A stretch of DNA of 64,000 nt from a virus. The notes under the pieces are model-generated. The model saw nothing but the letters and a program-made list of their open reading frames with translations, did not search any database and was not told the DNA's origin. A program made the position numbers and the translations under genes. Shown here in pieces: positions 1-64,000 of this stretch. Positions within the stretch are counted from its first letter, which is position 1, and each line of letters starts with the position of its first letter. The DNA lies in the IMG/VR virus record IMGVR_UViG_3300031772_000001, positions 103,661-167,660 of that record, one strand, 5' to 3'.

Positions 1-160
1 CAGGAATCACTTCTTGATGAATCTTCTTCCCAAATAACTGATGTGCCGCAGAAAATACAACCTCTACAGTCACAAGAGCTACACACATCAAAAGTATCAT
101 CGTCAAAACCATCATAACCCCAGAAATTCCTGTCTTATTACGAAAAGAAAATACTGGCAT
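1..160 (-). CDS. N-terminal fragment of a single-pass membrane protein (cut by left window edge)
   Basis: An open frame starts at the ATG at 160-158 and is still open at base 1, giving 53 codons. The ATG follows AGGAGG with a short spacer, an excellent ribosome binding site, and lies just after the stop of the DnaB-like gene. Residues about 14-38 are strongly hydrophobic (GVMMVLTMILLMCVALV...), after a short basic N-terminus (RNK), so I expect one inner-membrane helix with the C-terminal part outside the cytoplasm. Too little is present to assign a role; a lysis or accessory membrane protein is possible but unsupported. Confidence 0.7.
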   Translation of the reverse strand, partial: MPVFSFRNKTGISGVMMVLTMILLMCVALVTVEVVFSAAHQLFGKKIHQEVIP

Positions 161-169
161 ACCCCCTCC

Positions 170-1555
170 TTACGTCATAAAGTTTGGAAGAGTGTTTGTC
201 AATAACAACTGCGAATAATCAATCGAACCTGCATCACCCACACCCTGACGTTCATCACCAACAACACAAAACTCAGGGTCAAATGGTATGGTCACTGGCT
301 TATCAAATGAGTTTACATAACGGTTCTTCGGAAGATTAACCATCATTTCTTTTCTCTGCTTCAATGAATCATTTAGATAAACAAACGAGACATACGTTGA
401 ATCCCTCTCTAATGAATTTATCTCTGCCAACGCTGTAAGCGGATACAACCCCTCCGTTCCCCCACGTCCCGGCTGTCTCGCCAACTCATACCATGTCCTG
501 TTTGTCTGTGAAAGCATCATCAACGAGAATGATCTTCCGTTGAAGTCCATACACATATTATTGAAAAATGAAACATACCTGTTTGCTGGTTCATCCATAC
601 CCGGAGGTGCAATGAACTTAAACTTCTGAGCATAGTCTATAACCATGTAATGTATAGGAAAATTCACCCTCATCAACCGTGACATAATACCTGAAAAAGA
701 CGTGTTTGAGAAATCAGATATATCAAGAAACTCTATCTTGCCATACTCAGAATTATTAAACAAATCCTCATGTACAGGACCAAGGATATGCTTCTCTTCG
801 TCTGCGTTCATGTTTGCAAAGATCAACTTCTCCTTCGGGACAGGTCTGAACAATTTCTGAAATTTTTCATGCTTTGAGTGCCTTGACAAGTAGTAAGATA
901 TGAGCAACGCTTTCGGCATCTCAAATGAAAGAAACACTCCATTTAACCCACACTTAGTAGAATTACCATAAGATGATGAAATTGCAAAAGATGTCTTCCC
1001 TTGTCCTGCAAAACCCCCAACCGTGTACATGGTTCCAAAAGCTACACCACGCATCTCATCATCAAGATTTTTCACAAATGTCAACATCCCGGCAGGCTCA
1101 TCTTTACGCTTCAGATAAGCCTCAGCATAGTCAAACTTCTTTTGCTCGTTTACGGTACTTACTGACTCCAAGACCTTTGAGAGTCTGGTAAGAATGTCCT
1201 CTCTTGATAGGTTCTGTATGTCTTTGGAAATCTCCCCTAACTTCCGTGATAACTCACCTTTCTTTACGCTCTCTTGATGACCCTCTACTTGGTCAAGAAA
1301 TTCCGCTAAGTTAATCCCATCTTTTAACTGAGGCACAGACCCCACGTACCCCAAACTCCCAACCATATAGTCCAGGGAAGGTACTGTGCCTGCCTTCACA
1401 ACAAGAGTGGAGATTTTCTTTAGGACAGGATCATCTACAGTAGGAAGTATTGCCTGTATCAAGGCACACTTGTTAGCAAATACCTCACTGCCCAACAAGT
1501 AGGCAATGACGTAATCCGTAGCTGTATAGCTGACGTAACTACTTTGTTCTGGCAT
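170..1555 (-). CDS. DnaB-like replicative helicase
   Basis: 461 aa, close to the usual 450-475 aa of phage replicative helicases. The C-terminal half is a RecA-like motor: Walker A GGFAGQGKTS at residues 180-189, Walker B MVIDYAQ at about 304-310, and the sensor-like MMLSQTNR at about 346-353, followed by an arginine-containing segment (GRGGTEGLYPLTALAEINS). The N-terminal 150 residues should be the primase-interacting part but match no family I recognise by eye. It would unwind DNA 5'-3' at the phage fork. It is the second-to-last gene in the window and overlaps its upstream neighbour by 17 bp, next to a possible loader (1892-2743). An SF4 helicase of the gp41 type is equally compatible. Confidence 0.85.
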   Translation of the reverse strand: MPEQSSYVSYTATDYVIAYLLGSEVFANKCALIQAILPTVDDPVLKKISTLVVKAGTVPSLDYMVGSLGYVGSVPQLKDGINLAEFLDQVEGHQESVKKGELSRKLGEISKDIQNLSREDILTRLSKVLESVSTVNEQKKFDYAEAYLKRKDEPAGMLTFVKNLDDEMRGVAFGTMYTVGGFAGQGKTSFAISSSYGNSTKCGLNGVFLSFEMPKALLISYYLSRHSKHEKFQKLFRPVPKEKLIFANMNADEEKHILGPVHEDLFNNSEYGKIEFLDISDFSNTSFSGIMSRLMRVNFPIHYMVIDYAQKFKFIAPPGMDEPANRYVSFFNNMCMDFNGRSFSLMMLSQTNRTWYELARQPGRGGTEGLYPLTALAEINSLERDSTYVSFVYLNDSLKQRKEMMVNLPKNRYVNSFDKPVTIPFDPEFCVVGDERQGVGDAGSIDYSQLLLTNTLPNFMT

Positions 1556-1895
1556 CTTTTTTCTTGTTCTTGTAGGAAGAAATAATCATCGCCCTGATGC
1601 ACTTGTCAATTTCCGTTGACTTTGTTGGGTATGCTATTTCCCCTACAGCATGAAGATAAAACCATCTTGATAATCTGGACACCACAGACGGGGAATCCTT
1701 CACGACTATGTAGGTAATTCCACTCCACCTAATAAACCAATACCTAAGAAAAGACAACTTATTATTTGAGATAAGCAGGTACTTCGTGGTCATATCTTTA
1801 AGGCTTTTCACAGCCTCATACTCGTGACCACCCTGACCAAGAACTATACTCAGGATGTCAAGCGATTCCTTGTCAAGCATAACTGAGATTTTCAT
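1539..1895 (-). CDS. hypothetical protein in the replication block
   Basis: 118 aa, not recognised. It begins MKISVMLDKESLDILSIVL and ends in a very basic tail (YKNKKKDARTK). The middle is rich in aromatic and basic residues (FLRYWFIRWSG), consistent with a small soluble nucleic-acid-associated or partner-binding protein, but there is no diagnostic motif. Start and stop overlap both neighbours (4 bp with the gene upstream, 17 bp with the DnaB-like gene downstream), so it is translationally coupled to the helicase. A function in helicase loading or fork regulation is inference from position only. Confidence 0.75.
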   Translation of the reverse strand: MKISVMLDKESLDILSIVLGQGGHEYEAVKSLKDMTTKYLLISNNKLSFLRYWFIRWSGITYIVVKDSPSVVSRLSRWFYLHAVGEIAYPTKSTEIDKCIRAMIISSYKNKKKDARTK

Positions 1896-2743
1896 AATTT
1901 ACGGCTCGGTCCTTTCCTTGGAGGCATTGGACTTCTTGACGGGTCTGACGCTGTGTAGGTTAATTTTATGTCTGCGGAACTCTTTGCCTTTCTCTTCTCA
2001 ACCGGCTTATCTACAACCGGCCTACTCACCAAAACCGTATCTAACTTTTGCTCTACAAGAGGTGCCTCTTGTTTCTGTGTCTTACACGGGTCACTACCAG
2101 CCACACCACCCCACGACTTCGGTACATCACACCCGTATGTTAGTAAACCAAACTTCGCTTTTTTGAAAAACTCAGACAGAACTACATCCCCAACAACATC
2201 CCCTAAAACCCTCTGGCCTACCTTCGTGTAGTAATACTTGCTATACAGCGGGAACTCTCTCCCCTTTACAAAAACCCATGTGTGCCTGTCCTGCATCTGC
2301 CTACGTTCAACCAGATTCGCAATAAGAGTCGGCATAAGATTGTTTGTAGGGTCATGGAATCCCACAAACAAGGCAAGATGTTTATACCCCGCTAAATCAG
2401 ACAGGCTCTTGCAAGGCTCCACCTCTGGATTCGACTGCATGAAAATCTTAATAACATCTTCTGTCTCTATCTTCCTGAAAGAGCCTGAAAACCCTGTCTT
2501 TGTCCAAAAATAAGCTGCTGCCCAATTGATAATACGAACATCATCTACGTTTACAAAGAATACTATATCCCGGTCAAGATTCTCGTTCTTCAGTTTATCC
2601 ACTATTCCCAAATCCCCAATAACATCACCTATTGACATCTGAATCATCTTCTGCATCGAAGTGTACCTGTAACACTCACAGGCAACCCATAGGTCATCCT
2701 TCTTATAGTAATTCTCACCCTTACATAGAGGACAATCAGACAT
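1892..2743 (-). CDS. zinc-binding protein, possible helicase-loader-type factor
   Basis: 283 aa. The N-terminus carries CPLC at residues 4-7 and CEC at about 22-24, a treble-clef or zinc-ribbon spacing like that at the start of DnaC/DnaI-type loaders. The middle (about 120-170) has a hydrophobic strand followed by a helix and a ...RHTWVFVKGREF segment reminiscent of an ATPase core, but I see no Walker A, so a functional AAA+ fold is doubtful. The last 70 residues are proline- and lysine-rich and probably disordered. It overlaps the SF2 helicase gene by 8 bp and precedes a gene coupled to DnaB. A role as loader or single-strand-binding mediator is a low-confidence inference. Confidence 0.55.
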   Translation of the reverse strand: MSDCPLCKGENYYKKDDLWVACECYRYTSMQKMIQMSIGDVIGDLGIVDKLKNENLDRDIVFFVNVDDVRIINWAAAYFWTKTGFSGSFRKIETEDVIKIFMQSNPEVEPCKSLSDLAGYKHLALFVGFHDPTNNLMPTLIANLVERRQMQDRHTWVFVKGREFPLYSKYYYTKVGQRVLGDVVGDVVLSEFFKKAKFGLLTYGCDVPKSWGGVAGSDPCKTQKQEAPLVEQKLDTVLVSRPVVDKPVEKRKAKSSADIKLTYTASDPSRSPMPPRKGPSRKL

Positions 2744-4217
2744 ACACTTTCCCTTTTGCTAACCCTCGTAACTCTTTCTTCTTCCACAACAAATCCTTAC
2801 GCATCTTGATTATATAATCTTTAGTTGGTTCTGAATCAATCTCAGGTAGGTTAGGGTTTTGAGAAATAACCTTCTTAATCTTGTCTGCATTATGCTCTAA
2901 CATCAACCTCTTGTAGGTATCTATCGTGTCTTTAGCCTCAATTATGAATATCTCCATGAAGTTGTGCTCGGTGTTCACTCGCACGACTCGGCCTACCACC
3001 TGCACAAACTCCCCTATTGAAAACGTCAGGTTGAAGAATATCACCGTATTCGACACCTGAAGATTCAAACTCTCACCACCTGCACCTGTCATAACAATAA
3101 TTGATTTTTTCTTAAAACTTTCAACAACATCTTCCCTCTTCTCCAAAGACGTTGCCCCTGTAATCACATATATATCTACGTCAGGGAACTCCTTCTTAAA
3201 CAGCTTCTTCAGCCTATCCACAGGCTCCTTCAGGGATGAATACACGATCACTGCCTTGTCCTCGGCCAACTTCTTAGCAACAAGCTCTACACATCGTCGC
3301 TCTTTTGATGAAACTTTAGATAAATCTTCTCCGTCTCCCCCGGTGTCTGCCGCACGCTGTAAGTCAGGAAGTCTTGCCGCAAAATCCTTGTAAGTACCAC
3401 CAAGAATACCCATTGCCGCACGAAGGTATAGGGTATTCTCTTCAGGTGTCAACTCTACAACCTCACTAATGAATCTTACATCATACTCTCTGAATCTCAC
3501 CAACACATACGGCTTGATTATCTCGTGCAGGATATTAAGGTTCCTGTATCCCACAACCTCAAAGAATGTAATCAACCCCATCTTCCGCATCTTCTGAATT
3601 GTAAACTGCCTCATGTACGATGTCTTTGTTCCCAATACCTTCGGAAATAGGAAATCTACTAACACGAACAGGTCTTCTATGTGGTTTAACAGGGGAGTTG
3701 CGGTTAGTCCCCACGTTACTAAACTATGCTGCCTCAAAACCTTACACAGACCATACCAAGTCATGCCCTTGTTCTTATCATTATCCCTGTAAAACTTTCT
3801 ATTCTTAATCTTGTGCATTTCATCAAGAACTAAGATAACCTTATTTGTCAAGAACAACTTCTCAAGGTAGAATCTTGCTTCTTCCAACTGATGATACGTT
3901 ACAATCGTTATATCCTCATCCCCAGGAAACAAAGGGCCATACTCCTGTAATGTCCACTCAGAACGACACAAGAAGTATTTGTAATTAGTCTTACTCTCAA
4001 TCTCTTTACGCCATGTCACTGTTGCTGATTTTGTACAAACTACAAGAAGATGAAACTTACCAGCAGGATTCTTTCTCCTCACAGCCTCGTAAGCCGCTAA
4101 CGCAGCATACGTCTTACCCAAGCCTGTTCCAAAAGCTAGTAAATGATCAACAGGCTGAGACAGTATCTTTACCGCCTCAGCCTGTTCTTCCAGCAACAAT
4201 GTCTCGAAATGGGGCAT
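2736..4217 (-). CDS. SF2 helicase of the SNF2/UvsW-like type
   Basis: 493 aa with both RecA lobes. Motif I is GTGLGKT at residues 30-36, motif II DEMH at 132-135, motif III TAT at 172-174, and the C-terminal lobe ends with the motif V/VI stretch (ESLNLQVSN... then VQVVGRVVRVN) containing the Q..GR..R arginine fingers. DEMH plus the spacing resembles SNF2-like and phage UvsW-type enzymes that act on branched DNA or on R-loops, so a role in recombination-dependent replication or repair is likely. The ATG at 4217 shares one base with the stop of the upstream small zinc protein (TAATG), so the two are translationally coupled. Confidence 0.85.
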   Translation of the reverse strand: MPHFETLLLEEQAEAVKILSQPVDHLLAFGTGLGKTYAALAAYEAVRRKNPAGKFHLLVVCTKSATVTWRKEIESKTNYKYFLCRSEWTLQEYGPLFPGDEDITIVTYHQLEEARFYLEKLFLTNKVILVLDEMHKIKNRKFYRDNDKNKGMTWYGLCKVLRQHSLVTWGLTATPLLNHIEDLFVLVDFLFPKVLGTKTSYMRQFTIQKMRKMGLITFFEVVGYRNLNILHEIIKPYVLVRFREYDVRFISEVVELTPEENTLYLRAAMGILGGTYKDFAARLPDLQRAADTGGDGEDLSKVSSKERRCVELVAKKLAEDKAVIVYSSLKEPVDRLKKLFKKEFPDVDIYVITGATSLEKREDVVESFKKKSIIVMTGAGGESLNLQVSNTVIFFNLTFSIGEFVQVVGRVVRVNTEHNFMEIFIIEAKDTIDTYKRLMLEHNADKIKKVISQNPNLPEIDSEPTKDYIIKMRKDLLWKKKELRGLAKGKVYV

Positions 4218-4396
4218 TACTCCCTCGGAGGGTCTAACTCAAAAATCTCATCACAATACTTACATTTGTACTGGCCGGGAACACCAGTAGGATAAGCTAC
4301 ACTATGCGTACAAATCTTCTGATCTCTCTTATCAAATATCCTTCCCCAATCTTCATCACTGATTTTATTACTTGTAGGTCTTGAAACAATTGACAT
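4217..4396 (-). CDS. small zinc-ribbon-like protein, 59 aa
   Basis: A short gene below common length cut-offs: ATG at 4396, TAA ending at 4217, preceded by AGGAAAGG about 8 bases upstream. The product contains a CTH pair and later CKYC (residues about 29-31 and 45-48), a plausible one-zinc site. The stop codon overlaps the start of the SF2 helicase gene by one base, an arrangement that supports it being translated. The C-terminus is short and acidic. It may be a partner of the helicase or simply a conserved small phage protein; no family is recognised. Confidence 0.75.
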   Translation of the reverse strand: MSIVSRPTSNKISDEDWGRIFDKRDQKICTHSVAYPTGVPGQYKCKYCDEIFELDPPRE

Positions 4397-4444
4397 TGAC
4401 TATGACCTTTCCTAATATATTCAACTAACCCCTAATAATCATTC

Positions 4445-4480
4445 AAATAAGAGAAGAAATTTTATTCTCTTCTCTTATTT
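4445..4480. terminator. perfect 13-bp inverted repeat; bidirectional terminator or leader hairpin
   Basis: Bases 4445-4457 pair perfectly with 4468-4480 around a 10-base loop. On the plus strand the stem runs directly into a T run (4478-4483), the form of an intrinsic terminator. On the minus strand only a short U-rich stretch follows. Because a promoter-like site lies at 4497-4525, for minus-strand transcripts the hairpin would sit in the 5' leader of the small zinc protein and helicase, where it could protect or attenuate the message. Confidence 0.55.
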
Positions 4481-4496
4481 TTTAGAGAAACAGAAC

Positions 4497-4525
4497 ATTA
4501 TATGTATGAGTGTTAGCCTTCTCCA
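4497..4525 (-). promoter_or_regulatory. sigma70-like promoter candidate for the helicase operon
   Basis: TATAAT at 4497-4502 and TGGAGA (4 of 6 to the -35 consensus) at 4520-4525, spaced 17 bp. It lies downstream of the tmRNA and about 100 bp ahead of the small zinc protein, so it could drive the replication block independently. The rest of 4397-4620 holds no gene that I can support. Confidence 0.45.
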
Positions 4526-4620
4526 CTATGGTATTATCCATAAAGGATTGAGCCAATTGACTCCGAAGAAAAGAAGAAGGTAGGAGCATCACCAAACACT
4601 CCAATAAACAAAGAAACAAG

Positions 4621-5033
4621 TGGAGGTGGGGGGAATTGAACCCCCGTCCAGAAAATACTCAATATTGACATCTACGTGTGTAGTCTCAGTTAAGTGTCAT
4701 GATAAGTATACTGAGGCCAAAATACTTACCACCAAGTTTCAGGTATTTTTCGGTGCTTTATGTCATGAAACCACCCACTTGCACCTAACCCTACTTTCGC
4801 CCACACACTCGGATACTTGTGTGGGCTAGTCACCTTTAGTTAGGCGACGCTGACAACTGGCATCGCCAGATCACACATCGCCGCGAAGCGAAGCGCAAAA
4901 GCAACACCAGCGTTGACCGTCGATTTCTCGGCAGCTAACATCTCCCCCGGACGATTTATGAGGCCAACCGGGAGAACCCTCCTCAACACGCAGTCAATAC
5001 TTTATACATTCTGTCGAAAACCAGATCACCCCC
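4621..5033 (-). ncRNA. ssrA: transfer-messenger RNA (tmRNA)
   Basis: 413-nt one-piece tmRNA. The 5' end GGGGGUGAUCUGGUUUUCGA and the 3' end ...ACCUCCA form the 7-bp acceptor stem (including the G-U third pair typical of tmRNA), next to a perfect T arm, GGGGG-UUCAAUU-CCCCC. The segment GGUUGGCCUC followed by a purine-rich stretch corresponds to the first pseudoknot region. After it comes a coding stretch closed by UAA (4842-4840), then several GC stems expected of the later pseudoknots. CCA is not encoded: A is followed by CUU, so the host must add it. tmRNA with SmpB frees stalled ribosomes and tags the unfinished protein for proteolysis; a phage copy may recycle ribosomes late in infection. 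It has its own promoter upstream. Confidence 0.93.
4840..4932 (-). other. apparent tmRNA tag-peptide reading frame, 30 codons
   Basis: Placing the resume codon at GCC (4932-4930), just after UUAGCU, gives an open frame AEKSTVNAGVAFALRFAAMC... that ends ...VVSVA before UAA at 4842-4840. The C-terminal VA fits the hydrophobic small-residue ends of known degradation tags, but 30 residues is long. A second plausible end, FAA, lies internally at residues 16-18 and is not followed by a stop. The exact resume codon is inferred, not proven. Confidence 0.5.
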
Positions 5034-5119
5034 CCTAAAATGAAAAATGCTGGCAGGCTGGCATCTCAGTGGTTGCAACTACCAAGCACAAAATAGCCCG
5101 GCACTGAGACTTTTTCAGC

Positions 5120-5237
5120 CCACACCCTCCGGCAACAATACCCCACAATCAAAGATACCGAGCCGAGAGCGTGGTCAGGTTGTACACCCTGATAATAGAT
5201 TGATCAATTCCACACGCCCCGGACACGATACCCTACA
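5120..5237 (-). repeat. two imperfect 28-bp repeats in the tmRNA leader
   Basis: 5210-5237 and 5120-5147 match at 22 of 28 bases (on the minus strand TGTrGGGTATyGT..CCGG.G.GTGTGG) and are 90 bp apart. Each is preceded by a -10-like hexamer (TATAAT for the upstream copy, TATCTT for the other). Between the second copy and the tmRNA 5' end, TCTCAGTG and CACTGAGA could close a hairpin. The remainder of 5034-5275 has no supportable gene or tRNA. Confidence 0.5.
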
Positions 5238-5239
5238 AC

Positions 5240-5269
5240 ATTATACGCTTCTGCGACCAAAAACGTAAA
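5240..5269 (-). promoter_or_regulatory. sigma70-like promoter upstream of tmRNA
   Basis: Perfect TATAAT at 5240-5245 and TTTACG (4 of 6) at 5264-5269, spaced 18 bp, just after the stop of the HAD gene. Start of transcription would be near 5233, giving a leader of about 200 nt ahead of the mature tmRNA 5' end, which must be trimmed by host RNases. Confidence 0.6.
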
Positions 5270-5275
5270 CCCAAG

Positions 5276-5671
5276 TCAGTTTCGCTTACGACCCTCCCAC
5301 GAGACAAAACCTTTCACGTCCTGATATGCCTTCTCCCAATCACCTGTAAAAGTAACCCCTCTATCGTCTAAATATATGTCAGAAACGCACTTACGGCTGT
5401 TGGTTATCTGATCTGGGTTATCATTTATATGATCAAAAGGGATGTCATTCGACTCAAGATACTGCCTAACCTGCCCTAGCTCATCCCTCGCCGTCCAAAT
5501 AATGATCTTCCAGCCATCGTCTCTCAATTTTTTCAAAAACTTACTTGCACCCTCAATAGGCATCCCAAATCTGCCTCTGCCTTTGAAGCCCTCAGAGTAG
5601 TCCGCAATCACACCGTCAAAATCAACGGCTATTGTCTTTCTTGTATCACCATTCTGCACAGGCAGGCCCAT
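5276..5671 (-). CDS. HAD-superfamily phosphatase, phage type
   Basis: 131 aa. HAD motif I is VDFDGVIAD (nucleophile D17, acid D19), motif II is the threonine of IIWTAR (T60), K94 is a candidate motif III lysine, and motif IV is DDR (D102, D103). There is no large cap domain. Small stand-alone HAD proteins of this size are common in phages and may act as nucleotide phosphatases or polynucleotide 3'-phosphatases; the substrate cannot be read from sequence. Start ATG at 5671 follows GGGAGA. It is the last protein gene before the tmRNA promoter. Confidence 0.85.
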   Translation of the reverse strand: MGLPVQNGDTRKTIAVDFDGVIADYSEGFKGRGRFGMPIEGASKFLKKLRDDGWKIIIWTARDELGQVRQYLESNDIPFDHINDNPDQITNSRKCVSDIYLDDRGVTFTGDWEKAYQDVKGFVSWEGRKRN

Positions 5672-5681
5672 GATCTTCTCC

Positions 5682-5876
5682 CTATATATGTTTCACCAAA
5701 GAAGAACCATTCTTCATGTCTACAAATTCAGCATCAACCTCACCTTGGCGATTAACAACCTGAAAGGATCTCACCTCGTTTTGAACTATAGAAAAATGTA
5801 CGCCCTTATATCGTTGAGTCTTACGATACTCCCTTCGTATCTCCGCGTCGTTCACTGTATAAGTCTGCATCATCAT
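5682..5876 (-). CDS. hypothetical small protein
   Basis: 64 aa, starting MMMQTYTVNDAEIRREYRK and overlapping the upstream gene by 56 bp in another frame, a longer overlap than elsewhere in the window. GGATAG precedes the ATG. The composition is mixed and charged, without membrane segment or motif. It is kept because its stop lies just ahead of the HAD gene and there is no better use for 5682-5820; the true start could be internal. Confidence 0.55.
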   Translation of the reverse strand: MMMQTYTVNDAEIRREYRKTQRYKGVHFSIVQNEVRSFQVVNRQGEVDAEFVDMKNGSSLVKHI

Positions 5877-6324
5877 TACTATCCAAAGATATGTCGTAGT
5901 AAGAACAAACAGATTTGATTATCTCGTCATCCCTCTTGAGAACCTTCTCTGCAATCAGAAGTAAAAGAACCTCTTTAATAACATACACAGAACTACTTGT
6001 TAGTTCTGGTGAGTATGAAACACAGTCAGGTGAAGTTACGTGAGGACACTTATATACATTGACACACAACCTACATCTGCTAATTACAAACCGCTCGTGA
6101 AAAGCCTTACCATCCTCACCTACCCACCTTTCAACAAACTCCTCACCCGGATCTTTCTTTATCTTCTCTCCCTCTACCCACTTATCAAGCTCCAACTTGT
6201 GAATCTCAGCAACCTGTTTCTTATGAAACGCCCCATACTCTATTGCTTTCCGAATGTTATCTTTTATCTCTCTACTATCATAATATCCAAATAATTTCAA
6301 GAGTTTTCGTAATAAAGAAAGCAT
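5821..6324 (-). CDS. hypothetical cysteine-containing protein
   Basis: 167 aa, unrecognised. A cluster of cysteines (CRLC, then C at +6, H, and another C about 6 further on; residues about 80-102) could bind a metal. A hydrophobic helix (VYVIKEVLLLLIAEKVL) follows at about 111-128. The ATG at 6324 has a perfect AGGAGG 6-7 bases upstream, so the start is secure. It lies between the exonuclease and the HAD phosphatase in the DNA-metabolism block. No function proposed. Confidence 0.7.
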   Translation of the reverse strand: MLSLLRKLLKLFGYYDSREIKDNIRKAIEYGAFHKKQVAEIHKLELDKWVEGEKIKKDPGEEFVERWVGEDGKAFHERFVISRCRLCVNVYKCPHVTSPDCVSYSPELTSSSVYVIKEVLLLLIAEKVLKRDDEIIKSVCSYYDISLDSNDDADLYSERRGDTKGVS

Positions 6325-6338
6325 ATTTCAGCCTCCTA

Positions 6339-7292
6339 TTAAAGTCGTAACGAAACATACCCCCCACTTGAGAATAAAAGAAACTTCTCAAAATCACCCT
6401 GCACTACCTTTAGTCTATAACGGGTAATATACTCCCAAGAAGAATTACATCTATAGACAGGAAGATTCTCAATAAATCGAGACTTCATAATATTGTACAC
6501 AGACATCATAGGGTCAGGGTTATCTCGTAGCATCTCAATCCACTTCTTGTCACACTTCTTCTCCCCATAGTAGTCAGATTTCAAAAAATTCTCTGGACAT
6601 CCAAACAGGTTTGCCACTTGCACACCAAGCCTGTGCGGGAAACGAGGATACGCCGCCTTCATTGAGTCACTACTATCCCCTCCGCACAACGACCGAAAGA
6701 ATGATGTATTTTGAGGCTCACAACCCTCGAAGATTTCCTTGACTTCGGCCACACCCCTCTTCAAGAACTTCTGCCCTTCACATTTATTCCATAAGAAACA
6801 TCTATCAGAAACAGACTGCATAAGATCTTTATCGTACCCATAAATCAAAACTTCTGGTACAACACCAGAAAACCTCTTTGCCAGTGTATACACTACATCA
6901 TCACCCTCAAAACCATCAGAGGCAGACAAGTATACATGAGGAAACAAAGAAGCAGACTGAATTATCTCAAACAACTTAGACCATATCTCAGGTCTAAACT
7001 CTCGGTCAGCCTTATACTCGGAATTTTCTTCTTTTCTGGTGTTATTTCTTGAGTCAAGACACAAAATAATAGATGCATCTGGACTTCTTCGTATTATCAT
7101 CAACAAACCATAAAGAAACCCATGAATATCTCCGGTAGATGTTACTATCCCCGTCCGCTCATCCAACATACTGAAATCAGGATACCCAAAAAAAGACTTA
7201 TGAAGTAGCCATGAAGCGTCCACAAGAAATACCTTATTGATATTTCCGTACAGAGGACGCAGTTCTGTCTGAGGTTCAACGTGTGTTTCCAT
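6339..7292 (-). CDS. 5'-3' exonuclease / flap nuclease (FEN1, T4 RNase H-like)
   Basis: 317 aa. The PIN-like nuclease core is visible: VFLVDASW with D25, YKADRE at about 93-98 (the clamp-side motif), EGDD at 129-132, GYDKDL with D154 and D156, and a helix-3-turn-helix segment GGDSSDSM at 204-211. These are the conserved acidic residues that bind two metal ions. Such enzymes remove RNA primers and 5' flaps at the phage replication fork. Length matches T4 RNase H (about 305 aa). RBS AGGTAGGT precedes the ATG. It follows a terminator (7332-7358), so it may start a new transcription unit. Confidence 0.85.
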   Translation of the reverse strand: METHVEPQTELRPLYGNINKVFLVDASWLLHKSFFGYPDFSMLDERTGIVTSTGDIHGFLYGLLMIIRRSPDASIILCLDSRNNTRKEENSEYKADREFRPEIWSKLFEIIQSASLFPHVYLSASDGFEGDDVVYTLAKRFSGVVPEVLIYGYDKDLMQSVSDRCFLWNKCEGQKFLKRGVAEVKEIFEGCEPQNTSFFRSLCGGDSSDSMKAAYPRFPHRLGVQVANLFGCPENFLKSDYYGEKKCDKKWIEMLRDNPDPMMSVYNIMKSRFIENLPVYRCNSSWEYITRYRLKVVQGDFEKFLLFSSGGYVSLRL

Positions 7293-7331
7293 ACCTACCT
7301 ATACGAAATATGCCAGAAATCCTAAAGAAAA

Positions 7332-7358
7332 ACCCCACGAGACACAATCCCGTAGGGT
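7332..7358 (-). terminator. intrinsic terminator downstream of the 153-aa gene
   Basis: On the minus strand ACCCTACGGG (7358-7349) pairs with CTCGTGGGGT (7341-7332), 10 bp including two wobbles, around a 7-base loop and is followed immediately by TTTTTCTTT. This separates the tail/virion genes from the replication block. Confidence 0.8.
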
Positions 7359-7384
7359 CAATATACAACAAATACACATTAAAA

Positions 7385-7846
7385 TCAAGAAATTGAAGCA
7401 ACAACTTCGGAAACTGGAACAGGCACAGACTCAGGCTTGCCTGCGCCATTATTCCTTGCCTCTATCAGCTTCTCCATGATACTCTTTACTCTTTCAGGGA
7501 TCTCTGGTACGTCTATGTCCCCGCTCAAAATCGTATCCCCAACCTCACCAACAATCAAAGAACACTTCTGGGATTTCAGACAATCACACAGCAGCTTAAA
7601 CTCTATACTAAACTCTTCCTTCTCAGGATTATCTGTGGGAGAATCATTTTTGAAAAGATGCTGCCTAAGAAACGTCTTCACAGCCTGTCCAACCGCACAT
7701 GTAAACCTCATCTCCCCAATCATTTTTACATCAGGAAGGATAGGTGCCTCTTGAGGACTCGGCTGAAAGAACCGTAGCCTATAAAACACGGTATGCTTAG
7801 TTACATCTGTAACAAACTCGGAAAACTTCACATACGAATGAATCAC
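7385..7846 (-). CDS. hypothetical protein at the end of the tail operon
   Basis: 153 aa with AGGAGGT ahead of the ATG. The protein has no signal peptide or membrane helix; it shows alternating strands early (YVKFSEFVTDVTKHTVFYRLRFF) and a long charged helix near the C-terminus. No family is recognised. It is the last gene before the terminator at 7332-7358 and the first after the distal fibre, so it could be a late accessory or fibre-assembly protein; this is position-based inference. Confidence 0.65.
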   Translation of the reverse strand: MIHSYVKFSEFVTDVTKHTVFYRLRFFQPSPQEAPILPDVKMIGEMRFTCAVGQAVKTFLRQHLFKNDSPTDNPEKEEFSIEFKLLCDCLKSQKCSLIVGEVGDTILSGDIDVPEIPERVKSIMEKLIEARNNGAGKPESVPVPVSEVVASIS

Positions 7847-7916
7847 TGAAACCTCCTATGAATGTGATTAAACAAAGACAACACTACTAATAATACGAAA
7901 GAACATAAAAAATACC

Positions 7917-9089
7917 TTAAATAATAGGATACTCAACACACAAAGGGGAAATGTTTATTCCATCTACTCCTGTACCGGTAGGCCAACCTGAAAAAGACAA
8001 TACCCCTGCCTTCAACACTGCAAATCCTAAATTTCCCGATGAATCAATTTCCATACTTGCTGGTAAATTAGCTCCCGGAATACCACCACCAACCTCCCCC
8101 ACTATAGAAAATCGGGCACGATTACTTGCAAGTGGTCTAAACCCTACTGGTATAATAGCAGAAGGTAAAGATAATGTTCCCGATCCATCAACACTTCCAA
8201 CTATGTTAGAAATTTCTAACCTAACTACTGTATTTGGATTTATACCCGGATAAAATATCTTCTTTCCATTAACAGAGCAAGTAACAGAATAGAGAAGTCC
8301 TGTAACAAGAACAGAAGCATTATAAAACTCACCTATTGTACTTGGACACACATTCAAAGCATCCTTAACAGTCCTCCCCACAACAGTAGAATCATTCATC
8401 ACCTCATCGGAGTGCTTATCCCGACTTTCAATATATGGAAGAACATCATACCCACCAACAACAAAGCTACAATTTCCAGCTTCAAAAAGTGTAAGTAATC
8501 CACCAGTTAGTTTATATGGTGTAAATCCTCCACAAGAAATATAAATTACCAACTCTCCAAAATTAACATCATTAGGTAAAAGTGAGGCAGTTACCCACAA
8601 TCTATGTGATCTACCATCACCGATATGATTGTAGCTGCCCCTTACATCTGTAAACTCCGTCAAAACCCCACCAGAAATCTTCCTCTTGAATATTCCTATC
8701 TTAACATTAGGTAGACTTGTAAGAACATCACATGAAAAAGTAACCACTTGACCAACACAAAGATCCTTTGGAATTTTCTGCCATACAGAATGACTTTTAA
8801 CAGCAAAAGAAGGATCTAAAATATTCCCAATAACTGCCTTAATACCCCCATAAAAAGAAGAAGTATCTACAGTAAATACCTCAGCAGAAGATATTGGTAA
8901 TCCAGCACCGGGATTTACTAAATATGAAAAATTTGAGTCAACATGCCATTTATCTGCAAATTCATCCCCACTATTAATAATAACTCTAGGTAACGTAGAA
9001 GATACAGACAAAAACTGTGGGTTAAAACAATGATTAATACAATTCTTCAACAAAAGAGAAAACCCCTTAACACTTCCACCAGTATTCAT
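7917..9089 (-). CDS. tail fibre / receptor-binding protein candidate
   Basis: 390 aa, rich in G, S, V, T and short strands with no membrane helix or signal peptide. The C-terminal third reads like a fibre tip (LPSAIIPVGFRPLASNRARFSIV then DSSGNLGFAVLKAGVLSFSGW), a pattern seen in phage appendage tips where a beta-rich knob ends in a hydrophobic tail. It lies directly downstream of the 1231-aa fibre gene, as expected for a distal fibre or adhesin. The ATG at 9089 is preceded by GGGAGTG. Confidence 0.6.
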   Translation of the reverse strand: MNTGGSVKGFSLLLKNCINHCFNPQFLSVSSTLPRVIINSGDEFADKWHVDSNFSYLVNPGAGLPISSAEVFTVDTSSFYGGIKAVIGNILDPSFAVKSHSVWQKIPKDLCVGQVVTFSCDVLTSLPNVKIGIFKRKISGGVLTEFTDVRGSYNHIGDGRSHRLWVTASLLPNDVNFGELVIYISCGGFTPYKLTGGLLTLFEAGNCSFVVGGYDVLPYIESRDKHSDEVMNDSTVVGRTVKDALNVCPSTIGEFYNASVLVTGLLYSVTCSVNGKKIFYPGINPNTVVRLEISNIVGSVDGSGTLSLPSAIIPVGFRPLASNRARFSIVGEVGGGIPGANLPASMEIDSSGNLGFAVLKAGVLSFSGWPTGTGVDGINISPLCVEYPII

Positions 9090-9121
9090 AAAATTTCACT
9101 CCCGGTTTATTGTCAAACAAA

Positions 9122-12100
9122 CTATCTTGACTTCAAAAGATGTCGGCCACAAGGAACCATCATTGATGCAAATGCATCCGAAGAAAAAGAACTGTTTGCA
9201 GGATTCTCTGACCCGAATGAGAACGAAATAGCTAAACACCCTGACGAAGTTCTTGCCACAGAAAACACAGACACAAATACCTTATCACCAAAATTAATAG
9301 GAAAGAAAGTATCAAAATCTACTGCCTCAGAACGAATATAGTCACTAACAGCATGAATATTTGCATAAACATCAGAAACATCTTTAATCTTTACAATAAA
9401 CTCAGGGTAAATGGCAAGGTTTGTACATAACCCTTTAATAAAATTCCCTGAATAGAAAAATTGCTGTAAAGCATCTCTAACTTTGTAAGAACTACATGAT
9501 ATAGCTCGGACAAACTGAAATGCACTTCCCAAAGAATACTGATTCACAATGTCATTACTCACAGAAAAAGCCCGACCATCAAAAGGTACAACTGCACGAG
9601 CCATAAAAGAATGCATCAAATAATCAACAAGTCCCCCTACAAGACCTCCTACACCATTAAGCTGATCAAGAACATTCACTGCCCCTCGTGCGGGAATTAC
9701 CTGCATATTCTTATACCCAGATCCAAAAGTTGAAACCAGCACAGGACTCTCAGGAACATGGACAACCTTATAATCCTCTTCTGTACTTGATGACCCACCA
9801 GCAAATAATATACGTCCTGCGTGAACCCTTGGAGCATACTCAGCAAACAAAATGAAAGAATCATCTGGCAAACTTCCAATAGAATCATCATACCTTATAG
9901 CATGATCCATCGCACCACGTCCAGAATATGTCCCATTTTGTGAAGTTCCTACTCCACTTCGATCAATCATACCAAGAACAACCTTTGAAAAAGTAATATT
10001 TCTTGCAGGATTACTAGAGAGAATCTTAAACGACTTTGCCGCAAAAGTCCTGTAAACTTTACTATCCTTAAAGACATTAAAAAATGTCAAAGTCTCAGGG
10101 TATACTGCATCTTGGTATGTTAAATAATTATTCTCTGCCTTCCAACGGGGAACAGAAGATATAGTCCAATACTTCCCATTATTAGAAACACCATAAAAAA
10201 TCTTCTTATATCTTATAGTATTTGCAGGAACTAAATCAGAAAAACCATCTCTCATAACATCAGGAGCATCAGTAGCCTGCAACCATATCTTATACAAACT
10301 AACCCCACCCTTTGTTTCCTTAATAACACAAACATCGTCAATATAGTCAGGATTAATTGGGGCCGATGAATTACTTAACTGTGTATTTATTGGAGAATCC
10401 CATGTTATTCCATCTGACGACTCTGAATACCACAAAGAGTTATAAGTAATGTCCACATACCATATCTTAAACTTAGAAACAGTTGTATCATAAATAACAC
10501 TAACCCTTGAAGGATAGTAAAGATTACAAGGACTAGGACTTGTCCAAACAACACCATCCGTAGAAGAATATCGAACTAAAGTAATAGTAGACCTGTCCAC
10601 AACAAAAGCCTTATAAGAAGAAGGAGAGTCTTTTACAATTGAAATGCTTACAACACTTACCCCATTTGCTATTCCACTACAAACAACAGGTGAAACAGAA
10701 AAATTATTAATGTCAGTAGACTTATAAAGATAAAAACTACCAACTATACTAACCCAAAACTTGTAATAATCATCAGAATCCTTCATACAACAACCAAAAG
10801 GAATACTTTGGGAGTTAATATGAAGAAAGTCTATCCCATTATAAATCTTATCTGATATAAACGCAAAAGTATTCACTTTGCGTATCTGCTCATCAAATCC
10901 AAGAGGCTCATAAATATTATACCCAAATGGCTCCATCAATGGAGTACCATCTGAGGTCAAATAAATGTTCTTTGCGCCCTTCCATACAGGAGTCCTATCA
11001 AGAAAAGAAGATCCACGAGAAAACTTGATAAAAGCCTCTCCGGTCATTGCGTCAGTTGTGTGTCCATCATTCCAACCCTGACTTGCATAACCACCACCAA
11101 ATTGTTGAATAGTTCCAGTAAGAACATTACCAACTAACTGATCCCAAGAAATAGCTACAGGAGCACCGTTATTTGCCCATGTAAACATAGGAGTCTGACC
11201 TGTAAACTGTACCCTATTAATATCTCCACTAACCCATGCTGCCAAATTTCTTACATCAATCTCAATAATATGTGAGGTAGAAGTATACTTAAAAAACCCG
11301 TAAGGGAAAATATCATCATTACTTCCATTAGGAATATAACAAACACACGACTGAATTTCTTCAGCATCCGACCAGACCATTCTCATACCATCTGGAGATG
11401 CAGAAATTCCATTATTTGTATTTATTTTCCTACGAATTTGATTCGTACCGGAAAAAGAAGCAGCCCTTATTCCCAAACCTTCAACCTGTTTATTTCCATA
11501 AATATCTAATTGTGTAGAAGAAGATCCTGTTGGATTTACATACTGTTCATGCCAATAAGTTCCAAGAGAACCAGACATTAATTTATACATTGTTCTCTCA
11601 TAAACTTCACCCAAATCAAAATTACCAAGAGTAACTGTGTGCCGCATATCCATAACATCACGATCAACAATACCACTCGCAGTAAGTAAATCCGGCCTCC
11701 CTGACCCACCATTAATATTATCCAAACTAAACGCACCAGAATTTCTACGTTGTACTAAGCAAATAGGAACACACCAAGCTAACCCACCAACTCCTAAATT
11801 AGCATCACCGGAAGCTGTAAACAAACCATAATCTCCAAAAGTTGATAAAAAGTGACTTGTGGAATTTGAACCTTTTTGCCCAAACGCCCAAAGACCAGAA
11901 CTCGTAAGAACATTATGAGCAGACAAAGGATTAACAGAAGTTACTACAAAATCAAGACTGAAAACTCTTATCCTATATCGAATCTGAATAAGATGTCCTG
12001 TTGTTTTATCAAGATAAACAGTACCAACTACAGAAGGATGTGTTGAATCATAAGTTCCATTCACTGTACCTATCACATAAGGATAATCAGATGCAGCAAT

Positions 12101-12817
12101 TAAAGTAGGAGAAGAATCATCAGATAACACACCCCCGCCATACTGAGTATTCCCATAGTAGAAAAACTTCGGAACAACCAAGTCAATTCGCTCTCTCCAA
12201 ACTTCAAGAAATACCATATCCTGCCTAGTAGTCGTTGGAAGATTAGGAGGTGTTGGTAAAGACACGCCAATTCTATATGCAGAATCTTGAGTTTGTGATA
12301 GAACAAGCTGATAACCATTTACAAGAGCAACAATATCTGTACCATTACTGTCAGTTTGAATAAATACCTTATTTGTCTCTGAAGAAACACACATCAAATC
12401 ACCAACAACCACATTAACATCAGAAATTAACGAAGCATTCTTAACATCACCAGTATTACCAGAAAGAAACCCAGACGCGGCAAGGCTTCTTCGGTAAAAA
12501 GCCTCACGCTCCACAGAAGACAAAGCACCTGAGCTAAAGTCAACCCCGCTCAAATAATCAATAACATCATCAACTTTCTTAGCGATCAAAGAATCTCTTC
12601 CACCAAGACTCTGAAATACCGGCTTCTCAGCAGGAGCATACACCGGCGTAGATGTATCCCAATAATTGATATTGTAAGGATCACCGGAAGCATAATTCTG
12701 TGAACTTCCCCAATTGAGATAAGAATTAGGATCAGGAGCAGGATTGAGATTAGACCACGGGTTAAGTGAAGCAGGCCCATGTCCTAAGTCATTTTTGATC
12801 GTTGTTGGAAGAGACAT
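9122..12817 (-). CDS. large tail fibre protein with beta-propeller-like repeats
   Basis: 1231 aa. The N-terminal 250 residues include TTRQDMVFLEVWRERID, a segment I associate with phage baseplate-attached proteins. Residues about 700-950 carry repeated blades of the type YYKFWVS...YLYKSTD and YSESSDGITWDSP, which resemble glycosidase-type five-bladed propellers (GH32/43-like), so sugar binding or hydrolysis is possible; I cannot identify catalytic acids. The C-terminal part is mixed. It follows the wedge genes and a 190-aa protein and precedes the distal fibre candidate. RBS AAGGGG precedes the ATG. Confidence 0.65.
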   Translation of the reverse strand: MSLPTTIKNDLGHGPASLNPWSNLNPAPDPNSYLNWGSSQNYASGDPYNINYWDTSTPVYAPAEKPVFQSLGGRDSLIAKKVDDVIDYLSGVDFSSGALSSVEREAFYRRSLAASGFLSGNTGDVKNASLISDVNVVVGDLMCVSSETNKVFIQTDSNGTDIVALVNGYQLVLSQTQDSAYRIGVSLPTPPNLPTTTRQDMVFLEVWRERIDLVVPKFFYYGNTQYGGGVLSDDSSPTLIAASDYPYVIGTVNGTYDSTHPSVVGTVYLDKTTGHLIQIRYRIRVFSLDFVVTSVNPLSAHNVLTSSGLWAFGQKGSNSTSHFLSTFGDYGLFTASGDANLGVGGLAWCVPICLVQRRNSGAFSLDNINGGSGRPDLLTASGIVDRDVMDMRHTVTLGNFDLGEVYERTMYKLMSGSLGTYWHEQYVNPTGSSSTQLDIYGNKQVEGLGIRAASFSGTNQIRRKINTNNGISASPDGMRMVWSDAEEIQSCVCYIPNGSNDDIFPYGFFKYTSTSHIIEIDVRNLAAWVSGDINRVQFTGQTPMFTWANNGAPVAISWDQLVGNVLTGTIQQFGGGYASQGWNDGHTTDAMTGEAFIKFSRGSSFLDRTPVWKGAKNIYLTSDGTPLMEPFGYNIYEPLGFDEQIRKVNTFAFISDKIYNGIDFLHINSQSIPFGCCMKDSDDYYKFWVSIVGSFYLYKSTDINNFSVSPVVCSGIANGVSVVSISIVKDSPSSYKAFVVDRSTITLVRYSSTDGVVWTSPSPCNLYYPSRVSVIYDTTVSKFKIWYVDITYNSLWYSESSDGITWDSPINTQLSNSSAPINPDYIDDVCVIKETKGGVSLYKIWLQATDAPDVMRDGFSDLVPANTIRYKKIFYGVSNNGKYWTISSVPRWKAENNYLTYQDAVYPETLTFFNVFKDSKVYRTFAAKSFKILSSNPARNITFSKVVLGMIDRSGVGTSQNGTYSGRGAMDHAIRYDDSIGSLPDDSFILFAEYAPRVHAGRILFAGGSSSTEEDYKVVHVPESPVLVSTFGSGYKNMQVIPARGAVNVLDQLNGVGGLVGGLVDYLMHSFMARAVVPFDGRAFSVSNDIVNQYSLGSAFQFVRAISCSSYKVRDALQQFFYSGNFIKGLCTNLAIYPEFIVKIKDVSDVYANIHAVSDYIRSEAVDFDTFFPINFGDKVFVSVFSVARTSSGCLAISFSFGSENPANSSFSSDAFASMMVPCGRHLLKSR

Positions 12818-12831
12818 TTTTCAAAACCCCT

Positions 12832-13404
12832 TTAGATAGTAGAACCAAATCGAATCTGATGCCAAATATCAAGTTTCATACCTGGAGAAATAGGAATAGG
12901 AGTAGATAGTTGCTTATATGCAATTATCCTATTTTCTTCATTTTCATAAAAAGAACTTGCCCAAGGAACAACAGGGAAAAGACCTTCTTCATAAATAGTA
13001 TGGGAACTAATAGGTTCCCAACCATTAACTTCATAAGTAATAAAAGAATCAGGAGAGGATGGAATTACAACAGTTGAAAAAGAAAGATAAACCCCCTCTG
13101 CTGTCTCATCAGGAATAGGAACAGATAAAGGAGACAAATCAGATACAAGACGAGTCCTTGTAAGATCCATAGGATTACCTAAAGGATCAGAAAATGGAGA
13201 ATGAAATCCCAACCCCATATTACTTATTTGTCGTGAAGCATAGGTGATAGGATCAGTTGCCATCAAAGCAACATGCCGCCTACCACAATACGGGATCACA
13301 TTCTTATCATGGTAGAGTAACGATGGAGTACCACGGAAATCTCTTCTTTCCCACTGATAAATCCAAAGCTGACCCTCTATCATGTCAAAAGTATCAATAT
13401 CCAT
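12832..13404 (-). CDS. hypothetical baseplate/fibre-linked protein
   Basis: 190 aa from the ATG at 13404, chosen over a TTG at 13437 because AGGGAG sits 6 bases before it and the upstream gene ends at 13434. The product is strand-rich (MDIDTFDMIEGQLWIYQWER..., GRRHVALMATDP) and ends with ...MKLDIWHQIRFGSTI. No domain is recognised. Its position between the gpI-like wedge protein and the large fibre suggests a connector joining fibre to baseplate. Confidence 0.65.
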   Translation of the reverse strand: MDIDTFDMIEGQLWIYQWERRDFRGTPSLLYHDKNVIPYCGRRHVALMATDPITYASRQISNMGLGFHSPFSDPLGNPMDLTRTRLVSDLSPLSVPIPDETAEGVYLSFSTVVIPSSPDSFITYEVNGWEPISSHTIYEEGLFPVVPWASSFYENEENRIIAYKQLSTPIPISPGMKLDIWHQIRFGSTI

Positions 13405-13433
13405 TAAGAACTCCCTGCAAAAAGTACCATGAA

Positions 13434-15425
13434 TCAATATGGGTATCCCGTACTCTCATAAATTGGAACAGAGTGGTCATTGTGGTCATATATCCAAAGT
13501 TTATCGTTCTGGCAATCATTGTTATGAAGAACACTGTCACCAGCAATGTTAGGTAATCCATAAGACGATTGAAATTCAAACTTACTAAAAGAGTAGTAGT
13601 TCTGACCGAACGGAAAGTACCCATTTGAGTCTATGTTAAGCTGACCAGCAATACCATAAGAATCAGGAAATGAAAACCACCCGACACCAACATTATAATA
13701 TCCAGTAACTAACCCACTAACTCTCTTTAATCGCAACTGAATCTCTTGATAAGGGGTCCAATGAAACGAAAATGTCAAAATATTGGAAGGTGTTATCCAG
13801 TAAATCCATTGATTAAGTACAGGTGCCCCAAAAACACCAAGCATAACACCACCAAAAGGATCACCTAAAAAACTTATCAATCTCAACAACAAATTCTGAG
13901 TTGTAGAATTATGCACTCCTGACATCTTTATACTAAAATCAACCTGCGTATCCCCATCTATATTTGAAAAAACTCTCCACCAAACCCCATGATCTACCGG
14001 ATTAACTAACGTAGCACAATAATCTCCACTTAGGGGAGGACGAATATCTAAAGCATACTTACCCGTAAATTCAGAGTCCCAACCGGGATCAATTATTCCA
14101 CTACTAAAATCATCCCCCTTGTAAGTATCTAAGTAAACCCAAGATGGAGTTGACAAGGGATTATCGTGAAATTCACACCACCCACGATAAGGATAGCTGC
14201 TATCATACTTATGAGAAAATGGAGCATCTTCTATGTCATCCCACAAAGCACCAAAAGCATTCCCATGTGAAGCAATAGCAATCCCGTCATGCCTTGGAGG
14301 AGGAAAACACGTACTTCCATGCGTTAAACAATTTGCAGGGTTCCAATTAAACTTATCTAAAAACTTACTTGGATTTATACCATTAAGATCAGCCCAATAA
14401 TGTAAGTACGGAAAAATATCGTCAGATATTGGAAGAACATCACCACAAATAGAAGTATCTTGAGGACACTCACCAGTAAACGAAATAGCCATCACAAACT
14501 CATAAAGCAGGTGGGCAGGAATTACCTCGTCTATCCTTTTCAAAATATCATTAAAAGCCTTTGGTACTAACCCAATAAAATAGGAAAGTTCTGGTACTAT
14601 TCGTATTATTGAATCTGGGTAATAAACCCACTGGTCAACTGGCTTATCTTCCCAATGACCGGGACTACTTTCATATTTATTCTCAGAAGGAACATCCCCA
14701 TAATGCATAACTCGTGTATCAAGTCTGTTATTCCTGTTTGACCACACATAGAAAATATTTACAGTCTTACCAATAGCCTCAAAAAGAACCTCATACCCGC
14801 GAGGTACGCCTTTTAACTTATACCATTGAGTTGCCCACTTAACTTCATTTCTTCTTGTCTTTTCAGAGGAAAGAGCATTGTATGAAGACCAATACATAGG
14901 ACTAACATCAGGAATCTTCCCAACATTACTAGTCTCGTTTATGCTTATATATGTATCACCACCATAAGTAACTACATCATTAACAGAATAAGAATTACTG
15001 ACAGACCAGGGGGTTCCTACAGCACTTGAAGGAGTAAGTATTAAATCTTGAAAAATAAACTCATACCCGATATTCCTTGCCAAATAGGTAAGCAACGATA
15101 TTGGAACATCATCAGGATCAACCAAGGTAGCCAGCTTCTTAATCTCGTCTCGAAGACTCTGCATTGCGTCTATGGTATTCCCGTGTACATCAACAAACGA
15201 AGACGCACCCTCCAAGAAAACCTTCTGCACTAAGTAAAGCACATACCGAAGTATCCCACGCCCGTTTGGATCTTCGGTAGGTAACTGTGCAGAAGCATAC
15301 GACGGCTCTGAAGGAAGAATAGCCCTATTCTCCACATCCCCGTCTACATGCTTATCAGTAGAATCAGGAGGATCTGCCCAATCCCCCTGACCCTGCCTCC
15401 AGAAATTTCGTCGCGTCCAATCCAT
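13434..15425 (-). CDS. gpI/gp7-like baseplate wedge protein with CBM5/12-like insert and LamG-like C-terminus
   Basis: 663 aa. Residues about 60-120 and 185-310 read as one P2 gpI-type tail domain (ILRYVLYLVQKV..., IGYEF..., WYKLKGVPRGYEVLFEAIG) that is split at about 137-181 by a module with the pattern W-x-Y-x-VxYxxxTY-x-NVGxIPD-W, the chitin-binding type 3/CBM5-12 signature. The C-terminal half (about 380-620) is beta-rich (DFSSGIIDPGWDSEF..., VSGLVTGYYNVGVGWFSF) and resembles a concanavalin/LamG-type fold. It forms the outer wedge contacting fibres. It lies 9 bp after the gp6/J-like gene, the order expected for contractile tails. Confidence 0.75.
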   Translation of the reverse strand: MDWTRRNFWRQGQGDWADPPDSTDKHVDGDVENRAILPSEPSYASAQLPTEDPNGRGILRYVLYLVQKVFLEGASSFVDVHGNTIDAMQSLRDEIKKLATLVDPDDVPISLLTYLARNIGYEFIFQDLILTPSSAVGTPWSVSNSYSVNDVVTYGGDTYISINETSNVGKIPDVSPMYWSSYNALSSEKTRRNEVKWATQWYKLKGVPRGYEVLFEAIGKTVNIFYVWSNRNNRLDTRVMHYGDVPSENKYESSPGHWEDKPVDQWVYYPDSIIRIVPELSYFIGLVPKAFNDILKRIDEVIPAHLLYEFVMAISFTGECPQDTSICGDVLPISDDIFPYLHYWADLNGINPSKFLDKFNWNPANCLTHGSTCFPPPRHDGIAIASHGNAFGALWDDIEDAPFSHKYDSSYPYRGWCEFHDNPLSTPSWVYLDTYKGDDFSSGIIDPGWDSEFTGKYALDIRPPLSGDYCATLVNPVDHGVWWRVFSNIDGDTQVDFSIKMSGVHNSTTQNLLLRLISFLGDPFGGVMLGVFGAPVLNQWIYWITPSNILTFSFHWTPYQEIQLRLKRVSGLVTGYYNVGVGWFSFPDSYGIAGQLNIDSNGYFPFGQNYYSFSKFEFQSSYGLPNIAGDSVLHNNDCQNDKLWIYDHNDHSVPIYESTGYPY

Positions 15426-15434
15426 TAAACTGCC

Positions 15435-17453
15435 TTATGGTGACGATGGAACATACAACGTAATATACACGTCATTAAGAGTAAATAAATAATTTACTCC
15501 GTAAATATCCTTCGTATCATCAATAATCTCATTCCCCCATGTTACACTATATAATTTTAAATTAAAAGAAATAACTCCGGGTGTGTTTCCTATTACAGTA
15601 TATAGTAAGTATTTCTTTAATGAATCCCCCGGAACAAAAGTTGAAAACAAATCATACAATGCTTTCTTAATAGAATTAGTTACTTCAACCTTATCATACT
15701 TTTCATCTATTATCAAACTATCAATAACAACATTAACAGTATCAGAAAAACCCTCCAACACCTTAGTTTGAACAACTGTCATCCCAACATCACCTTGACG
15801 AGAACCATTATCATAATTACCCTTATTAAGATAATCTTCCAATTCTAGTACAATAGCATTTTTACTTGGAGACATACTTGACGGTGGAAGATATTTTGTA
15901 GAAACAACGTCACTTCCAGAAGCAGCGTTACCGTTCACATCTATGTAAACAGGACACCAAATATAAACCAACATCACATTACACATATAAGACGGGTAAT
16001 ACACATTAACAGTTAAATCCGGGGCAACTATGTCAACAACAAATATTCCGGGGGATGTCTCCTTTACCGGAACTTGTAAAGCAGTAGACGAGTCGTTCTG
16101 AGGTCTTACTATAGCAGCTTTCCCTACAGCACCATAAGTAGGAGAAACATACTTCAGAGCCAACACAAGAAAATCATTCTTTGTAATAGCCCTCTCAGTT
16201 GTCTTAAACCATCCGGGGGCAAGATACCTGATATGGTCCAAACTCTCACGATCAACCCCTCCAAACCCTCCAGATGTACTCTTGTTATCTACTGTGAACT
16301 GATTATCAATAAGGTCAATAAACCCTGAAACATTCGCTGATATAGCTCCCTTAATAACAGAATTACCAATCACACCACCACCTACACGATAGAACAAAAC
16401 AACATCCAAACCAGCCGGAGGCAATGCCCCATGAGTAACACCATCACCAAAGATGATTTTGATGTTCCCTTGGTCTGTAAACTGTACTGTGTAAACCTGC
16501 TCAGTTGGTGATGCCAAGACAAGAGTATTTTTTGACTTTTGTTCCCACCGTGTTCCATTGACAAAAACTACCCACGAATCCTCTATGACATTTCCAGTAG
16601 AAGAAACAAAAGAAGGAAACAACACTCCCGGCTGAGGAATAAACACATCAGCCTTCGATGTCCCCTCAAGTAAAGCTAACCCATAAACACTCTCACCGGG
16701 AACAACAACCCACCAACCCGGATCAAGTGCATCCCCCGGAATATGCCCAACATTTCCATCTTGCTGACTTGCATAAGTCAAATCATTATAGACACATTTC
16801 TTACCAGAATCAAAAGAATAAGCAACACCCCAAAACAAAGGATATTCCCCAACAAAAACAGTGTTTGGAAATTGAGAATCTTCATCTATCTTGTAAGAAC
16901 TACCATCATACCTAACAGTAACCTTCTTGTAATCAGATAAACCAACAGAAGGGAAATCAAGAAGGTTCTCGCCCCCGTCATTCTTAAAGTAAGCCAACTC
17001 AAAATTCAAATTATCTACGGAGATACTTGATGGAGGAACAAGAGACTTCGTAGATGTATCAAAGTATGCCCCACGAAGTATCAAAGTTTTTGGAACTGGA
17101 AGTGTAGGAATAGTCGGAGCACCACGAACAGGAACCCTTGCGGCAACAGGAGCAGTTGGAGTATACCCAAGAAGGTTAGTTATATGAAGCATCCCACGGT
17201 ATCTCTCAACAGTATCAATAAAGCTATTATTAGCAACTTTATCCATGTTGAAAGACATAACATCTGACAGGTAGCTTATCAAGTCTATAAAAGCAACACC
17301 AATATTAGACTCAAATAAGTCATTCCAATACGGTGAGTCATGCGCCTGCACCCAAGCACTCAATGACTCCTTCATCAAAGCAAAATCTCGTGAAGAGTAT
17401 CTTACTTCTGGTAACGGCTGAAATGTCTTTTGAACTAACGAAGAAATAGCCAT
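15435..17453 (-). CDS. baseplate J / gp6-like wedge protein with CBM5/12-like insert
   Basis: 672 aa. The N-terminus (RDFALMKESLSAWVQAHDS..., IGVAFIDLISYLSDVMSFNMD) and the late part (RAITKNDFLVLALKY, IRYLAPGWFKTTERAIT) are typical of Baseplate_J family proteins. Residues about 207-250 hold an extra module FWGVAYS...CVYNDLTYAS...NVGHIPG...GWW with the same W/Y/NVG-IP/W pattern found in the next gene. gp6-type proteins dimerise to form the iris of the baseplate. It follows the gp25-like gene by 3 bp, conserved order for contractile tails. Confidence 0.88.
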   Translation of the reverse strand: MAISSLVQKTFQPLPEVRYSSRDFALMKESLSAWVQAHDSPYWNDLFESNIGVAFIDLISYLSDVMSFNMDKVANNSFIDTVERYRGMLHITNLLGYTPTAPVAARVPVRGAPTIPTLPVPKTLILRGAYFDTSTKSLVPPSSISVDNLNFELAYFKNDGGENLLDFPSVGLSDYKKVTVRYDGSSYKIDEDSQFPNTVFVGEYPLFWGVAYSFDSGKKCVYNDLTYASQQDGNVGHIPGDALDPGWWVVVPGESVYGLALLEGTSKADVFIPQPGVLFPSFVSSTGNVIEDSWVVFVNGTRWEQKSKNTLVLASPTEQVYTVQFTDQGNIKIIFGDGVTHGALPPAGLDVVLFYRVGGGVIGNSVIKGAISANVSGFIDLIDNQFTVDNKSTSGGFGGVDRESLDHIRYLAPGWFKTTERAITKNDFLVLALKYVSPTYGAVGKAAIVRPQNDSSTALQVPVKETSPGIFVVDIVAPDLTVNVYYPSYMCNVMLVYIWCPVYIDVNGNAASGSDVVSTKYLPPSSMSPSKNAIVLELEDYLNKGNYDNGSRQGDVGMTVVQTKVLEGFSDTVNVVIDSLIIDEKYDKVEVTNSIKKALYDLFSTFVPGDSLKKYLLYTVIGNTPGVISFNLKLYSVTWGNEIIDDTKDIYGVNYLFTLNDVYITLYVPSSP

Positions 17454-17456
17454 AGT

Positions 17457-17993
17457 TTATCCTACATTGTCAACTATTCGTAAAGAACCCAACACACCTT
17501 TTTGTGCCTGCAAATACATATCAACTGCCTGACCTGACTCTCGTATCTGATAGTTATGATGGATCAGGATATTTGCTTCGTTAGAGTAAACACTGATTCC
17601 CAGAAGGTTAATTCGAGGCTCCCACTGATTGATTGCATTTGTCATATACACCACAACTTCGGCTCTCAATACCGAGTCATTCGGCTCGAACAAAACATCC
17701 AAAAAATGAGAACCAAACAACGGATTCATCAGACGAGAACCAACCCTCGTCGTATAGATCATCAAAATAGAAGCCTTAACAAGGTCATTAGTGTACTTAA
17801 CCCCAAAACGCCCATCTTTTCTTTTTGAAAGAGGGACCGCTGCTCCACGCCACTTAGAACCATAAGCAGTCAGGTTAGTCGGTGGGAGGGCGTACCCTGT
17901 AATAGTCGGAGAAATAGCAGGAGTAGCTTGCCAAACTTGCGGGTCTACAAGCTGACTCTGATACAACTCTGATTGAAAAGGTACGTTTGCCAT
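17457..17993 (-). CDS. gp25-like baseplate wedge protein
   Basis: 178 aa. The C-terminal 120 residues show the gp25/GPW lysozyme-like fold signature: ...DLVKASILMIYTTRVGSRLMNPLFGS followed by a helix and a strand pair ending in NYQIRESGQAVDM. The conserved TxxGxR...PxFG pattern is present (TRVGSRLMNPLFGS). The 55-residue N-terminal extension is longer than in T4 gp25 (132 aa). gp25 bridges the sheath and the wedge. Position between the small tip genes and gp6/J agrees. Confidence 0.9.
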   Translation of the reverse strand: MANVPFQSELYQSQLVDPQVWQATPAISPTITGYALPPTNLTAYGSKWRGAAVPLSKRKDGRFGVKYTNDLVKASILMIYTTRVGSRLMNPLFGSHFLDVLFEPNDSVLRAEVVVYMTNAINQWEPRINLLGISVYSNEANILIHHNYQIRESGQAVDMYLQAQKGVLGSLRIVDNVG

Positions 17994-18008
17994 ACAACTA
18001 AGTTTATC

Positions 18009-18452
18009 TTACGCCATAAACGGATCTTCCCTTGCACCCTCTTGCTTTTTAACAGAAGTCAACATAGGAGGAGGTTTGTCATACACCCACGTCCACCCAT
18101 AAATATCTGTTGCAGGAAGTGGAGGAGTCAGAGCACCACTACCACCTGCAAGATGCTTATGCGCGTTAAATTCCATCAACAAGTTCTGGTATATTTTCAC
18201 TTTTGGATCTTGAGCACCAGCATCTACCTGTCTCTTGTCATCCTCTGACTGTCCAGTACGACCGTGCATGAAGAATTTTGAGAAGTCTGAATCCACATTC
18301 ACATCCGGCGCGGCGTACACATCATGCTTCATCATTGCTGCTACAGTATCCATCTTAGCTTGAATATCAATCGAAATAGTAACAATAGCACTTGTTACTG
18401 CTAAAGACATCGCATCAATAGCGTTCACTACATCATCAAGAGTTGCTGGCAT
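18009..18452 (-). CDS. hypothetical baseplate-region protein
   Basis: 147 aa. Residues 1-50 form an alanine-rich amphipathic helix (VVNAIDAMSLAVTSAIVTISIDIQAKMD), then a charged middle with AHKHLAGGSG, and a proline-rich C-terminus (TPPLPATDIYGWTWVYDKPPPM). The combination of an oligomerising helix and a histidine/glycine loop recalls phage needle or spike-associated proteins but no family is certain. It lies between the PAAR-like tip and gp25. Stop/start spacing to its neighbours is short (6 and 15 bp). Confidence 0.65.
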   Translation of the reverse strand: MPATLDDVVNAIDAMSLAVTSAIVTISIDIQAKMDTVAAMMKHDVYAAPDVNVDSDFSKFFMHGRTGQSEDDKRQVDAGAQDPKVKIYQNLLMEFNAHKHLAGGSGALTPPLPATDIYGWTWVYDKPPPMLTSVKKQEGAREDPFMA

Positions 18453-18458
18453 AATCCC

Positions 18459-18776
18459 TCACCCTGAGAATGTTATCATAGAACCCTGTGTAATAACACC
18501 AGAACCACCAGAACCAACAACAGAATCCATCACTCTTGCAAAACCCGAACCGTTATCACCCTTAGTTATCACTGACCCACCCACAACATGACCAGTACCA
18601 CAGATATTACAATTCAATTGAACCTGATCCCCCTGACGAACAACATAATTTCCATCCAGTTTCTTAGTCTTATCTCCTGAAATCAACTGACCACCCGGAG
18701 GTTGAAAATACGGGTATGCATTGTGACTGCAATTGTATTGCACAAGATCATTATTTCGTGCCGCTGCTTGACCCAT
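18459..18776 (-). CDS. PAAR-like tail spike tip protein
   Basis: 105 aa, about the usual size of PAAR-type tips. It begins MGQAAARNNDLVQYNCSHN, close to the PAAR start (xAARxxD), contains cysteines and histidines able to bind the tip metal (C16, H18, then CNICGTGH at about 55-62), and ends in the expected beta hairpin (VITKGDNGSG..., VITQGSMITFSG). It would cap the gp5-like spike and pierce the outer surface. It sits in the same cluster as the spike and hub genes. Confidence 0.8.
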   Translation of the reverse strand: MGQAAARNNDLVQYNCSHNAYPYFQPPGGQLISGDKTKKLDGNYVVRQGDQVQLNCNICGTGHVVGGSVITKGDNGSGFARVMDSVVGSGGSGVITQGSMITFSG

Positions 18777-18779
18777 TAC

Positions 18780-19496
18780 TCACCTATTCGACAAAGAAGA
18801 CAAATTCTTTCGCATATCCGTACAACTATTCATCGTTGCCTGTTGAGAACTGGTCATTACTTGTACGTTTCCAGCAGGATCAAAATTCAGTAAACTTTTC
18901 AAAGAATTGTACAGAACTACATTCGGGTCACTCTGTCCGTCAGGATACTTACCTAACAAACATGACAAAGAATCATCCGTAGCTTTTATCAAAACTTGCA
19001 CTCCAGACACACGAATAATCGCGTCAAACGCCTCCTTCATCCTCGCTATAGACCCCAACGGTGACTTCGCCAGAGCCACAGAAACCATCTGAGAAGCCAA
19101 TGCCTGTGCGTCCTTGGCCTTCGAGTTGGCAAGGTTCACATAAGACGTTACCTGTGCTAAAACCGCTGCTGGAGGATTATATGGATCAAACGGACCATTG
19201 TTAAGAACATACGTCTGAACCCAATCAATAATAGCCTGAGCACTCGGCAAAAGACAGACTGCTATTGGACAATTCAAAATCAAATCAAGGTACTCTGTCG
19301 GAGTTAGCAGATGTACCGGAGGAATTGCAAAGTTACTAAGCAACGCATCCAAATCATACCCCGAAGAGAGCTTTGCCAATTTAGCTGTGATCTTGTTCAT
19401 TTTATCTACAACAACCTGAAGTTTCTTGTTTACATTTGCTAAATTAGCAATACCATTATCAAACAAATCTTGACAAGTCGAAGTAGGTAATGCCAT
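18780..19496 (-). CDS. hypothetical protein between spike and PAAR tip
   Basis: 238 aa, mostly helical with several cysteines (C8, then CPIAVC at about 75-80, C179, and C near the C-terminus), which is unusual for a cytosolic phage protein. There is a hydrophobic stretch (LLTPTEYLDLILNCPIAVCLLPSA, given here only in part) but no clear signal peptide. Placed between the central spike and its tip, it could be a baseplate component, a chaperone or a protein delivered with the spike. No family is recognised. Confidence 0.6.
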   Translation of the reverse strand: MALPTSTCQDLFDNGIANLANVNKKLQVVVDKMNKITAKLAKLSSGYDLDALLSNFAIPPVHLLTPTEYLDLILNCPIAVCLLPSAQAIIDWVQTYVLNNGPFDPYNPPAAVLAQVTSYVNLANSKAKDAQALASQMVSVALAKSPLGSIARMKEAFDAIIRVSGVQVLIKATDDSLSCLLGKYPDGQSDPNVVLYNSLKSLLNFDPAGNVQVMTSSQQATMNSCTDMRKNLSSLSNR

Positions 19497-19506
19497 AGCT
19501 TACTGC

Positions 19507-20160
19507 TCAGTACATGTCGTTAGTAATCTGCATTGCCTTATGCGCCAATGTACCGGGAGTCTCTTCTGTCATACCACCATCTGCCTTCAATTTCCAGTTA
19601 CCACCAACACTAAAAGTACAGTCACCAGAAACATCAATAGTAAGATCACCTTTTACCTTAATATCCATGTCATCTTTCGTTGAGTCAATAAGAATAGAAT
19701 TCCCGTTTTTGTCAGAAATTTCTACTGACTCTTTCCCACTCTTATCTACAAACTTGAGATAATGACCGCCCCTTGTTTTCAACATTCGAGTTTCAGGGTA
19801 TCCATCCTGAGCTTCTTTTGGAATTTCCGTCTGACCATTCGGAGCACCAAACCACGTACCCACCCAAACAGGGTACATATAATCACCATTTATGAACGTA
19901 ACCCAAACAGTATCTCCAACATTCGGAATAAAAACAAACCCGTAGTTATTTCCCCCACCATCCAATGCCATATACTCAGCCCACGGCAATTTGTCCTTGT
20001 CATCCTCATACTCAGAATCGTGAATAAAGGGGATATAGACCTTGAGCTTACCTACTTTATCAGGGTCATTATTGTCCTTGCACCACGCACGATAAATACC
20101 ACCCAGACGCTCCTGTGGGGTCATCCCGTCCTTTATCATCTGTGCAGCAGTAATACCCAT
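19507..20160 (-). CDS. gp5/VgrG-like central spike protein (OB-fold plus beta-helix), no lysozyme domain
   Basis: 217 aa. Residues about 17-110 form the gp5 OB-fold: GIYRAWCKDNNDPDKVGKLK, then LPWAEYMAL, GFVFIPNVGDTVWVTFINGD and PVWVGTWFG, all hallmark phrases of spike OB domains. The rest shows short repeats (SVEISDKNGNSI, DMDIKVKGDLTIDVSGD) that build the trimeric beta-helix. T4 gp5 has a lysozyme domain between these parts; it is absent here, as in VgrG and gpV. Its ATG overlaps the hub gene stop (TAATG). Confidence 0.9.
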   Translation of the reverse strand: MGITAAQMIKDGMTPQERLGGIYRAWCKDNNDPDKVGKLKVYIPFIHDSEYEDDKDKLPWAEYMALDGGGNNYGFVFIPNVGDTVWVTFINGDYMYPVWVGTWFGAPNGQTEIPKEAQDGYPETRMLKTRGGHYLKFVDKSGKESVEISDKNGNSILIDSTKDDMDIKVKGDLTIDVSGDCTFSVGGNWKLKADGGMTEETPGTLAHKAMQITNDMY

Positions 20161-21416
20161 TATTTCTCCGCAGTCTTAGTAACCAAATTTGATTCTCTAA
20201 CCTCTCTTAGAATATTTCCAATCTTATTCTTTGTCTCTTTGTCATATTGTGAAGCTGATTTTGGAGTATTCATAGTGCTTCTTGATAACTCCAAACTGGA
20301 TGTGAAGTTTCCCCCATCAATACTATCAGTAATACCAGTTATCCAATATATCCCTGACAAAGGATGTATTCTATCTTGAGAAGTAATCACAATAAATTCA
20401 ACATACCCCATAATCGGCAAGTGTGAATCACCCAAAAGCTCTGCTGTAGCTGTATAATTATTTAGATTATACACAGCAAATCTTGACTTTGCCTGATCAT
20501 CTATATGCTCTTGTTTTGGATGTGCTGACTTAATTACCCTTGATGGAGAATTACCTTTTGCAGTCGGAGCATTTGATAGTTTTCCAGAAATAATCTGTAT
20601 AGATGAATTTGAACTATCCACAATACTCTTGATTATTTTCTTTGTCTTTGGATCAACACTTTCTACATACACACTATGCGCCCCAAGAAACGCTTGCATA
20701 TATGCTTCATCATTAGGAGCAAAAGAAATCACCTCACCATTCATACCCCGATACACAATATAAGTCTTATAGACACTAATATCATTACTATTCTTTGAAT
20801 TATATAGAGGAGTGTGAAAATGAAGTGCTCCTTTTTCATCGTAGAAAAAGGTATAACCACTCAAACCTTTAAGATTTACCGCTCTTGGTACAAGTTCATT
20901 CTGAATAAAATACACATCATTACAATTTCTCTTAACAATAGGACTATCAAACCCACCTCTTGTTTTTTCAATCATAGTCTCTTTTATGTTGTTATCATCT
21001 GCATACTGTTGAACAATATCAGAAATCCGAGTCCCTGCCTTATATGACAAGTTATTTCTGTTGTATGTAGAAACAACACTCTCATCATAGAAATCCAGTT
21101 TTAGTGTAACACCGTCAGAAGAAAACTCCGGTGTATACGCTGTAATCTTCCCCTTTCTCTTAGGAGAGGGAGCATCCGACCACCCATAAACAAACTCAAC
21201 ATCAGCCAATGTCTGATTCTTCAAAAGAACAAAAGACTCTAAATAAGTCCAATTTGGATCAAACAAGGTAATTGATCCAGTGTTCCCTTTACCATTAATC
21301 TTTCTATCGTAAGTAAAGCTCTGAAAATAGTTGTAAACAGGGATAGACGTTCCGTTAATTGATAACTCAAAATACGTCTGCCTTAATGTACCTGAAGGAA
21401 GATATGTCTCTACCAT
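20160..21416 (-). CDS. baseplate hub protein (gp27/gpD-like)
   Basis: 418 aa. It reads like a tail-hub protein of the late-control gpD/gp27 type: the N-terminal strand set (YFELSINGTSIPVYNYFQSF), TGSITLFDPN, then a second barrel with VSTYNRNNLSYKAGTRISDIVQQYADD, and GYTFFYDEKGALHFHTPL, typical of the domain that joins tube and spike. It forms the trimeric ring that adapts the sixfold tube to the threefold spike. Neighbours are gp53/LysM-like and spike genes, the expected order. Confidence 0.85.
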   Translation of the reverse strand: MVETYLPSGTLRQTYFELSINGTSIPVYNYFQSFTYDRKINGKGNTGSITLFDPNWTYLESFVLLKNQTLADVEFVYGWSDAPSPKRKGKITAYTPEFSSDGVTLKLDFYDESVVSTYNRNNLSYKAGTRISDIVQQYADDNNIKETMIEKTRGGFDSPIVKRNCNDVYFIQNELVPRAVNLKGLSGYTFFYDEKGALHFHTPLYNSKNSNDISVYKTYIVYRGMNGEVISFAPNDEAYMQAFLGAHSVYVESVDPKTKKIIKSIVDSSNSSIQIISGKLSNAPTAKGNSPSRVIKSAHPKQEHIDDQAKSRFAVYNLNNYTATAELLGDSHLPIMGYVEFIVITSQDRIHPLSGIYWITGITDSIDGGNFTSSLELSRSTMNTPKSASQYDKETKNKIGNILREVRESNLVTKTAEK

Positions 21417-21418
21417 AT

Positions 21419-21736
21419 CTAACTCACAAGACTATTAAGAACAAGTTTGACACTATCAAAAGCTGGAATCCTTATTCGCATACCGGGAATAAGTTCTTCA
21501 AAAATATCCTCAACCTTATTTGCATGAGCAATAACCCACCACAAATTAGGGTCATTATAATACATAACAGCAATCAAATCCAATCTTCCTATTTGAGTTT
21601 CAATAACAGTATGAATAATATCGTTATCAGACTCAGGAAACACTATAGGTTCCCAAATGTCAAAATACTCCGTACCATTTCGATTGATTAACGGGGTGTT
21701 CAACATCCGAGAAGTTGGCTTTAGGTCTATGGACAT
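21419..21736 (-). CDS. gp53-like/LysM-type baseplate wedge protein
   Basis: 105 aa. The phrase GRLDLIAVMYYNDPNLWWVIAH followed by ...ELIPGMRIRIP (the first part shortened here) is the typical LysM-like core of phage gp53-type proteins: D-x-IA-x-x-YY-x-DP-x-x-WWVIA and PG-x-x-x-x-IP. These small proteins connect the wedge to the hub or tube initiator. The ATG at 21736 overlaps the stop of the upstream gene (TGATG). Confidence 0.85.
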   Translation of the reverse strand: MSIDLKPTSRMLNTPLINRNGTEYFDIWEPIVFPESDNDIIHTVIETQIGRLDLIAVMYYNDPNLWWVIAHANKVEDIFEELIPGMRIRIPAFDSVKLVLNSLVS

Positions 21737-22410
21737 CAGAATCCCTGCCTTACTTCAGTTCTCCAAGTATCCTGTAACACGGCAGAATTAGCAATATTAG
21801 TATACTGTCCATCCTTACGAAGAAGATTGTCTGCACCAAAAGAAACATCATACCCAGATATAGGAATATCACTAACAACACCAAGAGTCAAACTACATTC
21901 GGCAGACATAGGTAACAAAGGGTAGTTAGCTCTCCCCGGAACATCTGCAAGCTCGTTTACTTCCCAAGGTGCCCTATAAACAGGAGTAGCCTCTTTTACA
22001 ATGCACATCTTTGCAATCAACTCTCCAAAAACAAAAAGAACTTTTGGAGGCCTGTATGATATTCCACCATAATTAACAGGGTATTTCAGGGATCTTAGAA
22101 AGTTTACCTTGGCTATCACATCTTGAAACACATTTGTATATGAAAAGAACTGAAGTGTGAAAGAAAACTCCTCGGCAGAAGTATTCTGGTATACCTGATA
22201 CGGTGCCCAACGTCCAACAATCTCTATGTCATTATAGGTTGGTTCTGCCCCAGAATGGTTTATCTCCTCTGGTAAGTAGGTAAATCCAAGCCGAGTAAAG
22301 GCAAACAAGTCCCTCAACTTCTGAGGATAGTCTCTATCAATCAGAAGATACGCCTTGTTCTCGTGGTCAGCGTAAGAATAATTACTACCACCTGTCACAG
22401 CACTTGACAT
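21736..22410 (-). CDS. tail tube initiator / hub-tube adaptor protein candidate
   Basis: 224 aa. The centre (IVGRWAPYQVYQNTSAEEF then SFTLQFFSYTN) matches the tube-fold strands that recur in gp48/gp54-type and related tube initiators, where a G-R-x-x-P-...-N-...-L-x-F phrase is common. The middle is followed by a conserved-looking FVFGELIAKMCIVKEATPVYRAPW. It lies between the tape measure and LysM-like genes, exactly where tube initiators occur in this type of cluster. RBS TAGGAG precedes the ATG. Confidence 0.65.
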   Translation of the reverse strand: MSSAVTGGSNYSYADHENKAYLLIDRDYPQKLRDLFAFTRLGFTYLPEEINHSGAEPTYNDIEIVGRWAPYQVYQNTSAEEFSFTLQFFSYTNVFQDVIAKVNFLRSLKYPVNYGGISYRPPKVLFVFGELIAKMCIVKEATPVYRAPWEVNELADVPGRANYPLLPMSAECSLTLGVVSDIPISGYDVSFGADNLLRKDGQYTNIANSAVLQDTWRTEVRQGF

Positions 22411-22419
22411 ATCAAACTC

Positions 22420-25008
22420 CTACCAAATAGCCACACCCAAATCAGACAAAGGAATACCACCAACTGAAGTAGCTCCGCCTTTTCTTGTTTTCTTTTGCTC
22501 CTCAAGCTGTTTCTTTTGTAAGGCTCTCGCAGCATCCATACGTTTTTCCATACCAGACATATCAACATTTACAATTACATCCTTTCCATTATCTCCTCGT
22601 ATAACAGCACCCATTCCCATATCAGCACGAACAGCTTGAACATCTGCTTCTTTTTTACCAAAAAGCTGCTTAGTCCATAACTCTCCAATACCTTTCGCTT
22701 CATCCCCTATATTTCCAAAAAACTGCTTCCAAGAAATCTCACCCTGAGCAAGAGAAACCAATGAACCTATAACAGACGCAAGTGCTCCAAATGCCTTTAA
22801 GACAGTCAAAATAGCTCCTACAATACCCTTAACTACATTAAGAACCCACTCTAAAACTTGAACTAATCCAGTAGATACTAAACTAGCAAGCCACGTCAAC
22901 CCATCACCAAGCATCTTAAAAGCATCACCAGTTCCTTTTGACCCAAAAGACTGTGATATAAAAGAAGTTATTGTATCAATTAACTGCATAAAGTCAAGAC
23001 GTAGCTGTTCTAAGGCTATTCTAAAAGGAAGAGACTTCTTATAGGCAGTATATAAAGAAGTAGCCAAAGTTATCACTAATCCTACAAGTCCACCAAGTTT
23101 CAAACCTCCAAGAAGTTTAGGAAATATCTTTACCAATCCAGACAAGAATTTTCCTATAAACGGAACTTTTGTTCCCAATCCAGTAAATAAACCCTCAACT
23201 GCTTTACTGGATTTAGCGAAAGACTTAACAAAAGCCATTTCTGACCTTTTCCCCGCCAAAGAAAAAGCATTAGGATCAATATATTTCTCTGCTAACTTCA
23301 AAGCAGACTTCTTTTCAATTGGCTTACTCATCCCCTTAATAATATTCCCCATAACCCCCTTCATACCTTTTCCACCGGACTTACCAAAAAGAAATTTAGG
23401 AATCAACCCTAATTTCTCTCCCTTTTCTAAATCTTTTGCTCCTCCCAAAAACCCCTTAAAGAACTTACCCATACCGGACATCTTCATCAATCCAGTAAAG
23501 AAAAACAAAGACTCAAGCATGGGTAAAAGACCCTCAAGTGTACTTACAAGATTATTAAACAAAGGGAAAGTCTTTGTAAAATTCGTGGCTGCAATGTTAA
23601 TCTGCTGCCATAATGTCTTAGATTCACGATTATCCTTGTTTATCTGTTCATATACACCATGAGCATCACTTAGATGATCTGACATTTGCGCAGTAACCTG
23701 TACAGCCTTATCTCCTCTTGCAGCAAGATCAATCAAAGCCTCTCCTTGAATACCAAAAACCTGAGAAAATGTATCCCTCAATTTAGAAGCTGCATAACTT
23801 GATCCTCGTGTTTGTGCAGCTAAATCAACTAACTGTTTCATAATCGTTTCAGGATGTCCTTCTGTCAAAGCTGACTTAACAGATTCAGCAGAAAGACCTA
23901 ACTTACTTAAATTTTGAATAGCTTCAGGAGATCCTAAAATAGCTTCCTTTATTACATCATTCAAAACATCAGCGTCAACGCCAGCATTATACATACCAGC
24001 ACCTAAAGAAGCCATAGACTTCACTGCTTTCTTTGTCTGCTCAGGCGACCATATTCCTGTCATATCCTTAGCAATATTAGCAGCTTTTTCAAGATACTCA
24101 GTTATATTACTAAGACCTATAGTAATTCCAGTAGTCTTTTCCATACTCTTAAATCCCTGAGACATATCAAGGACTAACTGGTTTACATCATCCGCAGATA
24201 ACTGAGTATAAAACGACAAATCTTTAGCAAACTTAGAAAGATTTTCCCCTTGAAAATCCTCAACAAGACCCAAAGATTTAGATAGCTTAATTGCGTCCTG
24301 CTCAGACAATTCTGATTCTTTTCTTAAATCAAACATACTCTCAAATGTCTTGTCTATATCATAACTTGCACCATCAAAAGAGGTAGTCAAAACTTTTCTG
24401 GTCTGTAACATCTCATCCCGCGTCTGCCCAAAATGTTCTCTTAATTTCTTAGTAAGATCAACAACACTGGAAGTATGAGTTTCTATGTCAGAATAATCAC
24501 TTTTCAAACCACGCATCATATCCGACATCTCACCCATTGCCCCACCAGCAACCATAGACCTCATCCATCGAAAATCTCCATCTTTCCACTTTTTCAAAGG
24601 AATAACAGCTTCGGGACCGTTCTCGCCAATCAACGCTGATGTAGGTCGTGTTACAATACCACCCTCTGCCAACGGAACAAGTCTCGGCAACCTTCGTAAC
24701 TTCACATCAACACTAACTTTCCCAAACTTCCCTCTTGACAACTGTGAAAATGAGGCCATCAAGCCTACAGCCTGATGGCCTATCTCCACATACTTCTCCA
24801 TCCCTCGAATAATGCGCTCTAACCCATTCGTAAACAACCCTGTCTGATTAGCCTTCTTGTAGGCTTCATCCATAGCAGAAGTCAATTGACGGTAAGCAGA
24901 AGTAACCCTTTTCAAGTGGGGAGACGCATCATCAATAAATGACAACAGGAAGCCCACGTTCGACATCCCGATAGAAGCACTTCCACCTGTACCCGGAGAC
25001 ATATTCAT
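22420..25008 (-). CDS. tape measure protein
   Basis: 862 aa, long and helical. Residues about 116-140 contain GGIVTRPTSALIGENGPEAV, a hallmark of tape measure proteins. Two hydrophobic regions follow, about 640-665 (LGGLVGLVITLATSLYTAY) and 705-760, as expected for a protein that enters the membrane at ejection. No peptidase or transglycosylase motif is visible. At roughly 0.15 nm per residue it predicts a tail of about 130 nm, longer than T4. It follows two genes typical of the tape measure assembly step. Confidence 0.92.
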   Translation of the reverse strand: MNMSPGTGGSASIGMSNVGFLLSFIDDASPHLKRVTSAYRQLTSAMDEAYKKANQTGLFTNGLERIIRGMEKYVEIGHQAVGLMASFSQLSRGKFGKVSVDVKLRRLPRLVPLAEGGIVTRPTSALIGENGPEAVIPLKKWKDGDFRWMRSMVAGGAMGEMSDMMRGLKSDYSDIETHTSSVVDLTKKLREHFGQTRDEMLQTRKVLTTSFDGASYDIDKTFESMFDLRKESELSEQDAIKLSKSLGLVEDFQGENLSKFAKDLSFYTQLSADDVNQLVLDMSQGFKSMEKTTGITIGLSNITEYLEKAANIAKDMTGIWSPEQTKKAVKSMASLGAGMYNAGVDADVLNDVIKEAILGSPEAIQNLSKLGLSAESVKSALTEGHPETIMKQLVDLAAQTRGSSYAASKLRDTFSQVFGIQGEALIDLAARGDKAVQVTAQMSDHLSDAHGVYEQINKDNRESKTLWQQINIAATNFTKTFPLFNNLVSTLEGLLPMLESLFFFTGLMKMSGMGKFFKGFLGGAKDLEKGEKLGLIPKFLFGKSGGKGMKGVMGNIIKGMSKPIEKKSALKLAEKYIDPNAFSLAGKRSEMAFVKSFAKSSKAVEGLFTGLGTKVPFIGKFLSGLVKIFPKLLGGLKLGGLVGLVITLATSLYTAYKKSLPFRIALEQLRLDFMQLIDTITSFISQSFGSKGTGDAFKMLGDGLTWLASLVSTGLVQVLEWVLNVVKGIVGAILTVLKAFGALASVIGSLVSLAQGEISWKQFFGNIGDEAKGIGELWTKQLFGKKEADVQAVRADMGMGAVIRGDNGKDVIVNVDMSGMEKRMDAARALQKKQLEEQKKTRKGGATSVGGIPLSDLGVAIW

Positions 25009-25200
25009 TTATCGAATCCTTGGCATTCTCAGAGAACGCATCTTGTTCTTCGACATTGCCTTTGCCTGTTCTTCTTCCTGCCGTCGTTCTTCTTTCTTGG
25101 TATCTGCTAACTTCCCATGAAGGTATCTTACCCGCTCCCACGGAAGAGACTCGGCCCACTCAGCAGCTATGTGTCCATAATAGGACAACTCAAAAAGCAT
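25009..25200 (-). CDS. small tail assembly chaperone candidate
   Basis: 63 aa. Residues 1-30 (MLFELSYYGHIAAEWAESLP then WERVRYL) follow a pattern common in small phage proteins encoded just ahead of the tape measure: hydrophobic helix, aromatic pair, LPW, then a helix. The rest is a highly charged tail (KKEERRQEEEQAKAMSKNK). It overlaps nothing and lies between a gp26-like gene and the tape measure. A role as chaperone for the tape measure is inferred from position and pattern. Confidence 0.65.
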   Translation of the reverse strand: MLFELSYYGHIAAEWAESLPWERVRYLHGKLADTKKEERRQEEEQAKAMSKNKMRSLRMPRIR

Positions 25201-25204
25201 GTCA

Positions 25205-26011
25205 TCAATGTCCGACTGTTTCCCGTCTGCGTGGACGAAAAAATTCCGCCGTAAAGGGCATCATCACCTCATCCAAGTAGCTGCACTTGCGGCACTCGGT
25301 ATTAACAATAAGAGAAATTCCAGACTCCTTCTCCTCTACATCATTTGAAATTTCGTTAATATCACCCGCATCCAACCCAGAGACATAAGACTCCTTTGCA
25401 TAATAATCCAAATCTGCCTTATCACCAACAGACTGAAGCATCGTAGCTATCCGCATAATGAAAGAAGGATCAGAAGGATCAGTTGACTGCATAATCATAC
25501 GCTTTGCACTCTTAGCAATAGCATTCTCGTCCCTACCCCTCAAAAATCGGTAGGTGATAATATCCCCAGAATTAGGCAGCTTCAACTCAACAGGCTCTTT
25601 AGTGTCTGGAGATAGTTCTTTCGTTTTCAACTCGGTAGATATGTCAATCTTCTCCTTGTATTGTGCTCCACACGCCTCACACTTCAATGGGAACTCATAG
25701 ATAGCACCCATAGAACGTGTACGAAGAATCAAAAGCGTGTACATCCTATCAGTCAAAAGAAAATCCGTAGGATCAAGCTGACAATTCACAACACATGATG
25801 AGATAATCATGTTCAACTTGACCATTGCATCTCCACCGGGATTATACAAAATCGAAAGTTCTTTTGCCGTCAACGGACGTAAAAGAACCGTACCATCAGG
25901 TACTTTACCATCATAGAGCAAGCCCTTACTTGGTAAAGTAATGGAGAAAGTGTTAGAGGGAAGAACAGAGACACCAGACGTAGGAAGACCACTCGGAATA
26001 CCCGTAGCCAT
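25205..26011 (-). CDS. gp26-like baseplate hub / tail assembly protein with two CxxC pairs
   Basis: 268 aa. The layout (N-terminal TFSITLPSKGLLYDGK, then LRPLTAKELSILYNP, then a zinc-type core CEACG ... and CRKCS) corresponds to the T4 gp26-type hub-assembly family found before tape measure genes in many myophages. The two CxxC pairs, at about 124-127 and 242-245, probably bind one zinc. The ATG at 26011 follows GAGGAG. It is the first gene after the terminator that follows the tail tube gene. Confidence 0.75.
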   Translation of the reverse strand: MATGIPSGLPTSGVSVLPSNTFSITLPSKGLLYDGKVPDGTVLLRPLTAKELSILYNPGGDAMVKLNMIISSCVVNCQLDPTDFLLTDRMYTLLILRTRSMGAIYEFPLKCEACGAQYKEKIDISTELKTKELSPDTKEPVELKLPNSGDIITYRFLRGRDENAIAKSAKRMIMQSTDPSDPSFIMRIATMLQSVGDKADLDYYAKESYVSGLDAGDINEISNDVEEKESGISLIVNTECRKCSYLDEVMMPFTAEFFRPRRRETVGH

Positions 26012-26061
26012 AACAACTCCTCATGTTGAGGTTGTGAAGAAAAGTAAAACAAAAAAGAAAG

Positions 26062-26098
26062 CATGGAGTGACAATTAGGAAACTGTCACGCCAATGCC
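26062..26098 (-). terminator. terminator after the tail tube gene
   Basis: On the minus strand GCAT-TGG-C-GTGACA pairs with TGTCAC-T-CCA-TGC around an 8-10-base loop (GCAT/ATGC and GTGACA/TGTCAC are perfect, with a bulge and mismatch between). It is followed by TTTCTTTTTTG (26061-26051). It would end the high-level sheath/tube transcript. Confidence 0.65.
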
Positions 26099-26104
26099 CT
26101 CTTA

Positions 26105-26662
26105 CTATGCACCAACAAGGTCCACATTCGCCAAGTCTCTTGCCGCATAACACTTATCAATCGAAATTGTCAAAGAAACCTTAACTGGCTCAGAAGAAGC
26201 CATGTCGATTGTACCTGCATTGTACGTCGTAGGCCACATACCAATACAAGTCCAGAAACGATTGTACTGCTGATTAGGACCAAACAACTGCACCTCTCCA
26301 CGCTTCTTGTAGTTACGCGCAAGACCAATACGACCCGTCACCGGATCATACACCTCTTCATGCCACAGCTTCAAAACACGGGCAGTTCTCTGATCCACAA
26401 AATCTTTGAAAACAACCTCCATGTCCTCAAACGTGACCAGACCAGCAATCTTCCTCTTCTCATTCAAGAAGTTTGTATCAATCGCTTCCACCGTCGTTAC
26501 AGGCAACGGAAAGGACTGAAGAGAAAGAGTGATAATTGGCTCGCCTCGGGATATTACATCATTCTCAGCAAGACCAAATATCCGAATCAACGCATTGTTA
26601 CCTCTCTGCTCTTCAAACGCCCCGCCCTGTGCGGCCAGGTGGGACGCGCTCAAGTCATTCAT
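26105..26662 (-). CDS. tail tube protein (gp19-like)
   Basis: 185 aa, the size of T4 gp19-type tube subunits. Typical features are the strand-rich core NALIRIFGLAENDVIS, the loop around VTTVEAIDTNFLNEKRKIAG, and the later FKDFVDQRTARVLKLWHEEVYDP with RIGLARNYKKRGEVQLFGP, characteristic of gp19/XkdM-like tubes. It forms the inner tube. The gene overlaps the last 8 bp of the endonuclease-like gene upstream, and its AAAGGAG ribosome site lies inside that gene. A terminator follows. Confidence 0.88.
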   Translation of the reverse strand: MNDLSASHLAAQGGAFEEQRGNNALIRIFGLAENDVISRGEPIITLSLQSFPLPVTTVEAIDTNFLNEKRKIAGLVTFEDMEVVFKDFVDQRTARVLKLWHEEVYDPVTGRIGLARNYKKRGEVQLFGPNQQYNRFWTCIGMWPTTYNAGTIDMASSEPVKVSLTISIDKCYAARDLANVDLVGA

Positions 26663-27761
26663 TTTGACTCCTTTGTGATGGTTTGTTAATGTGTTTTCTC
26701 AATAGTATCTCATTCATAACCTGACAAACACAATCATCAAAACTATTCTCAATCTCATCATAAGTAAACCGGAAAACTGCCCAACCACTCTCTTTCATAA
26801 ACTTATCCCTCCTAAAATCTTTAAGAACTACCTGCTTTGAAGTTCTATGCTCCTCTCCATCACACTCAATATCAATACTAAGAGAAGGAATTGCTATATC
26901 AAGAAAATATGGCGGGTAAGGATACTCAAGTATGGATTCAGGAATTGCCTTGTGAAGTTTTATCTGTAAAGGGCTTGTAACAACTACCAACTTCCTCCTA
27001 CCCTCAGAATATAACACATAATAAGACCCATCTTTTTTCCTGTCCTCTATCACATCAACTTTACTTCGCACGTACAAACCAAGACGAGCAAAGTTATTGG
27101 AAACACAAGCCTCACAAACACCAAGTTCCTTAGCAACTGTTTCTATGCTCTTACATTCCATATACCTTTTATGTGCAGAAATCCAATCAACAGAGTCAAG
27201 TTTTGCTTTATTAAGAGACACACCAATACTATTCCACCGCTTAGAAGCAATAATTCTATTTTTGTTAATCTTATGAGACTCAAAATTATCACAAACCTTC
27301 AGTCCAATTAGTCTAAACCTATTATACAAACAAGAAACAGATACCCCTACATCTCCACACAAGGAATCTAAACTCTCTCCATTCATATACCTCTCATGGA
27401 CATCAAAATACTTCTGATGCTCAACGGGAGAATTTAATATCCTTCTCTTTGTACGCTCAGTAGGACAACAAACCTCATAACCACCAGAACGAAAAGACGT
27501 GTAAAGATAAGCAACAGATACCCCAAACTTTTTACAAATCTCTGAAATATTTACACAACCCATATACATCTTATGAGCCTCGACAACATCAAACGGATTC
27601 CTCTTCTTAGGAAGATTCTCACAACCAACAGCATGAAGACCCCTACTAACAGTAGACCTGTCTATCCCAAGTGATAGAGCAATAGCCCTGTAAGACATAC
27701 CCTCTTGGTACATCTTCAGGGCTATACCCTTATCAAACTCTGCTTTATACCACCTTCTCAT
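26655..27761 (-). CDS. free-standing homing-endonuclease-like protein (HTH repeats plus Vsr/DUF559-like nuclease)
   Basis: 368 aa from the ATG at 27761 (GGGG about 10 bases ahead; an ATG at 27779 has no ribosome site). The first 210 residues carry at least four similar helix-turn-helix units (for example YRAIALSLGIDRSTVSRGL, ISEICKKFGVSVAYLYTSF, LDSLCGDVGVSVSCLYNRF, IETVAKELGVCEACVSNNF). Residues about 275-345 form a Vsr/DUF559-like nuclease: FLDIAIPSLSIDIECDGEEH, KDFRRDKFMKESGWAV and FRFT. This architecture is typical of mobile site-specific endonucleases. It separates sheath from tube, which are normally adjacent, so it is probably an insertion; its last codons carry the tube gene's ribosome site. 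Confidence 0.8.
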   Translation of the reverse strand: MRRWYKAEFDKGIALKMYQEGMSYRAIALSLGIDRSTVSRGLHAVGCENLPKKRNPFDVVEAHKMYMGCVNISEICKKFGVSVAYLYTSFRSGGYEVCCPTERTKRRILNSPVEHQKYFDVHERYMNGESLDSLCGDVGVSVSCLYNRFRLIGLKVCDNFESHKINKNRIIASKRWNSIGVSLNKAKLDSVDWISAHKRYMECKSIETVAKELGVCEACVSNNFARLGLYVRSKVDVIEDRKKDGSYYVLYSEGRRKLVVVTSPLQIKLHKAIPESILEYPYPPYFLDIAIPSLSIDIECDGEEHRTSKQVVLKDFRRDKFMKESGWAVFRFTYDEIENSFDDCVCQVMNEILLRKHINKPSQRSQNE

Positions 27762-27796
27762 TTTCCGTAACAACCCCATAAGAATGTTAAAAAACA

Positions 27797-29653
27797 CTAA
27801 GAAAATCTGGCACCGGACGAGTAAAGGCAAAAGTCCACGGTCAGGAATTCTGCCGTTGGGGTAGGCTTCAAAAGAATCTTCCCGTACATCTCTGAACGAT
27901 CCTTGGCAATGTCAGTATTTGTGGTTTTATCACAAATCACCTTCACATCATCAAGACCACGACCGTTCTTTACTTCCTCAACATAAGGAGTAACAAGAGC
28001 TATGAAGGTAATCCAAGTCAATTCATCATCCGGCTCAAACACCAGATACTTGACTGAAGTTGAAATAACCTTCTCCAAGTACAGAAGCATACGACGCACA
28101 TTAACCCTATCCAACTTGGTAGGACGATTCTGCAATGTCCTCTGACCCCATACAACAAATCCAGCAGACGGGTCAGGAAGAATTGTGTTGACATTTACCT
28201 TACGGTCATACAGAGCATCCACGTCTGCATCTGTAGGCGTAAACTGCAACCCAAGCGGCTGAGGATTCAACACACCACGATTCAAACCAGCAGGAGCAAA
28301 CCAAGCTGCTGCCACTTGATCATTATAAGCATATCGTTGAGCCACAAACCCGGAAGGAGGAAGAATCACATTCACATTATTATACGGATCATCACTGATA
28401 ATCCAAGGCCAATAAAGCGCACCATAAGAAGTATCTTTTGCAGGTCCGTTATTCCCCTTTCTCCATGAAATAACCTGCTGACGGTTATACCCCATCGGAG
28501 GATCAACAAGATAGAAACAGTCACGCCGAACATTCCGACACATATCTTCCATTGCATCAATAATTGACTTATAACCAGAGACAGAGACATGAATACCATC
28601 AATCTGTACACCCGGAACCGCAACAACATTCAGATCGAGAATCTTGCTGTTTGCCATTGCGTAAACACCTGTCTGACTCGCAAGAGTTCCTGCATAGTCA
28701 ATAGCATCAAGATCAGCACCATCATCACCAAGAGCAAATGAATAATTATTATCAACAAGAGTGTAAGTGTTGTTAAGAACTTCTACAACAATATTTTGGG
28801 AAATTGGATCACCACGACGGCCTTCATTGATAACTTTCACAATATAGTTATCACTTGAAGCAATAAGACTCAACCCAGAATACTGTTCAATATCAGCAAA
28901 GGCATTTGAAAGCACATCCCAACCCTGAACAGCAAGGTCAAAGTCATCACAAGGCCCACTACCCGGAGTTACCACATTACGAATCTGAATTCGTATACCA
29001 CCACTCGCAACAGTATTTGCCCAAGTACCCGGAGAAGTTGCTGATATTCTTAAAATCTTATTCACCCCACTATCTGTAACCACTGCTTGAGCAATACCCG
29101 ATTCCGAATAGCTACACAAAACATTATTTGAGGCAGAATCAGGGGCATAAGCAAACGTCACATCATACGCACCTGTCTGATAATCAATACTTCCAATATC
29201 ATTACCATCCTCGATCACCCTTCCCAAACCATTATCATAAGCATGATGAGGGGTAGGGGTGTGTACAGCATTCGGATAAGAGAAGTCAATAGTATTTGGA
29301 GTCAACGGATGATTTACTAAAGTACCACTATAATGAACCTGAACACCAGTACCCGAACCAATAACCTCGTTCGGAACTTTCAGGTTAATAACACGAACAA
29401 ACACACCCTGATTTCCGATCTTGAGATACTGCTCCATCGAATACCAAGAACGATCCTTCCAAGCAGGATTAGGATACCCAAGCTGGTTCACAAGCTCGGT
29501 AGGATTTGCAATCTTGATCCTGTCATTAACCTTTCCCTTTTCAGCCCGCCCAACCACACCAAAAATAGTGGAAGACAGACGCTCCGCATACTGCGAAAAA
29601 TCAAACTCACGAAACGCTACACCGGGACTGAGCAAAGGATAAGTATTTCCCAT
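27797..29653 (-). CDS. tail sheath protein
   Basis: 618 aa from the ATG at 29653, preceded by GGAGG with an 8-base spacer. The N-terminus YPLLSPGVAFREFDFSQYAE and SSTIFGVVGRAEKGKVND are the usual sheath start, and the C-terminal domain (VNVRRMLLYLEKVISTSVKY, FEPDDELTW, and the end GKILLKPTPTAEFLTVDFCL) is the conserved sheath subtilisin-like closing region. The variable middle (about 130-380) would decorate the outer surface. It contracts to drive the tube. Next gene upstream is a small protein, next downstream the inserted endonuclease. Confidence 0.93.
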   Translation of the reverse strand: MGNTYPLLSPGVAFREFDFSQYAERLSSTIFGVVGRAEKGKVNDRIKIANPTELVNQLGYPNPAWKDRSWYSMEQYLKIGNQGVFVRVINLKVPNEVIGSGTGVQVHYSGTLVNHPLTPNTIDFSYPNAVHTPTPHHAYDNGLGRVIEDGNDIGSIDYQTGAYDVTFAYAPDSASNNVLCSYSESGIAQAVVTDSGVNKILRISATSPGTWANTVASGGIRIQIRNVVTPGSGPCDDFDLAVQGWDVLSNAFADIEQYSGLSLIASSDNYIVKVINEGRRGDPISQNIVVEVLNNTYTLVDNNYSFALGDDGADLDAIDYAGTLASQTGVYAMANSKILDLNVVAVPGVQIDGIHVSVSGYKSIIDAMEDMCRNVRRDCFYLVDPPMGYNRQQVISWRKGNNGPAKDTSYGALYWPWIISDDPYNNVNVILPPSGFVAQRYAYNDQVAAAWFAPAGLNRGVLNPQPLGLQFTPTDADVDALYDRKVNVNTILPDPSAGFVVWGQRTLQNRPTKLDRVNVRRMLLYLEKVISTSVKYLVFEPDDELTWITFIALVTPYVEEVKNGRGLDDVKVICDKTTNTDIAKDRSEMYGKILLKPTPTAEFLTVDFCLYSSGARFS

Positions 29654-29670
29654 AACCAAAACCTCCAAAA

Positions 29671-29892
29671 TTATAAGGTTGATCTGTTCTTTTTCTTCTT
29701 TTGTCCAGAAACAGTAGGCTCAACTATGTCTGAGTCAAAAACCGAACTCACAACATCTGTTTTTTCCTCCTTTTCGACAATCAACTCAGACTGAGTGTGC
29801 TGTGTTTCTTTTATTTGTTCACCAGTATGGTGATGATTGCTTGGATCATCATAATGAATCAACCTACCATTTACCAAAATTGATTTCAGCAT
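29671..29892 (-). CDS. hypothetical protein ahead of the sheath
   Basis: 73 aa. It starts MLKSILVNGRLIHYDDPSNH, carries a HHH run, then a charged segment, and ends in KKKKNRSTL. It has GAGGTGA ahead of the ATG and lies 9 bp after the FN3 fibre gene and just before the sheath. The acidic/basic segregation and histidine run suggest a disordered virion or assembly protein. Unrecognised. Confidence 0.65.
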   Translation of the reverse strand: MLKSILVNGRLIHYDDPSNHHHTGEQIKETQHTQSELIVEKEEKTDVVSSVFDSDIVEPTVSGQKKKKNRSTL

Positions 29893-29900
29893 ACTTCACC

Positions 29901-31373
29901 TCACACGGAGTAGGTCATCCTTCTTATTGCAAAAGAACTAAAGTCAAGCTGCATATTGGAGTTTATCTTAACACCGATAGCTAAGTCTGTTGGTGAATTA
30001 ACAAAATCTCGTGAAAAATGTAAAGAATTTCTTGAGGCTGGCATAATCCACGACTGAATAACAGCAGAAGACACATTCAATACCTGCAAAACCCAAGTAT
30101 CTTCACAGGTAAAATCACCTTCAAGTCTATACGTCTCTACCCACGCCGGAAAAGTATGTGACTGTATATAGTCAACCAAAGGATTCCCAGGTGTGAAACT
30201 CATTGCTGCACTTTGGTCATTTCCAACAAACACAGCACTACCACTCTTGTTTACTAAATGAAAAACTTCAGGTGGAGTACAGTTGTAATCAAAGAAATTC
30301 ACCTGTTCATAAAGCTGCCCACAGACATCTATTTCCTGTTTAATAACAGTAGCAACTATACCACAATTAGAACCCGTAGGTTTTACTACGTGTATACCAT
30401 CAGAAATAATCACAAAATCAGATACAGAAATACTTATCGTGGATGGAGGAGGAGTAACCCCCTTAGATACCTGAAGATTCTCAGAAACACTAACACCGTC
30501 CGAAATATCACACCCCAAACTCATGCCAACTTCTGCAATATTTGACCAACCAGACTCCAATAAAGAAGAGATTATTTGGGCTTTTACTCTGTAGTAGTAA
30601 ACCCCTACAGACGGAACCATGTCAAGAAAGGTCAACAAAGGTCCAGTATAAACATCAATTGACGTACCAAACAAAGGATCGTCTGATCTTTGAAGCACGT
30701 ACTGATCTGACCCTAAAGAAACACCCCAATCAACCTGAATACCAAGAGGGGACACCTGCACGGCAGTCAATCCCACAGGTATAGGAACCGAATAATCCTC
30801 TGTGTAAATCGAAGGTGGAGATGCTGCGTTTGAATAAGCAACAGACAAACCAAGACTAACAAAATTTGTCAAAGAATTAAGACGAGTAGAGTCCCAATCC
30901 AAAACTGTAACTACAGGAGAATCTACTTTAACATCAATATACCTCAATAACTTCAAAGACTTTGGCAATGAATTTGACAACACAAGAACCCGAACTGCAT
31001 CAAACTCGTTCAAGTAAACACTAACACTACCTACATTAAGATACAAAACCCTTGTAAAGTGGACTATAGAATCAGACCCTATATTTGGCTCAATCTCAAA
31101 TAATATCAAAACCTTATTTACATTAACACACCATACCCAAAAACGATCACTGTAAAATGTCCCATTACTTTGTAAAGCAGGTGAAACAGTAAAATTAAGT
31201 AGGGAAAATCTAAGAGACGAAACATAATCTGTGTAATACTCTTTTATCAGCAGCTTCCCGTAAGACTGCATGACAGTCCACAGAGATCCCTTAACAGAGA
31301 TCCCTTGAGGTATGGACTCAGTGCCATACCCATTTACAAAAAGTTCTTGCTTATCGGTTACAGGTAGCGACAT
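29901..31373 (-). CDS. tail fibre-like protein with an FN3 domain and VSD repeats
   Basis: 490 aa. Residues about 205-285 form a fibronectin type III domain (VDWGVSLGSDQYVLQRSDDP ... YYYRVKAQII ... SGWSNIAEVG). It is followed by ISDGVSVSENLQVSKGVT and SISVSDFVIISDGIHVV, short units similar to the repeats of two other fibre proteins in this window. The N-terminal 180 residues are beta-rich; the C-terminus holds a jelly-roll-like segment with a cysteine (EGDFTCEDTWVLQVLN). A surface appendage role is likely; the receptor is unknown. Confidence 0.7.
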   Translation of the reverse strand: MSLPVTDKQELFVNGYGTESIPQGISVKGSLWTVMQSYGKLLIKEYYTDYVSSLRFSLLNFTVSPALQSNGTFYSDRFWVWCVNVNKVLILFEIEPNIGSDSIVHFTRVLYLNVGSVSVYLNEFDAVRVLVLSNSLPKSLKLLRYIDVKVDSPVVTVLDWDSTRLNSLTNFVSLGLSVAYSNAASPPSIYTEDYSVPIPVGLTAVQVSPLGIQVDWGVSLGSDQYVLQRSDDPLFGTSIDVYTGPLLTFLDMVPSVGVYYYRVKAQIISSLLESGWSNIAEVGMSLGCDISDGVSVSENLQVSKGVTPPPSTISISVSDFVIISDGIHVVKPTGSNCGIVATVIKQEIDVCGQLYEQVNFFDYNCTPPEVFHLVNKSGSAVFVGNDQSAAMSFTPGNPLVDYIQSHTFPAWVETYRLEGDFTCEDTWVLQVLNVSSAVIQSWIMPASRNSLHFSRDFVNSPTDLAIGVKINSNMQLDFSSFAIRRMTYSV

Positions 31374-31375
31374 AT

Positions 31376-31585
31376 TCAGAACTGACCCATCCTGAGTTTT
31401 ACAATATACTCAATACCAAGATTTTCACATATACCATCATCCAAAGCCTCTGATACCTTGAGAAGATTGGTCAGTGCAGTAAATGTATCTTCCTTCACAA
31501 TAGGATCTTTCAATACCTGAACTTTAAGCTGTGCAGTCAGATACTCTTGACGTGCAATCAAAGAAACAATGTCTTCCGTGGTCAT
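31376..31585 (-). CDS. hypothetical small protein
   Basis: 69 aa. The start is the ATG at 31585, right after AGGAG (spacing 6), not the longer frame beginning inside the preceding gene. The product (TTEDIVSLIARQEYLTAQLK..., TALTNLLKVSEALDDGICEN) is all helical and acidic, like a small chaperone or coiled-coil assembly factor for the fibre genes on either side. The gene begins 9 bp after its upstream neighbour ends. Confidence 0.75.
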   Translation of the reverse strand: MTTEDIVSLIARQEYLTAQLKVQVLKDPIVKEDTFTALTNLLKVSEALDDGICENLGIEYIVKLRMGQF

Positions 31586-31593
31586 AGTATCTC

Positions 31594-34500
31594 CTAAGCA
31601 AAAAGTGAATAAGTATAAGTTAAAGTCAAGTTCTTGTTTGCGTCCGCTGCTGCAAAGATAAATACTCCGTTGGAACCGAAAGAATATTCGCCAGTTCCCG
31701 GTGTAATGACGGCAATACGCCATACGGGTCCAAAAGCGTATCCTCCGTTCTTGAAATCTATTGGGGTATGTGCCATTGCGTCTGCATAAGTCGCAGCTAA
31801 CTTAATATGTGTAGTATCTACATTGATTGCATAATAAATACCGCCATCGACTAACGGAGTAGGAAACATGAAATACGGTCGATTAGTTTCTGAATGGTAC
31901 AACTTCACAGGTGTACCGTCAGCGATATTCAAACCACACGCTATCGTATCGTTAGGTAAATCAGACACGGACCACGTTGATGTGATTGTCGGGGTATAAG
32001 AAGTATATGCCGTTACACCCTCCATAACTTTCACAACCATCGGGTCGGGGTCAGTAGCTCGAAAATCTGGATCGGTAGTCTCCGTTACGTGCTTGACATA
32101 GGGAGTCGCGGCAGGAATCTGAAATGCAATAGCATTTGCAACATCTACAGGAACATGGTAATTCTTAGCTGCAACACTCATTGTTTGCAGATTATCCTTG
32201 ATCTTATTGGGACCGTGAACCCAAGTGAACCTATCGCCCAAAACGAACTGTTGATCCCACGGCTTGCCCGTTGCGTTGTTGAATGCAACACTTACACCCT
32301 GAAGAAGTGCAGTCGTACCTGTCTTTGGAATCGGACGGTCGCCAGTATTGTCCTTAATCCAAGCAGAACCGCTCCACCCAAACGGTGTTGGATAGCCGAG
32401 TTCTGCATTATAGTGCATCGAGTTAAAGTGAGCAATAGGGACGATAACTCCGTTTCCAAGGTCTACAGTGTTGCGGAATGCGTGTGCCCACCAGTTAGTC
32501 GTACCCCCATAAGGCCAACCCATGTATTGATATGCCTGAGACCAACTGGAAAAAGATGCGTCTATTATTAACGATCTATGTGATCCTCCTATAACATAAG
32601 TTTGCCCATAAAACGTACCGCCTCCACCACTATGTCGAACAAGGAATTTGAATATTTTATCAGATAACTGAACTACATATCCTTCGTAATAAGCAGTAAC
32701 ACCTTCTAAATACCAAGCATCCTCTGTGGTTATATTTCCAGTACCAACTCCAGTAACTACAACAGTGTATCTATTAAGGTTATGTGCTGAAACATCGACA
32801 ATTTCATTTGTACCTTTTCGCAGACAAGTTCCTCTTGCTGAACCATCGTAGGCTCCACCAAAAGAGCACCATCCTATACTATTCCCGTCGTGAACTTCAT
32901 CTTGCAGCACCCAAGCCTTCTCGCCATCCGTAAAATATTGATCCCCGGCACGAAGTTGACAACCTCCACGTATAACACGGCCATTGTACGCTTCCAACTG
33001 ACCTGTAGCAATATGCGCTCTTCCAGCGGACATCCCTTCCAATTTCTCACCCACACCAGTAATGTACTGAGTTGCCGTAGACGCACCAAGATCAATCTTA
33101 CTCAGACCTGTTGTATGACCAGACCATAGATACCCTGAAATTGGGTCATACGCTAAATCATAAATTGGATTAGATAAGATATTAGTAATTGTCAAGAGTG
33201 ACGGTGCAACAGTGGGAGTAAGGGTATTATACAGGTACAACCCGTCTGATGTCGCTATGTAGACATTAGTACCAACCTTGACCATCCGATATGCTTTTGT
33301 TCCCGTAGTACCAAACTTACACAACGCCTCAGAAGTCTCAATGGTCCAGAAACGCCAACGGCACACGTTCTGCAATTCCGTGGATCGGCTCTTCTGAATA
33401 GAATAGATAAAGTCCCCTACCTGAACTTGATCCTCTATCATGTTGTCTGTTCTCGCCGTCGCTTGATCCTCGGCTATGCTCTCCTGATTATCATGGGCTT
33501 GCATCTTGCCATCGACGTCTACGCCCATAGACAACTGCCATACCGGATAACCTCTCCATGAACCTGCACTATATATGTAAGACCACGGCTCAAGTTCAAG
33601 AGAGAATCGTCCCGTGTTCCATCTAATAACTGTATGTATACCAGTACCAACATCATTAAGTGTAATTGGAGTACCGCCTTGAACAGACGACACTTTCATG
33701 CTTGTTCCGCTCTTATAAACAATGTGATAGCTAGTATCAGGGAGCAACGGATCAGGAAGAGTAATTGTGGAAGTGAACCGAACAAGTTCATCCACTAAAT
33801 GCCCTTGACTACTATCTGTAACAATAGTATCCGTAGGAGGACCAGATACAGTGAATGTATCATCAATAATATCTGAAGCATCCCCTGTTTTTGTAATCCG
33901 CACACGCCCGATAATAGGATGTTTATTGGTAGGTGTTCCAGATAAAGCAATCGTCCCTTGAGACGACGGTGTGTGACCGGGATCACTAAAAATCTGGTCC
34001 ATATAACCAGAAGGATGTGCAAATACACGAGATATAGCGGGTCCAAAATCAGAAGGGGTAGAATATCCAATAGTAACAGCTATATCTTGAGGATTGCTAC
34101 CGCGCATCGGAAAGCCAAAAACGAAAACACCCATTGGACCAACCAACTCGGTAGTAGCATAGTCCCTTACCCATTTATGACCATAACAAGGACCAGACCA
34201 CTGAATGCTGGCTGCTATATCTAATTCCCAAATATGCCTCATCACATTATTCAGCGTGGTTGGTGGATTAAACGGGCTTATCCCTTGGACATTACTATTA
34301 AGTCCAAAAACTCGGTGCGCATAATACATCAAATTCTGTGTAATCTTACGTTGGATATAGTGATTGTTAGGTGAATTGTACCCTCCAGCGGTAAAACTAT
34401 AAAAGATCGTATACTTGACGAATAGATATTGATTGATCTGCTGCGTGATAGGTACTGACAACTCAATAAAAGAGGCATAATCATAAGGATAATCTGAACC

Positions 34501-34860
34501 AGCATAAAAATTCGATCCTATAACTCTGATAGTGCGAGGAGCACCCGGAGGGGCAAACAAATACTGTACATAAGCACTATTCAAGATAGGGTCAGTTATT
34601 AGGCTAAGAGATGTTGACCTTCCACTCGATAGAGTAGTGATGCGCTGCCAAGGAGAATATCTTTGGCGAAAGTCCTCTGCTGGAACTGTAGATCCCGACA
34701 GCGTTATCTCTCTTGAAAAACCACTAAACAGACCAGTACCTTCCCAACATCCAAACACCAATGGCATCTGATCCGTTGAAGTATTCCACTGTGACCCTTC
34801 AGACACAACTTTGTCATTCTCGATCAATTTCCATTCATACAGACCTTTGTTCTTGAACAT
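31594..34860 (-). CDS. large tail fibre / structural protein with a propeller-like segment
   Basis: 1088 aa, beta-rich, no membrane helix. Residues about 500-590 contain propeller-like repeats (AYRMVKVGTNVYIATSDGLY, ILSNPIYDLAYDPISGYLWS, TGLSKIDLGASTATQYITG). The N-terminus GLYEWKLIENDKVVSEGSQW resembles phage proteins of the fibre cluster, and the C-terminal part ends with ITPGTGEYSFGSNGVFIFA, a strand-rich tip. Codon use is somewhat more GC-rich than its neighbours by eye, as if separately acquired; not measured. RBS AAGGAG is 6 bases from the ATG at 34860. Confidence 0.65.
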   Translation of the reverse strand: MFKNKGLYEWKLIENDKVVSEGSQWNTSTDQMPLVFGCWEGTGLFSGFSREITLSGSTVPAEDFRQRYSPWQRITTLSSGRSTSLSLITDPILNSAYVQYLFAPPGAPRTIRVIGSNFYAGSDYPYDYASFIELSVPITQQINQYLFVKYTIFYSFTAGGYNSPNNHYIQRKITQNLMYYAHRVFGLNSNVQGISPFNPPTTLNNVMRHIWELDIAASIQWSGPCYGHKWVRDYATTELVGPMGVFVFGFPMRGSNPQDIAVTIGYSTPSDFGPAISRVFAHPSGYMDQIFSDPGHTPSSQGTIALSGTPTNKHPIIGRVRITKTGDASDIIDDTFTVSGPPTDTIVTDSSQGHLVDELVRFTSTITLPDPLLPDTSYHIVYKSGTSMKVSSVQGGTPITLNDVGTGIHTVIRWNTGRFSLELEPWSYIYSAGSWRGYPVWQLSMGVDVDGKMQAHDNQESIAEDQATARTDNMIEDQVQVGDFIYSIQKSRSTELQNVCRWRFWTIETSEALCKFGTTGTKAYRMVKVGTNVYIATSDGLYLYNTLTPTVAPSLLTITNILSNPIYDLAYDPISGYLWSGHTTGLSKIDLGASTATQYITGVGEKLEGMSAGRAHIATGQLEAYNGRVIRGGCQLRAGDQYFTDGEKAWVLQDEVHDGNSIGWCSFGGAYDGSARGTCLRKGTNEIVDVSAHNLNRYTVVVTGVGTGNITTEDAWYLEGVTAYYEGYVVQLSDKIFKFLVRHSGGGGTFYGQTYVIGGSHRSLIIDASFSSWSQAYQYMGWPYGGTTNWWAHAFRNTVDLGNGVIVPIAHFNSMHYNAELGYPTPFGWSGSAWIKDNTGDRPIPKTGTTALLQGVSVAFNNATGKPWDQQFVLGDRFTWVHGPNKIKDNLQTMSVAAKNYHVPVDVANAIAFQIPAATPYVKHVTETTDPDFRATDPDPMVVKVMEGVTAYTSYTPTITSTWSVSDLPNDTIACGLNIADGTPVKLYHSETNRPYFMFPTPLVDGGIYYAINVDTTHIKLAATYADAMAHTPIDFKNGGYAFGPVWRIAVITPGTGEYSFGSNGVFIFAAADANKNLTLTYTYSLFA

Positions 34861-34870
34861 GACAAGCTCC

Positions 34871-36622
34871 TTACGATATATTTACAGTAGTCATAATAGC
34901 ACTATACCCAGCGCCTACCTGAAATGCAGGAATAATATCTTGCTCAAAATCCCTGGACTCTTCGTATTCAAAAGTTTTTGTTATCTGTCCAAAAGATCCT
35001 GTCCCTACTTCAAATAAAACAGCATCTTGTTCAAAATCCCTGGACTCTTCGTACTCGAAGGTCTTGATTATTTGCCCTAACTTCGCACTTGAAGCCTCAA
35101 AATTAACTGGCTCAGTAAGTATCTGTATATTCTCAGTATTCCCGATAGTCTCTTGATACTCAAAAGGATCAAATATCAAAACCTGTTTGTAATTGGCAGG
35201 CGGGGTAAAGTATTCTCCACCCATCAAAGACGAGAAACATCTTACCCTGAGATACTTTAGACCAAGAGTTCCTGTCCATTTATGCCATCTATCATAAGTG
35301 TCATTGTCACTTATAACAACAGAATCTTCAACTACAAAATTACCACCACTTAAATGACCTATCTCTATGGTGTAGGGATAATGAAGATACTGAAGATAAC
35401 TACCCGTCAAATAGGGAATGTAGATGTAAGGATTAAATACTGGCAAACCACCTAATGAAATTACTTCTATAGTCGAAATATTGTCTGAAACCAAAATCTG
35501 TAAATATAAAGATAATATAGATTCGCTTAATAACTCACTTACAGAAATATTGTCTGAAACCAAAATCTGTAAATATAAAGATAATATAGATTCGCTTAAT
35601 AACTCACTTACAGAAATATTGTCTGAAATGTTAATAGATAAGTCTGAAGAAACTACTTCCTCAGATCCAGAGGAAGAGAACGTAGCAGGATCATTTTGGT
35701 TGGCGTACTCGGTGGCTATCCAATTCGCATTTAATAAGCTAGAATTTATTCTAGCTTCGTCGATATATCCCCTAAATGTTTGAGGGTATCCTGGAGCTTT
35801 ACCAATCAAAAGATCATAGACATTGGATACAGGAATCACTGTCTCAGTCATAGTCTCTCTAGCGATACCATCTACGTATAGTCTCATGGTACTTGAGTCC
35901 CAAGTACCTACTACATAATGCCAGTTACCGTCTCCTATATTATTGGCTCCAACCAAGGAATCGTAGCCACTAGCATTTGCTAATTCAAGATTAAGATTAC
36001 CTATTGCATCAAAGGTGTAACCATTGCGATCTATCCCGTAGTTACCCTTTCCAAAAATTACACTATGATGACCTGCCTGTGTACCTTTGACCCAGGCACT
36101 AAGACTACCTACAGTAGTTAAATTCAGATTGGCATGAGTTCCGACCTGTAAATAATCAAGGTTACTATCGTTGAACACATAAGCATTGCCTATCTTGCCA
36201 GTAGCGGGTGCTGGAGAGCCTGAAGCAATAGAAGCATCACAACCATTTCCTGAAGAGTCCGTAAGACCGTTAAGATGATATGCTGCCTCAGTATGAACAT
36301 CTGACCACACCGCCGTACTATTAGCTACAGTCGGTCCACCGTACTGACACCAGATCTCTTTATTCACAGACGTACCGAGTGAAGGTATCTGTACCCATGC
36401 CTCCACCTTACTCGTACCTGCTGAATATAGTACAACCTCACGTTTGAGTTCGGTCACACCATTGGTATCAAAGAATCTAATATCAAGACCTGTTACGGTA
36501 TCGGTCACATGCGTCCAGAATCCAGCAGGGATAGAGGAGCAAAGTTCAGAGAACAAATACACAAAATTTGTATTTGTACCAGTGACTTTGGTTTTATCTA
36601 TTGTGATCTTGAACTTGTACAT
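34871..36622 (-). CDS. DUF2341 / LamG-domain tail fibre with tandem repeats
   Basis: 583 aa. Residues 1-110 match the DUF2341 pattern (FWTHVTDTVTGLDIRFFDT, VEAWVQIPSL, EIWCQYGG); residues about 115-310 form a LamG/concanavalin jelly roll (AAYHLNGLTDSSGNG, LSAWVKGTQAG, GNWHYVVGTWDSSTMRLYVD, FRGYIDEARI). A run of 23-residue repeats (VSDNISVSELLSES...) follows at about 330-385, coded by a perfect 69-bp tandem duplication, and a second repeat (KTFEYEESRDFEQD) occurs twice near the C-terminus. DUF2341 plus LamG usually mediate surface or glycan binding. Confidence 0.8.
   Translation of the reverse strand: MYKFKITIDKTKVTGTNTNFVYLFSELCSSIPAGFWTHVTDTVTGLDIRFFDTNGVTELKREVVLYSAGTSKVEAWVQIPSLGTSVNKEIWCQYGGPTVANSTAVWSDVHTEAAYHLNGLTDSSGNGCDASIASGSPAPATGKIGNAYVFNDSNLDYLQVGTHANLNLTTVGSLSAWVKGTQAGHHSVIFGKGNYGIDRNGYTFDAIGNLNLELANASGYDSLVGANNIGDGNWHYVVGTWDSSTMRLYVDGIARETMTETVIPVSNVYDLLIGKAPGYPQTFRGYIDEARINSSLLNANWIATEYANQNDPATFSSSGSEEVVSSDLSINISDNISVSELLSESILSLYLQILVSDNISVSELLSESILSLYLQILVSDNISTIEVISLGGLPVFNPYIYIPYLTGSYLQYLHYPYTIEIGHLSGGNFVVEDSVVISDNDTYDRWHKWTGTLGLKYLRVRCFSSLMGGEYFTPPANYKQVLIFDPFEYQETIGNTENIQILTEPVNFEASSAKLGQIIKTFEYEESRDFEQDAVLFEVGTGSFGQITKTFEYEESRDFEQDIIPAFQVGAGYSAIMTTVNIS
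35475..35612 (-). repeat. perfect 69-bp tandem duplication in the fibre gene
   Basis: 35475-35543 and 35544-35612 are identical base for base, followed by a partial third copy that diverges after gaaatattgtctgaaa. The unit encodes 23 residues, so the reading frame is kept. The lack of any difference indicates a very recent slippage or recombination event. Confidence 0.95.
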
Positions 36623-36625
36623 AAA

Positions 36626-37384
36626 CTACACCTGAAAACTAAGCCCTGTAACACTTAATGGAAATAATTCAGCGTCAGATACAGTCTGGTCTGCAAAATC
36701 CCCTGCACCGGCAATAAACTGTACAGACGTTTGAGGATCGCGGTTGAAATGAATTATGTTTGGATCTTGAATAAATGTATTAGGTATGTATCTCCAAGAC
36801 AATTCATCAGATGGGTTAAATATACGTAAATAAACTGTACTATCCTTCTTATATTGAAGATAAATCTTATCACCTATCTGATCATAAAACGCTCTTGGCT
36901 GATCACCAGTATTTACAAGATATTCTTTATCTTCCCAATACCACACAGGACCAACTAATATCTGTTTCTGAGCATATATGTAAAGCCCTGTCTTTTCAAA
37001 CTCCTCTAATCGAGTAATTGCAGTGTGCCCCACATATACAAAAGCAAGAACTATAGACGCTGCTATAGTTGTCATATCCCAGGTATCTGTAATAACAACA
37101 TTACCTACTGAATCAACATACACAATGTCAAAAGAGTCTAGTGCAACAGAGGCAGATACAGCACCCCAAGTAATAACACTACCATTCAATGTACCACTAC
37201 CAGCCTCTACACTCACCGTAAATGGTAAAGTAAATGTCACACGGGAGTCACTTGTCCTACCAGATGTAAACTGCTTGGTATAGAAAACAAATTTCTGCCC
37301 AAATGGAGCAACTACCAAAGACGGAAAACTTGCAGGTCTCCCATCATCAGTTTCGACAGTGAGTTTAGTTGTCAGCTTGTTCAT
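36626..37384 (-). CDS. hypothetical structural protein of the fibre cluster
   Basis: 252 aa from the ATG at 37384, immediately after the upstream stop (TAGTATG); the longer frame would overlap the upstream gene. The N-terminal 100 residues are strand-rich (KLTTKLTVETDDGRPASFPS, VTFTLPFTVSVEAGSG), resembling phage appendage beta-sandwiches; later comes a WYWEDKEYLVNTGDQPRA segment and YDQIGDKIYLQYKK. It sits between the tail-terminator candidate and the DUF2341 fibre. No family is identified. Confidence 0.65.
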   Translation of the reverse strand: MNKLTTKLTVETDDGRPASFPSLVVAPFGQKFVFYTKQFTSGRTSDSRVTFTLPFTVSVEAGSGTLNGSVITWGAVSASVALDSFDIVYVDSVGNVVITDTWDMTTIAASIVLAFVYVGHTAITRLEEFEKTGLYIYAQKQILVGPVWYWEDKEYLVNTGDQPRAFYDQIGDKIYLQYKKDSTVYLRIFNPSDELSWRYIPNTFIQDPNIIHFNRDPQTSVQFIAGAGDFADQTVSDAELFPLSVTGLSFQV

Positions 37385-37385
37385 A

Positions 37386-38084
37386 CTACAAAACCAGTGT
37401 GGGTTGAGCACAGTTGATAGGAAAGAATAACCATGCCCTTGCCATCATATCCACAGTACATCTTAGTATTCTATTTGACTCAGAAGGTTCTAAATCACTA
37501 TTATCAGACATACCCTCAAGCCGTAGAGGTATTATCTTATCTCCCCACCCACTACCTATAGTGACCGTCCTAAAAAGCTCATTATGGGCATTTCCATAGT
37601 CTGCCATCTGTGAAAAAAGCCACTCCCAAATATACGCTTCTGAGAACTTCCTCTTATACCAAAAATCAAGTTGATAAGGGATATTTATTGGAAGAGGAGT
37701 TCTCGTAGATCGTGCTAATCTTCTGTCAGCACTGTATGTAAGAGCACGTATTCCTGCTCTAATAAACCGAGTCTCATCAATCGTAGGTGTCTGCCGGTAT
37801 ATTGAGACAAAAGGAAGTGGTATTCTTTTCCAAGTCTCTACTGCGTTCTCATCAGTACCATCACCAATACCAGGATTATTAGGATCAAGCCAACCCTTCC
37901 TTACAAGCATCTGTTCCATCTCAGCAACAGCACGGTGCGGAGTTGAATAACACCTCAAAATACCAAAATTTCGACGCGGCGTACCTGCAATATCTCCATA
38001 ATTGACTTTTAGAGTATCAAGCCAATCATAGATCATTGAATCATAACGCCTTAGCTCGTTTCCTAAAGTTTGAGGAGACGCCAT
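37386..38084 (-). CDS. tail terminator / gp15-like protein candidate
   Basis: 232 aa from the ATG at 38084 (a GTG at 38096 with AAAGAG upstream is an alternative). The central pattern PLPINIPYQLDFWYKRKFSE, then a helix, IIPLRLEG, and a closing strand ILRCTVDMMARAWLFFP, parallels T4 gp15, where P-x-x-I-x-Y-x-L-x-x-x-x-R is followed by a long helix and a late strand of the same type. gp15-like proteins cap the tail and join it to the neck. It opens the tail part of the window, directly after three hairpins. Confidence 0.55.
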   Translation of the reverse strand: MASPQTLGNELRRYDSMIYDWLDTLKVNYGDIAGTPRRNFGILRCYSTPHRAVAEMEQMLVRKGWLDPNNPGIGDGTDENAVETWKRIPLPFVSIYRQTPTIDETRFIRAGIRALTYSADRRLARSTRTPLPINIPYQLDFWYKRKFSEAYIWEWLFSQMADYGNAHNELFRTVTIGSGWGDKIIPLRLEGMSDNSDLEPSESNRILRCTVDMMARAWLFFPINCAQPTLVL

Positions 38085-38099
38085 AGCAACCACCACGCG

Positions 38100-38178
38100 A
38101 AGCTCTTTCGAGCTTTATCACCCACAAAGGAAACACTACGCGAAGCTCTTTAGAGCTTATCTGTTAGGCTTTCGCCTA
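38100..38178 (-). promoter_or_regulatory. three short hairpins with GAAA/UAAA-type loops
   Basis: On the minus strand, in transcription order: TAGGC-GAAA-GCCTA (38178-38165), AAGCTC-TAAA-GAGCTT (38158-38143) and AAGCTC-GAAA-GAGCTT (38115-38100). Two loops are GAAA (GNRA), and each of the two AAGCTC hairpins is followed by CGCGT(A/G)GTG. No T run follows, so these are not ordinary terminators. They occupy most of the 140-bp gap 38085-38224, which has no gene, and could be RNA-processing or protein-binding sites ahead of the gp15-like gene. Confidence 0.6.
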
Positions 38179-38224
38179 TATTATGAAGCCATTACTGACT
38201 TTATAGACTCACTCTTCTATCTAC

Positions 38225-38683
38225 TCATCTCTCTCCACTTTGTTTTTTCTTGTAATTATCTTTCAACAAACTTAATTCAAAATTTGTTAAATCTTTTTTA
38301 TTGTGAAAGATTCTCATATCATAAAAATCACTGCCATCTTTATGTTTCTGTACCCCGTCATGGAAATTAACTACATATTTAGCACTTTTCCCAATTCCGT
38401 ATTGGATATAATAAACCTTTCCTGCCTCGGCCTCTCTCAACTTCTTCGGCTTACCTATCCCATCATTCCAATTTCCGGCAATCATATTCAACCACATAAT
38501 CACATCACCAATCTGCTCTGCCTTATCTAAAGACATCACAGCATTATTCTTTGTAGCATCATCAACATTGTATTTCCAAAAAGCATCAGGATCGTCTACC
38601 TTGTTGTAATCCATTGCTTTTGGAGGATACCGAGACTCATCAAGATGATTTTTTTTGACGTACATCTCCTGAAGTAGACTCAT
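38225..38683 (-). CDS. putative internal/head-associated protein with shared leader
   Basis: 152 aa. It begins MSLLQEMYVKKNHLDE, sharing the first eight residues with upstream neighbours but with V where they have E. The body (DAFWKYNVDDATKNNAVMSL, IMWLNMIAGNW, KYVVNFHDGVQKHKDGSDFYD) is of unknown fold. The ATG overlaps the preceding stop by 4 bp. Its place at the end of the leader-bearing series, next to the capsid genes, suggests a virion-packaged protein; this is inference. Confidence 0.7.
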   Translation of the reverse strand: MSLLQEMYVKKNHLDESRYPPKAMDYNKVDDPDAFWKYNVDDATKNNAVMSLDKAEQIGDVIMWLNMIAGNWNDGIGKPKKLREAEAGKVYYIQYGIGKSAKYVVNFHDGVQKHKDGSDFYDMRIFHNKKDLTNFELSLLKDNYKKKQSGER

Positions 38684-39060
38684 GCCGCACTCTCCTTACT
38701 GATTTCTTCTATGTATTGGTTAATCTTCTTTGCCGCGTCATCCAAACTCTTTACTCGTGTCTTTCGGAATTTCTTCTTTACGGTATATGCCTTCTTAAAC
38801 TGATCTATAGAACCGTTTCTCCCTATGTCAAAATGCATGTAACGAGAATTCTCCATAATATCATACTTCCACGTATCTTTAGGATCTAAAGAAACCCTGA
38901 GTAATATCGAAGCACGCTCGTCACCACCCAAAGTAGACAGGTAGGCATACTTATATGGTGCCTTAATTGACTCTTTGAACTTCTCAACATCAACCGTACC
39001 AGCATCAAATATAGATTGAGGCTGTGCTACATCTTCGTAAATATCTTGAAGCAAACTCAT
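38680..39060 (-). CDS. putative internal/head-associated protein with shared leader
   Basis: 126 aa starting MSLLQDIYEDVAQPQSIFDA. The leader IYE fits a T4-type prohead protease site (hydrophobic-x-E). The rest (YLSTLGGDERASILLRVSLD, ENSRYMHFDIGRNGSID, KFRKTRVKSLDDAAKKINQ) resembles a small alpha/beta domain I have seen annotated only as hypothetical in phages. It is followed by a gene with the same leader at 38225 and preceded by another at 39062. Confidence 0.7.
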   Translation of the reverse strand: MSLLQDIYEDVAQPQSIFDAGTVDVEKFKESIKAPYKYAYLSTLGGDERASILLRVSLDPKDTWKYDIMENSRYMHFDIGRNGSIDQFKKAYTVKKKFRKTRVKSLDDAAKKINQYIEEISKESAA

Positions 39061-39061
39061 A

Positions 39062-39511
39062 CTACTTTACCTTCCTGATGTAAAACGGCCTACCAATCTG
39101 AGCAACCTCCCAACCATCCCCCATCTCCTCTGCCTTTTTATAAGCCTGTGATCGGTTACTATAATTGTAGGCAGATAATCCATACTTAGTCATCTTAGCA
39201 AGAACTTCCGTCTTACCATCATTCAAAAACTTAGTCAGAATCTCAGACTCGTGTATCTCTTTACCCTTAGCATCAATCAAAGTTTCATTCCCGTGGTCAC
39301 TTACCATCCAAATATTAGGATAATACTTGTTCTTCTTCTGCCAAACATTAACCGCTTTCAAAGCATCATCAAACTCTTTGTAATGCCCCGTATGTTTACC
39401 ACCACAAGAAACATCATACCCTCCACGAGTCACATCAGAAATAAAACAATCTTCCTCTTCTGACTCTTCTGATTCTACTATATCCTCATACATCTCTTGA
39501 AGCAGGCTCAT
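39062..39511 (-). CDS. putative internal/head-associated protein with shared leader
   Basis: 149 aa starting MSLLQEMYEDIVESEESEEE. After the leader and an acidic stretch it carries GYDVSCGGKHTGHYKEFDDA..., NVWQKKNKYYPNIWMVSDHG and ...NETLID, a small phage domain of unknown function with conserved aromatic and H/N residues. The second half (KTEVLAKMTKYGLSAYNYSNRS...) is helical. The acidic run following the leader is typical of propeptides. Confidence 0.72.
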   Translation of the reverse strand: MSLLQEMYEDIVESEESEEEDCFISDVTRGGYDVSCGGKHTGHYKEFDDALKAVNVWQKKNKYYPNIWMVSDHGNETLIDAKGKEIHESEILTKFLNDGKTEVLAKMTKYGLSAYNYSNRSQAYKKAEEMGDGWEVAQIGRPFYIRKVK

Positions 39512-39512
39512 A

Positions 39513-39767
39513 TTATTTTACCTTTTTGATTACTGGTGCCACAACAGGAATAGGCTTACTAGAGGACTTTACTGTATCAATCCTAACAATCAAAGTTGTG
39601 TCTTTGAGAGTTTCCTTGATTTTCAACGTATCATAAATAACAAACTTCAAAGAATCATTTCTTACCTTTGTGATAATTGTGTCGGGTATAATCACCTTTG
39701 AAGAATCAAACCTTGTTATAGCCATAACCGAAAAACAAAAAGCAAGAACCGCTATCCCATGTTTCAT
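39513..39767 (-). CDS. small secreted or membrane-anchored protein
   Basis: 84 aa from the ATG at 39767, which lies 7 bases after AGGAGG; an ATG at 39773 would be too close to it. The N-terminus MKHGIAVLAFCFSVMAITRF is a clear signal peptide or anchor (K, then 14 hydrophobic residues, ending SVMA). There is no lipobox cysteine at the usual position. The rest is strand-like and T/V/K-rich (DTIITKVRNDSLKFVIYDT), ending in PIPVVAPVIKKVK. A periplasmic role such as lysis or superinfection control is possible but not shown. It interrupts the leader-bearing series. Confidence 0.65.
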   Translation of the reverse strand: MKHGIAVLAFCFSVMAITRFDSSKVIIPDTIITKVRNDSLKFVIYDTLKIKETLKDTTLIVRIDTVKSSSKPIPVVAPVIKKVK

Positions 39768-39778
39768 AACCATACCTC

Positions 39779-40081
39779 CTATGGCATTCTTTCAACCACA
39801 TGATCTATCTCAGTATTATCAATTAACATTACGTCACCATGCTCAGTCTTAACATTGTACCACAAATCCTGATACACAAGGTCTTTTTCAGTCATTATAC
39901 CTTTCTTAATTCGTAAAGCAGCCTCATCACCAACTACAACATCCAAAACTCTTGCTAACTTTGCCTGATGTTCACTTGGAAGTTTCCCACCAGTAATCAA
40001 ATACTTTGTAGGAGGCATTAAATCAGCAGGAACTTTGATTTTACCAATGGAAGACTCATACATTTTTTGAAACAAGCTCAT
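39779..40081 (-). CDS. putative internal/head-associated protein with shared leader
   Basis: 100 aa starting MSLFQKMYESSIGKIKVPAD. MYE fits the prohead protease-type site. The body (KYLITGGKLPSEHQAKLARV, LRIKKGIMTEKDLVYQDLWY, GDVMLIDNTEIDHVVERMP) is a compact alpha/beta protein without recognised family. The ATG overlaps the stop of the upstream gene by 4 bp, so translation is coupled. Confidence 0.7.
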   Translation of the reverse strand: MSLFQKMYESSIGKIKVPADLMPPTKYLITGGKLPSEHQAKLARVLDVVVGDEAALRIKKGIMTEKDLVYQDLWYNVKTEHGDVMLIDNTEIDHVVERMP

Positions 40082-41103
40082 AACCCTACCCTCTTTTTCT
40101 TTTTGGAAATTGCTGCTGCCCTTCTCTTATGCTTTCGCATCTTGATTATCTTAGGCTTTGGTCTTGGAATATTCACCTTCGGAGCAGGCTTTATATGTGA
40201 AGCCACTTCTTTCCAAAACTTATTCAATTCTGGCTTCTTCGTATTCACGTTAGCCAAGTAAACCGCTGCCTGCTTTGCCTTCTTCTTATCCCCACCCTTA
40301 TCTGCAATCAGCTTCGTCGCAGCCGCTTTAGGACTCTTCTTCTTGGGGTCTACCTTCACCCCACGTACCTTACGACCCTTAACTTCAGCACGTCTCTTAC
40401 CCCTACCCTTTACGCTCTGGCGACCCTTGGAATCCTTCTTCTTTCTCCTCGCCTTAGTACCCTTCTTGTATACCTGATTGAGCTTTGAACCCGCCTTAAT
40501 CATCCCGGCAATCCCACCGGCAATAGCTCCAACTATTCCAAATCCCAAAGCAATAGGAGCAGTAACTACTTTGCCCAAAGTATCGAGTATACCTTCTAAA
40601 ACAACCCCTTCATCCCAACTTTCTTTTACAGCTATCCTATCTGCTACTCTCTTAGCCTCTGCCTCTGACTGAAACTCTTCTATGGTATCTGCCTTTTCAA
40701 TATCCCAAAGACGATACCAACCATGCTGAGTCTTTGTTATTTCATAACGACCATTAGTAAGCATTTCTCCTTCACGCTTCCATACACTCTTAGACTCCTC
40801 AACCTTTTCTTCTGGTTTAGGCTCTTTTACCTTTGTCCCACCTTTAAGTATAGATGAAACAAAATCCGAGAGAGGCTTATTATCCTTGACTTCAGGATTA
40901 TCCTGCATCATCTTCAGGGTAGTAAGAACCGCGTTTTCACCAGTTCTTCCGTACCTCTTAACAGCATTAGCCGCTACATCCCTCAAAACTTTTGCAAAAT
41001 TTCCATGCCCGGCATCCTCAAAGGAACCTTTGACAAACTCAATTGCCTCCAGTTCCTTTGAGGATTTCTCCTTAGAACTTACCTCGTATATTCTCTGAAA
41101 CAT
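40078..41103 (-). CDS. basic, leader-bearing candidate internal head protein
   Basis: 341 aa from the ATG at 41103 (GAGGTG 9 bases ahead); upstream GTG and ATG codons at 41115 and 41112 would spoil the leader. It starts MFQRIYEVSSKEKSSKELEA, matching the family pattern. Residues about 175-210 are a glycine-alanine hydrophobic helix (GKVVTAPIALGFGIVGAIAG), and the last 140 residues are very basic (KARRKKKDSKGRQSVKGRGK...), histone-like, as expected of a DNA-binding packaged protein. It could condense or accompany the DNA in the head or be ejected with it. Nothing about catalysis is visible. Confidence 0.65.
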   Translation of the reverse strand: MFQRIYEVSSKEKSSKELEAIEFVKGSFEDAGHGNFAKVLRDVAANAVKRYGRTGENAVLTTLKMMQDNPEVKDNKPLSDFVSSILKGGTKVKEPKPEEKVEESKSVWKREGEMLTNGRYEITKTQHGWYRLWDIEKADTIEEFQSEAEAKRVADRIAVKESWDEGVVLEGILDTLGKVVTAPIALGFGIVGAIAGGIAGMIKAGSKLNQVYKKGTKARRKKKDSKGRQSVKGRGKRRAEVKGRKVRGVKVDPKKKSPKAAATKLIADKGGDKKKAKQAAVYLANVNTKKPELNKFWKEVASHIKPAPKVNIPRPKPKIIKMRKHKRRAAAISKKKKRVGL

Positions 41104-41111
41104 CAAATCCA

Positions 41112-41315
41112 TCACCTCTTCTCCGGCTCAGACACAGAGGAATCACCAAGTATCTTGCAAACAGCATCCCGGCCTGTGATAGCGAGAATACCCAGAATAC
41201 ACGTCTGAATACCCTCAACAGTATGCCCCTGCACAATCATACCAATACCCCCAACAATAGCCACAACACCTGTCCAGAACGTCTTGGTCTTGAGAATCTT
41301 AGGATCAAAAAACAT
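41112..41315 (-). CDS. small two-helix membrane protein, holin-like
   Basis: 67 aa with a perfect AGGAGGTG 5-6 bases before the ATG. Two hydrophobic segments, about 13-31 (FWTGVVAIVGGIGMIVQG) and 34-50 (VEGIQTCILGILAITGR), and a short charged tail (EPEKR). The KTxFWTGVV...G...LGILAI pattern is common in small phage membrane proteins annotated as holins, but the gene lies among head genes rather than with a lysin. No endolysin was found in the window. Confidence 0.55.
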   Translation of the reverse strand: MFFDPKILKTKTFWTGVVAIVGGIGMIVQGHTVEGIQTCILGILAITGRDAVCKILGDSSVSEPEKR

Positions 41316-41345
41316 AATACACCTCCTTATACAAAGTATATCCCG

Positions 41346-41744
41346 TTAAACCTCATTTTTGTCAAACAGGCGAACATCAGGAAGCATACTCTTTAGATAC
41401 TCAGAATCATACCCTCTTGAAGACAACACAGACATTACCCTGTTTACACACTGTAATCTCTTATCCCCAACATCATCATTACATCCTGAAATTTTCGTTG
41501 GTATATAAAGATAAACCTTCGCTATGTAAATCCCATCCTTCTTTTCAGACTTAACAATAACCCTATGACCACCTATCAATAAGATCAAACAATTCTTCGC
41601 CTCTGCCCGTAAAGAATCCTCAACAACATAATCATTCAAAAATACGTCGTGCCTGAATTTAATTGAAAATCCTAAATCAAAAACCAGATCCAAGGACCGG
41701 CAATCCAGAACACGATTTATTTTCGCCCTCAAAATCCAATCCAT
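41346..41744 (-). CDS. degenerate staphylococcal-nuclease-like (SNase/TNase-fold) protein
   Basis: 132 aa. The layout RAKINRVLDCRSLDLVFDLG, ... SIKFRHDVFLNDYVVED ... and then AKNCLILLIGGHRVIVKSEK, IYIAKVYLYIP follows the SNase fold in order (strand, strand, VRLxGIDxPE region, helix, strands). But the catalytic residues are gone: DGDT is DCRS, the VRL arginine is replaced, the PE glutamate region reads YVVED, and GRxLA is GIYIA. So a binding or structural role is more likely than nuclease activity. It lies between the gp10-like and membrane protein genes. Confidence 0.55.
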   Translation of the reverse strand: MDWILRAKINRVLDCRSLDLVFDLGFSIKFRHDVFLNDYVVEDSLRAEAKNCLILLIGGHRVIVKSEKKDGIYIAKVYLYIPTKISGCNDDVGDKRLQCVNRVMSVLSSRGYDSEYLKSMLPDVRLFDKNEV

Positions 41745-41756
41745 ACTTCAAAATAC

Positions 41757-42383
41757 CTATGTTATATGCCGTCTTTTCAACATTCCCCGTATAACTACTC
41801 TTCGATGAGGCACAACCTCCATATCCCCCTGCCGCAATGCCCTTGAAAGCAACTGATCTATACTCACGTAAGGCAGCTTCTTTTTCAGGTTAATGTTTAG
41901 GGAGTTGACAAGTCTTAGTACATGAGAATGAATATGTGCGCTTATCTCTCTACTCATAGGTCTAAAAACAGGACGTGCTGGCATCTTTGATGTACCATAC
42001 TCCAAGTACCGTGCTATTGTCTGCAACTTCTTCTTGTTGGGATACTGAAGATCCTTTACCCCAACCCTATAAACAATAGCATTCTTTTCATGTTCTTTGA
42101 ATGACCCAATATTATCTAAGAAAAACCGTGTCCGTATCAAAATACGGGTATCATAGCCTTTTTTCTTTTTCCAGTGCTTATAGTTAAGATTAAGAGGTTT
42201 ATGATTGTAAGTCTGACGAATTATATTTCTCTTTATCTGCTTTGCACTATCCGCTGCAAGAGACTTTACAAAAGCCTCACCTGTTGCCTTAATAATATCA
42301 GGAACCATCCCAAAATAAAGAAGGGGAACCTGAGTCCCCCATCTTACTGCCTTTGTTTTGGTCCTAACTAACTTTGTAGCCAT
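41757..42383 (-). CDS. HK97 gp10-like head-tail or tail completion protein
   Basis: 208 aa. The C-terminal half carries ARYLEYGTSKMPARPVFRPM, the hallmark phrase of gp10-type tail completion proteins (YxEYGTxKMPARPF), after the RTRFFLDNI strand and the helix seen in that family. The N-terminus is basic and helical with several lysines. In contractile phages such proteins help join tail and head. It follows the 585-aa gene and precedes the SNase-like gene. Confidence 0.75.
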   Translation of the reverse strand: MATKLVRTKTKAVRWGTQVPLLYFGMVPDIIKATGEAFVKSLAADSAKQIKRNIIRQTYNHKPLNLNYKHWKKKKGYDTRILIRTRFFLDNIGSFKEHEKNAIVYRVGVKDLQYPNKKKLQTIARYLEYGTSKMPARPVFRPMSREISAHIHSHVLRLVNSLNINLKKKLPYVSIDQLLSRALRQGDMEVVPHRRVVIRGMLKRRHIT

Positions 42384-42388
42384 ATCTC

Positions 42389-44146
42389 TTAAAACACACT
42401 CAGAAGCTCATCCACCGCCTCTTCCGAGTTGTCTCCCCATGCCCAGATATTCACCCCGTCAGTCTTGCTATACACGTAAGCAATCCACGCCCCATTAGGA
42501 ACATCATAGTCTGACGGATAAGCACCATCACCCATACCAAGGAACATCCCCTTAGTAGGATCGGTGTACTGGAAAGCCATGACAGGAAGGCTCTCACCTT
42601 CATAGTCAACTACTTCACCAGAGTCAACTCCCATACGCTGAATTCCAGCAGAACCTTCGTCAATCTGCTCAGAAATTCCAGACTTCTCCATCTTTTTCAA
42701 ACAATTCGGACAAGTGACATTATCCAATGTAAGTGTAATCCCATCCTTTTCGGAGTCTCCCCCACAATAAGCGTCCAAAGAAACTACTTTCGGAACCTTA
42801 CCTTTTTTATAATTTTGGGCAAGATGAACTACCTGTTTAGCCTCATCAATAGGATAAACAATCTCATCTAACTCCTCAACAACCTCATCATCCTCAATTG
42901 CCTGTGTCAGTTCCTCGTAGGAAATCTCAGAATTCAAAAAACTTTCCACAGTCTTCTTGCTGACCTTACCCTGAAGCAGATCCTTAACATCCCCCTGATC
43001 GCCCTTCTCAATATCCTTGAAGAACAGCTTATCAGCCGGAAGGTAATCGTCGTGATGGTCAATAGGATTCTTTTTTGAAATTGTTGGCTCATGGGGGAAC
43101 GAACCCGACGCTGCACCACCAGCCGAAACAGAGGTATCATTCCAGCCCTCAGCTACCGTGTCCTCATCTCCCTCATCCTCACCCGCCATCGCATCCTTTT
43201 TCTTGTTCTTCTTAGGCAAGTAATCATCCTTATGGTCTATCGGATTCTTTTTTGAAATTGTCGGCTCATGGGGGAACGATCCGGCAGCAGCACCACCAGC
43301 CGAAACAGACGTGTCATTATACGCAGACTCCCCAACTGTCTGCTCGTCCTTCTTCGCCTTCCGCTTCCCCTTGGGCTTACTGCGAAGTTTACGAAGCCGT
43401 CCAAAAATCATCGACTTTGCTTCAGGCTCGTCTACATTGTATTCTTTTTCTGCCTTCTTCACTGCCTTTTGCAAAATTGCCTTCGCGGAACCCTTGCCCT
43501 TTGCTGCTTCCTCAAGGTCATCAAAATCAATGTCCTCAAACTCCTCAACACTCTCAAGACCAAACTCAGGAGCTATCTCACGATCAATCAAATCATCAAT
43601 ACTGGACTCCCTTACAACACTCTCAGACATAGGTGACAGAAAACGTCGAAGAATACCAAGTGCCGTGTTGGTATCACCAGACTGCTCCCGCGTCAGGTCA
43701 ACAGCACGACGAACCATGCTCTCGACCTTTTCATACGAAAGGTTATTCCCAAACACCCTCTTACCCTGCTCAGTAGCATAACGGATCAAAGAGGTCTTAT
43801 CAATCTTATGCTCTGCCCGTGCTTCTAACATATCATACCCCTTTGACTTGTATCCTGTCGCCTGATTGAAGTCATGGAAATCAACATTACCACCACCGGC
43901 CATACTCAACATCAAGTTGGCCGCACCAGAGTAATCTTTCTTTGCAATTTTCTCACTAACCAAATCCCGGTCAGGAAGACCAGCATTGTAGTACATCCCA
44001 AAGGCTTTTTCAATCATGTCCTTATGGTCATCAATATTGCCCGTCCAATTCCTTACAAATCCCAACTTGTCCTTCACAAACTCGTACACCTGTGTAGGTG
44101 ATACTTCGTTTACAGCATTAAACATGTCTTTCTGAGAGAATCGCAT
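42389..44146 (-). CDS. hypothetical head-region protein with a duplicated module and a CxxC pair
   Basis: 585 aa. The first 200 residues are helical and charged (SPTQVYEFVKDKLGFVRNWT, AANLMLSMAGGGNVDFHDFN). Two nearly identical units of about 33 residues (NDTSVSAGGAA.GSFPHEPTISKKNPIDH.DDYLP, given in part) occur at about 277-312 and 335-370, each preceded by a lysine- or acid-rich stretch. Residues about 455-480 have CGGDSEK and CPNCLKK, a likely zinc site. The last 95 residues resemble a small enzyme-like alpha/beta domain (VMAFQYTDPTKGMFLGMGDG, WIAYVYSKTDG). It may be a scaffold, packaging or internal protein; no family recognised. Confidence 0.6.
   Translation of the reverse strand: MRFSQKDMFNAVNEVSPTQVYEFVKDKLGFVRNWTGNIDDHKDMIEKAFGMYYNAGLPDRDLVSEKIAKKDYSGAANLMLSMAGGGNVDFHDFNQATGYKSKGYDMLEARAEHKIDKTSLIRYATEQGKRVFGNNLSYEKVESMVRRAVDLTREQSGDTNTALGILRRFLSPMSESVVRESSIDDLIDREIAPEFGLESVEEFEDIDFDDLEEAAKGKGSAKAILQKAVKKAEKEYNVDEPEAKSMIFGRLRKLRSKPKGKRKAKKDEQTVGESAYNDTSVSAGGAAAGSFPHEPTISKKNPIDHKDDYLPKKNKKKDAMAGEDEGDEDTVAEGWNDTSVSAGGAASGSFPHEPTISKKNPIDHHDDYLPADKLFFKDIEKGDQGDVKDLLQGKVSKKTVESFLNSEISYEELTQAIEDDEVVEELDEIVYPIDEAKQVVHLAQNYKKGKVPKVVSLDAYCGGDSEKDGITLTLDNVTCPNCLKKMEKSGISEQIDEGSAGIQRMGVDSGEVVDYEGESLPVMAFQYTDPTKGMFLGMGDGAYPSDYDVPNGAWIAYVYSKTDGVNIWAWGDNSEEAVDELLSVF
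43038..43318 (-). repeat. duplicated coding module (two copies, about 176 bp apart)
   Basis: About 105 bp at 43214-43318 and 43038-43142 encode the same motif NDTSVSAGGAA..., with most differences at third codon positions (for example gtcggctcatgggggaac versus gttggctcatgggggaac). Synonymous drift with protein conservation indicates selection for both copies. Confidence 0.85.
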
Positions 44147-44203
44147 AAATCATGCTCCTATTAAGTGTCTACACCCGCTACTAATGAGTATATCTACAAA
44201 CCA

Positions 44204-44776
44204 CTATGATCCGGGTTGTTTGGATTTCGCCGTGACAGAAGAATACAGAAAATAGTCTGTATTAAACCAACGCCCTGTCAACTCGTATGTCTCTACTTCG
44301 TAAATATTATCTCTCCAAACAAACCTATCTTGTGGCTTTATCTTCAATCGGTACATCTCAAACTGATAATTCAAAAACACAAATCTTGGAGCATGTACAT
44401 CATCAATCCCCTGCTTTACAAGATTCTTCTCTGACTTCTCCCAAACAAGATTTACATTCACATCACAAGGAGAAGCAAACTTATCGTATTTAGTAGAGTC
44501 TATTGCAGGATTAGCATGTGGTTGTTCAAAACCACCTGCTAACTCTACCGGAACTGTCTCACCCCACAAATCATCAACAATAGACTTTGTAGTATCTGTT
44601 GTTATCTCACCTGATGCTGCTTGCTGTGGTAAAAGAAACGAAAGATACTTTACTTCTGGAAACCTTCTCTTATACTTCTCAAGAGCCATCCTCTTATAAG
44701 CAATTAGATCCTGAGTCTCTTTCTTAGCGAGTTGTGTGGTAAAATCATAATGAGTATCGGGATTGATAATGGGCAT
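44204..44776 (-). CDS. neck / head completion protein candidate
   Basis: 190 aa. It follows the adaptor candidate and precedes the 585-aa gene. It begins MPIINPDTHYDFTTQLAKKE and later has FVFLNYQFEMYRLKIKPQDR and FVWRDNIYEVETYELTGRWF, a beta-rich end typical of head-tail completion proteins of the neck, where an aromatic WRDxxYEV phrase recurs. No exact family could be assigned. RBS GAGGTAGG precedes the ATG. Confidence 0.6.
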   Translation of the reverse strand: MPIINPDTHYDFTTQLAKKETQDLIAYKRMALEKYKRRFPEVKYLSFLLPQQAASGEITTDTTKSIVDDLWGETVPVELAGGFEQPHANPAIDSTKYDKFASPCDVNVNLVWEKSEKNLVKQGIDDVHAPRFVFLNYQFEMYRLKIKPQDRFVWRDNIYEVETYELTGRWFNTDYFLYSSVTAKSKQPGS

Positions 44777-44785
44777 TACCTACCT

Positions 44786-45496
44786 CTACAAGGATTCTAC
44801 AAGCTGCAAAGAGCCTAACTGGTCCATAAGGTCAGAAAGCATAGTCTGGACAGTACCTATCATCTCATCCGCATCTGTCTCCATGTTAATATCCCCACCC
44901 TTGAACTTACCACGAATCCTCGCGGCTGCTTCCATCGACTTTGCAAGAGAAAAATCCAATACCCAAGTAATTGCCTTGTCCCAACTCATATCCTCAATCA
45001 CATTTACTTTTGGAGAATAGAAAACAGTTACTCTATTTTCATAAAAATACCCAGAAACAAGAACACGGTCTTTTAGGTCTACCCACCGGATCTTATTTCC
45101 AACAAACGTACTCAACTGACTCTGAAACCCCTGATAATATGCGGCATGAGCAATGTCTGCTGTATACACCATCCTACTCTGTAAACCATAAAGGTTTGAA
45201 TCTATATCAGCAGCACCAGCAGACTCTTGTTGTGTATTGTAAATATCATGTATCGTATCTACTGGTTTTGATAAAGCAGATTTCAAAAAGAAAACACTGT
45301 TTCCTGCTGCATCTGTCTTACTGGTTCCCATAACAGGGATAGTCTCGTACACTCTTGGCTCGTGATACCAAGGTGTAACACGACGCACAGCCTCACGAAT
45401 AAATGTAGTGATAGCGGTATCTTCTACCTCTAAGTCAACTACATTATCACCCGTAAGAGTGTGCTTAATCCACGTTACTGCATCTGCTTCAGTCAC
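44786..45496 (-). CDS. head-tail adaptor / neck protein candidate
   Basis: 236 aa starting with GTG at 45496, overlapping the upstream stop as GTGA. The start TEADAVTWIKHTLTGDNVVD, EDTAITTFIREAVRRVTPWY has the helical, acidic pattern of head-tail adaptors (gp13/gp6-type), followed by beta strands and a C-terminal helix rich in MSDLMDQ. It would sit under the portal and receive the tail. Position right after the capsid gene agrees. Confidence 0.55.
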   Translation of the reverse strand: MTEADAVTWIKHTLTGDNVVDLEVEDTAITTFIREAVRRVTPWYHEPRVYETIPVMGTSKTDAAGNSVFFLKSALSKPVDTIHDIYNTQQESAGAADIDSNLYGLQSRMVYTADIAHAAYYQGFQSQLSTFVGNKIRWVDLKDRVLVSGYFYENRVTVFYSPKVNVIEDMSWDKAITWVLDFSLAKSMEAAARIRGKFKGGDINMETDADEMIGTVQTMLSDLMDQLGSLQLVESL

Positions 45497-45867
45497 AAAT
45501 CACTCTTTCTCTTTCGACCAAATGACCTAAGATCGTTCGGTATCTTTGCACTCTTTTCTTTCTCTGGTTTCACAGGGGCAGACTCTACTGCTGTAATTGA
45601 TGAAGAGTCAGACATAGGAACAGAATCTATCATAGAAATATTTTCTGAAACTCCTGCTGACAAACTCTCACCACCAACTACAGGTGACTCAACTACTGGA
45701 GAATCAATACTAAACTCCTCAATCAACATTGGAATGTTTTTGAGAAGTTCCATCTCTGATTTTGAAATGGTATCAATCTCAACAGGAAGAAATGGCTTAA
45801 AATAAACTTCCTTTTTGTTGACCATGATAACCAAAGAATTCTTACCAGTGTTGGTCACGAGATACAT
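45493..45867 (-). CDS. hypothetical protein between capsid and neck genes
   Basis: 124 aa. It starts MYLVTNTGKNSLVIMVNKKE, has a hydrophobic/beta N-terminal half and a long, low-complexity C-terminus rich in S, V, E and P (SIDSPVVESPVVGGESLSAG), ending with RSFGRKRKSDL, a basic tail. Probably partly disordered and packaged or assembly-linked. It is the first gene after the capsid terminator, so it needs readthrough or its own promoter. Confidence 0.65.
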   Translation of the reverse strand: MYLVTNTGKNSLVIMVNKKEVYFKPFLPVEIDTISKSEMELLKNIPMLIEEFSIDSPVVESPVVGGESLSAGVSENISMIDSVPMSDSSSITAVESAPVKPEKEKSAKIPNDLRSFGRKRKSDL

Positions 45868-45897
45868 AATTTTACCTTTCTTAGAGTGTCAAAAGAA

Positions 45898-45924
45898 AAG
45901 GTGCGGGGAGATCCCCCGCACCTT
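45898..45924 (-). terminator. strong intrinsic terminator after the major capsid gene
   Basis: AAGGTGCGGGG (45924-45914 on the minus strand) pairs with CCCCGCACCTT (45908-45898), 11 bp, around a 5-base loop and is followed by TTCTTTTGAC. GC-rich and perfect. It would limit or end transcripts after the most abundant head protein. Confidence 0.88.
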
Positions 45925-45961
45925 CCCCTAAGTAAACCAATAGACGTTTCAATCTCCCCCA

Positions 45962-47395
45962 CTACGAAATAGTGACAGGAGCGAAGAACTTCGAGTTCAC
46001 GAACTTACGCCCGTAACTCTGCACCATACCGAACCGACCAACCATATCATCAAGAACGATGGTACGGGTAGTGTACAACGGGAGGTACGGTGCCCACACG
46101 TATCCAGCCTCCAAGAACATATTGCCCTTATAACCGAGCAAATATTTCAGGGAATTGTAGTACGGGTTCTTGTAAACACGGAAATCACCAAGAGTACCAA
46201 GATAATGCGGTCCCGGCTGAATCGTTCCTTCCCTCTTAAACAGAGGAGCAAGAGCCTCAACAACCGAAGACACATCCGTACCAACTGCCATAAAGTTACC
46301 AACCGCACGACGAGTCGCTTGGAAGATCGCATTCGACGTAGGCAGAACGCTCTTATCATAGAACGCCCACTTGTGCTCACTCCAAGGAACTCCCGTATCA
46401 GGGGTACGGTTGAAGGTATAACCCGTAGCAGTACCACCGGCCATAAGCTCACTCAGAATACGTCCGTCTGTCTCCTGACGAACTTCCGCAGCAAGTGAAG
46501 CCTTCAGTTCGGTGTCAACCGAACGACCAAACGCCTGCTCCACATCCCACGCCGCATCCAGAGTATACCGAGCACGGCACTTCTGGTTTTCAGCAGTGAC
46601 AGGAATTGACGTGATGGAAATGTCAACTTCAGGAATAAGCTCTGAGTTTGTCTCAAAGTTATTGTCGTACACTGCTGAAACCACCTCACCAGCAGCTACG
46701 TTAAACCCAAAAGTTACATCCACAACACCAGTAGTCAGAACAACACTTGACGGTGCGCCAATGTCACCAATCAAATTACCAGTACCATCATCATGCACTG
46801 TCATAACAACACCACCAGCCTTCTTAGCGGTTATGACAAGAGTACCAGCAACAAGAGGATGAGCATTCAGAGGAGCAATCGCAACTCCACCAGCACCATA
46901 ATGGGCGTGAGCACCGTCACCAGTAGAAAGAGTCTGCACAATCTCTTTTTCATGGGTGTAGCTGATACCAGCACCGGCCTGTGCCGAACCTGCCACATCG
47001 TAAGCAAACATCTTCGTACCGGCAGCAATATCACCACGAGTCGTACCATACAGGAATTCAAGGAAGAAAATTTCTCCCTGTCGGCGTGTCATCGGCTGCA
47101 CAGAAACAATCTCATTCGCAATCAGTGAAGGAAGAACAGCCGCAATCAACTCAAACCCATGCTTGATAAAAGAACCAACATTCACTGCCGCCGTTGTCTC
47201 GTCCATACGCTTGAAGAAACGATCAGTGTTTTCCAAGCAGATAGCCGTAGTAGCAAGCGTCAACTCACTAACTTCCGGCTTACCACGCTTCACACCCTCA
47301 AGGATGTCTGACCACTTTGACATAGCATAGTCAGCCATACCAAAAAGAGCGTCCTTCGCTTCGTTAAGAGCAACTTCATTCAGAGCCTTCGCCAT
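45962..47395 (-). CDS. major capsid protein (gp23-like, HK97 fold)
   Basis: 477 aa. It has the order typical of T4-type capsid proteins of large phages: N-terminal helix region (ALNEAKDALFGMADYAMSKW), then LPSLIANEIVSVQPMTRRQG, IFFLEFLYGTTRGD..., a variable insert (about 155-260), and a C-terminal half with YTLDAAWDVEQAFGRSVDTE, ARAEVRQETDGRILSELMAG-like segments (EVRQETDGRILSELM) and YVWAPYLPLYTTRTIVLDDM. The N-terminal about 65 residues may be removed by the protease encoded just upstream. AACCGGGGAG precedes the ATG, 15 bp after the protease gene. Confidence 0.92.
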   Translation of the reverse strand: MAKALNEVALNEAKDALFGMADYAMSKWSDILEGVKRGKPEVSELTLATTAICLENTDRFFKRMDETTAAVNVGSFIKHGFELIAAVLPSLIANEIVSVQPMTRRQGEIFFLEFLYGTTRGDIAAGTKMFAYDVAGSAQAGAGISYTHEKEIVQTLSTGDGAHAHYGAGGVAIAPLNAHPLVAGTLVITAKKAGGVVMTVHDDGTGNLIGDIGAPSSVVLTTGVVDVTFGFNVAAGEVVSAVYDNNFETNSELIPEVDISITSIPVTAENQKCRARYTLDAAWDVEQAFGRSVDTELKASLAAEVRQETDGRILSELMAGGTATGYTFNRTPDTGVPWSEHKWAFYDKSVLPTSNAIFQATRRAVGNFMAVGTDVSSVVEALAPLFKREGTIQPGPHYLGTLGDFRVYKNPYYNSLKYLLGYKGNMFLEAGYVWAPYLPLYTTRTIVLDDMVGRFGMVQSYGRKFVNSKFFAPVTIS

Positions 47396-47410
47396 GATAC
47401 AACTCCCCGG

Positions 47411-48919
47411 TTAGATTTTTCGGATAAGATCACAAACAGCATCAGCCTGAGACGTTCTTTTAGCTGATTCCAAACCCTCACTCATAACCCGAAGACCACC
47501 AACAACTGAATCCAAAGAATTTTCAAAAAGTCGTGGTCTTACTGCCTTCTGCACAAGAGGCTTTGATTCAACTTGGGGAACAACTTCTTGAATCTTATTT
47601 TCCTCTTCGTCAAGAAGAAGCTCTTCCTCGTCTGCTGACTCCTCAGTCTCTTGAATAACCAAGTTAAGCCTAGAATACAAAGAAGCCTTTTCAGAGATGA
47701 GTTTTCGTCTCTCAACCCTAAGAGCTTCGTTACTTTTCTTCAGTTCTTCAATCTTCTTACTGAGAAGATCACCTGATTCCGTCAAAGAGGAAACTTTTCT
47801 TCCATATTGTAGAAGTTTTGCATAGAGATCCTGAAATTTATCTTCTGATACCTTGTCAACATGAGATTCAATTACCACTTGCGATTTCTTCGCTTTGGCA
47901 AGATTGATAGCCTCTTGGTAATTAGCCAAAAGAATATCATTTTCAAGTTTGACGGTATCATACAAATTCTCAAGACCCTGCATTTCCTTTTGAGAAGACT
48001 CAGGTTCCTTGGAAGCACCAACAGAAACATCAACAGACTCAACCAAAACCGATATTTTCTCTTTTAACTCTTTAACCTGAAAAACAGACTCACGTAACAT
48101 AGAATCCTTAGAAATTAAAGACTCCCTAAGAGATTTCACATTCTTTCTAAGAACTTCAACCTCCTTCTTCAATTCCTCAACTACAAGTTTATCTTTGTCA
48201 GAAGTCGTTATTTTCTTATCAGAATCCTCATTCAGTGTCGCCTTCGGCTGCTTAACTCTCTCCAAAATCAAATTACTGTTACATCCAAGTTTCTCTAAAA
48301 TACCCTTGAAATATGCTGGATCTTCCTGAAAAGAATCAGGGGAAGACTCACAAATAATCTTCTCTATCTGTTCCCTTACCGGCTTAGGATATGCGTTTTG
48401 GGCAGACGGCTCGAAAACAAAATCAAACCCACCCCACTTATACCCCTTCTCTGAAACAAAATTCTTACCTTCTTTTGCAATTGTATTACCACCACCACGA
48501 GTAGATGCACCTAACTTCACATTTGCCTTGAATAAAGTAGAAACAATTCTACCCATCGGAGTATCAAGAACCTCCGACTCAGCCATCAATGCCTTCTTAT
48601 CCTTCTCCACCCATGCCTTTGTCATTACATGGGAAACAGTAGACAACGGAGGAACAAACTTATCTGTAGGATGGTCAGCAGCACCAACTAATGCACGCTC
48701 TTTTATAGCTTCCTGAATATCATCACGACCTAATACCTTATCCCAAAACTCGTTAGTATAGACACGACCATTCCTATTTTCAGTCTCCGTGATACCGATT
48801 GGACCACGGACCTTCATAATCACACCGGGACGAAGACTCTCCTTCTCCGTAACTAACTCAAAAGATTGAGAGTCTGTCTCAGGATAATAATCATCTATCA
48901 GGATATTTTCGTTTTCCAT
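47411..48919 (-). CDS. prohead protease (T4 gp21/S80-like) with C-terminal coiled-coil scaffold-like region
   Basis: 502 aa. The first 200 residues are an S80-type prohead protease: ETENRNGRVYTNEFWDKVLG, ADHPTDKFVPPLSTVSHVMT with candidate catalytic H83, MGRIVSTLF, and NVKLGASTRGGG with candidate nucleophile S139. Such enzymes mature capsid and internal proteins at (I/L)-x-E sites. Residues about 245-430 form a long coiled coil (VEELKKEVEVLRKNVKSLRE, ...EELKKSNEALRVERRKLIS), which in T4 is a separate core protein, so this looks like a protease-scaffold fusion. The C-terminus (RPRLFENSLDSVVGGLRVM) resembles a capsid-core contact. GAGGG precedes the ATG. Confidence 0.88.
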   Translation of the reverse strand: MENENILIDDYYPETDSQSFELVTEKESLRPGVIMKVRGPIGITETENRNGRVYTNEFWDKVLGRDDIQEAIKERALVGAADHPTDKFVPPLSTVSHVMTKAWVEKDKKALMAESEVLDTPMGRIVSTLFKANVKLGASTRGGGNTIAKEGKNFVSEKGYKWGGFDFVFEPSAQNAYPKPVREQIEKIICESSPDSFQEDPAYFKGILEKLGCNSNLILERVKQPKATLNEDSDKKITTSDKDKLVVEELKKEVEVLRKNVKSLRESLISKDSMLRESVFQVKELKEKISVLVESVDVSVGASKEPESSQKEMQGLENLYDTVKLENDILLANYQEAINLAKAKKSQVVIESHVDKVSEDKFQDLYAKLLQYGRKVSSLTESGDLLSKKIEELKKSNEALRVERRKLISEKASLYSRLNLVIQETEESADEEELLLDEEENKIQEVVPQVESKPLVQKAVRPRLFENSLDSVVGGLRVMSEGLESAKRTSQADAVCDLIRKI

Positions 48920-48959
48920 TTACCATCCCTCATTACTCTAAGTTTATCACGGAAAGACA

Positions 48960-51900
48960 TCAAGGAGCAACGTCACCTATTGGATATATGACAAGCCTCT
49001 GTTTTGCTAAAGGATCAATATGAAGGATTATCTGTATTCCGGCCATAGTCGTTTTTGGAACAACCCAAACAGTTCTTTGCTTTATTCGGGATGTCCAAAC
49101 AGCAGGAAACTTAGGGTGAATTTCCTTGTTAACCACATCCGTAAATTCTCCATCTGTAAGCTGAATAATCATATCGGGGTTATGACACTTTGCAATTGCA
49201 TCCATAAAGTTATGTGAAAAATATGTCAAATCACCCTTAAAAGAATTACCTAACATAGCCTTCAGATGACTTGAGTTAAAGCTGGCATATCTAACATATT
49301 GGTTAGTTTTACGACTCCCCCAATACATTACATGAACAACAGTATTTCCCAAAATATCCCGATAAGTGTCAAAGAAATCTTTAAGAGCCATCAATGCGGG
49401 CTTATATTTCTGCATTGACTCAAAAGACTGTGACCTATCACACATAATAAGAATACTATCAATAGCAGGAACCTCAATGTCTCTACCTGTCCACCCCTCA
49501 ATCCTTCTTGATGGAGCATTAGGATCACGGCCTTCACCAACCCCAAGTATATTTGCCATAATCTTCTGCATTATTGTACGCCATCTACGAGCAGACCCCA
49601 AACTCTTAACAGCGGAAATCTTGGAAATATCAAGCACACCTTTACCAAACTCAGCATCAATAGCTGCCTGAAGATCAGGGTCATCACCGGCAAAGTCTTT
49701 TCCAACAAGAGACTTTAGATCCCTTGCGGTTTTATTAACAGCGTCTCCAAGAAGTTTGTCAAGTGCAGCATCCATCTTGGAAAGTCCGGGCTTAACCTCA
49801 CCATTCACAGAGTCATAAGGGTCAATATTAGAAATAATACCATTATCCTTGTCCTCTTTATCCTGCTTTTCATTCTCTTTGTCTGTCTTCTCTGCATCAG
49901 CTAAAACATCATCAAATTCCTTCTCAATATCGGATCTATCATCTGCTGGTTTTTCACCAGACTTTTCACCTTTTTTACCCTTCTTACCAGGCTCTCCCTT
50001 TGCACCCTTGTCATCGCCACTGTCATCACCCGAATCCCCGCTATCGTCCCCCGAATCATCCCCCTTTTTGCCTTTTTTACCACCCGCATCATCCCCTGAA
50101 TCATCTCCAGAATCATCCCCCTCGTCATCACCAGGCTCACCACTATCATCACCCTTCTTACCCTTTTTACCTTTCTTACCCCCCTCATCGTCTCCCGAAT
50201 CGTCTCCCGAATCGTCTCCCGAATCGTCTCCCGAATCATCTCCCGAATCATCTCCCGAATCATCTCCCGAATCATCTCCCGAATCATCTCCCGGTTCGCC
50301 CTTCTTTCCTTTCTTACCTTTCTTACCACCCGGATCATCCTCATCCCCACTTAAAGGCTCTATATCATCCTCAGTAACATCATAAGTATCATTGGCAGAC
50401 TCTATCTTGGATGAAAATACTTTTCCAAGGTCTATCTTGGTTTTACTTAACTTAGACTTGATTACCTTTCCGACAACTTCAGGTAATACTGTTATGGTGA
50501 TCTTTCTTTTCCCATTCTTATCAACATCCCCTACCTTTACAATCTGAGCAACCTCTCCGGTCGCCTTAACAGTACAAGAGTCACCAACTGACCACCCACC
50601 CTCACTATCCCCCTCATCATCCCCTTTATCGTCACCCTTCTTTCCCTTTTTACCTTTCTCGTCACCATCGTCATCACCCTTCTCATCGCCCTTTTCATCC
50701 CCCTCATCATCCCCCTTTTCTCCACCTTTCTTACCCTTTTTACCTTTCTCATCCCCCTCATCATCCCCCGAATCATCTCCCTCATCATCCCCCGAATCAT
50801 CTCCCGAATCATCCCCCGAATCATCCCCTCCGGGCTGTGACTTACCCTCATCATCGCCTTCGTCATCACCCTCATCATCCCCAGAATCATCCCCTCCGGG
50901 CTGTGGCTCTCCTCCGGGCTGTGGCTCTCCTCCAGGCTGTGGCTCTCCTCCGGGCTGTTCTGGTTCCTCTGACGGCTCCGGCTCTTTAGAAGGTTCACTA
51001 ACTGTCCCATGAACAATCAGATCATCAATATCAAATTCCTTCATTGATAGAAACTTATCAGGAATAACACCTTTACCAGTAAGAATATCTGCTAAATCAC
51101 GCTTATCAACAATTCCAACTCCTGCCTTATTTGTATCTGGAGAAACAGAGTTTACAACCCCCCACTCTCCGGTAGATTTACTTTCAACAATATCCCCAAC
51201 ACGAACTCTCGGCCTCTCCTTCTGTTGTTTTGGATCTTTCCTAACAGGATTCTTCTTTGCTTGTGCCTTTGTCTTGTCAGTATTAAACAATCTAAAGTGG
51301 AAGTAATCTTTCAATATTCCATAGAGTTGCATAATCTGGGCCGTAGAAACATTTTCCATACCATCCTGAATAACTGCTGGATTCATACTTAACACAATAG
51401 GATACTTCTCTTTATCTTTAATCTTACCAAAGAAACTACTAATTTCAGAGGTAGAGGCTTTAGTGGTCGTAATATAACCAATTTTTCCTATATCAACCAT
51501 CTTTGCAGATCCAAAAGCAGTTAGCTTAGAACCCTCAACAACAGCATGGGATACTAACAACCTTCCCATTCCGTTTATAGGCAAAAGATCCCTGTCCGGT
51601 CCTAATTCATCCTCATAACGTTTCGGATGTTTCCCCGGAACTTTTCTTGTTAAGTTGTAGTTAATGATACAATCTGCCCAAATATTATTCTCACCAAAAT
51701 TGAAACCCTGAACCACATTAAATCCACGCTTATGAGCATGTAAATTATTAACGTGGTCCACCTCATGCCTCAAAGCATACGCAACAATATGAGCTATTTT
51801 TGAAGACATGTCAAGTTTGCCTTCTTGTCCCATGTCCATTCGCGTACTTGTAGTACCCGTAGAACCCATCACCAAATACTGAGCAACAAACTTAACAAGA

Positions 51901-52433
51901 AACTCTCGGTTAATTGAAAGTGTAAAAGCCTCTAAAATCTCATTATACCCAACACCAAGAGTAAGAACCTTGGGATTATCATACACCTTCTTCATAGTCT
52001 GGTATACGTTACTATATGTATGAGTAGTAGCAAGAACCTTCTCACCAGCAGCTAAAAGCTCAGAAGAAAGACTATCAATATTGATTTTGCTTGATCTAAG
52101 AGCATCTGCAAAATTAGTATCAAACTTCTGTACCATCCCTTGATACTTCTTTGTCACCTCAAAAAACTTCTTCGTATCACAAAAACCATAAGAAATAGCT
52201 CTTCCGTGCTGTGGAAAAGTCAAAGTTAAACCAGTAGGAATCCCTCTAACAGCTACAATAGCCTGATAATTTATAGCATTCAACTCTTCATAGGTAAGAT
52301 AAGTTTCTTCAGTCGCCCTACTCGAACTATCTATATACCACTGTATAAATTTAGCATAATCATCAATAGTATTTATAGGCTCAGAATAAACACCCTTAAC
52401 AACAACACCAGATTGTTCGTATAACTTACGCAT
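48960..52433 (-). CDS. metallopeptidase-VWA protein (DUF2201-like) with acidic linkers
   Basis: 1157 aa. It starts MRKLYEQSG. Residues about 211-262 hold the zinc peptidase site: ALRHEVDHVNN with H223-E-V-D-H227, and NIWADCIINYNL, the same arrangement as DUF2201-type putative metallopeptidases. The C-terminal part (about 975-1157) is a VWA domain: SILIMCDRSQSF with the MIDAS DxSxS near 999-1003 and MIIQLTDGEFTD. Between them lie two long acidic GDDSGDD/PGGEPQ/KGKKG stretches and a small basic-hydrophobic domain (about 640-715). It is the natural partner of the AAA+ ATPase gene two positions upstream, as in MoxR-VWA pairs (RavA-ViaA, NorQ-NorD). Target unknown. Confidence 0.8.
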   Translation of the reverse strand: MRKLYEQSGVVVKGVYSEPINTIDDYAKFIQWYIDSSSRATEETYLTYEELNAINYQAIVAVRGIPTGLTLTFPQHGRAISYGFCDTKKFFEVTKKYQGMVQKFDTNFADALRSSKINIDSLSSELLAAGEKVLATTHTYSNVYQTMKKVYDNPKVLTLGVGYNEILEAFTLSINREFLVKFVAQYLVMGSTGTTSTRMDMGQEGKLDMSSKIAHIVAYALRHEVDHVNNLHAHKRGFNVVQGFNFGENNIWADCIINYNLTRKVPGKHPKRYEDELGPDRDLLPINGMGRLLVSHAVVEGSKLTAFGSAKMVDIGKIGYITTTKASTSEISSFFGKIKDKEKYPIVLSMNPAVIQDGMENVSTAQIMQLYGILKDYFHFRLFNTDKTKAQAKKNPVRKDPKQQKERPRVRVGDIVESKSTGEWGVVNSVSPDTNKAGVGIVDKRDLADILTGKGVIPDKFLSMKEFDIDDLIVHGTVSEPSKEPEPSEEPEQPGGEPQPGGEPQPGGEPQPGGDDSGDDEGDDEGDDEGKSQPGGDDSGDDSGDDSGDDEGDDSGDDEGDEKGKKGKKGGEKGDDEGDEKGDEKGDDDGDEKGKKGKKGDDKGDDEGDSEGGWSVGDSCTVKATGEVAQIVKVGDVDKNGKRKITITVLPEVVGKVIKSKLSKTKIDLGKVFSSKIESANDTYDVTEDDIEPLSGDEDDPGGKKGKKGKKGEPGDDSGDDSGDDSGDDSGDDSGDDSGDDSGDDSGDDEGGKKGKKGKKGDDSGEPGDDEGDDSGDDSGDDAGGKKGKKGDDSGDDSGDSGDDSGDDKGAKGEPGKKGKKGEKSGEKPADDRSDIEKEFDDVLADAEKTDKENEKQDKEDKDNGIISNIDPYDSVNGEVKPGLSKMDAALDKLLGDAVNKTARDLKSLVGKDFAGDDPDLQAAIDAEFGKGVLDISKISAVKSLGSARRWRTIMQKIMANILGVGEGRDPNAPSRRIEGWTGRDIEVPAIDSILIMCDRSQSFESMQKYKPALMALKDFFDTYRDILGNTVVHVMYWGSRKTNQYVRYASFNSSHLKAMLGNSFKGDLTYFSHNFMDAIAKCHNPDMIIQLTDGEFTDVVNKEIHPKFPAVWTSRIKQRTVWVVPKTTMAGIQIILHIDPLAKQRLVIYPIGDVAP
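50191..50294 (-). repeat. 12-bp tandem repeat, about 8.5 units
   Basis: Eight consecutive units tctcccgaatc(g/a), each coding for GDDS or its shift, occupy 50191-50286 with a partial unit to 50294. The first units end in g, the later ones in a. A slippage-prone array inside the metallopeptidase-VWA gene. Confidence 0.95.
50895..50959 (-). repeat. 18-bp tandem repeat, about 3.5 units
   Basis: tccgggctgtggctctcc at 50895-50912 and 50913-50930, a one-base variant at 50931-50948, and a partial fourth copy. It encodes the PGGEPQ hexapeptide run in the linker between the peptidase and acidic segments. Confidence 0.93.
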
Positions 52434-52854
52434 TACTTAGTGCCCCCATAGAGTCTACGATTTTCATTTTCCGGTCATCCCGCATAGTGTTCATCAAGTC
52501 TTCTACAGTCACAAAATTCCGTGTTACTCCGTCAAAACCTGTATAAACGTAAGTAGTAGCCTTTATATACACCATACTCAAAAAACCCTTGGAAAATACA
52601 AAATGTACAAAAGCCCGAATCTTGTACCTCTGACCCTTTACCCAAACAGTTGAAAGGTATATCAGAATCTCATTCTTCTGCATAATCATCTTATCTGCAT
52701 ACAAAGACCTGCTTATCTTTTCAAGGGTATTAAAATAAGAAGGATATTCTAACAACCTACAAGAAACAATATCCCCTTCTCCGGGAAGGTACTCTTGACA
52801 AGAAATACCCACTGTATCCATGACATCACTCAGCTTATCTTGAAGTTCGATCAT
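52426..52854 (-). CDS. hypothetical protein between AAA+ and VWA genes
   Basis: 142 aa from the ATG at 52854, 1 bp after the AAA+ gene stop (TAGTATG), with GGGGA about 9 bases upstream; a longer start inside the AAA+ gene is unlikely. The product (MIELQDKLSDVMDTVGISCQ, LPGEGDIVSCRLLEYPSYFN, ILIYLSTVWVKGQRYKIRAF) is strand-rich with a helix at each end. Its ATG-stop overlaps (8 bp) with the VWA protein suggest a third component or adaptor of the AAA+/VWA module. No family. Confidence 0.7.
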   Translation of the reverse strand: MIELQDKLSDVMDTVGISCQEYLPGEGDIVSCRLLEYPSYFNTLEKISRSLYADKMIMQKNEILIYLSTVWVKGQRYKIRAFVHFVFSKGFLSMVYIKATTYVYTGFDGVTRNFVTVEDLMNTMRDDRKMKIVDSMGALSNA

Positions 52855-52855
52855 A

Positions 52856-55800
52856 CTACTTTCCCCGTCCAGACTTTTGTTTGTTATAGGTAAGAACAGC
52901 ATTCACCATGTCTGGATCTTTCATTCCAAACTTCGCCATAACATAAGTAGCAAAGGTATTATCCAAAAACAACCTGTTAAACCACTCATAAAAATCATTG
53001 TTACCCTCAGCAGAAATTACCAAATTAAAAAAGAAATCTACGGCATGTCGCTCATCCACAACAACATCAACAATACCACGGAAGAAATTTTGCTGATTTA
53101 ACACATTTGTTTTGAAAATATCCGCGTGCGCTACCGCATCACTGGCAATCTTCTCAGTAACTTTCAATTGATCTGTCTGCAAGGAAAACAACTTCCTGAT
53201 GTACTTAACAGCAGTCGCCTCGTCAATAACGTCTGACAACTCCAACGAACTTCTCCCCATTGCTTCATTGAAGAAGGTAAGAAATTCAGGGGCATACTTC
53301 TCTCCGAGAATCGAAGTAATACCTTTAGTTCTGAAAATCTTAACTTGATTATCAATACTTAATAACTTTCCAAAACAATACCCAAGATTCTTTCTTAAAT
53401 TATCCATAGAATTATCATAATCTCCCTTTACAGCAGCATCCAAAGTATCATACATGCTCTGCACAAAATCCTTGACAGAATACTTAACACCTCCGTACTC
53501 CACAGGATCTATAGTTGGGTCATACCCCGCCCAATTCTTAGGAACAAGCTCAAGTAAAACCTTCACCCTATCAAGAAACCCGTCCTTATCCCTTGGAAAT
53601 GGTTGAATCATCCTCGACTCAATTGACCCATCATAATCAAGAACAGAACCACAAAATGAAATATTGTCCATGTGCTTAATCGACTTGTTCAACGTGCTCC
53701 AACCTCGAAATGTCGGAGCACCATGACCAAATCCTACATCATCAGATTCTCCTATAGGATCTTCTACATGCATAAACATCTTAACAAGTTCATCTGGGGT
53801 CTTACTTGCCAAGTAGTCAAGAATGACAGAGGAATACCCCTCTGACTTTATACCTGACAAATAATCCGTAGCATCCTTATCAGTATAACTAAGTTTTACA
53901 TACATAGCAGAACGGCCAGAGAAAGCAGAATCAATAGTGTTTGCTCCCTCATATCTATCACCATAATTCATAGCCTGAAGTACAACTACCTGTCCGGGTT
54001 CAAATTGGACGCCAAAGAGGCGGCAATCGCTGATTGCTTCAAAAACTGAGGACATCGCTGTTTGTTTTGCCCTATTCAACTCATCAAAAAACACAACCAA
54101 CTTCTGTCCCTTCTTGAGCTTCCTAATTCTTTTTGTAAACTCAATATCAGGAGCAAAAACAGTTACCTCTTCCGGTAGACTAAGCTGCCCCAAAATTGCC
54201 GGATCTTTCAACTGAGCATACAAAGGATGAGTTTCTGGTAACTTCCCTTTAAGATCCTCTAACGCATAGTCAATAGTGTTAATGGTCTTCGGTGCCCCCA
54301 TTACGTCAACTCTGTCTTTTTGAGACATATTGATAACAAATGGAGCATCCAAACCCATCTCTATACACACTTTATTAACACGATCTGTCTTGCCGTATGA
54401 TGTCGGGGTAATCATCATCATAGCATTACCACTACCAACACAATTTCTTATACCCTTCTTAAATTCATCTTGTTCTTTACCTGGGGAATCATCTACATGC
54501 TTGACTATACTCTTATAATTAGTCTTGAGATACTTCAAATATTCTGAAGATACATCATTCTCCCCTATCAAGTTAGTAATAAAGACAGGGTTAAAAAAGT
54601 CTTTCTTTGCTTCCACAGCATTAACATGATTACTTACAAATTCCCAAGACCTGTAATGAGGAAATGGATCTAATGCTGCCCTTTTCTCCTGACCATCACC
54701 GTACTTCTTGTAGATGTCAGCCAAGACATCAATACTATACGCCTTTTCGGGAGTATCTACAAAATCAACAACAGATTTATGCCATCCTGCACCCTGAATA
54801 TATTTCTTCCACCTACCATAAACATCTTTAGGATTAACATTTATAGACTCAAACCTTTGCGCTGCTGCCGGATCATTGATCATAGTAGTTGCATATATAT
54901 CATGTATCGAAGGATCTAACCCTATAGGGGCATTAGCAGCACACACTATACTACACTGCTTCATCGAATGATTATTATATATCTTCTGATTAAGAATAGC
55001 AGTAAGTGTTGCAATAACAGACTGAGGTGCCCGATTTATCTCATCAAGAAACAACAATACTGGCTTTTTCCATTCTTCAAACTTCTTCCTAAGAGCCTCT
55101 ATAGTATCCTTTTCATCTTTAGGAATATCTGGGGTATCTGTAAGATACTTCTCAATCTGAACATACTTCTGAGTCGCAAATTCCTGAAAATCATCCGTCG
55201 CCGTTATCATCTTGTCCATTGAAGCAGAATAAGACATCATCCTCTGTGTCTCATCATCAGTAGCAAACTTCTTCATACCTTCAAAGTCACTTCTTTCAAC
55301 AAATGCACAGTTTCTCACGAAAACACCAGAACTAAGAGCGAAATTATGGTATTCAGGGACATTCAAACAATACGCATTAGAAATTTCCTCAACTACCCAA
55401 GCAGACACAACCTTACAGTCCCTATTTTCTCTGCCTGACATTAACAAAATTCCAGAAATTAGGTCTTTTGCCTCACACTCAGAACCATCTCGAAGAATAA
55501 ATTTGTGGTCCGGCGTTACCCTTACCTTTTCTCCGTTATCAATCTCAACTTCAACAAAAGAAGCATTCTCTCTTGTTACTCCAAGTGCTGTGGCAAGAGC
55601 AGGAAAAATAGTCCCATCTTTCTTACATGAATAAACCCACACCTTATCACCAGCAGGAATATCTTTGATCTTTTTAGAAGTACCGTCAATCAACTTTATT
55701 TCTGTGTCCCCGTGTAAGCACCTGAAGTCCACAAGTCTATACCCAAGCTCTTTTGCTAATTTCTTTACAAGTGCAGATTTAGCTACGGCAGTAGGCCCAA

Positions 55801-56602
55801 TAAGTGTAGCAACTTGCTTCGCATCATCAGACCTTTTCAACAAATACTGTCTTAGCCACGTCTCAACAGGATCAAGTGTTCCTCCTGAAATACCTGGGGA
55901 AGCCCCACTACCGGCATTCGGAAGAGGAGCCTCGTACAACTCTTCACCCTGTCCTCGAAACTTCCGTAGCTGCTCTGTAAACTGCCCGATAGCCTCAGTA
56001 GTTGGAGTAGGAATAGCAGGGGTAGGAACAGTGGCATCCTTAGCTTCTGGATTCACAGGGGCAATTACAGGGGACACTCCCGGTCCATGATACTCAAGAC
56101 CAGCCTTATCTCTCTCAGCAAAAGCACCCAAAACACTTGCAGTAAGCAACGAGTTTACAAGTCCTTTTATCTCATCTGAACTCTTCGTATACCACAAAGA
56201 AACAATCTCACCAGCCTCTTTCACAATGGAAATAGAATCTGAAAAGTCTGAAATATTGAGTTTCGCCATCAGATTGTCTTCATCCAACGTGACATACCTT
56301 AATATCTCGGCATAGTCAACAACATCAATCAAAGCCTCTATCTTAGAACCCTCAGAATAAAGCTGCCTATTCAGTTCCTTAACATCATACAAATTCTCCT
56401 CTGCAAACACATACAAATTCAAAGGGTGTAGCTTGTAGAAACGAAAAGAAGCCTTTGCCGGAAAACCCCCAAATACAGGGTAAGTATCATACCCATAAAA
56501 AGGAGCAATCAACTCCTTCTTTGACAACATCCGGGTATAACTTCCTGTGAATCTTTGGGCAGAACGAACAAAAGGGAAGATACTCTCAATGTCCAAAAGC
56601 AT
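52856..56602 (-). CDS. tandem AAA+ (MoxR-like) ATPase containing a mini-intein
   Basis: 1248 aa including a 137-residue intein; 1111 aa after splicing. Residues 1-180 form an N-terminal domain, then a proline/glycine linker. AAA+ 1: Walker A GPTAVAKS at 269-276 (with A for the usual G), Walker B LLFLDEINRA at about 516-525. AAA+ 2: Walker A-like TPTSYGKT at 732-739 (lacks the first G) and Walker B VVFFDELNRA at about 836-845, followed by sensor and arginine-finger-like stretches. Two degenerate P-loops resemble MoxR/dynein-type ATPases that remodel or activate partner complexes. The VWA-metallopeptidase gene two places downstream is the likely partner. GGAGTC precedes the ATG. Confidence 0.85.
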   Translation of the reverse strand: MLLDIESIFPFVRSAQRFTGSYTRMLSKKELIAPFYGYDTYPVFGGFPAKASFRFYKLHPLNLYVFAEENLYDVKELNRQLYSEGSKIEALIDVVDYAEILRYVTLDEDNLMAKLNISDFSDSISIVKEAGEIVSLWYTKSSDEIKGLVNSLLTASVLGAFAERDKAGLEYHGPGVSPVIAPVNPEAKDATVPTPAIPTPTTEAIGQFTEQLRKFRGQGEELYEAPLPNAGSGASPGISGGTLDPVETWLRQYLLKRSDDAKQVATLIGPTAVAKSALVKKLAKELGYRLVDFRCLHGDTEIKLIDGTSKKIKDIPAGDKVWVYSCKKDGTIFPALATALGVTRENASFVEVEIDNGEKVRVTPDHKFILRDGSECEAKDLISGILLMSGRENRDCKVVSAWVVEEISNAYCLNVPEYHNFALSSGVFVRNCAFVERSDFEGMKKFATDDETQRMMSYSASMDKMITATDDFQEFATQKYVQIEKYLTDTPDIPKDEKDTIEALRKKFEEWKKPVLLFLDEINRAPQSVIATLTAILNQKIYNNHSMKQCSIVCAANAPIGLDPSIHDIYATTMINDPAAAQRFESINVNPKDVYGRWKKYIQGAGWHKSVVDFVDTPEKAYSIDVLADIYKKYGDGQEKRAALDPFPHYRSWEFVSNHVNAVEAKKDFFNPVFITNLIGENDVSSEYLKYLKTNYKSIVKHVDDSPGKEQDEFKKGIRNCVGSGNAMMMITPTSYGKTDRVNKVCIEMGLDAPFVINMSQKDRVDVMGAPKTINTIDYALEDLKGKLPETHPLYAQLKDPAILGQLSLPEEVTVFAPDIEFTKRIRKLKKGQKLVVFFDELNRAKQTAMSSVFEAISDCRLFGVQFEPGQVVVLQAMNYGDRYEGANTIDSAFSGRSAMYVKLSYTDKDATDYLSGIKSEGYSSVILDYLASKTPDELVKMFMHVEDPIGESDDVGFGHGAPTFRGWSTLNKSIKHMDNISFCGSVLDYDGSIESRMIQPFPRDKDGFLDRVKVLLELVPKNWAGYDPTIDPVEYGGVKYSVKDFVQSMYDTLDAAVKGDYDNSMDNLRKNLGYCFGKLLSIDNQVKIFRTKGITSILGEKYAPEFLTFFNEAMGRSSLELSDVIDEATAVKYIRKLFSLQTDQLKVTEKIASDAVAHADIFKTNVLNQQNFFRGIVDVVVDERHAVDFFFNLVISAEGNNDFYEWFNRLFLDNTFATYVMAKFGMKDPDMVNAVLTYNKQKSGRGK
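55310..55720 (-). other. mini-intein inside the AAA+ gene (residues 295-431)
   Basis: 137 residues from C295 to N431, in frame. Block A CLHGDTEIKLIDGT, block B VRVTPDHKF with TxxH (T69-H72 of the intein), block F-like EYHNFAL, and the end SGVFVRN followed by extein C432. The penultimate residue is R where H is usual. There is no homing endonuclease domain (LAGLIDADG or HNH). Removing it joins ...GYRLVDFR to CAFVERSDFE..., a natural AAA+ sequence, 19 residues after the Walker A lysine. Confidence 0.9.
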
Positions 56603-56611
56603 TTCAGACTC

Positions 56612-57775
56612 CTATAACTTTGCAGCCTTGACCAACATAATACGAATAATAACGTCGAGGTACTTGATATTTCTTGATTCTTCCACATTAGGCATCTTAT
56701 CTGACTCTTTTGCAACCCTACCAATAAGGGCATCAAGCTGTCCTGAAGTCATCCCTCTCAATGTCGCGCCCTTCATAAGAACCTGCACAGAACCCGAACT
56801 AATAGAAGACAGGTTATTGTAAGTATCATTCATAATAGCTGTATGCATACTCCACAACTCTGCTTCCTTTACTTTCCCCTCATACATACCCTCTAAAGTA
56901 GTAGGATCAACAACAGACACAAAATCAGGGTCGCCATCCATTATATCCGTAACAACTCTTCTGTAAAAATCCGGCTCTGTTGCTACCTGCGGGAAACTCT
57001 CGTGATAACTTGCATTATACTGAGCACTTGTAGCAATCAAAATACTGGCTACATCATAACCTCTTCCCGTATTCATTCCTGGTGTTAGCTTTCTTACATT
57101 CTTACTAGTCTTATCATACGCCTCTTCTATAGAATCATGCATCTCTTTACCGGAAATAATCTTTGACTCTTTACTTAATGCAAAAGTAGAGGTAACAAAA
57201 CTATTCCCCTGAGTATCACTTAGGTTAATCTCCCACTTTCCTTTCGCAAACTGATAAACAATAGAACTCTCCTGCTCAACAAGCATCTTCATGTATCTGT
57301 CAAAATCTGCTCCAAGATCCTTCTTGCCCGAAGGATCACTAAACTTGTTAACAAACATAAGAAAAAGAGGGTGTTTTGCATACTCTACAGCAGTGTTTCC
57401 ACCCAAATTCCAATTCATGACCATTTTCCCTGCCAAAACCCCTTTAAGTCCCTCAGATACTCTTTCCCTTCCCTCTTTAGTAGGAAGTAACTCTGCAAAG
57501 TCAAAAGCAACAAGTCCAAGCCGAGGATTCCCACAAAAACAAAAACAAAGACAAGCCTCATCCTCAAACCACCGCAAGCTACCAAAAGGAACCGTTCTAC
57601 CACTGGCAGTCAAAGCTGAACAGGTATACCTCTCGATAGGATAACCAGACGGTAATGAGTCTATCCCTTGATAAGCAAACGTAGTAAACTGGTCAAGCTC
57701 CACTTCAGGAGATAACCACGTATCAAACCTTTTGTCAGGGTCACTTCTTGTATATACTGATACAACTTTTCTCAT
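56612..57775 (-). CDS. hypothetical protein upstream of the AAA+ module
   Basis: 387 aa from the ATG at 57775, preceded by GATAGG, rather than the TTG at 57796 inside the previous gene. N-terminal residues 1-130 are strand-rich with cysteines (CLCFCFCGNPRLGL), then a long helical region (KMLVEQESSIVYQFAKGKWE, DSIEEAYDKTSKNVRKLTPG) and a helical C-terminus (DALIGRVAKESDKMPNVEES). No motif recognised. It lies immediately ahead of the AAA+ gene (9 bp gap), so it may be a substrate or cofactor of that system. Confidence 0.65.
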   Translation of the reverse strand: MRKVVSVYTRSDPDKRFDTWLSPEVELDQFTTFAYQGIDSLPSGYPIERYTCSALTASGRTVPFGSLRWFEDEACLCFCFCGNPRLGLVAFDFAELLPTKEGRERVSEGLKGVLAGKMVMNWNLGGNTAVEYAKHPLFLMFVNKFSDPSGKKDLGADFDRYMKMLVEQESSIVYQFAKGKWEINLSDTQGNSFVTSTFALSKESKIISGKEMHDSIEEAYDKTSKNVRKLTPGMNTGRGYDVASILIATSAQYNASYHESFPQVATEPDFYRRVVTDIMDGDPDFVSVVDPTTLEGMYEGKVKEAELWSMHTAIMNDTYNNLSSISSGSVQVLMKGATLRGMTSGQLDALIGRVAKESDKMPNVEESRNIKYLDVIIRIMLVKAAKL

Positions 57776-57792
57776 TATCAAAAACCTATCTA

Positions 57793-58509
57793 TCAAGAAG
57801 ACATGTTGTTTATACCACGAACAATAGTAGAGAAAGACAGAAATAACTTATTTGAATCAGTGTCTTCAAATGAGTTTACAAACTCATCAAACTTCTTCTT
57901 ATCTTTCAACTTAGTAAACAACGCCTTATATAACCTCGATGTTTTTACTCTAATGTCAGCACAAGAGTAAAGCTCCGCAGCTAGGTTTTCTTTTGTAACA
58001 AAACCAGAAAACCCACCAACTCTTGTCTTATTATAGTTGTAACTCACAGCCAAAGGAAATGCTAAATAATAAGAGTATACAAAGCTCTTTAAGACATTAC
58101 CAACCTTACTTCCCGGCTTCATCACAGAAGGGTCCGCATCAACCATATCCTCAAGATGCACCCTGATTCCTGACCTGTCTGAAAGCAACCTATTCTTCAC
58201 AAATAAGGTATTATTAGTAAAAACATCATTCAATGTAGTAACAAGACTATCAATAGTTGCTTCAAGAGTACCACCATAAAGTTTTGGTAACTCAACCTTA
58301 TTCAACAACTCAAATGTTGTTCGCACACTTGCCCAAGTGGTATCAAAATTAACCCCAGAACTACCAAATCCGGCATCAAATATAATCCTATGTGTTATAG
58401 GATCTTGCTTCTTCCATGTAGCAAAAAACGACCTAACAGGTGTAATGGCTACCCACTGCCCCAAAACATCATAAAAAGACTTTATAGCAACAGTATCATA
58501 ACTTAGCAT
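57793..58509 (-). CDS. hypothetical protein
   Basis: 238 aa from the ATG at 58509, chosen because CGAGG precedes it with a good spacer; an upstream TTG start would overlap the preceding gene by 47 bp. Mixed alpha/beta composition (VAIKSFYDVLGQWVAITPVR, GFGSSGVNFDTTWASVRTTF, SFVYSYYLAFPLAVSYNYNK). Unrecognised. It is coupled to the next gene: its stop (57793-57795) is 18 bp ahead of that ATG. Confidence 0.65.
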   Translation of the reverse strand: MLSYDTVAIKSFYDVLGQWVAITPVRSFFATWKKQDPITHRIIFDAGFGSSGVNFDTTWASVRTTFELLNKVELPKLYGGTLEATIDSLVTTLNDVFTNNTLFVKNRLLSDRSGIRVHLEDMVDADPSVMKPGSKVGNVLKSFVYSYYLAFPLAVSYNYNKTRVGGFSGFVTKENLAAELYSCADIRVKTSRLYKALFTKLKDKKKFDEFVNSFEDTDSNKLFLSFSTIVRGINNMSS

Positions 58510-58744
58510 TTTTTGCCTCGTAGATTCTTCTAAGGATTCCAAACTCCGAAGATTCCCGTAAAAGTAAAGTGTCCCTCAACGACCTCTGCTCCTTAACAAC
58601 ACCCGAAACCCCTCCCAAAGACTTCTTGTAAGCCAACATACAAAGCTGACTCCACTTATCAGAGTTCTCCTCAATGTCAGGATAATCTCTTCCAACTGAA
58701 GCCTTCGCCTCTTCCCATGCTTTTTTCTTATTCACGTCGCCCAT
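58496..58744 (-). CDS. hypothetical small protein
   Basis: 82 aa. Residues 1-45 (NKKKAWEEAKASVGRDYPD..., SDKWSQLCMLAYKKSLGG) look like a small helical domain; a second helix follows, ending LRRIYEAKNAKL. Unrecognised, possibly a chaperone or structural linker at the end of the fibre gene above it. It begins 1 bp after the LamG fibre gene stops and overlaps the next gene by 14 bp. Confidence 0.65.
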   Translation of the reverse strand: MGDVNKKKAWEEAKASVGRDYPDIEENSDKWSQLCMLAYKKSLGGVSGVVKEQRSLRDTLLLRESSEFGILRRIYEAKNAKL

Positions 58745-58745
58745 G

Positions 58746-60575
58746 CTATGCTATTGCTTCTTTAGAGATATTCCCATTAACATCCACAGTCGTATTTACA
58801 GTAACTTGATTCCCACCAGTACCCATCAAAATTGTCTTTGGTTTCTGGTTGGTATGCCTGTCAGTAACCTCTCGACTATAGATAACATCCTTCATAAACG
58901 TCTTTGAATTAGCACTTATATCAACTGTCTCACCATCAAGAGTTGACTTAACATCACTCCCTGTAAAGTTTAGTAAGTCTGTCTTTGCCTTAATATCAAC
59001 AGTATTTGAAAGTATGTTATGAATATCAACCGCATCAGCCTCAGTTATCTTCTCAGAAGACCGCACCTGCTGAACTGAAACTGCACTCAACAAATAATCA
59101 AAAAACACATTTATTGAGGCCTTTGCATCGGTACTAAGAACAGAATAGATGTACACATACCTACCAACACCTGTCCTTGTCATAGGACTTGATGGAATAA
59201 GAACAGTTCCAGTAGAAGTTATTATTGTTATATGGACATTATTCGCATCCGGGTCCATAGGCAATCCTGTAAGATCAAACAACCTAACATAAACATTGTA
59301 GGTATTAGATCCAGCATCAGGAATAATCATAGGACTATCAACAATACCTACAAAATTCGTACTATTCTGAATATTGGAAATTGCATTCAGAATAACAGAC
59401 TGTGAAGCAGGATCAGAGGGAAGATTGGTTGTCTTTGTACCAATACCACCAAGAAGATCATCCACGGAACCAGAAACAGGAGCACCAACAGAAGGAGCAA
59501 GTTTCATTGCGTCCCTTACCTGCTGCTGATTTATAGAAGATGATGAAACAGTAGCATCGACAGGAAAACGGTAAGGTAAACAACCAACTGCCTCTACAAC
59601 ACACTGATACAGAACAGGCTGTTCAAATTCAGGATTACCAAACTGAATCCAATAATTGCCCTTACCAGACTCCTGTAAGTCGCATTGCCAATCCTGAAGA
59701 TTTAACCTTGGAATCATAACCTCAGTCAAAGACAACCTACCCCAAATATACTGCTTAGATAAATATGCAGATACACAATACTGAGAATAAGGAGAATAAG
59801 GACTACTTGGAGGTGTAAACCCAGAAACCCACCGAGCATACCTATCAACATGGACCTCATCAATCCAACCATCAAAGCCAACAGGACTGCCAGACCCATA
59901 AGCACCGAAAAACAAATGTGTGGTAACAGAATAAAAGTTCAAATACCCACTTCCAGAAGAACAGGCTAAAACATCACTCCCAACCAATGTTCCGTCTCTG
60001 AAAAAATAATGTGTTGTTCCACTCTTAACATAAGCTACATGATACCAAACTCCAGTATTAACAACAAAACCAGAATCATTTATGTTTATAGAACTACCAC
60101 CCATCATCCCTAGCACAGACAAATTAAGATGCCCAGAAGCATCTACAGTTATTGATATAATACGGTCACTAATAATAGCAGTTCCAGCAAGATGCCTTAT
60201 TGCAGAAGGAACCGTATCAAACATTATCCAAAAATCAAGAGTAAAATCATACTGTATTGCATTTGCTTGGGGCTTTGTTTTATTCCCAAGCTCCCAATCA
60301 ATCGAAACTGGATAAACAAAATATTTATTGTTCATCCTCAAAGAGGAGGAACCAAACTTATATTGGGCAGTATCAATAGTCGGGGAATTTGAAGCATATA
60401 CAACATTACTTCTTAAAGAGGAATCAGTAATATTTGTACTTCCGAGAATATCCTCGAAATGAAGAAGCAGTCTTGTCTCCAAAGGAAACAACCCTAGCAC
60501 AGAAGTCTTAAAATCTGTTTCATCAATAAGAGCTACAGGGAAAAACTGGTCTACTCCAACTTCGCCTTTGAACAT
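58746..60575 (-). CDS. LamG-domain fibre protein
   Basis: 609 aa. Residues about 35-270 form a LamG/concanavalin jelly roll (LLLHFEDILGSTNITDSSLR, YDFTLDFWIMFDTVP, GVWYHVAYVKSGTTHYFFRD, FDGWIDEVHVDRYARW). A strand-rich link follows (SAYLSKQYIWGRLSLTEVMI), then a pair of SNT/SSR-type Ig-like segments (VYVRLFDLTGLPMDPDANNV) and a C-terminus repeating ITEADAVDIHNILSNTVDIK-like units (given in part). Probably a glycan-binding side fibre or whisker. AGGGGAT precedes the ATG. Confidence 0.7.
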   Translation of the reverse strand: MFKGEVGVDQFFPVALIDETDFKTSVLGLFPLETRLLLHFEDILGSTNITDSSLRSNVVYASNSPTIDTAQYKFGSSSLRMNNKYFVYPVSIDWELGNKTKPQANAIQYDFTLDFWIMFDTVPSAIRHLAGTAIISDRIISITVDASGHLNLSVLGMMGGSSININDSGFVVNTGVWYHVAYVKSGTTHYFFRDGTLVGSDVLACSSGSGYLNFYSVTTHLFFGAYGSGSPVGFDGWIDEVHVDRYARWVSGFTPPSSPYSPYSQYCVSAYLSKQYIWGRLSLTEVMIPRLNLQDWQCDLQESGKGNYWIQFGNPEFEQPVLYQCVVEAVGCLPYRFPVDATVSSSSINQQQVRDAMKLAPSVGAPVSGSVDDLLGGIGTKTTNLPSDPASQSVILNAISNIQNSTNFVGIVDSPMIIPDAGSNTYNVYVRLFDLTGLPMDPDANNVHITIITSTGTVLIPSSPMTRTGVGRYVYIYSVLSTDAKASINVFFDYLLSAVSVQQVRSSEKITEADAVDIHNILSNTVDIKAKTDLLNFTGSDVKSTLDGETVDISANSKTFMKDVIYSREVTDRHTNQKPKTILMGTGGNQVTVNTTVDVNGNISKEAIA

Positions 60576-60602
60576 ACTCTATCCCCTAAGTATGATTTCC
60601 TA

Positions 60603-60935
60603 CTAATAGTTAGGACACTTGAACTTCACCCTACCACAAACAATCGTGTGCTTCTTATTGATAGGATCACCACCATTCTCAACCCAAAGACTAAATTTCT
60701 GACTTGAAATAAAAGTCAGGGTATCCTCTTTCAGAAGATGTAATATACCCTTACCATTCATGGTATCAGTTATATCTACCTGAGTAGGATCATAAGAAGA
60801 CTTAGAAACACTTCCGCTGGAAAACATCACAGTCCACCCATTCAAGTCAAAAGGATTCCCAGAAGAATCAAGGACAGAAAATGATACGTCCGAAGAATCT
60901 CCTTTAATAACAACTAAATCTCGCGCTATAGACAT
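60603..60935 (-). CDS. BppU-N-like small baseplate/fibre protein
   Basis: 110 aa. The start DLVVIKGDSSDVSFSVLDSS, GNPFDLNGWTVMFSSG matches the N-terminal domain of BppU-type proteins (GDT...FxVxDxxGxPFDLxGxTVxF), which anchors side appendages on baseplates. The rest is strand-rich with a few lysines and a cysteine. It lies between the giant repeat protein and the LamG fibre, so it may anchor one of them. GAGGT precedes the ATG. Confidence 0.65.
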   Translation of the reverse strand: MSIARDLVVIKGDSSDVSFSVLDSSGNPFDLNGWTVMFSSGSVSKSSYDPTQVDITDTMNGKGILHLLKEDTLTFISSQKFSLWVENGGDPINKKHTIVCGRVKFKCPNY

Positions 60936-60962
60936 CGCACATACCTCTATAATACAAGTATA

Positions 60963-63900
60963 TTAAGTACAAATATCGTGGACCTCACCAAAGATGCTTA
61001 CAGCATCAACAGAACTCTTCCACTCTGTTTTATCCACGTCAGCCCCGTCAAAGGACAGGCTATCAATTGTTCCTGAGAAACAAAACGCTTCTTTTCGTAC
61101 TTCCGCTCTTGAAAACTCATCAACAAATATAGAGTCTTCTGCGAACGGATTAAGAACTGGACCGAACCCTTTTACAAATTCCTGCACCAAGACATCATCG
61201 AACACAGAGACATTAAATGTCAAGTAGACATCAGAAGAATCAGACAGACTAATTATCTCAAACACCGAAGTATTTATTGACAAACTAACAAACAAGTTAT
61301 CTTGTGTAGATATATCATCAAATACTGATATATCACCAGTTGTCATTAACGAAGTAAGCAACTCAAAGACTGAAACTCTCTCATAGACAACACCAGCAAG
61401 AGGAACTTCTACATTATCCTGATCGGTAATAGTAACTATATCAGAAACAAATATAGCAGGCAAGCGAATCCGTGAATTACAGTAATCATTAACTGAAATA
61501 TCTTCATAAGAAAATACTGTAGGTAAAGGATTACTTACTGAAATATAATCTCTTACAAGAACACTATCACGAACACTAACTTTACCAAGAAGAATTTCTG
61601 CCTCAACAAACTCCGAAAGGTAAACATCATCCGTAACAAACACCGAAGGAAGCACGCACCGAGTTAGTAATAACTCCCCAATATGTACTGCATCAAATAC
61701 GCTTACCCCACTCAACGGATTCTTAGCAGATACAACTTCTGAAACATAAACAAAATCAAAAACAAACACACTAGGCAAAGGCAACTGCATTCCAACAAAC
61801 TCAATAACAGACACATCATCTATAACATAAGCACCACTCAACGGATTCTTAATAGAAACAACTTCCGAAACATGAATAATATCAAAGACAAACACACTTT
61901 GCAAAGGAGCATCAACATTCACATACTCATGTACAGAAACAACATCAAAAACACTTACACCATATAAGGGCAGATTAGAGAACACAGACTCTTGAACAGT
62001 AATAGAGTCGGCGGAATTTGCGGGGAGTACAATTGGGTTTACAGTAAGTAAATCGGAGACATGAACAATATCAAAAACACTAACACCGGGAATTAGATTA
62101 TCAACATATATCTGATCAAAAACCCCAACAAAATCAACTACAGCCACTCCGGGCAACAAAGACTTCGCATCCACAAACTCCATCAAAGAAACATCATCAA
62201 AAACCACTCCCAAAGACAAAAGAATCTTAGCAGAAATAAAATCAATCACATGAACAGCATCAAAGACACTAATCCCATGCAAAGGACTGTCAACAAACAA
62301 ACTCTCACTTACAGCCATATAATCAGATGTACTTATACCAACCAGCGGTAACTCATGCTGTATGTACTCGTAAAAGAAAATAACATCAAAAACAGACATG
62401 TAAATAAAAGGATTAGAACAAACAGCATTATCAATCAAACTCACAGAGTCGCTAACATAAATATTAACAGAAACATAAACATCAACAGCATCTACCACAG
62501 AAATAGTATCTTGAATAATAACAGGGGGAATCTCGATAATTACAAAAGAAACATCTCCAACACCTACATTATCAATTACTATCCCTCCTACAGCAACACT
62601 AGTCATCTCCGTCACTAAAATACCATCAAAGACACTTACTAATCCAAGCTCTTCTTCTAAAAACAAAATTTCTGAATGGTGTATCTCATCAAATACCAAC
62701 ACACTTCCAAGGTCTTCTCGTACATCTGAAAATTCATCAACAAATACAGAGTCGGATATGTTAATCTTTCCAAGATTTTCTATGTTTGTTATCTGTTCGC
62801 CTACAAAAACACCATCATAAACAAAAATATCGCCCAAACTCTCCGTCAAATTCAAAAATTCTTCTACTAACACAACATCAAAAATATCAACAAACCCAAG
62901 ATGCTCCTGAACACTTACAAACTCACTCACATAAACAAAATCAAATACGCTAATCTCTCCAAGGTCTTCTATAACGTCTGCATATTCATCAGTATTTAGT
63001 ATCTCAAATATTGAAATATCACCAAGATTTTCTTCCACATCCAAAAACTCACCAACAAACACAGAATCAAGTATCTCAACATACCCAAGATCCTCATTTG
63101 CCTCCAACAACTCCATCACAGAAATATCATCAGAAACAGATATATAACCAAGACCCTCTACTACATCCGAAAACTCATAGACTAACACATTATCAAATAC
63201 TGAAACATCTCCAAGATTTTCTGCCAAGTCAAGAACTTCAGACACATAAACACTATCAAAAATACTAACGTAACCAAGTTCTTCTTCTGCTACTAACGAC
63301 TCGTCTACAGATAAATCATCATAAACAAAAATATCCCCAAGATCCAAAACACCTACTACAACTAACTCAGAAGAATACACCAAATCAAAGACAGACACAT
63401 CACCGAGATTTTCTTTTACTTCCAATAACTCAAACAGGTCAACCAAATCAAATATTGAAATATTTCCAAGGTCTTCTCTTACTGACAATTCCTCATAAAT
63501 GGTAATATCATCAAAAACAAAAATACCCTCGGTAGACTCTATGCCATACAAACTCTCTGCCAAATGAACACCATCACTTACAGAAACATCTCCAAGATTT
63601 TCAACAAGAGACAGAAACTCTTCTGCGGCAATAGAGTCATTAACCGATATAACACCTAAACTCTCAACCACAGATAAAGCATCGCCTACAAACACCGAAT
63701 CGGTTACACTTACTCCTAAATTCTCCTTGCCTAAAACAAACTCATTAACAAAAACAGAATCAGAAGCAGCTACATCTCCCAGATTTTCAACAACACTTAG
63801 AACCTCACTAACAAGAACTTGATCAAAAACACTCACAAATCCAAGGTTTTCTTGGACAGTCAACTGCTCAAACGTGGTAACTGTATCAAAGATCGAAACA

Positions 63901-64000
63901 TTTCCAAGATTCTCTTGAACTGATAGCTGCTCAAAAGTGGTAACTGTATCAAAGATCGAAACATTTCCAAGATTCTCTTGAACTGATAGCTGCTCAAAAG
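60963..64000 (-). CDS. giant repetitive fibre/surface protein (5' end beyond right edge)
   Basis: The frame is still open at base 64000, so at least 1011 residues are inside the window; the TTG near 63863 is not the start. The protein is built of about forty related units of 20-25 residues, pattern LGxVSVFDxVxVxExxxVxE, of which the rightmost are identical to the base (63-bp period). Most other units vary freely at the hydrophobic positions. The final 65 residues (SFDGADVDKTEWKSSVDAVS) are non-repetitive. Such VSD/VFD repeats resemble extended beta-solenoid or adhesin-stalk repeats. A long tail fibre or head decoration is plausible; no enzyme domain is visible in this part. Confidence 0.7.
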   Translation of the reverse strand, partial: FEQLSVQENLGNVSIFDTVTTFEQLSVQENLGNVSIFDTVTTFEQLTVQENLGFVSVFDQVLVSEVLSVVENLGDVAASDSVFVNEFVLGKENLGVSVTDSVFVGDALSVVESLGVISVNDSIAAEEFLSLVENLGDVSVSDGVHLAESLYGIESTEGIFVFDDITIYEELSVREDLGNISIFDLVDLFELLEVKENLGDVSVFDLVYSSELVVVGVLDLGDIFVYDDLSVDESLVAEEELGYVSIFDSVYVSEVLDLAENLGDVSVFDNVLVYEFSDVVEGLGYISVSDDISVMELLEANEDLGYVEILDSVFVGEFLDVEENLGDISIFEILNTDEYADVIEDLGEISVFDFVYVSEFVSVQEHLGFVDIFDVVLVEEFLNLTESLGDIFVYDGVFVGEQITNIENLGKINISDSVFVDEFSDVREDLGSVLVFDEIHHSEILFLEEELGLVSVFDGILVTEMTSVAVGGIVIDNVGVGDVSFVIIEIPPVIIQDTISVVDAVDVYVSVNIYVSDSVSLIDNAVCSNPFIYMSVFDVIFFYEYIQHELPLVGISTSDYMAVSESLFVDSPLHGISVFDAVHVIDFISAKILLSLGVVFDDVSLMEFVDAKSLLPGVAVVDFVGVFDQIYVDNLIPGVSVFDIVHVSDLLTVNPIVLPANSADSITVQESVFSNLPLYGVSVFDVVSVHEYVNVDAPLQSVFVFDIIHVSEVVSIKNPLSGAYVIDDVSVIEFVGMQLPLPSVFVFDFVYVSEVVSAKNPLSGVSVFDAVHIGELLLTRCVLPSVFVTDDVYLSEFVEAEILLGKVSVRDSVLVRDYISVSNPLPTVFSYEDISVNDYCNSRIRLPAIFVSDIVTITDQDNVEVPLAGVVYERVSVFELLTSLMTTGDISVFDDISTQDNLFVSLSINTSVFEIISLSDSSDVYLTFNVSVFDDVLVQEFVKGFGPVLNPFAEDSIFVDEFSRAEVRKEAFCFSGTIDSLSFDGADVDKTEWKSSVDAVSIFGEVHDICT
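63874..64000 (-). repeat. identical 63-bp tandem repeats at the right edge
   Basis: 63874-63936 and 63937-63999 are identical base for base (21 residues each, TVTTFEQLSVQENLGNVSIF in part), and a more diverged copy lies just left. More copies probably follow beyond the window. Confidence 0.95.

Follow-up and report, generated by a model that had tools for sequence, protein, structure and literature searches.

A short N-terminal leader shared by unrelated proteins of a T4-related phage resembles a capsid-targeting propeptide

Background

The capsid-targeting sequence (CTS) of phage T4 and the internal proteins IPI, IPII, IPIII and Alt were reportedly described by Mullaney and Black in 1996. 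Injected phage proteins act ahead of any phage gene expression and are therefore prime candidates against first-line defences; lacking a common fold, they are difficult to spot. The CTS and the four internal proteins have been reviewed (PMC9026906, PMC3012670). Mutagenesis of the CTS separated the residues for targeting (4 and 7) from those for cleavage (8 and 10) (PMC9026906), and the T4 capsid protein gp23 is cut after residue 65, its propeptide being 65 residues long (PMC5694885).

Two further systems are comparable. The ejection proteins of SPN3US and phiKZ carry prohead-protease propeptides (PMC5694885), and there, as proposed below, many head proteins are ejected once a gp21-related protease has cut them after x-x-E. 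However, those propeptides are mostly > 100 aa and mostly unshared, and the motif is A-x-E or S-x-E. In phage P1 an N-terminal signal sends DarB into the head (PMC9024508), which is similar in principle, but the Dar proteins have no common consensus and belong to another head system.

The T4-related phage analysed here (G000) is most like T4. Both have a short N-terminal leader on unrelated bodies, ending at a (here predicted) site of the gp21/S77 protease, a capsid protein of the gp23 type whose propeptide measures about 65 aa, and a targeting motif apparently separable from the cut site, as in IPI. In contrast to T4, the leader itself is dissimilar (MSLLQEMYE against MKTYQEFIAE), with no homology to the T4 CTS found beyond hydrophobic spacing and the xxE end. 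It occurs on at least 15 proteins rather than three to four, with two tandem arrays, and G000 has a P2 tyrosine, a P-loop kinase among the cargo and a scaffold probably fused to the protease. The cleavage motif, [LI]-x-E in T4, also allows M at P3 in G000. Most likely the leader does the work of a CTS; since the sequences are unrelated, no descent from the T4 CTS is claimed. T4 and its close relatives already illustrate the concept, and G000 apparently has an enlarged version of the CTS/internal-protein system. Among the open-access papers searched, none described so large a set, tandem arrays, or clade-specific, capsid-matched leaders in distant T4-like phages.

Results and discussion

Arrangement of the leader genes

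The window, meaning the whole 64,000-nucleotide stretch of DNA that was analysed, comprises bases 103661-167660 of a 167,660-bp virus record. A preliminary description of this DNA had pointed to five genes in a row with similar N-termini, interrupted by one secreted protein. All five leaders were found where it had placed them, as read from the ORFs, on the minus strand between window positions 38225 and 41115 (array 1; Table 1), and the secreted-type ORF among them was also confirmed.

The rest of the record holds a larger array, absent from that description. Array 2 (record bases 14261-22392), on the same strand as array 1, encodes about ten leader proteins, which open with MNLLSRIYE, MSLLEEMYE, MDSLFTKMYE, MSLLTRMYE (GTG start), MSLLQQMYE, MALLKRMYE, MGLLVKIYE, MSGLFAEMYT, MTLLVDIYE, MSVFIDIYE and, less certainly, VVMSLYE. 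An isolated leader gene at record bases 37445-38197 has MAVKALLRDMYE ahead of a P-loop kinase domain. Contig G002, 97% identical to the record, joins base 167660 to base 1; this makes the map circular or permuted, with about 37 kb between the two arrays. Both arrays are located in the late region, near tail genes.

Table 1. Leader genes of array 1 and head-related genes of the window, by window position; a slash marks a predicted cut.
Product	Position	Strand	Remarks
Leader protein, 152 aa, MSLLQEMYV...HLDE/SRYPP	38225..38683	-	Putative targeting motif kept, E lost, predicted cut moved to LDE/S
Leader protein, 126 aa, MSLLQDIYE/DVAQ	38680..39060	-	Body matches PHROG 3308 (function unknown)
Leader protein, 149 aa, MSLLQEMYE/DIVE	39062..39511	-	Family: none found
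86-aa protein	39513..39773	-	Hydrophobic N-terminus, charged tail, without leader; passenger inside array 1
Leader protein, 100 aa, MSLFQKMYE/SSIG	39779..40081	-	Family: none found
Leader protein, about 342-345 aa, (M)MFQRIYE/VSSK	40078..41115	-	N-terminus also written (MMDLM)FQRIYE
Basic, repeat-containing 585-aa protein	42389..44146	-	N-terminus MRFSQKDMFNAVNEVSPTQVYE; possible internal core protein, judging from sequence
Major capsid protein (Gp23)	45962..47395	-	PF07068, 6.4e-45; predicted 66-aa propeptide ending RMDE/TTAAV
Prohead protease, gp21/Peptidase_S77 type, with C-terminal extension	47411..48919	-	Profile matches and motifs
1157-aa protein	48960..52433	-	N-terminus MRKLYE/QSG (MSKLYE in a near relative); possible further protease substrate

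The leader motif

The five leaders of the window share the consensus M-x-[LFI]-[LF]-x-x-[MI]-Y-E. In general the leader comprises 9 to 12 residues at the extreme N-terminus, with hydrophobic residues at positions 3/4 and 7, then Tyr, and Glu at the predicted cut. We tabulated sixteen such proteins, whose bodies are unrelated; 15 of them have the strict motif. This motif stands behind the start codon of 15 of 250 genes in G000, where internal start-like codons of that genome predict 1.5, and of 11 genes (0.85 expected) in G001, a 71%-identical relative. Similar N-terminal decamers on non-homologous bodies numbered 33 pairs in G000 and 0 to 7 after shuffling.

Within the first 24 residues, the tripeptide [LIMV]YE was enriched over the remainder of the proteins 4.8-fold in G000 (p = 6e-7) and 5.3-fold in G001 (p = 3e-6); the same test gave no significant N-terminal enrichment in Maribacter phage Molly, SP-15 or T4. 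When [LIM]xE near N-termini was tested by position, independently of sequence similarity, the signal was clear only in G000 and G002 and weak or null elsewhere, including G001, and thus too weak for a general conclusion. Among 29 leaders of G000 and G001, P6 was L or F in all, P3 was M (16), I (11) or L (2), and P1 was E in 26; P2 was Y in 29 of 29, a residue partly built into the search.

The common N-terminus is interpreted, with a probability of roughly 0.85, as a capsid-targeting propeptide, by which these proteins would be packaged, cut and ejected. As a short amphipathic helix, the leader would attach to the prohead core, probably to the portion of scaffold that is fused behind the protease. 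A gp21-type protease would then cut after [MIL]-Y-E, or at a nearby [LV]-x-E if the leader has no E, and so free the mature proteins inside the head. These would enter the host alongside the DNA and take effect within minutes of the start of infection. We infer packaging, cleavage and injection from the sequences. A possible role of the cargo in host takeover or against defences, as the preliminary description had suggested, is a further step, drawn by analogy with T4 IPI and IPIII (PMC3012670, PMC9391042).

Cargo proteins

The 250-aa product of the isolated leader gene matched AAA_33 (PF13671; 42.1 bits, cut-off 27, 1.3e-10) and zeta toxin (PF06414; 36.3 bits, cut-off 22.3, 5e-9) and contains GxxGxGKS. 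From these matches it looks enzymatic, a zeta-toxin-like P-loop kinase; its homologue in G001 carries its own leader. One G001 cargo protein had a weak, sub-threshold match to the WGR domain. For the five leader proteins of the window, Pfam, PHROGs, NCBIfam and PADLOC gave no function, the PHROG 3308 match being the only one, and a protein search gave no phage match for the 126-aa cargo. For two cargo proteins without homologues, AlphaFold models were poor (pLDDT 62) and a PDB fold search returned no significant match.

Mature cargo proteins are positively charged in 11 of 17 and 8 of 13 cases, and two are very acidic. As the preliminary description had remarked, one protein of array 1 is strongly basic: the 345-aa protein has a net charge of +41, a pI of 10.2, a glycine-rich hydrophobic stretch and a Lys/Arg-rich tail. 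It may serve as a structural or DNA-binding component of the core and not as an effector. Its charge and its conserved place in a relative also give some weight to a broader possibility, that packaging and cleavage are correctly read but most of the cargo consists of structural or DNA-packing core proteins never active in the host. This is unlikely, although it deserves to be kept in mind. Cargo is gained and lost fast at the same site, a kinase is present among it, and basic proteins make up only 11 of the 17, all of which speaks against packing as the sole role.

Prohead protease, capsid protein and cleavage sites

The gene product that had been named as the protease is well supported as such. 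It matched Peptidase_S77 (PF03420, E = 2.7e-12) and the PHROG head maturation protease (4.6e-32), and in alignment it shows the NGRxY, HP and GxSxRGxG active-site motifs of T4 gp21. Its C-terminal extension is probably a fused scaffold.

The presumed main substrate of this protease is the gp23-type capsid protein. In aligned capsid proteins of this type the Glu at capsid residue 66 is invariant and stands in an [LIM]xE context: the predicted sites are RMDE/T in G000, ALLE/T in LIS04, QLLE/S in GXN1, AIME/A in Molly and QMFE/T in SP-15. Across 75 capsid proteins encoded by viral contigs, most sites have the form [LVMIF]xE with T, A, S or G next. The site reads LMYE/AS in L137 and L139, SLYE/T in L096 and RFYE/T in L087; with MYE, LYE or FYE at the capsid site of four related contigs, MYE is therefore a plausible gp21-type site. 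Together with the capsid MDE/T and with M, I or L at P3 of the leaders, these capsid sites support, at the sequence level, the earlier proposal that MYE or IYE is where the protease cuts. Two features of the leaders weigh against this: P2 Tyr is unneeded at a gp21-type site, the phage's own capsid site being MDE, and P1' is often K, D or V, whereas capsid proteins mostly have T, A, S or G there.

Leaders that lack the final Glu are informative. The leader ending MYV is present as originally noted, but it is not a simple MYE variant: the E is absent, and a conserved LDE/S stands a few residues beyond it instead. The homologue in L008 (12281-12529) reads MSLLQEIYS...NLDE/SRFPP, so that LDE/S is conserved in both phages. 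The MYG leader protein has LQE/A downstream and the MYT leader protein VDE/T; every E-less leader is in fact followed by [LV]xE, where the background for [LIM]xE at such a downstream site is 19% per protein. T4 IPI is similar, having MKTFKEF and then ITE/A at residue 19, which leaves 76 mature residues. These E-less leaders agree with, and lend support to, a capsid-targeting function.

Leaders of other T4-like phages

A blind leader test on T4, as positive control, recovered IPII, IPIII and IPI, as well as gp61.1 (MKTFKEFIKE/D). In Maribacter phage Molly, eleven to twelve proteins have a different leader (for example, MKTNQIKSLVE/S; pattern IKS[LM][VI]E), and in Streptococcus phage GXN1 five proteins have MRL[IV][RK]LxE. 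Leaders in viral contigs were MIKLxxLLxE (G008), MKLxxLL[ST]E (G009) and MENFDLKKFLVE (G011). Those of T4, Molly, GXN1, G008, G009 and G011 all end in [LIM]xE. The Molly and GXN1 families are like that of G000 in that the leader stands on several unrelated proteins and shares its [LIM]xE ending with the phage's capsid site; they differ in that their leader sequences are unrelated to that of G000, and they were found here by computation. No clear leader family of this kind was seen in LIS04, SP-15, G006, G007 or G012; its absence from LIS04 and SP-15, whose capsid proteins are related, counts against the capsid-targeting reading. N-termini of the MKKLFL type, enriched in G011, were rejected as a leader, being ordinary signal peptides.

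Might the leader instead address another structure or partner (tail, host membrane, RNA polymerase or replication compartment) and stay uncut? The Tyr and the charged P4 residue, unneeded by the protease, would fit such a destination, as would the position of the arrays in the late region near tail genes. It is nevertheless improbable, as the leader terminates in exactly the [LIM]xE motif seen at the capsid site of this phage, E-less leaders have a substitute site downstream, and T4-like phages with unrelated leaders retain the [LIM]xE ending.

The capsid-targeting reading suggests that the internal-protein arrangement of T4 exemplifies a modular mechanism of delivery in general use, with address tags specific to each clade. 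We give an even chance to the wider proposal that many T4-like phages of diverse bacteria use modular tag-based delivery, in which a clade-specific leader, tied to the phage's own protease and core, serves a large and quickly changing set of injected effectors, in G000 at least 15 with the zeta-toxin-like kinase among them. If true, a genome would suffice to deduce which proteins a phage injects, by way of a leader that ends in the capsid cleavage motif. Comparing a short tag with the cleavage site of the phage's own capsid protein gives candidate lists from sequence alone and yields at least 15 testable proteins in G000, in addition to sets in Molly and GXN1, whose hosts are cultured.

Relatives and portability of the tag

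Collecting leader-bearing proteins from related phages, as the preliminary description had envisaged, was productive in part. A scan of 2.9 million viral contigs with the leader pattern gave G001 and G002 as the only true relatives, and the other pattern matches were spurious: those in L021, L025, L028, L024 and L026 were rejected as internal or out of frame, and that in L023 as located in an unrelated protein. A scan of a genome collection for hosts returned distant capsid relatives only.

Comparison of homologues suggests a mobile tag. G000_16842 and G001_14888 have the leader and the C-terminal body in common, with about 60 extra residues between them in G001. G000_20222 is one two-domain protein with one leader; its halves are separate proteins in G001 (20288 and 20014), each bearing a leader. 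G000_19852 and G001_18467 have the same body with the leader swapped, MSGLFAEMYTKSKKVVDE/T against MSYQSDLFLNE/A. Judged from such alignments, the tag moves independently of the cargo, and homologues differ in having acquired, lost or exchanged leaders. The relative is missing four of the six array 1 genes, and we infer that the arrays turn over cargo genes quickly while keeping the tag.

These homologues bear on whether the genes are paralogues or recent duplicates with diverged bodies, the N-terminus being left over from common descent. Tandem arrangement would be expected of such genes, and one N-terminal pair in G001 is closely similar (MS[YR]QSDLFL[ND]EAVSK). However, there is no similarity among the bodies, and homologous bodies bear swapped or extra leaders. 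The observation that the DNA codons of the leaders differ was borne out: at residues common to two leaders, 174 of 329 codons were identical, against 159 predicted from codon usage alone. The DNA flanking the leaders is unrelated (34% identity upstream, 30% downstream). With codon agreement at the level of codon usage and unrelated flanks, the leaders are therefore not recent duplicates, and this origin is very improbable. As far as the sequences tell, the leader is conserved at the protein level and not at the DNA level.

Chance, or a start-codon context in which ATGA stop-start overlaps force 'MS', has a negligible claim, since the overlap, although present in some leader genes, fixes at most two residues of a nine-residue motif that is also found in genes without overlap, and chance was rejected by the counts of genes and pairs given above. 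The 345-aa protein has its homologue at a conserved place in L008, and in each of the two phages the start codon of the following leader gene overlaps the stop codon of the 345-aa gene (ATGA).

Leader-bearing genes beyond the window

The leader array found in the window has a larger counterpart elsewhere in the whole phage record (G000), and this second array is a component of the same leader system (table). The leader is also fused to a P-loop kinase, both in G000 and in its 71%-identical relative G001. Bases 47034-47216 of the near-identical contig G002 join both ends of the G000 record, which makes the map of this genome either circular or permuted.

Leader-bearing genes and neighbouring features
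Feature	Location	Remark
Second array, ~10 leader-bearing genes	G000 14261-22392 (L002/L003)	beyond window; larger than window array
Leader + zeta-toxin/AAA_33-like kinase	G000 37445-38197 (L003)
As above, counterpart	G001 7750-8520
86-aa signal/TM protein	window 39513-39773	charged tail
67-aa protein	window 41112-41315	two TM
Repeat-rich basic protein	window 42389-44146; L008 (relative's locus) 7465-10053	adjoins neck genes
1157-aa protein	window 48960-52433	N-terminus MRKLYE
1248-aa protein	window 52856-56602	AAA ATPase family phrog_1297 match; close to 1157-aa protein

Other proteins of the window

The 86-aa and 67-aa proteins beside the array may belong to lysis, as spanin-like and holin-like gene products. 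The basic protein, which varies in length and contains WNDxSxSAGGAAxGSFPHEPT repeats, is likely to be an internal core protein. The 1157-aa protein has an HEVDH (HExxH) motif and acidic repeats.

Other leader types

Other T4-like phages (Molly_1, L037-L039; GXN1, L060-L068; contigs G008, G009 and G011) each have a leader family of their own, with [LIM]xE at its end. Two unrelated G001 proteins (18467 and 18823) share a second leader type, MS[YR]QSDLFL[ND]E/AVSK (slash, predicted cut), followed in one of them by a second site, LVDLYE. T4 gp61.1 (NC_000866 18966-19130), annotated as hypothetical, has an N-terminus, MKTFKEFIKED, resembling a capsid-targeting propeptide.
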